The position numbers and the translations under genes were made by a program. From Cellulomonas hominis (GTDB lineage Bacteria; Actinomycetota; Actinomycetes; Actinomycetales; Cellulomonadaceae), in the NCBI RefSeq assembly GCF_005239125.1, contig NZ_SZYE01000015.1, forward strand, positions 1 to 36,839: a stretch of 36,839 nt of DNA, in the 5' to 3' direction. This document shows, in pieces, positions 1-36,839 of the stretch. Positions within the stretch are counted from its first letter, which is position 1. Every line of letters begins with the position of its first letter. The notes beneath the pieces were generated by a model. The model saw only the letters and a list, made by a program, of their open reading frames with translations. It ran no database searches and was not told where the DNA came from.

Positions 1-125
1 GTGGCGGCTGCGGCCGGTGCGTCGGCGGCCGTCGCGGTCGCGACCGTCGTCGACGCGGCGGGCGACGGGGCCGGGGCGGCGCCCTCGGGGGCGGGGGCCG
101 CGGGCTTCCGGCGGGGCTGAGGCAT
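1..125 (-). CDS. N-terminus of an unknown protein (partial, runs off the left edge)
   Basis: Reading leftward from an ATG at 125 gives at least 41 codons without a stop, beginning MPQPRRKPAAPAPEGAAP and continuing Ala/Pro/Thr-rich, like a disordered N-terminal tail. The start is favoured because a -10-like hexamer (TATGCT on the minus strand, 132-137) lies exactly six bases before the ATG, the spacing of a leaderless actinobacterial transcript. The same stretch is also open on the plus strand to a stop at 118-120 and could instead be the C-terminus of a plus-strand gene. No function can be assigned. Confidence 0.4.
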   Translation of the reverse strand, partial: MPQPRRKPAAPAPEGAAPAPSPAASTTVATATAADAPAAAA

Positions 126-237
126 GCGGTGAGCATAGGGGCACGTTGTGGGGAACCGACAAAGGTCCCGCCGGTGCCGGACGGGGTGGCGGACCGTTCG
201 ACCGGTGCGGGACGACCGCACCGGATAGTGTCGCGTC
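126..237. promoter_or_regulatory. divergent promoter region with two leaderless-type starts
   Basis: Between the left-edge minus gene (ATG at 125) and the plus gene (ATG at 238). On the plus strand TAGTGT (226-231) is followed by six bases and ATG; on the minus strand TATGCT (132-137) is followed by six bases and ATG. Neither start has a Shine-Dalgarno sequence, so both transcripts are probably leaderless. Inference from motif spacing only. Confidence 0.4.
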
Positions 238-918
238 ATGGCTCTGCTGCCCCGACTGCGCCGCCTGCTGGGCCGCCCTGCGCCCGCGTCCCGGATCGGG
301 GCGCGTCGGCCGACGGGTGCTGCCCGGCACGGCGACGTCCCCCAGGAGGACGCCCTCAGGTCCCGGCTCGGCGACGACCCCAACGACGAGCGCGCCTTCG
401 CGGCCCTCGCCGAGATCGTCCGCCGGCACGCCGTCACCGGCGTCGACGACGACCCCCTGACCGCGGAGGCGGCCGACGCCGAGCGGCAGCGCGCCGCGGA
501 CCTGGCCGTGTGGTCGCTCGGCGAGGAGCTCGCCGGCAACCCCCGCGCCTGGTACCCGCTGGTCGAGGTCGCGCGGCTGTCCGTGCGCGACGACCTGGAG
601 GGGACGCTCCGCCGGCTCACCACCGCCACCGAGCGCGACCCGTCCGGCGCCGCGCTCGTCGCGGGCCTGCGCCTGCTGCGCGAGGCGGGGCTGCCGGTCG
701 AGGCGCTCGGCCTCGGCACCGGGCACTGGCACCCGCGGGAGCACGACCCCGAGGTCGGGCGCGAGCTGGTGCTCGCCGCGGTCGAGGCCGGTCGCCCGCT
801 CGACGCCAAGCAGCACCTCGCGAACCTCGAGCTGTACCCGCGGCAGGACGACATCGCCCAGATGCGCCGCGAGCTCGCGCGGCTGGTGGACCAGGCGGAG
901 CGGCACGCGGGCGCCTGA
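238..918 (+). CDS. conserved-type hypothetical protein, 226 aa, helical
   Basis: A 226-residue soluble, largely helical protein with no signal peptide. The body (about residues 45-220) is rich in Ala, Leu, Arg and Glu with regularly spaced helices (FAALAEIVRRHA, AWYPLVEVARLSV, AALVAGLRLLREAG, RELVLAAVEAG, AKQHLANLELYP), suggesting a TPR-like helical repeat fold. It ends with an Arg/Glu-rich helix. It is transcribed toward aceE and separated from it by a palindrome and a terminator, so it is not in the aceE operon. The ATG is placed by a TAGTGT hexamer six bases upstream. Family not recognised; reality as a gene is well supported by codon bias. Confidence 0.75.
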   Translation: MALLPRLRRLLGRPAPASRIGARRPTGAARHGDVPQEDALRSRLGDDPNDERAFAALAEIVRRHAVTGVDDDPLTAEAADAERQRAADLAVWSLGEELAGNPRAWYPLVEVARLSVRDDLEGTLRRLTTATERDPSGAALVAGLRLLREAGLPVEALGLGTGHWHPREHDPEVGRELVLAAVEAGRPLDAKQHLANLELYPRQDDIAQMRRELARLVDQAERHAGA

Positions 919-1010
919 CGCCGCGCACCCCGGGCGCGGCCCCTGCCGCTCCGCCCGACCCCGTCCCCAGCCCTGCCGCCGCCCGTCCCGTCGTCAGTCG
1001 ACGACCCGGC

Positions 1011-1082
1011 GCCGAGATCGGCGGTTCGCGTCGAGATCGGTGGGTGCGAGCACCGATCTCGGGGGGAAGCGCCGATCTCGGC
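1011..1082. repeat. nested perfect palindrome (four CGAGATCGG units)
   Basis: The 9-mer CGAGATCGG occurs at 1013 and 1032 and its reverse complement at 1053 and 1072, all symmetric around one centre. The outer arms 1011-1023 and 1070-1082 pair over 13 bp without mismatch; the inner arms 1032-1042 and 1051-1061 pair over 11 bp with an 8-nt loop. This is a REP/REPIN-like arrangement in the convergent gap between the 226-aa gene and aceE. It may help end the plus-strand transcript. Confidence 0.6.
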
Positions 1083-1190
1083 GGGGTCCGGCGCGCGCGT
1101 GGACGCGCCCGGCGGACTGACGGGGGCGGGGAGGGCGCCGGCCCCGGGCGCCGGAGACGCGCGCGGCGCGGCGCAGCGCCCCCGGGACAG

Positions 1191-1232
1191 CGACGGGCCC
1201 CGCACCCCCCGAGGGGAGTGCGGGGCCCGTCG
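1191..1232 (-). terminator. terminator downstream of aceE
   Basis: A perfect 15-bp stem (1191-1205 with 1218-1232, core CGACGGGCCCCGCAC) with a 12-nt loop starts 23 bases after the aceE stop codon. It has no clear T run, as is common in high-GC actinobacteria. Confidence 0.75.
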
Positions 1233-1254
1233 CCGTGCGGTCAGGCGGGTCCGG

Positions 1255-3996
1255 TCAGGACTCGCCGCCCGCGTTGCCGGAGGTGCCGGCGGTGACGTCG
1301 TACAGCCGGTACTTCTCGATGGCCTGGGCCGGGGCGTCCGCCGCGACCTTGCCCTCGCGGGCGAGCTGCTGCAGCACGCGGACCACGGTCGACGGCCCGT
1401 CGATCTTGAAGTGCCGGCGGGCGGCGGCGCGGGTGTCGGAGAACCCGAACCCGTCGGCGCCGAGCGTGGCGTACCGGCCCGGGATCCACTCGCGCACCTG
1501 GTCGGCGACGAGGTGGTCGTAGTCGGTGGTGGCGACGAACGGGCCCTCGGCGCCCTGGAGCTTGGCGGTGAGGTACGGCGTGCGGGCCTCCTCGCCCGGG
1601 TTCAGGAACGCGTGCTGGTCGGCGGCCAGCGCCTCGCGGCGCAGCTCGTTCCAGGACGTCACGGACCAGACCGCGGCGTGCACGCCCCAGTCCTCGGCGA
1701 GCAGCTGCTTCGCCTCGAGCGCCCACGGCACCGCCACGCCGGACGCCAGGATCTGGGCCTTCGGCCCGTCGCCCTCGGCCGGGGACAGCAGGTGGATGCC
1801 CTTGAGGATGCCCTCGACGTCGACGTCCTCCGGCTCGGCCGGCTGGACGATCGGCTCGTTGTAGACCGTGAGGTAGTAGATGACGTCGGGGTCGCGGCCG
1901 TCCTCGCCGAACATCCGCTGGATGCCGTCGCGGACGATGTGCCGGATCTCGTAGCCGTACGCCGGGTCGTAGTGCACGACGTGCGGCATGGTGCCGGCCA
2001 GCAGCGGCGAGTGGCCGTCGGCGTGCTGCAGGCCCTCGCCGGTCAGCGTGGTGCGGCCGGCGGTGGCGCCGATGAGGAACCCGCGGGTCATCTGGTCGCC
2101 GGCGGCCCAGAACTGGTCGGCCGTCCGCTGGAACCCGAACATCGAGTAGTAGAAGTAGAACGGGATCAGCGCCTCGCCGTGCGTGGCGTACGACGTACCG
2201 ACCGACTGGAACGCGGCCGCGGAACCGGCCTCGTTGATGCCGGTGTGCATGATCTGGCCGGACTCGGACTCCTTGTAGGAGAGCATGAGGTCGCGGTCGA
2301 CGGCGAGGTAGTTCTGGCCGTTCGTGTTGAAGATCTTCGCGCTCGGGAAGATCGAGTCCAGGCCGAACGTGCGGGCCTCGTCGGGGATGATCGGGACCAG
2401 GCGGCGGCCCAGCTCCTTGTCCTTGACGAGGTCCTTGAACAGCCGCACGAGCGCCATCGTGGTGGCGACCTCCTGCGTGCCGGAGCCCTTCTTCAGCAGC
2501 TCGTAGGCCTTGTCGCCGGGCAGCGTGAGGGGCTTGTGCGTCGAGCGGCGCTCGGGCACGTACCCGCCGAGCTGGCGGCGGCGCTCCTGGAGGTACTGGA
2601 TCGCCGGGTCGTCCTGGCCGGGGTGGAAGTACGGCGGCAGGTACGGGTTCTCGTCGATCTGCTCGTCCGTGACCGGGATGGAGAGCGAGTCGCGCAGGGC
2701 CTTGAGCTCGGCGCCCTTGAGCTTCTTCATCTGGTGCGTGGCGTTGCGCCCGGCGAAGCCGGAGCCCAGGCCGTAGCCCTTGACGGTGTGCGCCAGGATG
2801 ACGGTCGGCTGCCCGGTGTGCTCGCGCGCGGCCTTGTAGGCGGCGTAGATCTTCCGGTAGTCGTGGCCGCCGCGCTTGAGGGCCCAGATCTCGTCGTCGG
2901 TCATCTTCTCGACGAGCTGCTTGGTGCGCGGGTCGCGCCCGAAGAAGTGCTCGCGGATGAACGCGCCGTTCTCCGCGCGGTAGGTCTGGTAGTCGCCGTC
3001 GGGCGTCTCGTTCATGAGGTGGACGAGCGCGCGGTCCTTGTCGGCGTTGAGCAGGGCGTCCCACTCGCGGCCCCACACGACCTTGATGACGTTCCAGCCG
3101 GCGCCGCGGAACTGCGCCTCGAGCTCCTGGATGATCTTGCCGTTGCCGCGGACCGGGCCGTCGAGGCGCTGCAGGTTGCAGTTCACGACGAAGGTCAGGT
3201 TGTCGAGGCCCTGCTGGGCGGCGTGCTGGAGCATGCCGCGCGACTCGGGCTCGTCCATCTCGCCGTCGCCGAGGAACGCCCAGACGTCCTGCTGGCTGGT
3301 GTCCTTGATGCCGCGCAGGTGCAGGTACTTGTTGGTCCACGCCTGGTAGATCGCCGACGCCGGGCCGAGGCCCATCGACACCGTCGGGAACTCCCAGAAG
3401 TCCGGCATGAGGCGCGGGTGCGGGTAGGACGGCAGGCCGCCGCCCGGGTGCGAGACCTCCTGGCGGAAGCCGTCGAGCTGGTGCTCGGTCAGCCGGCCCT
3501 CGAGGAACGCGCGGGCGTAGACGCCGGGGGAGGCGTGGCCCTGGAAGTAGATCTGGTCGCCGCCGCCGGGGTGGTCCTTGCCGCGGAAGAAGTGGTTGAG
3601 GCCCACCTCGTACAGGGTCGCGACCGAGGCGTAGGAGGAGATGTGGCCGCCGACGCCGACGCCGGGGCGCTGCGCGCGGGTCACCATGACCGCGGCGTTC
3701 CACCGGTTCCACGAGCGGTACCGGCGCTCCAGGACCTCGTCGCCCGGGAAGTACGGCTCCTCGTGCACGCCGATGGTGTTGACGTAGGGGGTGTTCAGCT
3801 CGGCCGGCACCGCGACGTTCCGCTCACGCGCGCGCTTGAGCATGCTCAGCAGCACGTAGCGGGCCCGGGGACCGCCCTTGTCGTCGATGAGCCCGTCGAT
3901 GGACTCGACCCACTCGGAGGTCTCCTCGGGGTCCACGTCCGGGACCTGGCTCAGCAGGCCGTTGATGAGCGGTCCGCGCTCGTCCTTCGAAGCCAC
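1255..3996 (-). CDS. aceE: pyruvate dehydrogenase E1 component, homodimeric type
   Basis: 913-residue thiamin-diphosphate enzyme that decarboxylates pyruvate and acetylates the lipoyl groups of E2 in the pyruvate dehydrogenase complex. Length and sequence fit the single-chain (alpha2) AceE of actinobacteria and proteobacteria. The ThDP/Mg motif is GDGEMDE at about residue 243, with the partner Asn in [11 protein letters not shown] about 30 residues later. Conserved blocks include [13 protein letters not shown] near 112 and [29 protein letters not shown] near the C-terminus. The GTG at 3996 (protein begins [20 protein letters not shown]) is preferred over upstream in-frame starts because GAGGAGC lies just upstream and everything beyond it lacks family character. 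It is monocistronic between an upstream regulatory gap and a terminator. Confidence 0.96.
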
Positions 3997-4484
3997 CAGT
4001 GCTCCTCGCCTCTCCACGCGGGGGCCGGTCGGCCCCGGTGCGCATCTCGGCCCGCCGGTGTGCGCGCCGGTTTCGGTGCGCGCCGCCGCCGGGCGGGTAG
4101 TAGGACCATTGTCCGCCGTCCGGACACCGAAAGTCTCCCAGTCCGACACTCGGGATGCGTGACGTCCGTGACAGTCGCCCCCCGCGGGGGTGTCCCGGGT
4201 CACGTCCGGGCACGTCACGGGGCGTTTCCGGGCTGCGCGGGCACCCGTGCGGGGCGGTCGGCGGCGGGGTGGGGCGCGGGGTCGCCGACCGTCGGAGGGG
4301 CGGCTCCGGCGGGCGGCGGTGTCGCGGGTGCGGCGGCGCAGGTCCGCGAACCGCCGAGCTCGTCGGCGCCACGACGGTGCTTGCCACGCGCACGTGGGGT
4401 GCGGTGGGCTACCGTTCGGTGATCATCGAACAGGCGGTGCCCGGGACCGGCCCGGCACGCCAGACGGAAGGAACAGGTCAGGAC
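3997..4484. promoter_or_regulatory. divergent intergenic region, aceE / DUF3052 gene
   Basis: A 488-base gap between two divergently transcribed genes. Open frames here are only GC-bias artefacts. It must hold both promoters. On the plus side TACCGT followed by GATCATCGAAC around 4410-4435 is a possible -10 area, and GGAAGGAAC (about 4467-4475) precedes the GTG at 4485. No operator palindrome stands out. Confidence 0.4.
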
Positions 4485-4904
4485 GTGGCATCCAGCACCG
4501 GCGACGCCCCCGAGGGGGCGGGCCGTCTCGGGTTCACCTCGGGCCAGGTGGTCCAGGAGTTCGGTTACGACGACGACGTCGACAACGACCTGCGCGCCGG
4601 TCTGGAGGGCATCACCGGCACCGAGCTCGTCGACGAGGACTACGACGACGTCGTGGACGGCGTGGTCATCTGGTTCCGCGACGAGGACGGGGACCTGGCG
4701 GACACCCTCATGGACGCCATGACCGTGCTGGACGACGGCGGCCAGATGTGGGTGCTCACGCCGAAGCCGGGCCGCGACGGGCACGTCGGGCACGACGACA
4801 TCGAGGAGGCCGCGACCACGGCCGGCCTGCACGCGACGAGCACGTTCTCGATCGCGGGCGACTGGTCCGCGACGCGCCTCGGCAGCCGCGGCCGCGGGCG
4901 CTGA
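4485..4904 (+). CDS. DUF3052 family protein
   Basis: 139-residue acidic protein matching the actinobacterial DUF3052 family, commonly found beside aceE. Visible family blocks are LGFTSGQVVQEFGYDDDVD near the N-terminus, the strand VDGVVIWFRDEDGDLADTLMDA, MWVLTPKPG, and GDWSATRL near the C-terminus; the order suggests a compact alpha/beta fold. The GTG at 4485 is chosen because the conserved part begins some 16 residues later and a GGAAGGAAC Shine-Dalgarno lies upstream; the open frame extends further but without family character. The function of the family is not established. The peroxiredoxin gene starts 19 bases downstream, so the two are probably cotranscribed. Confidence 0.9.
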   Translation: MASSTGDAPEGAGRLGFTSGQVVQEFGYDDDVDNDLRAGLEGITGTELVDEDYDDVVDGVVIWFRDEDGDLADTLMDAMTVLDDGGQMWVLTPKPGRDGHVGHDDIEEAATTAGLHATSTFSIAGDWSATRLGSRGRGR

Positions 4905-4923
4905 GCCCCGCGCGGTCCCGGCC

Positions 4924-5394
4924 GTGAGCCAGGGGCCGGGGGTGCCCGTCGTCGGCGACGCGGCGCCCGTGCTGACGCTGCCCGACGCGCACGGCGCGCC
5001 GGTGAGGGTCGGCGGGACGTCGGCCGCCCCGGTGCTGCTCGTGTTCGTGCCGTTCGCCTTCTCCCGGGTGTGCACCGCGGAGCTCCGCGAGCTGCAGGCG
5101 CACCTGCCGGAGCTCACCCGCGCGGGCGTCGAGGTCCGGGCCGTGTCCTGCGATCCCGGACCGGCCCTGCGTGCCTGGGCGGAGCAGGACGGGTACACGT
5201 TCCCGCTGCTGTCCGACTTCTGGCCGCACGGCGCAGCGGCGCGGGCCTACGGGGTGTTCGACGAGGTCGACGGGTACGCGCGGCGCGGGTCGTTCCTGCT
5301 GGACGCCGCCGGCGTGCTGCGCTGGTCGGTCGAGTCCGCCGCCGGGGTCGGGAGGCCGTTCGCCGCGTACCGCGAGGCGGTCGCGGGGCTGTGA
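4924..5394 (+). CDS. AhpE-like peroxiredoxin
   Basis: 156-residue cytosolic thiol peroxidase of the AhpC/TSA superfamily. The thioredoxin-fold core starts GDAAPVLTLPDAHG, and the peroxidatic Cys sits in FVPFAFSRVCTAE (about residue 50), the PxxxS/TxxC active-site form typical of AhpE. Further conserved parts are VEVRAVSCDPGPALRAWAEQDGYTFPLLSDFWPHG and the strand RRGSFLLDAAGVLRWS. There is a Cys at about 78 in VSCDP, but no obvious C-terminal resolving Cys, so a one-Cys mechanism is likely (inference). The start is GTG at 4924, 19 bases after the DUF3052 gene. Confidence 0.9.
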   Translation: MSQGPGVPVVGDAAPVLTLPDAHGAPVRVGGTSAAPVLLVFVPFAFSRVCTAELRELQAHLPELTRAGVEVRAVSCDPGPALRAWAEQDGYTFPLLSDFWPHGAAARAYGVFDEVDGYARRGSFLLDAAGVLRWSVESAAGVGRPFAAYREAVAGL

Positions 5395-5488
5395 CCCGCG
5401 TGCCGGAACGGGTGCCGGCACCTGTCCCGTCGGGGGCCGGCGTCCGGAGCGGGCGGCGGCACCCGCACCGGTAGGCTGCCCAGCGCAG

Positions 5489-5565
5489 GGGCCTGTAGCT
5501 CAGTTGGTCAGAGCGCCGCGCTTACACCGCGGAGGTCGTCGGTTCGAGACCGGCCGGGCCCACCA
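5489..5565 (+). tRNA. tRNA-Val (anticodon TAC)
   Basis: A full cloverleaf is readable: acceptor arms GGGCCTG (5489-5495) and CGGGCCC (5555-5561, one G-T pair), D-arm GCTC/GAGC, anticodon stem CCGCG/CGCGG with loop CTTACAC and anticodon TAC at 5523-5525, and a T-arm with GGTTCGAGACC. The discriminator A is 5562 and CCA is encoded at 5563-5565. The gene marks the left border of the accessory island. Confidence 0.97.
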
Positions 5566-5569
5566 CGGC
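5559..5569 (+). other. candidate left attachment core (tRNA 3' end)
   Basis: The 11-mer CCCACCACGGC spans the tRNA 3' end and is repeated in the same orientation at 19692-19702, immediately before high-GC chromosomal genes resume. tRNA 3' ends are the usual targets of tyrosine integrases. Eleven bases is short and could be chance; no integrase gene is present. Confidence 0.3.
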
Positions 5570-5807
5570 TTGTTCGTCATGAACGAGCGAAGTTGTTTGT
5601 CTAACTGCTCTGCGGCGTGTTCTCGGCGGGCGGTTTGTGTGTTTAGGTGTTGAGCAGGGACTCTACTAGCACGTGAGCGTTCTAGTCCCCGGGCTTGACG
5701 TGAGCAGCGGGCTTTGGAGTGTATGCCAACCAGCGCGCTGACCGTCACGGTCAGTGGGCTGGCGGGTGGGGATGTTCAGTTCAGTAGGGGAGCATCCCCG
5801 GGGTGTG
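5570..5807. other. non-coding start of the island
   Basis: No credible gene. Base composition drops abruptly compared with the left flank. A perfect 8-1-8 palindrome (CTGACCGT-C-ACGGTCAG) lies at 5738-5754, and a second imperfect dyad around 5797-5818 (CCCGGG arms around TGTGTCA). Frames crossing the tRNA are artefacts. Confidence 0.5.
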
Positions 5808-6350
5808 TCACCCGGGCTGGTGGGGGACCGCGGTAGTGCGGACCAGAGGGACAGGCCGGCGCCCGACGTCCGCGAAGGTCTTCCGGGAGTTCCGAGCGGT
5901 CAGGTAGTGGGGCCGCTCGACGCACTCGTGGAGGGCGCGAGCGCGAGGATGGCGCTTGCGCCTCTTCAGCTTGTCCGTCGGCGGAGCGTCGGAGTGGTCG
6001 CCGATCGCGGCGAGCCATGGGTTCGGTGCCAGGCGCAGGAGGTGCCAGTCGCGGATCTTCCGGACGTTCAACCCGACAAGCCCGAACGTGATCAGAGCGT
6101 GGTTGCGGGACGCGCCGTGAACGCGAGAGCAGAACCGGTCGAAGTTCATATCGCGGTGGGCGCGCGCTTCGGAGTGCACGTGCTCGATCGCGGACCGGCG
6201 GGAGTACGATGCGAACCACTGCGTCGTACCGAACAGCAGCGGCTGACGCTCGCGGAGGAAGAACTCGAGGCTGAGGGTGGCGGTTCTGACGCACCCGCAC
6301 GTCGTGATGACGTCTCCCTCGTCGTCGTACGTCGCAGGTGCGCACATCGA
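5808..6350 (-). pseudogene. transposase-like remnant (C-terminal part)
   Basis: The last ~180 residues of a longer open frame have protein character, unlike the part upstream. They read FFLRERQPLLFGTTQWFASY, then SRRSAIEHVHSEARAHRD, then NHALITFGLVGLNVRKIRDWH. The pattern R-R-x-x-I-E followed by a region ending in a hydrophobic helix with LNVRKI resembles the C-terminal DDE region (third acidic residue) of several IS transposases. The N-terminal two thirds of a transposase is missing and no terminal repeats were seen, so this is a degraded insertion element. Family uncertain. Confidence 0.45.
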
Positions 6351-6705
6351 CGGCGCTCTCGCAGGCGCCCTCTCCGACGTGGACCAGCGCGCCCCGAGCG
6401 CAGCCAAGGCTGCAGCCAAGGTTCTGATCGAGGCCGCGTGCCCGGTATCGCCAGCCTGGCACTGCGACGGAGGTGGTCGTGGCGCGAGGGGCGCCGCGTC
6501 CCGGCGATGCTGCTCACCGAGGACCCGCGCGTCCGTGAGGCGATCCGTCGGGTCGCGAGCAGCACCACGCTCTCGAGCCCATACGTACGTAGATCGGGAC
6601 CGGGTCCAGGTGATCCGCCCCAACGGCGCCCCGAGGGACAGTGGCAACGCCACCCCCGGGGCGCCGTCATGCAGTCCCGTCGCGCCCTCTAGAGTCGGGG
6701 GTGCC
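6351..6705. other. no gene recognised
   Basis: About 355 bases between the transposase-like remnant and the protease stop codon. Several frames are open on both strands but none shows protein character; probably decayed mobile-element DNA. Confidence 0.4.
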
Positions 6706-8034
6706 CTAGGTAGTGGGAACGCGCCATCCGAGGTTGTTGCCGATCGCCACCACGCTGGTGAGCCACACAGTCGGGCTGCACCGGCGACCATCGGAGGCAC
6801 CAGGAACGCCCTGGCAGGTGGTCGGGGAGCCCGTCGGGATCGCAGAGATGATGCCCACAGCAAGCCGCTGCGCCCCCGCGGAAGAGCTCACGATCGTGTA
6901 GCCAGGCCCGCCGCTGTCCCCGTTGCCGGCAGCGGGCTGGTCGTTCACGTTGGTTGTGCGCATGCCGAAGACGGCGGTCAGGTCGCCGCCGAGACTGTAG
7001 TTTTCCGTGGTCGAGCTGACGAGGTTGCCGCAGTTCAGGCCGCTGTAGGACCCGGAGAAGCACAGTTCCTGTCCGATGTACGGCGTTGTCTGGCCGTTGA
7101 TGGCCGAGAAGATCGTCGAGTTGTATTCAGCGGTCCACATGTACGGGTTCGCGAACGTGGTCGTCAGGATCGCGCCGTCGTTCAGAACGTCCCGTGTGGC
7201 GGTCGTGCCGAAGAGGTACCACTGCACGGGCGTGACCGACCGGTCCGGCGTGACCCACTGCTCTCCGACGGCGCCGCAGTGTGCCGCGAACATCAGGCCG
7301 CGGGCGCTGGCGTCGTTGTCCTTCACGACGGTGAAGCCGCTGGTGCAGCCGGCGCCGGTATTCCACGACGTGAGCCGTGCCCCGCCGAGGTGGTAGCTGA
7401 TGTCGCTGAGCCGGGCGTTGTCGAACGCGGCCTGCGGCACGTCGTTGTCGAACGTCAGGGGGAAATGCGCCTCGTTCTGCAGGCGCTCCTGCAACGTGGG
7501 TTCGGCCGACCGCTGGGCACTGGGGCCGCTGACCTCGTCGAGGCTCACCCTGATCCCGGATCCGTCGTAGAGCGCAGCCGCAGACGCCACACGCGCGTCC
7601 GACTCGACCAGGCGGCGGGCAGCATCGCGGAGCTCGCCAGGCATGAACTCGGTCTGCTCGATCACCACCTCAACGCTGGGAACGGTGGAGGTGTCGCGCG
7701 CGAGCTCGGTGGTGATCTCGCCGTGCCAGTACACGATGACCTGGGTGCGATCCCGGGTGACCTCGACCGCCGAGAACTGCGGGTCGGTGCCGTACTGCTC
7801 GCTGAGCGAGGCAGCCAGGTCGTTCATTTCCTTGGGGACCGCCGGCAGGGCCAGCTGCTCGCTGTCTTCGCCGGACGCGTCGGGTGCGATGACCGACTCG
7901 CCCTCGGCGACAAACGGCGCTTCCTGCCCGGACCAGGGCGCTCCTCCGGCCTCGGCTCCGGTAACTCCTGCAGCGACCAAGGTGATCGCTGCTGCTGACG
8001 CAACGGCAAGGCGTTGACGGGTACGACGTCTCAC
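6706..8034 (-). CDS. secreted S1-family (chymotrypsin-like) serine protease
   Basis: 442-residue preproenzyme. The start is GTG at 8034: AGGGAGC lies seven bases upstream and the next residues form a classical signal peptide (RRRTRQRL, then a hydrophobic AVASAAAITLVAAGVTG, cleavage likely after AEA near residue 29). A propeptide of about 180 residues follows. The catalytic domain shows FAAHCG (His about 252), LNDGAIL (Asp about 286) and GNGDSGGP (Ser about 374), with several Cys pairs including Cys230/Cys253. It resembles streptogrisin/alpha-lytic-type proteases that fold with a pro-region. It stands alone on the island, codon use is less GC-biased than in chromosomal neighbours, and acquisition by transfer is likely. 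Confidence 0.92.
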   Translation of the reverse strand: MRRRTRQRLAVASAAAITLVAAGVTGAEAGGAPWSGQEAPFVAEGESVIAPDASGEDSEQLALPAVPKEMNDLAASLSEQYGTDPQFSAVEVTRDRTQVIVYWHGEITTELARDTSTVPSVEVVIEQTEFMPGELRDAARRLVESDARVASAAALYDGSGIRVSLDEVSGPSAQRSAEPTLQERLQNEAHFPLTFDNDVPQAAFDNARLSDISYHLGGARLTSWNTGAGCTSGFTVVKDNDASARGLMFAAHCGAVGEQWVTPDRSVTPVQWYLFGTTATRDVLNDGAILTTTFANPYMWTAEYNSTIFSAINGQTTPYIGQELCFSGSYSGLNCGNLVSSTTENYSLGGDLTAVFGMRTTNVNDQPAAGNGDSGGPGYTIVSSSAGAQRLAVGIISAIPTGSPTTCQGVPGASDGRRCSPTVWLTSVVAIGNNLGWRVPTT

Positions 8035-8206
8035 GGTTTTGCTCCCTGCAGTCGTGATCGCGCATCTCCGCGGCCGCGGAGATGCCTTCGTACGCACCAG
8101 GAAGACGCGTCAACCGGCGCGTGTCGATCACGCTATGAAGGGAAAGGGTCGCGCATCTGGGTTTCTGCGTGACCCGTCCGAGTGAACCGTGACGGGCTGT
8201 CAGCGT

Positions 8207-8527
8207 TCAGCCCACCGCGACGACGACCAGTGCTCCTGCGGCGATCGTCGAGACCGCGAGGCCCCACCATGCAAGGTGCGCTCGTGTACGGCGAGCAGCG
8301 ACAACGGCCACCCCAGCCCCCGCGAGCGCCAGGACGAGGCTGGCGACGACGCCAGGTGTCACCGCAGGATCGCCGCACGGAACCGGGGGGTAGACAGGCC
8401 GGCAGAGCGCGTCGGGGCCGTCGCCCGCCGCGATGGCAACAAAGGCGGCGATTGCCGCGCACGCCACGACGACGCCGCACACCTGCTGCACAGAACGCCC
8501 GCGTCGTGGGTGAGTCGAAGTGACCAT
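8207..8527 (-). CDS. small membrane protein, three predicted TM segments
   Basis: 106 residues with a basic, cytoplasmic-looking N-terminus (TSTHPRRGRS) and three hydrophobic stretches: VCGVVVACAAIAAFVAIAAG (about 17-36), PGVVASLVLALAGAGVAVVAA (about 58-78) and LAWWGLAVSTIAAGALVVVAVG (about 85-106). The loop after the first segment has two Cys (ALCRPVYPPVPCG) and would face outside. The family is not recognised. No clear Shine-Dalgarno precedes the ATG. Confidence 0.7.
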   Translation of the reverse strand: MVTSTHPRRGRSVQQVCGVVVACAAIAAFVAIAAGDGPDALCRPVYPPVPCGDPAVTPGVVASLVLALAGAGVAVVAARRTRAHLAWWGLAVSTIAAGALVVVAVG

Positions 8528-8700
8528 GCCGACATCATGGTCACGATCGTCCGCTGAGTCGATCCGCCGCTGTGCGCACTTCGCCCGGTCCTACCGGACG
8601 AACGTGCAGCACACGACACGGGCGCTTTATGTGCGCTCGCCGGCCACGTCCTGCTCTGTCTCTGGTGCCACGTTGCCAGTTGGGCCGTCTGTGCATCCAC

Positions 8701-8928
8701 CTAGGACGCGTCTCCCAAGTGGTCGAGGTGGGTGTTGAGGTCGCGCATGGTGTGGTGGAAGGCGGTCTCGAGGTCGACGTCATAGGTGTCGGCGAGGGTG
8801 AGCACGGCCCAGAGGCAGTCGGCGAGCTCGTGGGCCAATGCGGCGTCCAGGTCGTCTGGCGGACGGACTCCGGCCTTGCCTTGCACGAGTTTGGCGAGGT
8901 CGCCAACGTCGCCGAGGAACCTCACCAT
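8701..8928 (-). pseudogene. MazG-like nucleotide pyrophosphohydrolase, 5'-truncated
   Basis: The readable part (LGDVGDLAKLVQ, then HELADCLWAVLTLADTYDVDLETAFHHTM) matches the helical core of MazG-like NTP pyrophosphohydrolases; acidic metal ligands are represented by HELAD and the preceding GDVGD helix. Family character actually continues upstream of the ATG at 8928 to about 8960 (YGRSWTPEEI), where it stops abruptly against a truncated gene on the other strand. So the true N-terminus is missing and the ATG at 8928 is an internal Met. Probably non-functional. Confidence 0.65.
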
Positions 8929-8957
8929 GATCTCTTCGGGGGTCCAGGACCGTCCGT

Positions 8958-9221
8958 AGCGGGGACCGGGTCGTAACCGTCCTGTCCGGGGTGCCGGGCC
9001 TACGCGTCGCGGCCCCCGAGGGCACCTACCTCGCCTGGGTCGATGCCACCGGCACCGGGGTCGCTGCGCCCGCCGGCCACCTCGCCGACCACGGGGTGCT
9101 CGTCACCGACGGCGCCGGGTTCGGCAGCGCGTACAGCGGCTGGTTCCGGCGCAACTTCGCCACGCCCGCACCGGTCCTCGACGAGGTGCTGCGCCGCGTG
9201 GCCGCCTCGTTCGCCTCCTGA
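8958..9221 (+). pseudogene. C-terminal fragment of a class I/II (PatB/MalY-like) aminotransferase
   Basis: The frame reads VVTVLSGVPGLRV-AAPEGTYLAWVD and ends with VLVTDGAGFGSAYSGWFRRNFATP and a terminal helix LDEVLRRVAASFAS. This is the small C-terminal domain of PLP-dependent fold-type I aminotransferases of the cystathionine beta-lyase/PatB group; the PLP-lysine domain is absent. Protein character begins near 8958, head-to-head with the truncated MazG-like gene, so a rearrangement junction lies at about 8955-8965. An isolated start at 8991 is not meaningful. Confidence 0.7.
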
Positions 9222-9255
9222 ACCGCACCACCCACCACCACAGAAGCGAGCTCCC

Positions 9256-9600
9256 GTGTCGCACTACACCGACCCCACCGACGCCCAGTACACCGCGGTC
9301 TACAAGGGGCAGACCCCGGAGATGCTGAAGGCGTGCCTCGCCTTCGACTCGACCGTGTTCGCCGCGGACGGGCCCGAGCTGCCGCTCAAGGTGCGGGAGC
9401 TGATTACCGTCGCGGTCGCGCTGACCACCCAGTGCTCCTATCGCATCGAAGCGCACAGCGAGAACGCCATGAAGGCCGGCGCCATCATGGGAGAGCTCGC
9501 CGAGGCGTCCTGGGTCGCCAGCGCGATCCGCGCCGGCGGCGGGTTCGCGCACGGGCGGATGGCGTTCAAGGTCGCCCAGCCGCACGCGCACTCCGCCTGA
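9256..9600 (+). CDS. carboxymuconolactone decarboxylase/AhpD-like protein with a lost second Cys
   Basis: 114-residue helical protein of the CMD/AhpD superfamily, recognisable from LPLKVRELITVAVALTTQCSY followed by a conserved His (about 67), and AGAIMGELAEASWVASAIRAGGGFAHG. The family's redox motif is CxxC followed by His four residues later; here it reads C-S-Y-R (Cys60, Arg63). The Arg codon cgc is one transition from tgc, so the second active-site Cys seems to have been lost by a point mutation. The start is GTG at 9256 with GAAGCGAG upstream. It follows an aminotransferase fragment and ends at a strong terminator; the piece looks like chromosomal DNA caught in the island. Peroxide or disulfide reduction is unlikely with this site. 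Confidence 0.85.
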   Translation: MSHYTDPTDAQYTAVYKGQTPEMLKACLAFDSTVFAADGPELPLKVRELITVAVALTTQCSYRIEAHSENAMKAGAIMGELAEASWVASAIRAGGGFAHGRMAFKVAQPHAHSA

Positions 9601-10517
9601 CGGGACGGCCCCGCGCGGCGGCAGCCGCGCGGGGCCGTCCACGACACCGAGAACGGCATTTCCGTCGCGACGTGGGCGACGGGGCCCCGTTCCGTGCAGG
9701 TCAGGTCCGACGGGAGCAGTCGTGACACCTGATGTTCTTGGGTGTGCGCTCGAGAGAGCGGTGCTGGTGCACCCGGGTTAGCGCGTTGCGTCTTGGGAAG
9801 AACCACGCACGGGCTCGGCGTCGATCGCGGCGAGCACATCCTTGAGAGGGCGATGAACCGCCGACACGCGGTGCACGAGAGCACCACTAGACCGGGCGTC
9901 GCGAGTATGCAGACGGTAGCGCCGACCTGCGGGGACGTAAGCTCGTTCAGCGCGAAAGCGATCGGTGCGAACAGCGCGACTCCCAACGGGATGGGCACGA
10001 GACCGAGCAGGGCGTCACCAGTCCGAATCATTCGTGCCGTGGTCATCGCCTCGTCACGACCGGTCTGCTGGTCTAGGTACGCAACTCGCCGACCCGCGCG
10101 ATCGACCCATGCACGGTGGGTGGTGGAGAACGACCCGAAGGCCGCGTATCCGATCGCGGAGGTGAGCGTGGCGGCAACGATGACCTCGTTCACGGCGACG
10201 TCCGCTGGCACATTGAGTCCCGTCGACACCGCGAAAGCGCCCGCGATCACCCAGGCCCCGAACGCCAGAACGTCGACGCGAGTCACCGGTGGGTAGCGCG
10301 TGAGCGACACCAACAGGTGCGTTCGCCTGTTCAGCTCGCGTCGTAGTTCCAGACGAGCAGACCTCGGCACCCGTTCGAGGAACTCCGTCGCGCGGACCTC
10401 ATCTCGCAATCGGCGTGCTGTACGAAACAACGGGCTGATGGTGGCGACGAGGCCCGCGCCGATTACTCCGACGACGACCTTCGCAGCCTCTGAGAGCATG
10501 CCGTCCATGGAACGCAT
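9438..10517 (-). CDS. multi-pass membrane protein with an aberrant C-terminal read-through
   Basis: The first ~250 residues are credible: a short N-terminus, a TM helix (VVVGVIGAGLVATISPL), a basic stretch with RRLRDEVRATEFLERVPRSARLELRRELN, then four more TM helices (VDVLAFGAWVIAGAFAVS; VIVAATLTSAIGYAAFG; ALLGLVPIPLGVALFAPIAF; VGATVCILATPGLVVLSC). After about 9740 the frame continues antisense through the neighbouring terminator and CMD gene to a stop at 9438, with no protein character. The native 3' end was therefore probably cut off by a rearrangement. Starts at 10517, 10508 or 10499 are possible; none has a good Shine-Dalgarno. Function unknown. Confidence 0.55.
   Translation of the reverse strand: MRSMDGMLSEAAKVVVGVIGAGLVATISPLFRTARRLRDEVRATEFLERVPRSARLELRRELNRRTHLLVSLTRYPPVTRVDVLAFGAWVIAGAFAVSTGLNVPADVAVNEVIVAATLTSAIGYAAFGSFSTTHRAWVDRAGRRVAYLDQQTGRDEAMTTARMIRTGDALLGLVPIPLGVALFAPIAFALNELTSPQVGATVCILATPGLVVLSCTACRRFIALSRMCSPRSTPSPCVVLPKTQRANPGAPAPLSRAHTQEHQVSRLLPSDLTCTERGPVAHVATEMPFSVSWTAPRGCRRAGPSRQAECACGWATLNAIRPCANPPPARIALATQDASASSPMMAPAFMAFSLCASMR
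9603..9640 (+). terminator. strong terminator after the CMD gene
   Basis: A perfect 16-bp stem (9603-9618 with 9625-9640, GGACGGCCCCGCGCGG arm) with a 6-nt loop, three bases after the CMD stop codon. No T run. Confidence 0.8.
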
Positions 10518-11225
10518 CGTGGCAGCAGGCACCCACACACCTTGCGCGAGCACCCCCGCGCCGTCTGGGTCCACACCGAGCATGCGACCCGGTGACCGGG
10601 GGTGCGAGTACGTCGTCCTGCTGCGCCGGCATCCGGCGCGCGAGAGTCCCGCCCGATCCGAACGCGCCTTTCCGGGAGGGGGGAAGTGGACGAACCTTGT
10701 CGGTATGGCTAGTGCGCCACACTGTCGACGAAAGCGCGCATGAAAACGCCTTCTCGCCCCGACTCACAGGCGCTCCGAACGGGTGAGCTAGTGCGAGCGA
10801 CTACGTCGTTGTCGCTGGCGGACCCGGGTCCGCGGTGGCGTCGACAGCCCGGATGCGCCAGCTCCCGCGTCACAGAGTCACAAAGCGGCGGCACATCGCC
10901 AGCACCATTGGATGCGCAGAGTTCCAGCCGCACCGCTCGAACCAACGAGAGAAGCTCACGGCGCCCCGGGTTCCCGAACCCTAGACGCCAGAGGCCCGCG
11001 TACGAAAGGCGGCTCCTCGCACGACCCAACGACGAGGTCGTCGACTGGGGCGCCGGATTCGACATGACACGGCCTGACGGCTCGAACCCGTGGCACGGCG
11101 CGCATCGTGACGACGCCGGTGGCCGCACACCCGATCTAGGCGCGCCTCGAGCACCGCGATCGCAACACCGCGGACGCTGGTGTCGCCGGCGTTCCTCAAG
11201 AGCAGGTTGTGCTCTACATTCGCAC
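10518..11225. other. about 700 bases without a recognisable gene
   Basis: Both strands were read. The longest open frames (minus 10709-11128, plus from 10740) have low-complexity composition and no domain-like blocks. tRNA-like T-loop words near 11050-11095 do not extend into cloverleaves. Probably decayed island DNA; it may hold the promoter of the membrane-protein gene. Confidence 0.4.
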
Positions 11226-12077
11226 TCAGTGCACGGGCTCCAGAACTCGCTTGTGGAACTCTTGCCTCGTGTAGGGCGTGACGTCGTTCAGACGCCATGC
11301 CTCCTGAGCCGCGCCGAAGATGTCAGTCCGCCAGCCGCGGTCTCGGTCGGATGTCGGCGGGTCATAGACGACGTCGATCGGCGCGTCGGCAGGCAACGTC
11401 GCGGTGCGGGAGTTTCCGAGCTGCAGTTCCGCGCCGTCGTCGCGGAACCTCGTCACGAGGTAGTTCCAGGACTGGATCTCTCGTTCGAGAACGTCTAGCG
11501 ATGCGACGTTGAATGCCCACACGTTGGTCAGCGCGTTGATCTCGTTGCCAGTGCGCAGCAGATCGAAGCTACCCCGCTGCTTCCCAATTCGCGCCTTCGG
11601 CTGGACGAAGAGGTCGACGTCCTCGGTGAGGAGACCCTCATAAACCAACCTGTCGCGCACGTCCGCACGGAGAGTTCGACGCGTCACGCTCCGGCGGTGT
11701 CGCGCCGGCTCTCGTTCGACGAGGTGAGGGAAGAGCAGATCGATTCCCGCTTGCGCGGTATCGACCGCTATGGGAGCGGGTGCTGAGAACTGCACCGAGT
11801 TGGCCTGGCGCGCGCGTAGGTTCTCGACCCATCCACTGCCGATCGAGTGCTCGCCGAAGCCGACGGCGCCGTGGTTATCGATGATGCGCCGGAACCAGCC
11901 GATCCACCCCGACAGCTCTCGTAGATCGGAACTGAGGTTCCCGCGATTGCGGACGAAACGCGGGTCGAATCGTACGGCCCAGTCGGCGCCGTCTCGCCCG
12001 CAAACGAGGCCGATGTTCGTGAACTCGCCCCGTGCGACATTCGGGACGAATCGGATTATCCAGTACTGGTAGCTCAC
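11226..12077 (-). CDS. DUF3037 family protein
   Basis: 283 residues beginning SYQYWIIRFVPNVARGEFTNIGLVCG, the diagnostic opening of DUF3037, a family frequently encoded next to HipA-like kinases. The conserved N-terminal half (to about residue 150) is followed by a variable C-terminal half (from RRTLRADVRDRLVYEGL). The start is GTG at 12077 with a near-consensus AGGAGG six bases upstream. It begins 11 bases after the HipA-like stop, so the pair is one operon and almost certainly one functional unit; its molecular role is not established. Confidence 0.9.
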   Translation of the reverse strand: MSYQYWIIRFVPNVARGEFTNIGLVCGRDGADWAVRFDPRFVRNRGNLSSDLRELSGWIGWFRRIIDNHGAVGFGEHSIGSGWVENLRARQANSVQFSAPAPIAVDTAQAGIDLLFPHLVEREPARHRRSVTRRTLRADVRDRLVYEGLLTEDVDLFVQPKARIGKQRGSFDLLRTGNEINALTNVWAFNVASLDVLEREIQSWNYLVTRFRDDGAELQLGNSRTATLPADAPIDVVYDPPTSDRDRGWRTDIFGAAQEAWRLNDVTPYTRQEFHKRVLEPVH

Positions 12078-12088
12078 GGGGCACCTCC

Positions 12089-12850
12089 TCAGGAGTGTCG
12101 GCTCTGGTTCGCGGCGGCGCGGAGCCGGTCTGCCACGCCCTCAGCGCGGAGGAACAGTATCGACGCTAGCTCCGACAGTTCCTGCACGGTGGTGTCCCAT
12201 TCTAGAGGCACCGCACCTGTGACGCCCTGGATCGTCCCCAAGCTGAGATCGTCGATCCGGTCGGCGGCTTCCCGCAGCGCGGATGCAGAGGCGACCCCTG
12301 CATCGAGGTCGTGCCGCCACGGCGAGGTGCCGATCCTCCTGAGCGAGTCGACGTCCCAGTCTGCCTCTCCGGCCAGCCAGAACCCGTGGTCGAAGGTCCA
12401 GATGCTGTAGTCCTCCGTGGTCTGATGCAGCCACTGCGGGTCGACGCCCATGCAGAGGTCCCAGAGGGCGAAGATGAACGCCTGCCGCCGCCTGTTGTCA
12501 TCCCGATGTGAGTAGACGCCCCAGTCATCTGCGACGATGACATCCTCGACGTGCTGCGACCCGTGCCCGACACCGCCGTGCAGGTACTGAGCTGGCGCGT
12601 AGTCCCAGCGAAGCGACTGCGGGATCTCGACGAGCACGTTGCTCGGCACGGGCGCTCCAATCAACCGCCCGATCCCGTACGCGACCGCCTCGGCGACTAG
12701 CGTCCGCGATCCCTGCGGGTTTCCTGGCGCCTTCACCCAGTACTGCCGTCCGTCGGAAGCCAGTCCTAGGAACGCGGCTGAGCCGGAGTCGCCTCGCCGC
12801 AACGGTGCAACCAGCGCCACGCGAGAAGGCGGAGTGACCTGGCTGACCAT
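12089..12850 (-). CDS. HipA-like kinase-fold protein
   Basis: 253 residues resembling the short HipA-family proteins that partner DUF3037 proteins. Visible kinase-like features are a glycine-containing strand with a Lys (YWVKAPGNPQGSRTLVAEAVAYGIGRLIGAPVP, Lys about 40), a helix with WDLCMGVDPQWLHQTTEDY (Asp about 131) and a DFG-like FDHGFWL (about 153). It is about half the length of classical HipA and lacks an obvious HipB partner. The ATG at 12850 has no Shine-Dalgarno, but TAGGCT stands six bases before it, so a leaderless transcript is likely. First gene of a two-gene operon with DUF3037. A role as a toxin, kinase or defence component is inference. Confidence 0.82.
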   Translation of the reverse strand: MVSQVTPPSRVALVAPLRRGDSGSAAFLGLASDGRQYWVKAPGNPQGSRTLVAEAVAYGIGRLIGAPVPSNVLVEIPQSLRWDYAPAQYLHGGVGHGSQHVEDVIVADDWGVYSHRDDNRRRQAFIFALWDLCMGVDPQWLHQTTEDYSIWTFDHGFWLAGEADWDVDSLRRIGTSPWRHDLDAGVASASALREAADRIDDLSLGTIQGVTGAVPLEWDTTVQELSELASILFLRAEGVADRLRAAANQSRHS

Positions 12851-13156
12851 ACCTAAAGCCTATAGACGGTCGCGCGTCAGGCCCGGGAGGCTCGTCACGC
12901 GGCGTTGCCCTGATCTTCAGGCTGCCGACCGCTTCGACCAGAGCGCCCCCGCTCGATCGGCCTGCGGCGTCCGTCGTCGCGGCGCGTCACCTTCGCGGTT
13001 ACGTCTCCTGCGCTCGGCGCAACGGTGCGCGCGTCACTTGATACTCGGTGGCCTGCTGCATCTTGGTGATGCCTTTCGGGCTTGCCAGCGGCCCGGGACT
13101 CGGCGCCGCAACCGCGTGGTGGCCGCCTGGTTCGATCAGGCCCAGCGGAGCCGACG
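12851..13156. other. no gene recognised
   Basis: Reading both strands shows no frame with protein character. It holds the leaderless promoter of the HipA-like operon next to 12851 and otherwise looks like decayed DNA. Confidence 0.4.
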
Positions 13157-13219
13157 GCCTGTACACAGCATCACCCTCACCTCTACGCGCTCCTGAACAG
13201 GGACAACGTCGCCGCCGGT
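13157..13219 (+). repeat. island repeat A (matches 19598-19661)
   Basis: About 63 bases that align in the same orientation with 19598-19661, sharing words such as GCCTGT-CACAGC, ACCCTCA, CGCTCCTGA and CAGGGAC, with one single-base gap and roughly four of five positions identical by eye. The two copies enclose the AbiEii remnant and the SIR2/Rel cassette. Nature unknown; not clearly coding. Confidence 0.55.
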
Positions 13220-13269
13220 AGGCGGACCAACGAACGATCCGCTTGCCGGGTGTACGCGCGAATCCACCT

Positions 13270-13940
13270 GCACCTCCAGGCAAGCGACTGCGTCACCGAG
13301 ACCTCGACCAAGGGCGTAAAACGCAACGTCGGCTTCCAGTACCCCCCGCAGGTTCACCCACGCGACCGCCAAAGAGTACCTGCTGCTCGAGATGGGAAGC
13401 AGGGGAGGGCCGAACCCCCACGCGATGCACACCGTGCGGTCCATGGTCGTGGAGTACGCGATCACAGAGCTCGGTGACGACGAGTCGACGTGGCCGGAGT
13501 TCGCACCGGTGATGATCGAAGTGCTTGCGCCCGAGCGGACTTTGCTGGAGAAGTGCGCGCTGCTCCACAACCTGGGGGCCAAGATCGCGCAGGATCAGGA
13601 CCAGGTTGCGCTGGAGTACATCGGACGCGCAGGCCGGCACTACTACGACGTCGCACGCCTGCTGTCCGACGAAGGAGTTCGCGACTCGCTGGACGCCCTG
13701 GGGCCTGATGGGGTGGAGAAGTTCGCTGCGAACATCGACGAGGCCAGCGACAACGCTGGCTGGCGGTTCGAGCCCCGCCCCGAGGACAGGTACGGAGTGA
13801 GTGTGGCGTTCGACGCCGACGCACCATGCCACGCCAACGCCGCGGCTGCTTATGAGAGCGCCATGCCGACGTTCGACGGAGAGGCGCCCACGTTCGTGGA
13901 CGTCTTGACGACCGTCCGTAAGTACCGGCACCTCATCTAG
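13270..13940 (+). pseudogene. AbiEii-type nucleotidyltransferase remnant (5'-truncated, frameshifted)
   Basis: The stretch from the ATG at 13392 to 13940 reads VRSMVVEYAI, then LAPERTLLEKCALLHNLGAKI and GRHYYDVARLL, the C-terminal hallmark (PERT-EK-L, RHYYD) of AbiEii/AbiGii nucleotidyltransferase toxins. Family character continues upstream of that ATG (RRFTHATAKEYLLLE) and then, one frame over, in TETSTKGVKRNVGFQYP. The frames switch in a run of six C at about 13342-13347, where one base fewer would restore a single frame. The N-terminal nucleotidyltransferase domain (GSxxxD type) and the antitoxin AbiEi are absent. A decayed toxin-antitoxin locus. Confidence 0.72.
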
Positions 13941-13990
13941 GTTCGCGGCGCGGCGAGGGCGCACATTAGGGCACGAAGGCAGGTGCGCGC

Positions 13991-14047
13991 CTCGTGGCCC
14001 TTAGGCCCATCGCAGCGAACTTATGCGATGGGCCTAAGGGCCACGAG
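13991..14047. terminator. perfect 24-bp hairpin
   Basis: Arms 13991-14014 and 14024-14047 are perfectly complementary over 24 bp (arm begins CTCGTGGCCCTTAGGCCCAT) with a 9-nt loop. It lies 50 bases after the AbiEii remnant. The perfect stem is longer than the other terminators here, and it lacks a T run, so it might also be a transposon or recombination structure. Confidence 0.6.
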
Positions 14048-14329
14048 ATGACTATTCACCCGAACGCGTAGCCCGTACGGTGGACGTGTTCCGCGATTTC
14101 ATCCGATCGACGCACCGGCGTCGGAGAGGCTGCACGACCGTGGTGCGTAAGCGCGTACGTCTCGACGAAACGCCCGCCGCGTTGCGCTACGTCAACTGCC
14201 TCCGAGGGCGAACATCACACGCCGCCCGCGAGCGGTCGCGCGTTCCGCTGCGGCATCCTGCAGCCCCGCGCGGTCCAAGGTCCCATGTCGCGCCGGAGGA
14301 GGGCTCTACTGCTCGGCAGCACTCCCTAT

Positions 14330-14712
14330 TCGGATGGGAGGTGACCGGCCCCGTCGGGGGGCCAAGACGGAGGCCCTGTCACGAATCGCACAGATGCACG
14401 CCGACGAGATCCGCATGCACGACTGGTCGGACGCTCACACTCGGCTCGACCGGGCGGGACACGACCGCACGCTCGACCGGACTTCGAGCGAGGCGCTCGA
14501 CGCAACCCGTACCCGCAACGTCCGCGTCAACGTGATGTGGGTGACCGCCCAGGTCCTCGCGTACAACGACCTGAACTTCGACGTCGTTGAGTTCGCGTCT
14601 CAGTGCGGGATCACGGACCTGGGCAGGGGCTGGCTCGAGAACGGGATCCGCGGAAGTAACGGGACGTTCCAGCGCCCCGGCACCACCGTGTTCGCCGACA
14701 GCGACTCCGAGG
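14330..14712 (+). repeat. direct repeat, copy 1 (0.37 kb, matches 19098-19495)
   Basis: Aligns in the same orientation with 19098-19495, long blocks being identical (for example CGGCCCCGTCGGGGGGCCA and GCAGATGCACGCCGACGAGA, allowing single differences). The similarity begins just before a GGCC..GGCC hairpin upstream of the repeated reading frame and ends at GACTC-GAGGCG / GACTC-CAGGCG. The two copies flank the SIR2/Rel/186-aa cassette. Confidence 0.8.
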
Positions 14713-14720
14713 CGTCATCT
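14334..14720 (+). pseudogene. unknown repeated protein, copy 1 (3' end lost)
   Basis: The frame shows a conserved segment of about 115 residues: LSRIAQMHADEIRMHDWSDA, then RTRNVRVNVMWVTAQVLAYN, then NFDVVEFASQCGI-DLGRGWL and FQRPGTT. It is matched closely by copy 2 at 19152. After about 14712 the frame stays open to 15068 but has no protein character and runs antisense into the SIR2 gene, so the native C-terminus is missing. Start uncertain: ATG at 14334 or ATG at 14394. Not a family I recognise; composition suggests a soluble, mostly helical protein. Confidence 0.5.
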
Positions 14721-14721
14721 G

Positions 14722-14757
14722 GCCTGCCTGCCCGCGAGACGCTGCGGGCCGGCAGGC
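14722..14757. terminator. terminator between copy 1 and the SIR2 gene
   Basis: A 14-bp stem with one mismatch (14722-14735 with 14744-14757) and an 8-nt loop, 60 bases downstream of the SIR2 stop on the minus strand; it can serve both convergent genes. Confidence 0.65.
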
Positions 14758-14817
14758 GGCCGCCGCGCATCGCAGGTGCGGGCGGCACCGATCATCATCC
14801 AGCGGCTGCTGCTCGGG

Positions 14818-16671
14818 TCACACGTCGGCGCCGTTCGAGTCGAGCCAGACCCGGTCCGTGCGCCATCGATGGCGCTGCACGGCCTGCGCTGCCGCCACGC
14901 TCGTCGCCAGCAGAGCGGTGCGCGTCGACAGCAGATCGTACGCACGCGAACCGAGCATGGGATGTCCTGCCCCCTGCCGATCGAGTTCGCGCACCAAGGT
15001 CTCGGCGACCGGCAGCCGGTGGCCTCTGTTCCAGTCGAGGCGAGCCGCGAACAGGTGTGGCGCCGTGATCGGTACGAGGTTGGCCAGCTGTGCGACCGCG
15101 TGCTGATGCGCCACGTGGGCCGAGGAGCGTTCCTCTGGCGTCACAGCTTGCGCGACCTTGCCGGCCGCTTCCACGAACTCGTCCCGGAGGCGGGAGAAGG
15201 AGGCGTTCTCGATGGTCAGCGTAGCGAGCCGCAGTACCTCGAAGCGCTGCCACGCATCTTCAATCGCGCGTGGACCTAGTGAGAGGCCGGCTTGCAGGAC
15301 CGGTGCCAGCGCCTCGTACGACACGAACTCAGCCAGGTGGCTCGCGAGGACCACCTCGTGGTGATCGTGCATATCGGCGCCTCGTAGGGTCAGCAGCTGG
15401 TACATCGATGAGAACCGTCCTGCCGCCACGGACGCGATTCCGGCGGACCAGTAGAGCATCGCGCCGACGTGGCGGGGCAGTGCCAGCATCTTGACCAGAC
15501 CGTCACCGTAGGCGTTGACGCCGAAGCGGGGGATCTCCCGCAGCCACCATTCGTTGCTGCCCTCCGAGCCCCAGTACGCCACCGCTGCGACGAGTGCGGC
15601 TGGTACCTGAGCCGCCTCTCGCACGGCCGCGATCATTGCCGGGATGCCGACGTCGACCTCGCGCGGGTGGTCGGAAGGGTTGAGTTCCGGTAGGGCGTGC
15701 AGACGCGTGAACTCCGCCCCGAGGGTGTCGTGCAGTTCGATCGCCACCCAGCGACCTGACAGCTCCCGCCGGGCTGTCTCGGCTGCGACTGTCACCGTCA
15801 GCGGGTGCCTCGCCCTCCGGGCGCGCATCGAGGTCACCGCGTCTGCGAGCATCCCGAGCGCCGTGTCAGCATCCGCGCGGATGAGGGTGCCGTGCTTCGC
15901 GGTGCGCAGCTCGACAGCCTCGACGCGCTGCTCGAACGGCTCCACCCACGTCATCGTGAACCGCGGCGGATAGTGCTCGCGGATGGCTTCCCGCAGCGCG
16001 GGGTCGTAGACGCCTGACCATCCTGCTGCCACGAGTCCGTAGTTGGTCAGCACATCCCGGAGAAGTGCCGCCATGTCGGGGTGGTAGGTGCTCAACTCGT
16101 CGGTGGTGTTGAGCATCGACGTCGGGTTCAGGTAGTCGCCGTGCAGGTGGATGACGCAGCATCGGATCGTGTGCAGCGGATCCATGCCGCGCACGTCCGC
16201 CGGGGTGGCGATCACGACGGGCTCGATCCCGGCCGCCCGTAGCGCTTTCTCCATGAGGCGGTCGAAGTTCAGGGTGACGATCACCCGTACCGATCCTGTG
16301 AGCACGAGGCGTGCGACCGCCTCATGCGCTGTCGAGGGTGCCACATCGACGTCGAACTCGTCCCCGGGCTCGAAGAAGCCACGAAGCAGTTTCTGTCGCT
16401 CGATCGGCGTTGGCGCCAGACGTCCGAGCATGTCCTGGTACTCGGCCGCGGTCCCGAACGTCTCAGCGAACCAGCTGATCGGGTCCTCGGGTGCCGCCCC
16501 CATCTGCTTCGCGACCTGAGACGCAAGGGAAACCCGCACATCCCATGCAGACGGAAGTCCGCTGGACATGGAGACTCCGGCGCCGAGCAGGAAGGCGTAC
16601 GCGCCCGGGTTGGAGTGGATGGCGAAACTCAACGTCAGCAGGTCGGTCCCTGGGTCGGCAGGCTGCATCAC
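14818..16671 (-). CDS. SIR2-domain protein with a large unknown C-terminal region
   Basis: 617 residues. The N-terminal ~285 residues are a SIR2-like NAD-binding domain: FLLGAGVSMSSGLPS (GAGxS loop, about 28), VTLNFDRLMEKAL (Asn about 135), VIHLHGDYLNP (His about 177) and LVAAGWSGVYDP (about 213). The Asn and His correspond to residues needed for NAD+ cleavage in Thoeris ThsA-type SIR2 proteins, so NADase activity is plausible. The C-terminal ~330 residues are helical (AAVREAAQVPAALVAAVAYWG, HDHHEVVLASHLAEFVSYEAL) and not recognised; this could be a sensor or oligomerisation part. The GTG at 16671 is chosen because TACGGT lies exactly six bases upstream, as at the Rel-like gene; an ATG follows immediately at 16668. 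Antiphage defence by NAD+ depletion is inferred from the domain and context. Confidence 0.9.
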   Translation of the reverse strand: MMQPADPGTDLLTLSFAIHSNPGAYAFLLGAGVSMSSGLPSAWDVRVSLASQVAKQMGAAPEDPISWFAETFGTAAEYQDMLGRLAPTPIERQKLLRGFFEPGDEFDVDVAPSTAHEAVARLVLTGSVRVIVTLNFDRLMEKALRAAGIEPVVIATPADVRGMDPLHTIRCCVIHLHGDYLNPTSMLNTTDELSTYHPDMAALLRDVLTNYGLVAAGWSGVYDPALREAIREHYPPRFTMTWVEPFEQRVEAVELRTAKHGTLIRADADTALGMLADAVTSMRARRARHPLTVTVAAETARRELSGRWVAIELHDTLGAEFTRLHALPELNPSDHPREVDVGIPAMIAAVREAAQVPAALVAAVAYWGSEGSNEWWLREIPRFGVNAYGDGLVKMLALPRHVGAMLYWSAGIASVAAGRFSSMYQLLTLRGADMHDHHEVVLASHLAEFVSYEALAPVLQAGLSLGPRAIEDAWQRFEVLRLATLTIENASFSRLRDEFVEAAGKVAQAVTPEERSSAHVAHQHAVAQLANLVPITAPHLFAARLDWNRGHRLPVAETLVRELDRQGAGHPMLGSRAYDLLSTRTALLATSVAAAQAVQRHRWRTDRVWLDSNGADV

Positions 16672-16677
16672 GCGTCG

Positions 16678-16683
16678 ACCGTA
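16678..16683 (-). promoter_or_regulatory. -10-like element of the SIR2 gene
   Basis: TACGGT on the minus strand, six bases before the GTG at 16671, within CGCTACGGTCG. The same word with the same spacing precedes the Rel-like gene. No Shine-Dalgarno is present, which supports a leaderless transcript. Confidence 0.5.
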
Positions 16684-16801
16684 GCGTCGCGTGTGCACCC
16701 GATGCGACGCCGCGCCTGATCGGTCAGCACGGCCGTCCACCCGCGTGGGAGTGAGGGTGCTCTGGTGCTCGCCCCTGATCGCCTGGGTGAGCGGCGGTGG
16801 C

Positions 16802-17017
16802 CTAGGACGGGAGCGGATAGCGCCATTGCTTCCGGTCAACTGCGCGGCCTGTCGGATCCATGCTCCACGTGACGGTGACGGTAGTATCTGTGGTCGCGAG
16901 CGTGCCGACGGCGAGAAACTCGACGGCTTCGTCAGGCGCGACACGCGTTGGGTCGCCGTTGACAACGTCGGGTCCCATCAGCGACGAGTGGCCCTCCAGC
17001 TTGACGCGCTCGCTCAG
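16802..17017 (-). pseudogene. fragment of an unknown beta-rich protein
   Basis: The last ~72 residues of a minus-strand frame have protein character: LSERVKLEGHSSLMGPDVVN, DEAVEFLAVGTLATTDTTVTVTW and DRKQWRYPLPS before the stop at 16802, alternating hydrophobic residues as in a beta-sandwich edge. Upstream the frame is low-complexity. An ATG at 16978 could start a 58-residue protein, but the 5' part of a larger gene seems more likely to be missing. It lies just upstream of the SIR2 gene on the same strand. Confidence 0.35.
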
Positions 17018-17259
17018 CGGGCCACCTCGGTGGCGTCTGTCTGCGCCCCATCGCTTGCCCGGTCGGGCCCAGGGGCGTGCAAGATGGTGGCGACCACGCC
17101 TCGTCCCGGGAGCCGAGACCTTCGCGCCCGCGCCTATGTCCCCCGTGCGCAGGGAGTACACCGACGGCCGCGCGCCACCGTATCGAGGGGGTGGGCGCCC
17201 GTGGTCCACTTCGCTGCGATCGGACGCTGATTCCCGAGACGGCGGGGCGACCATCTCGC

Positions 17260-17265
17260 TACGGT
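17260..17265 (+). promoter_or_regulatory. -10-like element of the RelA/SpoT-like gene
   Basis: TACGGT six bases before the ATG at 17272, inside CGCTACGGTCGCGCT, nearly identical to the region before the SIR2 start. No Shine-Dalgarno, so probably leaderless. Confidence 0.5.
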
Positions 17266-17271
17266 CGCGCT

Positions 17272-18336
17272 ATGAAGGCAGTGCCTGCACCCGATGCTGA
17301 GTTCCCATTCACGTTCTCGCAGTTCGAGGAGTGGTACGAGGAGCTGACTCGCGCCCAGCTCGAACCGGCACGCGTCGCGTTCGAGCGCATGATGACGACC
17401 GAACTGCGAACCCTCGAGATCGAGTCGGGAACCGGGCGGTTCCGTACGCCGACGAGTCGAATCAAGGAGCCCTTCCGCCTCTGGGCCAAGATGAAGATGC
17501 CGAAGTACAGCGGACGCATCACCCAGCTCGGTGACATCCCCAAGGTGATCGACGACCTGATCGGTGTCCGGATCGTCTGCGTCAACAAGGCGGATCTGAA
17601 CGCTGTTCGCAAGGCCCTTGACGGCTTCGCGCGCAGCAGCCAGTCCAACGACTTCGGCATCGCGATCGAGGACAACTCAGAACGCGACTACCTGTCGAAG
17701 CCGAAGGACTCGGGCTACCGCGCCTACCACGCGAACCTCGTCACCCGCGTGTCGCACCGCAACGGCATGTTCGTCGTCCGCGGAGAACTTCAGGTGCGCA
17801 CCCTGCTCCAGGACGGATGGGGCGAGCTGACCCACGAGGACACCTACAAGCCCGACCAGGAAGTTCCGCCTATCGTCGAGGTTCTCGCGCTGCGCATGGG
17901 CGAGCTCTTGGCGACCGTCGACGACATCGCGCAGGACATCCGTCAAGAGCTCGGCCGTGACCTCGAAGCGGCCGTCGTCGACGACGCCAAGGGTGCGGCG
18001 CCTGACGACAAGGTGACGACCGAGGAGCCGACCGCGCTCTCTGCACTCGTCGCTGGGCGTGCGGCGAGCATCATCACCAGTTCCAAGCGGCCCCTGGCGC
18101 TCTCTCAGATCGCCACCCAACTCCGAGGGACCTTCGGCGGTCACGAGCTGACCGGATGGTTTGGGCACGGGGCGTTCAAGAACTTCCTCCTCGACGCGGT
18201 CCCGGGGGCGCGCATCATCCCGATCGGCCCGAGCTACGCGGTGCCTCCTGGCGTCGAACCCGACGAGACCTGGCCCGAGAAACTACGGCGCGCCGTCGAA
18301 GGAGAGTCGAGTCCTCGCAGGGAGGATCCGTCGTGA
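17272..18336 (+). CDS. RelA/SpoT-synthetase-domain protein with a C-terminal OST-HTH-like domain
   Basis: 354 residues. Residues about 60-195 form a RelA/SpoT nucleotidyltransferase domain: RIKEPFRLWAKMK (63-75), DDLIGVRIVCV (94-104), RDYLSKPKDSGYRAYHANL (138-156) and GELQVRTLLQDGWGELTHED (171-190). The Glu and Gln of ELQVRT and the His of THED match the synthetase signature, so the site looks intact. There is no HD hydrolase domain, ACT or TGS, so it is not a housekeeping Rel. After an acidic linker (236-256), residues about 257-330 (RAASIITSSKRPLALSQIA, then GWFGHGAFKNFLL) resemble an OST-HTH/LOTUS-type winged helix. Product could be (p)ppGpp, (p)ppApp or a pyrophosphorylated RNA, as in toxic small alarmone synthetases; that is inference. 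Confidence 0.85.
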   Translation: MKAVPAPDAEFPFTFSQFEEWYEELTRAQLEPARVAFERMMTTELRTLEIESGTGRFRTPTSRIKEPFRLWAKMKMPKYSGRITQLGDIPKVIDDLIGVRIVCVNKADLNAVRKALDGFARSSQSNDFGIAIEDNSERDYLSKPKDSGYRAYHANLVTRVSHRNGMFVVRGELQVRTLLQDGWGELTHEDTYKPDQEVPPIVEVLALRMGELLATVDDIAQDIRQELGRDLEAAVVDDAKGAAPDDKVTTEEPTALSALVAGRAASIITSSKRPLALSQIATQLRGTFGGHELTGWFGHGAFKNFLLDAVPGARIIPIGPSYAVPPGVEPDETWPEKLRRAVEGESSPRREDPS

Positions 18337-18419
18337 CGTCAGATCTCGACGGCGTCAGGTCAGATATTTCACACGAACGGCGGTTGGTTGCCTAGCGACC
18401 GGTCTGGTCGAGTAGAGGA

Positions 18420-18980
18420 ATGGGTTTTGACTATGTCGACCTCGATGACGACGTGCGTGGGCATATGCTCGCTGAGTTCGAACTCGACGCGAGCGGCGAG
18501 CTGTACTTGAGCAAGCACTTCAGCAACCTCGGCGCCGAGAGCTACCCGGCCCACATGCGAACAGCGATCCAGGCCGGCAACGACGCGTCGTTGGCTGAAG
18601 CGCTCCGCCGCCAGGAGTACTTCAACTCGCACTACATGCGGGCAGCTCCCGGCGGGGGATCGACCCGTGTCCGGGTGTCGCGCAACGTCGCGGAGACGTT
18701 CGCCCAGGGGGAGTTCAACCGCTTCTACCTGCGCGGACTGTGCAGCAACGTTCTGGCAACCAGCGGCGAGGAGGCCCAGATCGAGATCTACCGGGCGCGC
18801 GCGTCGGCGAACCCGCGCCCCGAGTCCCAGGCGATGGTCGGCAAGCTCGTCCTCGCCGCAGCGCTTCTCGCGGACCTGCGTGCCCACAAGGGTCTCGACC
18901 TGGCGCTCGGAATACCCGCGGGGCCGAACTCCGGATTGTCCGCTCGCAGGCCACGGATCGCCGCGCCGCCGTCCGAATAG
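18420..18980 (+). CDS. unknown 186-aa protein of the SIR2/Rel cassette
   Basis: Acidic N-terminus (FDYVDLDDDVRGHMLAEFELD), a central block FAQGEFNRFYLRGLCSNVLA, then EIYRARASANPRPESQAMVGK, AALLADLRAHKG and a C-terminal motif LALGIPAGPNSGLSAR. The conserved-looking blocks suggest a real family, probably a mixed alpha/beta soluble protein, but I cannot name it or give a function. It starts 83 bases after the Rel-like gene, so cotranscription is possible. GAGGA sits directly against the ATG at 18420, too close for a normal Shine-Dalgarno; the start could be leaderless or slightly downstream. Confidence 0.75.
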   Translation: MGFDYVDLDDDVRGHMLAEFELDASGELYLSKHFSNLGAESYPAHMRTAIQAGNDASLAEALRRQEYFNSHYMRAAPGGGSTRVRVSRNVAETFAQGEFNRFYLRGLCSNVLATSGEEAQIEIYRARASANPRPESQAMVGKLVLAAALLADLRAHKGLDLALGIPAGPNSGLSARRPRIAAPPSE

Positions 18981-19097
18981 GACAAAGCGCCGAAGCCGTA
19001 CTTTCGCCACGTCCATGGGGGGCGGGCTATGTGTCGGCATCGGCGCCAAGAGTCCCCGGCTCCCAGTCGATCGTTTCCTAGAATCGGTTGCAGGCCC

Positions 19098-19495
19098 CGT
19101 TCGGAGGGGGTTCTTGGCCGGCCCCGTCGGGGGGCCAGACACGGGGCGACTGTGGCCCTGTCACGAATCGCGCAGATGCACGCCGACGAGATCCGCATGC
19201 ACGATTGGTCGGACGCTCACACTCGGCTCGACCGCGCAGGGCGCAACCGCGCCGACGACCGGTGTCCGAGCGAAGCGCTCGACGAGACTCGGACCCGCAA
19301 CGTCCGCGTCAATGTGTTGTGGGTGACCGCGCAGGTGCTCGCGTACAACGACCCGAACTTCGACGCCGTCGAGTTCGCGTCGGCGTGCGGGATCAAGGAC
19401 CTCGGACGAGGGTGGCTGGTCAAAGGTCTGCGCGGTCACGACGGGACGTACCAGCGCCCTGGGACGACCGAGTACAACGGGAACGACTCTCAGGC
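19098..19495 (+). repeat. direct repeat, copy 2 (matches 14330-14712)
   Basis: Second copy of the 0.37-kb repeat. It includes the GGCCCCGTCGGGGGGCC hairpin at about 19120-19136 and the unknown reading frame. A possible promoter (TAGAAT, 19079-19084) precedes it. Diverged from copy 1 at many third-codon positions, which indicates past selection on the protein. Confidence 0.8.
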
Positions 19496-19573
19496 GGCCC
19501 CATACGTGCCTCCCTGCGCTTCTACAAACTCATCCAGGTCCTCGTCCGGCGAGTCGGCGAACTGCGCCGATGA
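19152..19573 (+). pseudogene. unknown repeated protein, copy 2 (probable frameshift)
   Basis: From the GTG at 19152 the frame reads ALSRIAQMHADEIRMHDWSD, RTRNVRVNVLWVTAQVLAYN, NFDAVEFASACGI-DLGRGWL, closely matching copy 1. Past GNDSQ (about 19495) this frame remains open to 19874 without protein character. The frame one base over reads RASLRFYKLIQVLVRRVGELRR and stops at 19573, which looks like a genuine amphipathic C-terminus, so a single frameshift near 19490 would give a complete ~140-residue protein. Function unknown. Confidence 0.45.
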
Positions 19574-19597
19574 CACCTTCGCAGGTCCCGCAGTCCA

Positions 19598-19661
19598 GCC
19601 TGTGCACAGCGCGACCCTCAACCTGCACACGCTCCTGACCAGGGACGACGTCGTCGCAGGT
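19598..19661 (+). repeat. island repeat B (matches 13157-13219)
   Basis: Same-orientation partner of repeat A, lying just after copy 2 and just before the chromosome resumes. See repeat A for the shared words. Confidence 0.55.
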
Positions 19662-19691
19662 CAGAACGATCGACAAACGAGCCACCACCAC

Positions 19692-19702
19692 CCCACCACG
19701 GC
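19692..19702 (+). other. candidate right attachment core
   Basis: CCCACCACGGC, identical to the 11 bases across the tRNA-Val 3' end (5559-5569). It is placed where island-like DNA gives way to high-GC genes, but is short and the neighbouring sequence is CCACC-rich, which raises the chance of coincidence. Confidence 0.3.
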
Positions 19703-19764
19703 ATGTCCGGCACGGCTGCCCCTCCCACAGCCCCCAGGGGCCTTCCCCGGGAGTCCTGAGGTCG

Positions 19765-20133
19765 TCAGGCGTCGTCGAAGCGGTCGCGCGCCGCCTCCAC
19801 CTCCGCCAGGTGCGCGGAGGTCCAGGCGAGCAGGGCGTCGACGGGCTCCCGGAGGGTCTTGCCGAGCGGGGTGATCGCGTACTCGACCGCCACCGGACGC
19901 GTGCTGATGACCGCACGGCCGACGATGCCGTTGCGCTCGAGCCGGCGGAGCGTCGCGGTCAACGACTTCGCCGTGACGGCCGGGATCGCCCGGCGCAGGT
20001 CGTTGAACCGGGCGGGCGCCTCGCACAGGTGCTCGAGGACCTGCATCGACCAGGTGTCCAGCACCTGCTCGAGCAGCTCGCGGTGGGGCGCGCCGACGGC
20101 GAGGCGCTCGGCGGGCGTGGCGGTTTCGGTCAC
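19765..20133 (-). CDS. HxlR-family transcriptional regulator
   Basis: 122-residue winged-helix regulator. The HxlR core is visible: LLEQVLDTWSMQVLEHLCEA (helix 1-2), ARFNDLRRAIPAVTAKSLTATLRRLERNGIV (recognition region) and VEYAITPLGKTLREPVDALLAW (wing and C-terminal helix). One Cys lies in the EHLCEAP turn, near where some HxlR/YodB proteins carry a redox-sensing Cys. The GTG at 20133 is chosen over the longer frame because the family begins just after it and the longer frame would cover the divergent Rid gene. Divergent from the Rid gene with 78 bases between, so it probably controls it. Confidence 0.9.
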   Translation of the reverse strand: MTETATPAERLAVGAPHRELLEQVLDTWSMQVLEHLCEAPARFNDLRRAIPAVTAKSLTATLRRLERNGIVGRAVISTRPVAVEYAITPLGKTLREPVDALLAWTSAHLAEVEAARDRFDDA

Positions 20134-20211
20134 GACACCTAGTCTCGTTGAAGTGTCCTGCGGGTACCACGTAGGAAGGGGATACCTGCTTCCCACCCTT
20201 CGGAGGACCTC
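20134..20211. promoter_or_regulatory. divergent HxlR/Rid control region
   Basis: Contains an imperfect dyad GGTACC (20163-20168) ... GATACC (20181-20186) around GTAGGAAGG, a plausible HxlR operator, and the Shine-Dalgarno CGGAGG (20201-20206) of the Rid gene. Confidence 0.4.
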
Positions 20212-20625
20212 GTGCCCGTCCAGCTGCTCAGCCCCGCCGGTCTCGCCCACCCCGTCCCGTACCAGCACGTCGCGATCGGCTCGGGCACCCGCCAGGTGCA
20301 CGTCGCCGGCCAGGTCGGCAGCGTCGACGCGGACGGCGCACCGCTCGCCGCCGACGACATCGCCGGGCACGTGGCCGACGCGCTCCGGAACGTCGCGACG
20401 GCCCTCGCGGGCGCGGGTGCGACCTTCGCCGACGTCGTCCGGCTGACCATCTACGTGACCCGGTGGACGGCCGACCAGATGCCCGCGTTCCTCGCCGGCG
20501 TCGGGTCGGTGGCGGAGGAGCTCGGGCTGCCGACGCCGCTGCCTCCCGCGTCGCTGATCGGGGTCGAGGTGCTGTTCGAGCCCGGCGTCCGCGTGGAGAT
20601 CGAGGCGACCGCGGTGATCGGCTGA
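20212..20625 (+). CDS. Rid (YjgF/YER057c/UK114) family protein
   Basis: 137 residues of the trimeric Rid fold: HVAIGSGTRQVHVAGQVG (N-terminal strands), NVATALAGAGATFADVVRLTIYVTRW (central helix and strand) and PPASLIGVEVLFEPGVRVEIEATAV (C-terminal strands). In RidA the active-site Arg follows P-A in the PAR segment and captures enamine/imine intermediates; here that position is Ser (PAS), so it belongs to an Arg-less Rid subgroup and may not be a classical 2-aminoacrylate deaminase. The GTG at 20212 has GGAGG at 20202. Probably regulated by the divergent HxlR gene. Confidence 0.9.
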   Translation: MPVQLLSPAGLAHPVPYQHVAIGSGTRQVHVAGQVGSVDADGAPLAADDIAGHVADALRNVATALAGAGATFADVVRLTIYVTRWTADQMPAFLAGVGSVAEELGLPTPLPPASLIGVEVLFEPGVRVEIEATAVIG

Positions 20626-20653
20626 TCCAGGGCGCCCCGGGAGCGGGGCGTCG

Positions 20654-20818
20654 TCAGCGGTTGAGCAGGCGGCCGAGGAACCCCCGGCCGGGCTCGGCGT
20701 CGGGGTGCCCGTCGCACCACTGGTCGGCCGGTACGACGCGCCGGACGTCGGCGACGTGCTCGCCGCACCCGGCCCAGGTCGTCTTGCCGCACTGCCGGCA
20801 GGTCGTCGGGTAGCACAT
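20654..20818 (-). CDS. small zinc-ribbon-like protein, 54 aa
   Basis: 54 residues beginning MCYPTTCRQCGKTTWAGCGEH with a further Cys and His in QWCDGH and ending GFLGRLLNR. Two Cys pairs (CRQC and CGEH/CDGH) could hold one zinc ion. AGGAG lies seven bases before the ATG at 20818. Similar tiny Cys-rich proteins are common in actinobacteria; function unknown. It lies 29 bases downstream of the CsoR-family gene on the same strand and may be the last gene of that operon. Confidence 0.8.
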   Translation of the reverse strand: MCYPTTCRQCGKTTWAGCGEHVADVRRVVPADQWCDGHPDAEPGRGFLGRLLNR

Positions 20819-20847
20819 GGGTCTGCTCCTGTTCGTGGAGGGGGGGG

Positions 20848-22993
<2,146 letters not shown>

Positions 22994-22999
22994 GGCACC

Positions 23000-23021
23000 A
23001 CCATATACCCCCGGGGGTATA
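23000..23021 (-). promoter_or_regulatory. CsoR/CstR-type operator overlapping a -10 element
   Basis: A perfect 18-bp palindrome TATACCCCC-GGGGGTATA at 23004-23021, the G-tract dyad typical of CsoR/CstR operators. Its edge overlaps TATGGT (23000-23005), the presumed -10 element of the leader/reductase/regulator operon, so binding would block RNA polymerase. Confidence 0.8.
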
Positions 23022-23054
23022 CCTCCGACCGCGGAGCCGGCCGGCGCGCGGCCC

Positions 23055-23660
23055 TCAGCCCTCCGGCAGGAGGGGGCGCACGACGCGCGCGGGGTTCCCG
23101 GCGACGACCACGTCCGGCGGCACGTCCTTCGTGACCACGGACCCCGCGCCGACGACCGACCGCGCGCCGATCGTCACGCCCGGGCACACGACGACGCTGC
23201 CGCCGAGCCACACGCCGTCCTCGATCGTGATGGGGGAGACCCGCTCCCAGCCCTGCGGGCGCAGCTCCGGGTCCAGCACGTGGGTCGGCGTGTACAGCCG
23301 CACGCTCGGGCCGATCAGCACGTCCGCGCCGATGCGGATCTCGCCGCCGCCCAGGGTGAGGAAGTCCGCGTTGACGAAGGTCCGGTCGCCGAGGTGCAGC
23401 CGGTGCCCGTAGTCCAGGTAGAACGGCGGGCGGAAGTCGACGCCCTCCCCGACGGTGCCCAGCAGCTCGCGGAACAGCTGCTCGGCCGCGGGGCGGTCCT
23501 CGTCGTAGAGGGCCGTGATCCGGCGGCACGTGCGCTGGGTGCTGGTCGTCATCCCGGCCAGCTCGGGGCCGGACCGGTAGCGGTACCAGTCGCCGGCGAC
23601 CATCTTGTCGTACTCGGTGCGGCCGTCCGCGAGGGCGGTCGCGAGGTCGAGCTCCTGCAC
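23055..23660 (-). CDS. maltose O-acetyltransferase family (hexapeptide-repeat) enzyme
   Basis: 201 residues. The N-terminal Mac-type region (TEYDKMVAGDWYRYRSGPEL) is followed by a left-handed beta-helix: DYGHRLHLGDRTFVNADFL, GGGEIRIGADVLIGPSVRLYT, ITIEDGVWLGGSVVVCPGVTIG, SVVGAGSVVTKDVPPDVVVAGNPAR. The His in PTHVLDP is at the catalytic position of NodL/Maa/LacA transferases, which use acetyl-CoA. The GTG at 23660 has AAGGAG seven bases upstream; the longer frame lacks family character. Substrate (maltose, glucose or another sugar) cannot be told from sequence. Confidence 0.92.
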   Translation of the reverse strand: MQELDLATALADGRTEYDKMVAGDWYRYRSGPELAGMTTSTQRTCRRITALYDEDRPAAEQLFRELLGTVGEGVDFRPPFYLDYGHRLHLGDRTFVNADFLTLGGGEIRIGADVLIGPSVRLYTPTHVLDPELRPQGWERVSPITIEDGVWLGGSVVVCPGVTIGARSVVGAGSVVTKDVPPDVVVAGNPARVVRPLLPEG

Positions 23661-23915
23661 GGGGTTCTCCTTCGTCACGGACGACGAGTGTCCCAGGCGG
23701 GGGCCGCGGGGCGCCGGGACCTCCGGCGCGGCCCCGGCCGTGAGCACGCCGCGAGCGGTCGCTCGCGGCCCGGGGCGCGCCTGCTCGTCGCGCGCGTCCG
23801 CTGTGCTCACGGCGTCCGCGGGTGTCGTGAGCACCCGGTCCCGGCGGGGTCGGATGGGCTCACCGCGTCGGGAATCGGCCCGTCCGCGGCCGACGACTGC
23901 GGAGAGGGGGGAACT
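23661..23915. promoter_or_regulatory. divergent intergenic region
   Basis: 255 bases between the acetyltransferase (minus) and a small membrane-protein gene (plus). Contains related GTGAGCAC/CGGTGCTCAC-like words around 23739-23840, but no clear operator. No gene seen. Confidence 0.35.
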
Positions 23916-24083
23916 GTGTACCAGATCACCGGACAGGGAGCGGGCGTGCTCGCCACGACGGGGCTGGCGCTCGCGAGCGGCTGGGTCGCCGCGTGGACGC
24001 TGGTCGTCGCCGGCATGGCCGCCTGGTCCGTGGCGCGGGTGCTGCGGCGCAAGGCCGTCGAGCGCGCCGGCCTCGCCCGCTGA
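23916..24083 (+). CDS. small membrane protein, 55 aa
   Basis: 55 residues: YQITGQGAGVLATTGLALAS, then a TM helix WVAAWTLVVAGMAAWSVARVL and a basic end RRKAVERAG. The form (TG-rich start, one TM, Arg/Lys tail) resembles short LPXTG-anchor-like actinobacterial membrane peptides of unknown function. A strong GAGAGGGGGG Shine-Dalgarno precedes the GTG at 23916; the much longer upstream frame is antisense to other genes. Confidence 0.7.
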   Translation: MYQITGQGAGVLATTGLALASGWVAAWTLVVAGMAAWSVARVLRRKAVERAGLAR

Positions 24084-24210
24084 CGACGGGTGGGCCGCGG
24101 TGCCGCGGAGGTGCGCCGTGGGAGACGGCGCGGGCGGGTGCGACCCGCCGGCCTCCGGGCGCCGGGGCCCCTCGTCGTCCCCGGCACGCCCCCGTGCGTG
24201 CGGACCTCGA

Positions 24211-24262
24211 CGCGGTGTCGGTGAGATACCGACACCGCGTCGCTATGATACCGACAGCGCGT
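24211..24262 (+). promoter_or_regulatory. TetR-type operator around a -10 element (ABC exporter promoter)
   Basis: A perfect 12-bp inverted repeat (24211-24222 with 24228-24239, CGCGGTGTCGGT arm, 5-nt spacer) is followed by -10-like TATGAT (24244-24249) and by a third half-site GATACCGACAGCGCG (from 24247). The promoter is thus bracketed by repressor half-sites. The TetR gene at 26186-26815 is the likely regulator. Confidence 0.65.
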
Positions 24263-24302
24263 CGGAAACCCGGCGCGTCCCCCCGACCCCGAGAGGCTCC
24301 CC

Positions 24303-25430
24303 GTGTTCCTCGCACTGCGCGAGCTCGCGTTCGCGCGCACCCGCTTCGGCCTGATGGGCGCGGTCGTCGCCCTGATCGCCGTCCTCATGGTCCTGCTCTC
24401 CGGCCTGTCCTCCGGGCTCGTGATCGACGGCGTCTCCGGGCTGCAGCGCAGCCGGATCGACGCCCTCGCCTTCGCGGAGGGCACCAAGACCGACTCCGCC
24501 TTCACGCGCTCCGAGGTCACCGCCGCGCAGCGGGACGCCTGGGCGGCGCAGGACGACGTGGCCGACGCCGAGCTGCTCGGGACGGCGATCGTCAACGCCA
24601 AGAACGACGACGGAGCCCCCGTCGACCTCACGCTGTTCGGCGTCGAGCCCGGCGGGTTCGTCGCACCCGAGGCGGCCGACGGCCGCGACCTCGCCGCGGA
24701 GGGCGAGGTCGTGCTGAGCGCCACCGCGCGGGACGAGGGCATCGCGCTGGGCGACGTGATCACGCTGGACCGGCTGGGCACGCGGCTCGAGGTCGTGGGC
24801 TTCGCGCCGGACCAGCGCACGTTCGGTCACGTCGACATCGGCTACGTGGCGCTGCGGACCTGGCAGGAGGTGCACGCCGGGGTCGGCGCCGGCGAGGCGG
24901 TGCCGGGCGACGCGTACGACGTCGCGAGCGTCGTGGCCCTCCGGTCCGCCGGGGGCGCGATCGACCTCGCGGCCGGTGACGCCGCGGCCGGCACGTCCGC
25001 CCGCACGATCGCCGACGCGTTCGACTCCTCGCCCGGCTACGCGGCCGAGCTCATGACGATGCAGCTGATCCAGGGCTTCCTGTACGCGATCTCCGCGCTC
25101 GTCGTCGGGGCGTTCTTCACGCTCTGGACGGTGCAGCGGACGCGGGAGCTCGCGGTCATGCGCGCCATCGGGGCCTCGACCCGCTACCTGCTGACCGACG
25201 GCCTGATGCAGGCGGCCATCCTGCTGGTGGGCGCGACCGCCGTCGGCGTCGCCGCCGGCCTCGGCCTGGGGGCCCTGCTGGGCGGGACGGGCATGCCGTT
25301 CTCGCTCGAGGTGGGCCCGGTCCTCGGCGGCGCGGCGCTGATCGTCGGCCTCGGGCTCGTCGGCGCCGCCGTCGCCACCACCCGCATCGTCTCCGTCGAC
25401 CCCGTCACCGCCCTGGGAGAGAACCGATGA
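24303..25430 (+). CDS. FtsX-like ABC transporter permease
   Basis: 375 residues with the MacB/FtsX layout: one N-terminal TM helix (LMGAVVALIAVLMVLLSGLSSG, about 17-38), a large extracytoplasmic domain (about 40-245), then three TM helices (FLYAISALVVGAFFTLW; AAILLVGATAVGVAAGLGLGALLGG; VLGGAALIVGLGLVGAAVA). The cytoplasmic loop TRELAVMRAIGASTRYLLTDGLMQ is the hallmark coupling segment contacting the ATPase. Start GTG at 24303. Overlaps the ATPase gene by ATGA (25427-25430), so the two are translationally coupled. Confidence 0.92.
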   Translation: MFLALRELAFARTRFGLMGAVVALIAVLMVLLSGLSSGLVIDGVSGLQRSRIDALAFAEGTKTDSAFTRSEVTAAQRDAWAAQDDVADAELLGTAIVNAKNDDGAPVDLTLFGVEPGGFVAPEAADGRDLAAEGEVVLSATARDEGIALGDVITLDRLGTRLEVVGFAPDQRTFGHVDIGYVALRTWQEVHAGVGAGEAVPGDAYDVASVVALRSAGGAIDLAAGDAAAGTSARTIADAFDSSPGYAAELMTMQLIQGFLYAISALVVGAFFTLWTVQRTRELAVMRAIGASTRYLLTDGLMQAAILLVGATAVGVAAGLGLGALLGGTGMPFSLEVGPVLGGAALIVGLGLVGAAVATTRIVSVDPVTALGENR

Positions 25431-26119
25431 CCGCCACCGCGCGCACGCAGACCCGCACCGGTCTGGAGCTGTCCGACGTCACCCTGTCGTTCGGGGACGG
25501 CGACCAGGTGGTGACCGCCCTCGACCACGTCGACCTGGTGGTGGAGCCGGGCGAGATCGTCGCCGTGGTCGGCCCCTCCGGGGCGGGCAAGTCCAGCCTG
25601 CTGGCGGTGGCCGGCGGGCTGACCCGCCCCACGTCGGGGTCCGTCGTCGTCGACGACACCGAGCTGACCGGCATCTCGCCGCGGGCGCTCGCCCGGTTCC
25701 GCCGGGACCACGTGGGCTTCGTGTTCCAGTCCGGCAACCTGGTGCCCGCCCTCACCGCGGTCGACCAGCTCCGGCTGGTCGAGTCGATCACCGGCCGGCC
25801 GGCGACGCTGCGACCCGAGGCGCTGCTGGCGGCCGTCGGCATGGCGGACCGCGCCGGACGGCGCCCCGGCCGGCTGTCCGGCGGCGAGCGCCAGCGCGTG
25901 GGCATCGCCCGGGCCCTCGTCGCCTCGCCGTCCGTGCTGCTGGTGGACGAGCCGACCGCGGCGCTCGACCGCCGGCGCAGCCACGAGATCGTCGAGCTGC
26001 TGGCCCGCGAGACGCACGAGTTCTCCGTCGCGACCGTGATGGTCACCCACGACCACGACGTGCTGGAGCACGTGGACCGCGTGGTCGAGATGGTCGACGG
26101 GCGGCTGCGGCCCGCCTGA
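25427..26119 (+). CDS. ABC transporter ATP-binding protein (MacB/LolD/DevA type)
   Basis: 230 residues: Walker A GPSGAGKSSLL (about 49-59), Q-loop VGFVFQSGNLVPALTA, signature LSGGERQRVGIARAL, Walker B VLLVDEPTAALDRR and switch His in VMVTHDHDVLEH. Partner of the FtsX-like permease; such type VII systems export substrates from, or transmit mechanical force at, the outer face of the membrane rather than import. Followed by a strong terminator. Confidence 0.95.
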   Translation: MTATARTQTRTGLELSDVTLSFGDGDQVVTALDHVDLVVEPGEIVAVVGPSGAGKSSLLAVAGGLTRPTSGSVVVDDTELTGISPRALARFRRDHVGFVFQSGNLVPALTAVDQLRLVESITGRPATLRPEALLAAVGMADRAGRRPGRLSGGERQRVGIARALVASPSVLLVDEPTAALDRRRSHEIVELLARETHEFSVATVMVTHDHDVLEHVDRVVEMVDGRLRPA

Positions 26120-26137
26120 TCCGGACGCCGCACCCCG

Positions 26138-26173
26138 CTCCGCCCGGCCCGGGACCTCCCGGGCCGGGCGGAG
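26138..26173. terminator. bidirectional terminator
   Basis: A perfect 16-bp stem (26138-26153 with 26158-26173) with a 4-nt loop ACCT, between the convergent ABC ATPase and TetR genes. Confidence 0.85.
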
Positions 26174-26185
26174 CCGTGCCGGGAG

Positions 26186-26815
26186 TCAGCCCGCCGTTCC
26201 CGCGGTGCCCGCGGTGCCCGCCGTGCCCGCGGTGCCCGCCGCATCGCCCAGGTAGCCCTCGAGCAGCGCCGCGGTCGCGGCGTACGCGCGCTCCAGGTCC
26301 CCGGTCTGCTCGACCCGGCGCGACGCGGCGTGCACCAGGGAGTTGACCAGCTCGGCCGTCGTCTCCGGGTCCGGGACGCCGAGCTCGGTGAGCGCGTCCA
26401 GCACCGGGTGCAGGAGCTGCTCGTGGAACGCGCGCGACTCGCGTGCCAGGTCCTCGGCCGGCGCCACCACCGCCAGGGTGCGCGCCAGCGCGTGCTCGCC
26501 GTCCGCGACGAGCTCCAGGTTCGCGCGGACGAACGCGAGCACCCGCTCGGCGGGCCCGGGGGCGGCGGCCATCGCCGCGTCGAGGCGCTCCTGCCAGCGC
26601 GGGAACGAGTCGCTCACGACCGCCCGCAGCAGGTCGTCCCGGGACTGGACGTACTGGTAGACGCTGGACCGCGACAGCCCGGCGCGCGCCCCGACCTCCG
26701 CCAGCGACGGCACCCGGTCGGGCTCCGCTGTCAGCAGGGCACGCGCGGCGTCCAGCAGCGCGCGACGGCGCGCCGCGCGGTGCTCCGCCACGGTCGGGGC
26801 GGCGATTCGCGGCAC
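26186..26815 (-). CDS. TetR-family regulator with an Ala-Gly-Thr repeat tail
   Basis: 209 residues. N-terminal HTH: RRRALLDAARALLTAEPDRV, LAEVGARAGLSRSSVYQYVQSRDDLL. The C-terminal ligand domain ends ALLEGYLGDA, followed by five AGT units (about 193-209) encoded by a 9-bp tandem repeat at 26190-26240. Convergent with the ABC operon; the operator-like dyad at 24211-24262 is the likely target. The Ala-rich tail may be unstructured and of variable length among strains. Confidence 0.9.
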   Translation of the reverse strand: MPRIAAPTVAEHRAARRRALLDAARALLTAEPDRVPSLAEVGARAGLSRSSVYQYVQSRDDLLRAVVSDSFPRWQERLDAAMAAAPGPAERVLAFVRANLELVADGEHALARTLAVVAPAEDLARESRAFHEQLLHPVLDALTELGVPDPETTAELVNSLVHAASRRVEQTGDLERAYAATAALLEGYLGDAAGTAGTAGTAGTAGTAG

Positions 26816-26911
26816 GTCCTCATCCTCCGCAGGTCCTGGGGGCCCGGTGCCCGGCCGCCCACTCTAGGGCGCGCCCGGGCCGGCGGGGGCGGGCCGCGTG
26901 CGGCGCGCCGG

Positions 26912-28549
26912 TCAGCCCCGCGCCATGCGCCGCGCCGCCCGCATCCCGAACACCGCCGCCGGCCCGATCGTCGACCCCGGCCCGGGGTACGTGCGCCCCA
27001 TCACCGACGCCGAGCTGTTCCCCGCGGCGTACAGCCCGGCGATGACGCTGCCGTCCTCCCGCAGCGCCCGCCCGTCCGCGTCGGTGAGCACCCCGCCCTT
27101 GGTGCCGAGGTCGCCGATGACGACCCGGAACGCGGTGAACGGCCCGCGCTCGAGCGGGCCGAGGTTCGGGTTCGGGTGCACGGTGGGGTCGCCGTAGTAC
27201 CGGTCGTAGGCGGAGTTCCCGCGCCCGAAGTCGCCGTCGACCCCCGAGCGGGCGAAGCCGTTGAACCGCTGCACGGTGGCCCGGAACCGGGCGGGGTCGA
27301 CGCCGATCCGGTCCGCCAGGTCGGCGAGCGACGCCGACTTCACGTACAGGCCCGCCTCCGCCAGGGCCCGCAGCGCGCGCGGGTCCAGGGCGTAGTTCCG
27401 CAGGTACCGGCGCGCGTGCCGGGCGTCGGCGACCAGCCAGTACGCGCCGTCGGGGTCGTGCTCCAGCATGTGGTGGCCGAGGTCGACGTAGGACTCGGAC
27501 TCGTTCGCGAACCGGTCGCCGCGGGCGTCGACCATGATCGAGTACGGGAGCGACCGCTCGCCGACGAGGAACCCCGGCGGCTCGCCGGGGGCCGGCGACG
27601 CCACCGAGGCGCCCCACCACGCGTCGTCCATCAGCTCGACGGCGGCGCCGGCGGCCTGGGCGATCTCGATCGGCCGGCCGACGTTCCCCGGGTTGCCCGA
27701 GGGGGCGCCGTCGATGCCGTGGAACTTCTGCCGCCACTCGGTGTTGTGCTCGAACCCGCCGCCCGCGATCATCACGCCCCGCCGGGCGCGCACGGTGACC
27801 GGTCGGCCGTCGCGGGTGACCCGCACGCCCGTGACGCGGCCGTCCTCGACGACCAGCTGCTCCAGCGGGCTCTCCAGCCACAGCGACGCGCCCCCGCGCT
27901 GCACGACGGCGTCGAGGAACGACGTCGCCAGGGCGGCCCCGATGCCGGCGAGCCGCTGCCCGCGGGCCACCGCGCCGAGCGTGCGGAACACGAACCGGGC
28001 GCCGCGCACGAAGCCCGCCGGGGTGGACCAGGCGCGCTCGAGCAGCCACATGTCGTCGGTCTTGATGGGCAGCGGGACCAGGGCGCGGCAGGTCGACCAC
28101 CAGTCCCCGATCACCTTGGTGTCGAGCGGCTGCACCTCGATCGCGCGCCCGATCTTGCCCCCCGGCAGCTCGGGGTAGTAGTCGGGGTAGTCCGTGGCCC
28201 GCACGAACCGCATGCCGTGCCGCTCCGCCGTGGTGACGAAGTCCTCGACGCCGTCGACGAACGCCTCCTTGCGCGCGCGGTCCGACGCCCGGCCGGCGTC
28301 GCCCACGCTGGCGTCGAGGTAGGTGAGCGCCTCGGCGCGGGAGTCGCCGACGCCGTCCCGCCGCATGAGCGGGTTGTCCGGCAGCCACATGCCGCCGCCC
28401 GACATCGCGGTGCTGCCGCCCCAGCGGTCGGTGCTCTCCAGCAGGAGCACGCTCAGGCCCTCGTCCACCGCGCCCAGCGCCGTGGCGAACCCGGCGGCGC
28501 CGGTGCCCACCACCACGACGTCGTAGGTGTGCTCGTCGCTCGTGCCCAT
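26912..28549 (-). CDS. FAD-dependent oxidoreductase, KstD/fumarate-reductase flavoprotein family
   Basis: 545 residues. The N-terminal Rossmann motif is VVVVGTGAAGFATALGA (about 11-27) with LLLESTDRWGGSTAMSGGGMW, where GGSTAMSGG is typical of 3-ketosteroid dehydrogenases and related flavoproteins. The C-terminus has GGVLTDADGRALREDGSVIAGLYAAGNSSASVMGRTYPGPGSTIGPA, the FAD-closing motif of this family. Substrate is not established: steroid dehydrogenation or reduction of an enone/fumarate-like compound are options. GAGGA upstream of the ATG at 28549. The TetR gene directly upstream in the same orientation is its probable regulator. Confidence 0.9.
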   Translation of the reverse strand: MGTSDEHTYDVVVVGTGAAGFATALGAVDEGLSVLLLESTDRWGGSTAMSGGGMWLPDNPLMRRDGVGDSRAEALTYLDASVGDAGRASDRARKEAFVDGVEDFVTTAERHGMRFVRATDYPDYYPELPGGKIGRAIEVQPLDTKVIGDWWSTCRALVPLPIKTDDMWLLERAWSTPAGFVRGARFVFRTLGAVARGQRLAGIGAALATSFLDAVVQRGGASLWLESPLEQLVVEDGRVTGVRVTRDGRPVTVRARRGVMIAGGGFEHNTEWRQKFHGIDGAPSGNPGNVGRPIEIAQAAGAAVELMDDAWWGASVASPAPGEPPGFLVGERSLPYSIMVDARGDRFANESESYVDLGHHMLEHDPDGAYWLVADARHARRYLRNYALDPRALRALAEAGLYVKSASLADLADRIGVDPARFRATVQRFNGFARSGVDGDFGRGNSAYDRYYGDPTVHPNPNLGPLERGPFTAFRVVIGDLGTKGGVLTDADGRALREDGSVIAGLYAAGNSSASVMGRTYPGPGSTIGPAAVFGMRAARRMARG

Positions 28550-28570
28550 GCGGTCCTCCTCGACCCGAAC

Positions 28571-28586
28571 CGGACACCGATGTCCG
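28571..28586. promoter_or_regulatory. TetR-type operator candidate
   Basis: CGGACA-CCGA-TGTCCG, a perfect 6-4-6 dyad 22 bases upstream of the flavoprotein ATG, in the 90-base gap after the TetR gene. Good position for repression of the flavoprotein gene. Confidence 0.5.
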
Positions 28587-28639
28587 CTTGTCGCCCAGCA
28601 TGGCCCGCGGCGGGGCCGCGCGCAACGGCCGGGGCGGGA

Positions 28640-29281
28640 TCAGGCGCCGTCGGGGGTCGTGCGGGCGGCCCGGTCGACGACCTCGTCGTCGTCGGCCCCC
28701 TCCGCGGGCACGACGAGCGTCGCCGGGGGCAGCGCGTCGGGCGCGTCGACGAGCAGGCCGCGCAGCCCGAGCACCAGCGCGCGCCGGACCAGCGGGCCCG
28801 CGCGCTCGGGGGTCTCGGTCGCGAGCACGCCCTCCGCCATCGCGAACAGCAGCCGGAGGTCCTCGGCGGTGACGTCGGGCCGGACCCGCCCGCGCGCCCG
28901 CGCGCCGGCCAGCGCCCGGTCGAGCAGGACCCCCGCCCGGCGCTCGACGTCCCCGACGGCCGGGTCGTCGGCGGCGTGCACGGCGGCGAACAGCCCCGGG
29001 GCGGCGACCTGCTGGGCGCCGATCTCGGCGACCAGGTGCTCGACCAGCCGCTCGGGGGGCAGGGTGCCGACGTGCCGCTCGAGGGCGTCGACGCGGGCGG
29101 CGTACACCGCCGCGACCAGCGCCAGCCGGTCGGGGAAGTGCCGGTAGAGCGTGCCCCGTCCCACCCCCGCCCGCTGCGCGACGCGGTCCAGCGGGACGGC
29201 CGCCCCCTCCTCGCGGAAGACGGCCTCCGCCGCGGCGACGATCAGCCGCCGGTTGCGCACCGCGTCCCGTCGCTCCGCCAC
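28640..29281 (-). CDS. TetR-family regulator
   Basis: 213 residues. HTH: RNRRLIVAAAEAVFREEG, LDRVAQRAGVGRGTLYRHFPDRLALV, with a TetR_C-type helical domain (AAPGLFAAVHAADDPAVGDVERR, LRLLFAMAEGVLATE, RRALVLGLRGL). The GTG at 29281 is chosen because the family begins within a few residues and TACCCT lies seven bases upstream (leaderless type); the very long upstream frame is an artefact. Likely controls the flavoprotein gene 90 bases downstream. Confidence 0.9.
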   Translation of the reverse strand: MAERRDAVRNRRLIVAAAEAVFREEGAAVPLDRVAQRAGVGRGTLYRHFPDRLALVAAVYAARVDALERHVGTLPPERLVEHLVAEIGAQQVAAPGLFAAVHAADDPAVGDVERRAGVLLDRALAGARARGRVRPDVTAEDLRLLFAMAEGVLATETPERAGPLVRRALVLGLRGLLVDAPDALPPATLVVPAEGADDDEVVDRAARTTPDGA

Positions 29282-29354
29282 GGTGCCGAGGGTAGGGGAC
29301 GGGGCGCCCCGGAACGCCCGCGCGGGGCCGGGTCGTCGTGCGAGGCTCGGGCGC

Positions 29355-29930
29355 ATGACCCCTGCCGACGAGCGTCGCGCGCGCCCCGCGGACGACCCCG
29401 ACCTGCTCGCGGTCGTCGACGCCACGCCCGCGGAGGAGCCCGCCCAGGACCGCGCCCCGCGCCGCGCGCCCCGGTGGCTGCCCCTGCTGGCCCTCGCCGT
29501 CCCGGTGGTGGTCGTCGTGGCGGTGCTCGGGTGGCGGGCCGCCGCCGGTCCCGCGTTCGACCCCGACGTGGCGGGGGACCGGGTCGGGCAGGTCGCCGAC
29601 GGGATCCTGGCGAGCGCGGACGGCGCCGGGTTCGCCGCGTCCGGTGCCAGCGGCCCCGGCACCGCGATGAGCGGCGGGTCCTCGGACGCCCCGGAGCCCG
29701 GCGCCCACGACGTCACGGTCGTCTGCGCGTCCGAGCGCGGGCGCGGCGCCCACCTGGCCGTCGCGGTCGCCGGCGAGACCGTCGGCGAGGCCGACGTCGC
29801 CTGCTCGGACGGGGCCGACCCGGACGCGGACCCCCTGGTCACGGTGCTGCCGCTCGACGAGCTGGGCGCGGGCTGGTCGTTCGCGGTCGAGTCGGGGACG
29901 CGGGCGGCGGTCGCGGTCGTCCTGTCCTGA
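29355..29930 (+). CDS. single-pass membrane-anchored hypothetical protein
   Basis: 191 residues: a charged, Asp/Glu/Arg-rich cytoplasmic N-terminus (about 1-40), one TM helix (WLPLLALAVPVVVVVAVLGW, about 41-60), and an extracytoplasmic domain with two Cys (VTVVCASERG, ADVACSDG) that may form a disulfide, ending in beta-strands (WSFAVESGTRAAVAVVLS). Typical of small actinobacterial secreted/anchored proteins of unknown function. Divergent from the TetR gene. Confidence 0.7.
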   Translation: MTPADERRARPADDPDLLAVVDATPAEEPAQDRAPRRAPRWLPLLALAVPVVVVVAVLGWRAAAGPAFDPDVAGDRVGQVADGILASADGAGFAASGASGPGTAMSGGSSDAPEPGAHDVTVVCASERGRGAHLAVAVAGETVGEADVACSDGADPDADPLVTVLPLDELGAGWSFAVESGTRAAVAVVLS

Positions 29931-29939
29931 GCGCGCGGG

Positions 29940-29956
29940 TCACCCGCGGCGCGTGA
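29940..29956. promoter_or_regulatory. LuxR-cluster dyad, site 1
   Basis: TCACCCGCGGCGCGTGA, an interrupted dyad with one mismatch, 57 bases before the GTG of the 70-aa gene. Similar 17-mers lie at 31671, 31709 and 35700. It is preceded by CGCGGG exactly as at 35700. Confidence 0.5.
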
Positions 29957-30012
29957 CGACGCGGCGCGCAGCGAGCGGGAGAGTGGCCGGGAGGCGGTTC
30001 GGGAGGGGGCGG

Positions 30013-30225
30013 GTGGCGGTGCTCTACCACATCCGGGTGGTCGGCCCCGAGCGCGACCTCGGCGGCCTGGGCGACTTCGCGGACATCGTGGCGGCGCCGA
30101 CCGGGGACGGCGCGATCCTGTCCTGCGAGGTGCCGGACGCCTCCGGGCTGACCGGGGTGGTGGCCCTGCTGTGCGACCTCGGGGTGGACATCGCGGAGCT
30201 GCAGGCGGTGACCGGCCGGTCGTGA
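30013..30225 (+). CDS. small ACT-like protein, 70 aa
   Basis: 70 residues: VLYHIRVVGPERDLGGLGDF, ADIVAAPTGDGAILSCEVPD and LTGVVALLCDLGVDIAELQAV. The beta-alpha-beta-beta-alpha-like order with hydrophobic strands VLYHIRVVG and AILSCEVPD recalls an ACT or ferredoxin-like fold, and short proteins of this kind accompany regulators, but I do not recognise a named family. GGGAGGGGG lies just before the GTG at 30013, which is preferred to an ATG-less longer frame from 29953. Confidence 0.6.
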   Translation: MAVLYHIRVVGPERDLGGLGDFADIVAAPTGDGAILSCEVPDASGLTGVVALLCDLGVDIAELQAVTGRS

Positions 30226-30255
30226 GGGGGCCGGTCGCGGGTGGGCGCCCGGGGC

Positions 30256-31605
30256 TCAGCCCAGCACGCGCAGCGCGGGGGCCCACGCCGGCGCCGGCAG
30301 CGGCCCGTACAGCCGCAGCACCAGGCTGAACGGGCCCGGGGGCACCGGCAGCCAGCCCGCCCGCCCGAGCGCGTCGACCGGCTCGTCGTGCTGGAGCGTG
30401 ACGGTCAGCGAGCCGTCTGGTCCCCAGGGCAGGTCCGGGGTGGCCGGGCCGAGCGCGTACCGCCGGGCGCGGTTGGCGACGAGCTCGCCGGACGGCTCCG
30501 CGTGCGCGGCGAGCGACCAGAGCAGCCGCGCGGGCGGCGGCGTGCGCAGGGTCATCCGGTACCGGCGGTGGCCGTCGAGCGGCTCCCCGTCGACGAGCCG
30601 CCAGCGCAGGGTGCGCACCTCGTCGGGCTCGGGGGCGTGCAGCTCGTACTCGGCGGCGACGGCCCGGTGCAGCGCCGCCGCCACGCCTGCCCCGTCCGCC
30701 GCCGCACCCGTCCCACCCGTCGCCCGCGCCCCGCCGGCGCCCTGCCCCTCCCGGCGCAGGGCGTCCGCGAGCTGGGCCGCACCGAGCGCCGCCCCCCGTG
30801 CGACGAGCACCCGCGTGCGTCCGTCGGTCCGGTGCCCGTCGTCCGCGTGCTGTCCCGCCCCGGGCAGGCCGAGCCCGGGCAGCACGCCCAGCCGCACCCA
30901 CCTCCCGACCCGCCGCCGGTCCGCCGGGTCCGCGGGCGGGGCGACCCGGAGCAGGAGCGCGAGGTAGTCGACGAAGCCGGCGCCCCAGGCGCGCTCCTCG
31001 TCCCACCGCAGCCACCCGGGCGAGGGCGCGGGCCGGGGCGGCAGCACCCCGCCCAGCGCGTGCAGGGGCCGCACGCGGTACGCGTGCTGCAGCTCCCGGG
31101 CGACGCGCAGGCCGCCCGGTCCGGGCACGGCGGTGCGGGCCAGGACCCGGACGAGCGGCGAGCCGGATCGCAGGACGCCGCGCACGCCCGGCGGCACCCG
31201 GCCGTCCCAGCCGGGCCCGGCCACCGCCCAGTCGCCCGCCTCGGCCCCCGTGCCGGCCGCCCCGAGGTGGGCGACCGTGCGGGCCAGCAGGTCCACGACC
31301 TGCAGCCCGGCGTACCGGCCGGGGGGCAGGTCGGGGTGGCCGACGACGGCCGGCTCGGCACGCAGGTCGAGCCACCCGCTGGACCGGAGCAGCAGCGGGT
31401 CGCCGTGCCGGGTGCCGTCGCCCGGCGCGGGCGGGCCCTCGTCGTGGTCGAGGACGCCGAGACCGGCTCGGCTGGTCCGCAGCTGGGTGCGCAGCTCCCG
31501 GTAGCCGAGCAGCGCCGGGCGCGCCCAGACGAGCGCCTCCGCGGCGGCGCGGACCACCTCGGCGTCGTGCGGGACGGGCACCGGGGCGGGCAGGGTCTCC
31601 GGCAT
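30256..31605 (-). CDS. DUF1254/DUF1214 domain protein
   Basis: 449 residues. The N-terminal half shows the DUF1254 pattern (LLGYRELRTQLRTS, SSGWLDLRAEPAVVGHPDLP, GRYAGLQVVDLLART). The C-terminal part shows DUF1214 (RYRMTLRTPPPARLLWSLAAH, ELVANRARRYALGP, GSLTVTLQHDEP, WLPVPPGPFSLVLRLYGP). Proteins with this pair are often secreted or periplasmic in Gram-negatives, but no signal peptide is visible here. Biochemical function unknown. Start ATG at 31605; the longer frame reaches into the LuxR promoter. Divergent from the LuxR gene, sharing the paired dyads at 31671-31726. Confidence 0.85.
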   Translation of the reverse strand: MPETLPAPVPVPHDAEVVRAAAEALVWARPALLGYRELRTQLRTSRAGLGVLDHDEGPPAPGDGTRHGDPLLLRSSGWLDLRAEPAVVGHPDLPPGRYAGLQVVDLLARTVAHLGAAGTGAEAGDWAVAGPGWDGRVPPGVRGVLRSGSPLVRVLARTAVPGPGGLRVARELQHAYRVRPLHALGGVLPPRPAPSPGWLRWDEERAWGAGFVDYLALLLRVAPPADPADRRRVGRWVRLGVLPGLGLPGAGQHADDGHRTDGRTRVLVARGAALGAAQLADALRREGQGAGGARATGGTGAAADGAGVAAALHRAVAAEYELHAPEPDEVRTLRWRLVDGEPLDGHRRYRMTLRTPPPARLLWSLAAHAEPSGELVANRARRYALGPATPDLPWGPDGSLTVTLQHDEPVDALGRAGWLPVPPGPFSLVLRLYGPLPAPAWAPALRVLG

Positions 31606-31670
31606 CGCCCACCGCCCTCGCACCGTCCGACCGACGTCCCCAGCACAGCCGTGCCGGTCCCCGGACCGCC

Positions 31671-31726
31671 TCACCCGCGGTGTGTGAAACCCCGGGCGCC
31701 GGCCGGGCTCATCCGCGGCGGATGAG
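31671..31726. promoter_or_regulatory. paired dyads, sites 2 and 3, between DUF1254 and LuxR genes
   Basis: TCACCCGCGGTGTGTGA (31671-31687) and TCATCCGCGGCGGATGA (31709-31725; extended perfect dyad CTCATCCGC-G-GCGGATGAG, 31708-31726), 38 bases apart centre to centre, in the divergent promoter region. Probable binding sites of the adjacent LuxR-type regulator. Confidence 0.6.
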
Positions 31727-31741
31727 GCAGTCACGGACATC

Positions 31742-34480
31742 ATGACTCGCGATCAACCGGAACGTGTCACTCTGGGGGAGGAGTGCACCGGGGACCGCGA
31801 GCAGGCGAGATCCGGTGAGGCCGAGCACGCGTCGGGGGGCGTGGACATGGACGCTGGTGACGACGGCGACAGGACAGCACCGCAGGGGGACCCGGGGACG
31901 GGGCGCGGTCGGGCGGCACCCGGGGGGAAGTTCACGGTGCCGCGGCCCCCGCGCGGGCTGGTCCCGCGGTCGCGGTGCGACGAGGCGCTCGCGGCGACCG
32001 TGGCCGCGCACCGGCTGACGGTGGTGAGCGCGCCGGCCGGCTACGGCAAGACCACGCTGCTCGCGCAGTGGGCGGCGCGCACGGCCGACCCGGTCGCCTG
32101 GGTGTCGCTCGACCCGCTCGACGACGAGCCCGGCCGCCTGGTGCGCGTGCTGGGCGAGGCGCTGGCCCAGCTGGCACCGGGAGCCGGACCGGACGACGAG
32201 CCCGCGGCCGACCGCGCGCTGGGGACGCTCGCCCGCCGGGTCGACGCCCTGGTCGCCGCCCTGGAGGGGCTGCCCCCGGAGGCCGTGGTGGTGCTCGACG
32301 ACGTGCACCTGCTCTCCGCCCGCACCGCGCGGGAGGTGCTGGGGCCGGTGCTGCGGTACGCCGGGCCCCGGTTCGTGCTCGCCGGCCGGTACGACACCAC
32401 GCTGCCGGTCAACCGGATGCGGATGGCGGGCGAGGTCGGCGAGCTCCGCGAGCGCGCCCTCGCGTTCACCGCGCGGGAGGTCGCCGACGTGGTCCGCGCG
32501 GCCGGGGTGCCCGCGGACGACGCGGCGGTCCGCACGCTCTGGGAGATCACCCGCGGCTGGCCGGTGGCGGTGCGGCTCGCGCTGGCCGCCGACGTGCTCG
32601 CGGGCTCCGGCGTCCCGCTGGCCCAGCTCCGGGACCGGGACGTGCCGATCACGGGCTACCTGGTCGAGGAGGTCATCGGCTCGCTCCCGGAGGACCTCGC
32701 GGACTTCGTGCTCCGCGCCAGCGTCGCCGCGCAGGTCGACCCCGAGCTGGCCGAGGCGCTGGTGCCGGGCGGGGCGCGGCTGCTCGACGAGTGCGTCCGC
32801 CGCGGGCTGTTCCTCACCGACGTGGGCGACGCCGCGGACGCACCGGTGTACCGGTGGCACGCGCTGGTCGCCGCGCACGCGCGGGCGGTGCTGGCGCGGC
32901 GGGACCCGCTCGCCGCCCGGGTCGCGCACCGGGTGGTCGCCGCGCACCTCGGGCCGCGCGACCCCGCCGCCGCCATCCAGCACGCGCTGGACGGCCTCGC
33001 GCCCGACCTGGCGGCGCGGGTGCTCGGCGAGCGGTGGCCCGACCTGGTGGTGCGCGGGGACGTCGGCCAGGTGCGGGGCCTGCGCGCGGCGCTGCCCCCG
33101 CGGTACCGCAGCGACCCGGACGTGCTGCTGGCGCTCGCGGCGGCGCACGCCCACGACGCCGACGGCGGGAGCGACGGCGGCCGGTCGGCGTGGGTCGGCG
33201 AGCTGGTGCGGACGTTCCTCGGCCCGGGGCGCCCGCCGCTGGGGGAGTCGGTGCGCCGCGGACGGGCGCTGCTGGACGACCGGACCGGCGGCGGTGGCGC
33301 CCCCGGGGACGCCGCCCGCGCGCTCGGCCTGTACCTTGTGGGGCGCGCGGAGCTGCAGCAGTACGGCCCCGACCCGGCGGCGCTCGACCACCTCGCGGCG
33401 GGCGGCGTCCTCGCGGCCGAGCGCGGCTGGGTCGCGCTCGAGATCGGCTGCCACGCGGAGGAGGCGCTGGCCGCGGCGCTGCGCGGCGACGCCGGCGTGG
33501 CGCTGGCCGCCGCGCGGTCCGTGCTCGCCGCCGCGGCGCTGCACGACTGGCAGGGCGCGAGCATCGTGGCGTCCGCGCACCTGGCCTGCGGCGTCGCGTC
33601 CTACTGGCGCGACGACCTGTACGCCGCCGCGGACCACCTGGACGCCGCGATCGAGGCCGCCGGCCGGAACCGGCGGGAGGTGGCCGTGCACGCGGCGGGC
33701 GTGCTCGCGATCGTCTGCCTGGCCCAGGGCGACGCGCCCGGCCTGGCCCGGGCGCGGGAGATCACCGACGCGCCGTGGCCGGACGGCTCGGCGCCCGAGC
33801 ACCTGCCGGCGTTCCGGGAGTTCCTCACGGCGGTGCAGCTCGCCGCCGAGGACCGCCCGCGCGAGGCGCTCGCGCGGGTCGACGACACGGCCGTGACCTT
33901 CGCCGACCCGCTGGCGCTCGGCTGGCAGAGCGACCTGCTGCTGCGGATCGGCGACATCGAGGGCGCGGAGCGCGCGCTGCGGGCCGCCGAGCACGCCGCC
34001 GCCCGGGCGGGGGCGGCGCTCGGCGCGACGCCCGGCCACGTGCGGGTCGCCAACCTCGCGGCGGCCGCGGCGCTGCACGCGGACGAGGACGCCTCCGCGG
34101 CGCACCTGGCCCTGGAGGCCGCCCTCGCCGCGGCCGAGCCGCACGGGTTGGTCCGGCCGCTGCGGGACCGCGCCGCCGCGCTGCACCCGCTGCTCTCGGC
34201 GCACCTCGAGTGGGGGAGCGCGCACGAGCCGATGGTCACGCGGCTGCTGGTCGCCGAGCACGAGGCGCCGACCCCGCGGGCGTCCGCCTGGGACCTGACG
34301 CCCCGGGAGCGGGACGTCCTCGCCTGCCTGCGGTCGTCGCTCACGTCCGAGGAGATCGCCGGCTCGCTGTTCCTGTCGGTCAACACCGTGAAGACCCACA
34401 TGCGGGCGATCTACCGCAAGCTCGGGGTCGGCGGGCGCCGGGACGCGGTGCGGACCGCGGTCCAGCGCGGGCTCCTGTGA
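31742..34480 (+). CDS. LAL-type LuxR regulator (MalT-like ATPase with C-terminal HTH)
   Basis: Up to 912 residues. The domain order is a STAND-type P-loop ATPase (VSAPAGYGKTTLLAQWA, about 96-112; AVVVLDDVHLLSA Walker B, about 180; MAGEVGELRERALAFTARE), a long helical repeat region (about 400-840) for effector sensing and oligomerisation, and a C-terminal LuxR HTH (LTPRERDVLACLRSSLTSEEI and FLSVNTVKTHMRAIYRKLGVGGRRDAV, about 855-908). This is the LAL/MalT architecture, in which ATP and an inducer trigger oligomerisation on DNA. The first 60 residues are low-complexity, so the start could be ATG 31742 or ATG 31847. Probably binds the dyads upstream. Confidence 0.92.
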   Translation: MTRDQPERVTLGEECTGDREQARSGEAEHASGGVDMDAGDDGDRTAPQGDPGTGRGRAAPGGKFTVPRPPRGLVPRSRCDEALAATVAAHRLTVVSAPAGYGKTTLLAQWAARTADPVAWVSLDPLDDEPGRLVRVLGEALAQLAPGAGPDDEPAADRALGTLARRVDALVAALEGLPPEAVVVLDDVHLLSARTAREVLGPVLRYAGPRFVLAGRYDTTLPVNRMRMAGEVGELRERALAFTAREVADVVRAAGVPADDAAVRTLWEITRGWPVAVRLALAADVLAGSGVPLAQLRDRDVPITGYLVEEVIGSLPEDLADFVLRASVAAQVDPELAEALVPGGARLLDECVRRGLFLTDVGDAADAPVYRWHALVAAHARAVLARRDPLAARVAHRVVAAHLGPRDPAAAIQHALDGLAPDLAARVLGERWPDLVVRGDVGQVRGLRAALPPRYRSDPDVLLALAAAHAHDADGGSDGGRSAWVGELVRTFLGPGRPPLGESVRRGRALLDDRTGGGGAPGDAARALGLYLVGRAELQQYGPDPAALDHLAAGGVLAAERGWVALEIGCHAEEALAAALRGDAGVALAAARSVLAAAALHDWQGASIVASAHLACGVASYWRDDLYAAADHLDAAIEAAGRNRREVAVHAAGVLAIVCLAQGDAPGLARAREITDAPWPDGSAPEHLPAFREFLTAVQLAAEDRPREALARVDDTAVTFADPLALGWQSDLLLRIGDIEGAERALRAAEHAAARAGAALGATPGHVRVANLAAAAALHADEDASAAHLALEAALAAAEPHGLVRPLRDRAAALHPLLSAHLEWGSAHEPMVTRLLVAEHEAPTPRASAWDLTPRERDVLACLRSSLTSEEIAGSLFLSVNTVKTHMRAIYRKLGVGGRRDAVRTAVQRGLL

Positions 34481-34568
34481 CGTGCGGCAGGACGGCGGCA
34501 CCCCCCGACGCCGCCGCCCTGCCTCCCGGCCCGCCCGGCCCCTCGACCGGGCCGCGACCGGGCCCCGG

Positions 34569-35012
34569 TCAGGTCGCCACGGGGCGCAGCTCGCCTCCGT
34601 GCACGATCAGCGCCCAGAGCACCGTCACGCACAGGGCGATCGACACCAGCGACCACCAGGGCGTCGCCGGCAGCGCCACGAACTGGAGCAGCAGCTGCAG
34701 ACCGACCAGGACCACGGCGGCGACCCGCGCCCAGCCCGCGGCCGTGGTCAGGAGCGAGACGCCGACCAGGAAGACGAGGGCCGCCACCGCGAGGTGCACC
34801 CAGCCCCAGGTGGAGACGTCGACCGTCGCCAGCCCGTAGGTCGTCCAGGCGACGATGGTGTGCGGCGAGAACACCGCGACCAGGCCGCTGAACATGCCCC
34901 ACAGGCCCATCAGGATCATCAGCAGCGCGGCGAACCAGATCCAGCCCACCCAGGCGCTCTCCCGGCGCCGGACCGGCGCACCGGCCCCCTCGTACGCAGA
35001 CGTCCTCGACAT
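34569..35012 (-). CDS. DUF7144-type membrane protein
   Basis: 147 residues with four TM helices: ESAWVGWIWFAALLMILMGLWGMFSGLVAVFSP, WGWVHLAVAALVFLVGVSLLT, WARVAAVVLVGLQLLLQFVALPA, WWSLVSIALCVTVLWALIVHG. The opening WVGWIWFAALLMILMGLW is characteristic of the actinobacterial four-helix DUF7144 family, often next to general-stress genes. The start is ATG at 35012 with GAGGAGG six bases upstream; an ATG further up at 35027 lacks one. 46 bases downstream of the DUF1269 gene and probably cotranscribed. Confidence 0.85.
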   Translation of the reverse strand: MSRTSAYEGAGAPVRRRESAWVGWIWFAALLMILMGLWGMFSGLVAVFSPHTIVAWTTYGLATVDVSTWGWVHLAVAALVFLVGVSLLTTAAGWARVAAVVLVGLQLLLQFVALPATPWWSLVSIALCVTVLWALIVHGGELRPVAT

Positions 35013-35058
35013 CGTCGTCCTCCTCACCGCCGGGACGACGCCCGGCCGCGGCGACCGC

Positions 35059-35556
35059 TCAGGCGTTCTCCTCGAACGCCGCGCGCAGCCGCGCCTCCTC
35101 GTCCTCGGACAGGTTGGTCTGGATCAGCTCGGGGTGGATGCCCTGCTCCTTGAGCGCCGCGACCACCTTGTCCGGCACCGCGCCGGACGACAGCAGGAAC
35201 AGGGCGGAGGTGCCCGGCGTGACCTTGCTCCGCACCGAGTCGATGAAGTCGTCGTCGATGCCGACGTCCGTGAGCGACCCGGCGAGCGCGCCGGCCGCCG
35301 CGCCGATCGCGGCGCCGATCAGCGGGACGAAGAACAGCAGGCCGAACAGCATGCCCCAGAACGTGCCGCCCAGGGCGCCCGCGGCCGCGAGGCTGTGCGC
35401 CTGCCGGGTCTTCGGCTTCGACTTGTCCGGGTCCCAGGACACCGTGGCGGCGTCGTGCACCTGGATGAGCTCCTGCTTCGCCAGCGACTCGAGCACCTGC
35501 TCGGCCTGCTGGGCGCCGCCCGGGGTCTCGAACTTCCACACGCTGAGAGTGGCCAC
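35059..35556 (-). CDS. DUF1269 domain protein
   Basis: 165 residues: LSVWKFETPGGAQQAEQVLESLAKQELIQVHDAATVSW (N-terminal alpha/beta domain), GTFWGMLFGLLFFVPLIGAAIGAAAGALAGSLTDVGIDD (glycine-rich hydrophobic hairpin, about 75-113) and TSALFLLSSGAVPDKVVAAL, then an acidic C-terminus. This is the DUF1269 pattern, a membrane-associated family often tied to stress in high-GC bacteria. The GTG at 35556 has AAGGAG upstream; the longer frame is antisense to the kinase gene. First gene of a two-gene operon with the DUF7144 gene. Confidence 0.9.
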   Translation of the reverse strand: MATLSVWKFETPGGAQQAEQVLESLAKQELIQVHDAATVSWDPDKSKPKTRQAHSLAAAGALGGTFWGMLFGLLFFVPLIGAAIGAAAGALAGSLTDVGIDDDFIDSVRSKVTPGTSALFLLSSGAVPDKVVAALKEQGIHPELIQTNLSEDEEARLRAAFEENA

Positions 35557-35699
35557 CGTCGTGCTCCTTCGTCGGTCGGGTGGGTCCCGCGGCCCCGTCG
35601 CCGGGGTGGGACCTCTGCCAGCGTCCCGGCGTCGCCGAGCCGCGCGCATCGCCCGGGCCGGGTGACCCCGTGGCGCGCGGGCGGCCGCGGTCCCGCGGG

Positions 35700-35716
35700 T
35701 CATCCGCCGCGGACGA
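35700..35716. promoter_or_regulatory. LuxR-cluster dyad, site 4
   Basis: TCATCCGCCGCGGACGA, 15 of 17 positions equal to site 3 at 31709, in the divergent region between the DUF1269 operon (start 35556) and the kinase gene (start 35779). Also preceded by CGCGGG like site 1. Confidence 0.5.
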
Positions 35717-35778
35717 CGCCCCCCGGGCCCTCCGGGGGCGACGCTCGTCGCGAGCACCGACGACCGGGGGGAGTCGCC

Positions 35779-36839
35779 ATGCCCGACGACCGCGCCGTGG
35801 GCGCGCCGCGCCAGGCGCTGTCCGCCGTGGCCGCCGCGGCGGGCCTGGCCCTGGTCCTCGCCCGCGCCCGGGCCGGGGTCGCGCTCGAGCCGGTCGCCTG
35901 GGAGGTCGCGGCGCAGCTGCTCGGCGCCGCTGCGCTGCTGCTGCGCCGCGAGACGGTGGCGCTCGCCGTCTGCCTGCCGCTGTGCCTGCTGTCGCCCGTC
36001 GCCGCGACCCCGGTCGCGCTGTACCTGGTCGCGCGGTGGGCCGGCCCGCGCGCGGTGGGGCTCGGGCTGCTCGCGTCGCTGGTGGCGGTCTGGCCCGTGT
36101 GGCGGCTGACCTCGTACCGGTCCGGCGTCGCGGTGCCGCTCGTGCTGCTCCTCGCCGTGCTCGTGCCCTGGCTCGCGGGGCGCTGGCAGCGGTCGGCGGC
36201 CGCCGCGGCCGCGCTCCGGGCGGAGCGGGAGCGGGCCGCCGCGGAGGCCGCTGCCCTCGCCGTCCGGCGCGCCGAGCGGACCCGGCTCGCCGGCGAGCTG
36301 CACGACGTCGTGGCGCACCGGATCACCCTGATGGTGCTGCACGCGCACCTGCTCGACGACGACTCCGCCGCCCCGGCGGTGCGTGCCGCGGCCGGGGAGA
36401 TCTGGGACACCGGGCGCGCCGCCCTGGAGGAGATGCGCGAGGTGCTGCGCCTGCTGCGGCACGAGCCCGGCGAGGACGGGCCGGCGCGGCACGCGCTCCC
36501 GGAGGTCGAGGGCCTGGTCGCCGCCGCGCGCGACGTCGGCCAGCCGGTGACGGCCGTGGTGGCCGCCGCCCACCGCGAGCCGCCGGACCCCGCCGAGCGC
36601 ACCGCCGTGCGCGTCGTCCGCGAGGGCCTCACCAACGCCGTGCGGCACGCGCCCGGCGCGGGCACGCGGGTGCTCGTCGAGGACGCCGGGCCGGAGCTGC
36701 ACGTGCAGGTGCTCACCACCGAGGCGAGCGCGGCGCCGGCCGGCCTGACCACCGGCGGCACCGGGCTCGCCGGGCTGCGCGAGCGGGTGGCCCTCGTCGG
36801 CGGGCGGCTGGACGCGGGCCCGACGCCCGCCGGCGGCTT
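35779..36839 (+). CDS. sensor histidine kinase, NarL-type (HisKA_3), partial at the right edge
   Basis: At least 353 residues; the stop lies beyond the window. An N-terminal membrane domain of about five TM helices (VAAAAGLALVLARARAG to VAVPLVLLLAVLVPWLAG, about 15-135) is followed by a coiled-coil linker (AAAALRAERERAAAEAAAL, about 140-175), the HisKA_3 H-box ERTRLAGELHDVVAHRITLM (His about 180), the N-box REGLTNAVRHA and the G-box GGTGLAGLRERVALVGG. Phosphotransfer to a response regulator presumably encoded just downstream. GGGGGGAG lies five bases before the ATG at 35779. Site 4 lies 63 bases upstream of the start. Confidence 0.92.
   Translation, partial: MPDDRAVGAPRQALSAVAAAAGLALVLARARAGVALEPVAWEVAAQLLGAAALLLRRETVALAVCLPLCLLSPVAATPVALYLVARWAGPRAVGLGLLASLVAVWPVWRLTSYRSGVAVPLVLLLAVLVPWLAGRWQRSAAAAAALRAERERAAAEAAALAVRRAERTRLAGELHDVVAHRITLMVLHAHLLDDDSAAPAVRAAAGEIWDTGRAALEEMREVLRLLRHEPGEDGPARHALPEVEGLVAAARDVGQPVTAVVAAAHREPPDPAERTAVRVVREGLTNAVRHAPGAGTRVLVEDAGPELHVQVLTTEASAAPAGLTTGGTGLAGLRERVALVGGRLDAGPTPAGG

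Follow-up and report, generated by a model that had tools for sequence, protein, structure and literature searches.

The distal part of a 14.1-kb tRNA-Val genomic island in Cellulomonas hominis probably carries several independently acting defence-like genes

In the 36,839-nucleotide stretch of Cellulomonas hominis DNA analyzed here (the window), a gene encoding a SIR2-family protein is located on the minus strand next to plus-strand genes encoding a RelA/SpoT-type synthetase (Rel) and a protein of 186 aa, and the three genes are enclosed by two diverged copies of a further gene. A preliminary description had proposed that they form one defence or toxin module spreading as a mobile cassette. 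The question is whether the three genes belong to one system or act independently. All three were found between the repeats, their gene families were verified, and codon-position GC supported coding for each ORF. We consider it probable, at about 80%, that this region, as the distal part of an island of 14.1 kb at tRNA-Val, carries several independently acting defence-like genes.

The ends of the insertion were identified by comparison with G401, a sister genome of the same genus carrying an empty site. On one of its contigs (C14), sequences corresponding to window 4570-5566 (95% identity) and 19747-20628 (97% identity) are separated by 31 bp. The tRNA-Val (TAC) gene identified by ARAGORN on the plus strand (5489..5565) is the integration target; its last base is 5565, and the G401 match continues to 5566 and resumes at 19747. 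The 11-bp direct repeat CCCACCACGGC was present on the plus strand at 5559..5569 (candidate attL) and at 19692..19702 (candidate attR), these being its only two occurrences when the whole window was scanned. The GC content of the island was 67.3%, compared with 74.1% and 77.8% for the flanks. The empty site in G401, the presence of CCCACCACGGC at both junctions and the low GC therefore indicate that the insert is a tRNA-Val island of approximately 14.1 kb (5566..19702). The stretch with the three genes is the distal part of this island and not a whole mobile unit. G401 provided the sole empty site: among the matches listed for the other 38 genomes of the genus searched, the flanks were never side by side, and the right flank was poorly matched in most of these genomes. 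No integrase was detected among the subset of island ORFs scanned against protein families, and the island looks partly decayed. The assembly is a draft of 407 contigs. G401 also lacks window 20629-23024, passing from 20628 to 23025 within 43 bp, which is a second difference beside the island.

The conserved cores of the repeat gene are located at 14373..14687 (copy 1) and 19152..19469 (copy 2), both on the plus strand; copy 2 has a GTG start, and copy 1 displays GAG at the same position. The direct repeats comprise 300 nt with 84% identity (14366-14665 and 19148-19447), preceded just upstream by an additional stretch of 23 nt with 96% identity. The dN/dS between the copies was 0.21, and both are thus copies of a real protein gene, so that the three genes are indeed enclosed by two diverged copies of one gene, as first described. 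The coding part comprises about 105 codons per copy, and the open frame beyond has no coding bias; the ORFs of 244 and 281 aa originally assigned to the repeats look like run-on frames. Alignment of six plasmid relatives showed three that stop at approximately 107-116 residues, while two Streptomyces frames reach about 170 residues and a Mycobacterium frame is longer still. No Pfam match was obtained up to E 0.1. The gene was present on 11 actinobacterial plasmid records, and in the six of these that were read it had other neighbours, the SIR2, Rel and 186-aa genes all being absent nearby. The best reading is that it represents a plasmid-type accessory gene left over from island building, not a cassette end. 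The earlier view of the repeats as bounds of a mobile cassette did not hold, since the insertion ends at tRNA-Val and at about 19702 instead.

The SIR2 gene is located at 14818..16668 on the minus strand. Alignments with its strongest relatives begin at residues 4-11, and the additional 5' part of the longer ORF displays no coding codon bias; the start is therefore most likely at 16668, giving a predicted protein of 616 aa. The protein matched PF13289 (E 8e-12) and, much more strongly, PADLOC PDC-S65 (E 3.7e-124; residues 6-449 of 616 over profile positions 15-465 of 592), which we take to be a single-gene phage-defence candidate. The nearest solved structure in PDB by sequence was the KomC NADase (E 1.7e-8). 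The GAGVS, NFD and HGD motifs are conserved, the Asn and His of the latter two presumably being the catalytic residues, and the SIR2 domain with catalytic Asn and His expected of a NADase is thus present. ThsA models matched the protein weakly (E 2e-7), and no TIR gene was found among the subset of island ORFs covered by family scans. From its family, the protein may be a stand-alone abortive-infection effector that would break down NAD+ when triggered by phage. We found no paper on PDC-S65, or on SIR2 together with a small alarmone synthetase and phage. Upstream of SIR2, an open frame on the minus strand at 16802-17254 was rejected as a gene, having weak codon bias and no homologue in the fetched loci.

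A SIR2 match was obtained in 17 of 396 genomes of the order, including the genome studied here, and 8-13.5 kb of context was taken in 11 of the 16 others. Rel, the 186-aa gene and the repeat gene were absent from all 11 of these chromosomal loci by tblastn, and the sole other recurring gene cluster was found in two of them. SIR2 relatives were also detected on 44 plasmid records. In the six of these that were read, the neighbours included AbiEi/AbiEii, Fic/VbhA, mobilisation genes and transposases, and again tblastn identified no relatives of Rel, the 186-aa gene or the repeat gene (0/6).

The Rel gene (17272..18336, plus strand, 17272 being the best start) encodes a small alarmone synthetase of 354 aa. 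The match to PF04607 (E 2.6e-15) reached 57.1 bits against a gathering score of 27, which places the protein among the synthetases, and the motifs GYRAYH and ELQVRT are conserved. The core aligned with the YjbM structure 5f2v (E 7e-13), which we assume to be RelQ, and the solved relatives found were of the YjbM and YwaC types. PADLOC PDC-S33 was matched with E 3e-13 over profile positions 93-174 of 349 only. Some RelA/SpoT-type match was present in 220 of the 396 genomes of the order, including the genome studied here. The best match outside the window was 37% identical and stopped at residue 248; all of the best 30 matches in the order ended at or before residue 276. In the eight nearest aligned relatives this part is replaced by a different C-terminal segment, S1/OB-like by eye.

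The C-terminus of Rel gave matches at E 0.01 or better in 10 other genomes among 276 of the class. The best six genomes belonged to one genus (E 9e-6 to 2e-4), and the aligned region lies C-terminal to NYN: five of the six proteins had an NYN-like N-terminus, the sixth being cut off, and Pfam confirmed NYN in the two that were scanned. Two of the four weaker matches looked like unrelated proteins. The Pfam OST-HTH model matched neither the Rel C-terminus (limit E 10) nor the two scanned NYN proteins, for which NYN alone was reported. The DUF88/LK-nuclease family of the OST-HTH literature is presumably the family now called NYN. According to the accessible part of that literature, the usual bacterial architecture has OST-HTH after DUF88 (PMC2848206), and in the same part RelA does not occur as a whole word. 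Since the Rel tail matches the post-NYN region, where OST-HTH usually sits, the label OST-HTH given to it in the preliminary description appears to be supported, indirectly, by homology. Among the papers listed for such a fusion, none contained both an alarmone synthetase and a LOTUS domain. Judged from its family, Rel would be a stand-alone synthetase moving pyrophosphate onto a nucleotide or RNA, and its putative RNA-binding tail might select the trigger or the target.

The 186-aa gene (18420..18980, plus strand) displays codon bias and has many homologues. Its product belongs to an uncharacterised mobile family, matching PHROG 30545, to which no function is assigned there, with E 8.6e-37; Pfam gave no match at E 0.1. 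The gene was absent from all 395 other genomes sampled in the order. When one genome per species (84,980 species) was scanned with a profile, 96 loci were detected across many bacterial and archaeal phyla, of which 80 were kept for analysis. The family was also found in 17 viral contigs, four plasmid records and one Erwinia jumbo phage. Ten residues were invariant across 72 sequences. Distinct loci numbered 88 after nine redundant or truncated loci (L056, L137, L141-L144, L151, L153 and L154) were left out; L082, L113 and L132-L134, whose ORF was not picked up, are likewise outside this count. We found no paper on phrog_30545.

The neighbours of this family were diverse, the largest neighbour clusters containing seven loci each before duplicate removal. 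One cluster consisted of DUF2235 in Hymenobacter. The other was a short ORF on the opposite strand, present at L114, L140-L144 and L151, several of these loci being near copies. The Hymenobacter DUF2235 (Tle1-like lipase) genes were located beside the family in both relative orientations (L054, L055, L056, L118, L120, L122 and L137). From 166 neighbour genes, 146 were scanned, the omitted ones being two with stops or X, eight from L053-L057, eight short ones and two others. Pfam matches of these 146 nearest neighbours were scattered, and the 25 commonest families listed included type I restriction specificity subunits, AAA ATPases, phage capsid, primase and two SIR2_2 proteins; the PADLOC and PHROGs matches, again for the 25 commonest families listed, were likewise mixed. 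Close same-strand neighbours were few: a gene of at least 100 aa was located within 150 bp upstream in 27 of the 88 loci and downstream in 23. The 186-aa gene may thus be a solitary cargo gene, with a probable anti-phage or superinfection role.

No conserved linkage of the three genes was detected in the sampled loci. Besides the absence of Rel and the 186-aa gene from the 11 chromosomal and six plasmid SIR2 loci, only one of the 88 loci of the 186-aa family had a Rel-type neighbour and two had a SIR2-type neighbour. The single-system idea therefore fails within the available sample. It would explain why the three genes are adjacent in the window, and it receives some support from L069 (Chloroflexi) and L099 (Planctomycetota), in which the family member is followed downstream, at a distance of 51 bp and about 375 bp, respectively, by a SIR2-type gene. 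However, the three genes occurred together in no other fetched locus, the direct repeats are only 84% identical, the repeat gene had other neighbours on the plasmids read (six of 11), and the insertion ends lie elsewhere than the repeats. One defence system spreading as a cassette between direct repeats is thus largely refuted and is the least probable of the explanations considered. The three loci with a SIR2- or Rel-type neighbour, which come from three phyla, may, as a raw count, be more than expected by chance, and they may also reflect only life in defence islands. A narrower proposal is that Rel and the 186-aa gene constitute a two-gene toxin-antitoxin or effector-sensor operon to which SIR2 is unrelated. 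The two genes have the same strand and are 83 bp apart, so they could be co-transcribed; in L083 (WOR-3) a Rel-type gene, containing unknown bases, is located downstream of the family member; and toxSAS enzymes are known to act as the toxins in toxin-antitoxin modules, according to the accessible part of the literature. This pairing was nevertheless found in only one of the 88 distinct loci, and there in the reverse order, none of 29 fetched Rel relatives had a 186-aa gene nearby (within up to 1.5 kb), and few family members have a close same-strand neighbour. We regard such an operon as very unlikely and prefer independently acting genes. What stands of the proposed defence role is that SIR2 (PDC-S65, strongly) and Rel (PDC-S33, over part of the profile) match defence candidates within a mobile insert; their union in one module is not supported. 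The defence function of each gene is itself suggested by its family.

A different origin of the 186-aa gene was also considered, namely that it is a phage virion gene for a minor head protein of the MuF type that has become stranded in a defence island and plays no part in defence. In five of the 17 viral contigs (L138, L139, L145, L147 and L149; 10-17 kb long), it is located between head and primase genes. Both the primase and the head genes of these contigs were of two types, L147 being assigned by similarity to scanned proteins only. As far as the accessible text of PMC10803314 goes, capsid-forming satellites average 14 kb, and in another satellite family anti-phage genes occupy a slot next to the primase (PMC10803314). 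We infer that the five contigs are capsid-forming satellites with a cargo-like slot. The predicted structure of the 186-aa protein was confident (pLDDT 92, pTM 0.88). Searches of PDB with this model gave no useful match, and in BFVD ranks 1-6 had E 2.6e-4 to 1.9e-2 and TM over query of 0.38-0.52. The first BFVD match (E 2.6e-4) was unnamed; the five named proteins in the top eight were all minor capsid or MuF-like (E 8e-4 to 5e-2, TM over query 0.37-0.47). The modelled fold may therefore weakly resemble phage MuF minor-capsid proteins, which we treat as a lead. This resemblance, the position beside head genes in the five contigs and the membership of PHROG 30545 are in agreement with a virion gene. 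However, in those contigs the 186-aa gene runs in the opposite direction to its neighbours, and thus against the head operon, with intervening ORFs that are short (at most 117 aa); head genes were few among the 146 neighbours scanned (25 commonest families listed); the window member has no Pfam match; and comparison with the MuF profile (Phage_Mu_F, PF04233) gave an hhalign probability of 0.1, the reversed control scoring slightly better. A stranded virion gene is therefore unlikely. A more speculative idea, and a still more doubtful one, is a single-gene anti-phage family common to bacteria, archaea and a jumbo phage, whose free-standing product would mimic a MuF-like head protein, joining and poisoning the assembling head of the incoming phage. 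If true, the slot that the gene has between head and primase in capsid-encoding satellites would serve to put competing phages at a disadvantage, and defence islands would have captured it from such satellites.

Further cargo was identified on the same island. A HipA-like kinase gene (12089..12850, minus strand; PF20613, E 2.3e-9) and the adjoining same-strand DUF3037 gene (11226..12077; PF11236, E 1.8e-7) probably form another two-gene cargo unit (11226-12850). An AbiEii-type gene is represented at 13392..13940 (plus strand) by its C-terminal part, the N-terminal part being absent (PF08843 profile positions 116-228 of 238; PADLOC AbiEii 146-321 of 324). After it comes a possible terminator (13991-14047), an inverted repeat whose 24-bp arms match perfectly around a loop of 9 bp. 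On visual inspection, a 463-aa ORF on the minus strand (6706-8097) resembles a secreted serine protease (GDSGGP); it had no Pfam match at E 0.01. Just before the right end of the island, a sequence at 19543..19683 (plus strand) is repeated as a diverged copy of 69% identity at 13089..13240 (plus strand; self-BLAST E 4e-12), and this repeat pair suggests stepwise accretion of the island. The right-end sequence was rejected as a marker, its short matches in 12 other genomes among the 198 searched falling, where frames were inspected, in unrelated proteins or chance frames.

These results correct an attractive grouping and indicate that neighbours in a defence island need not form one system, and that an island may contain diverged repeats that do not mark its ends. 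Two testable leads emerge. One is the 186-aa family, a novel lead for its spread across bacteria, archaea and a jumbo phage and its position in viral contigs, next to primase and head genes. The other, likewise novel, is the fusion of an alarmone synthetase with an OST-HTH-like, RNA-binding domain; a tail of this kind would point to RNA as the trigger or the substrate.

Among known systems, PDC-S65 resembles the SIR2 protein over residues 6-449 of 616, and relatives, on plasmids as well as elsewhere, have differing neighbours; PDC-S65 is itself a candidate, and the activity of the window protein is predicted from sequence. KomC of Kongming shares the aligned SIR2 domain, including the HGD region (E 1.7e-8), but has 264 aa, whereas the window protein is 616 aa long and includes an additional C-terminal half, and KomC works with partner genes. 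RelQ/RelP (PF04607) share the catalytic core with its GYRAYH and ELQVRT motifs and differ from the window Rel, which has the OST-HTH-like C-terminal domain. The toxSAS modules (FaRel2 and others) likewise have a stand-alone Rel-type enzyme adjoining a small gene; however, the solved relatives found for the window Rel are YjbM-/YwaC-type, and its small neighbour is not a conserved partner (1/88, in reverse order). Although the present island shows no integrase among the scanned ORFs and appears partly decayed, it shares with tRNA-integrated defence islands and phage-satellite cargo hotspots the insertion at a tRNA 3' end, the direct-repeat ends and the mixed defence-like cargo.
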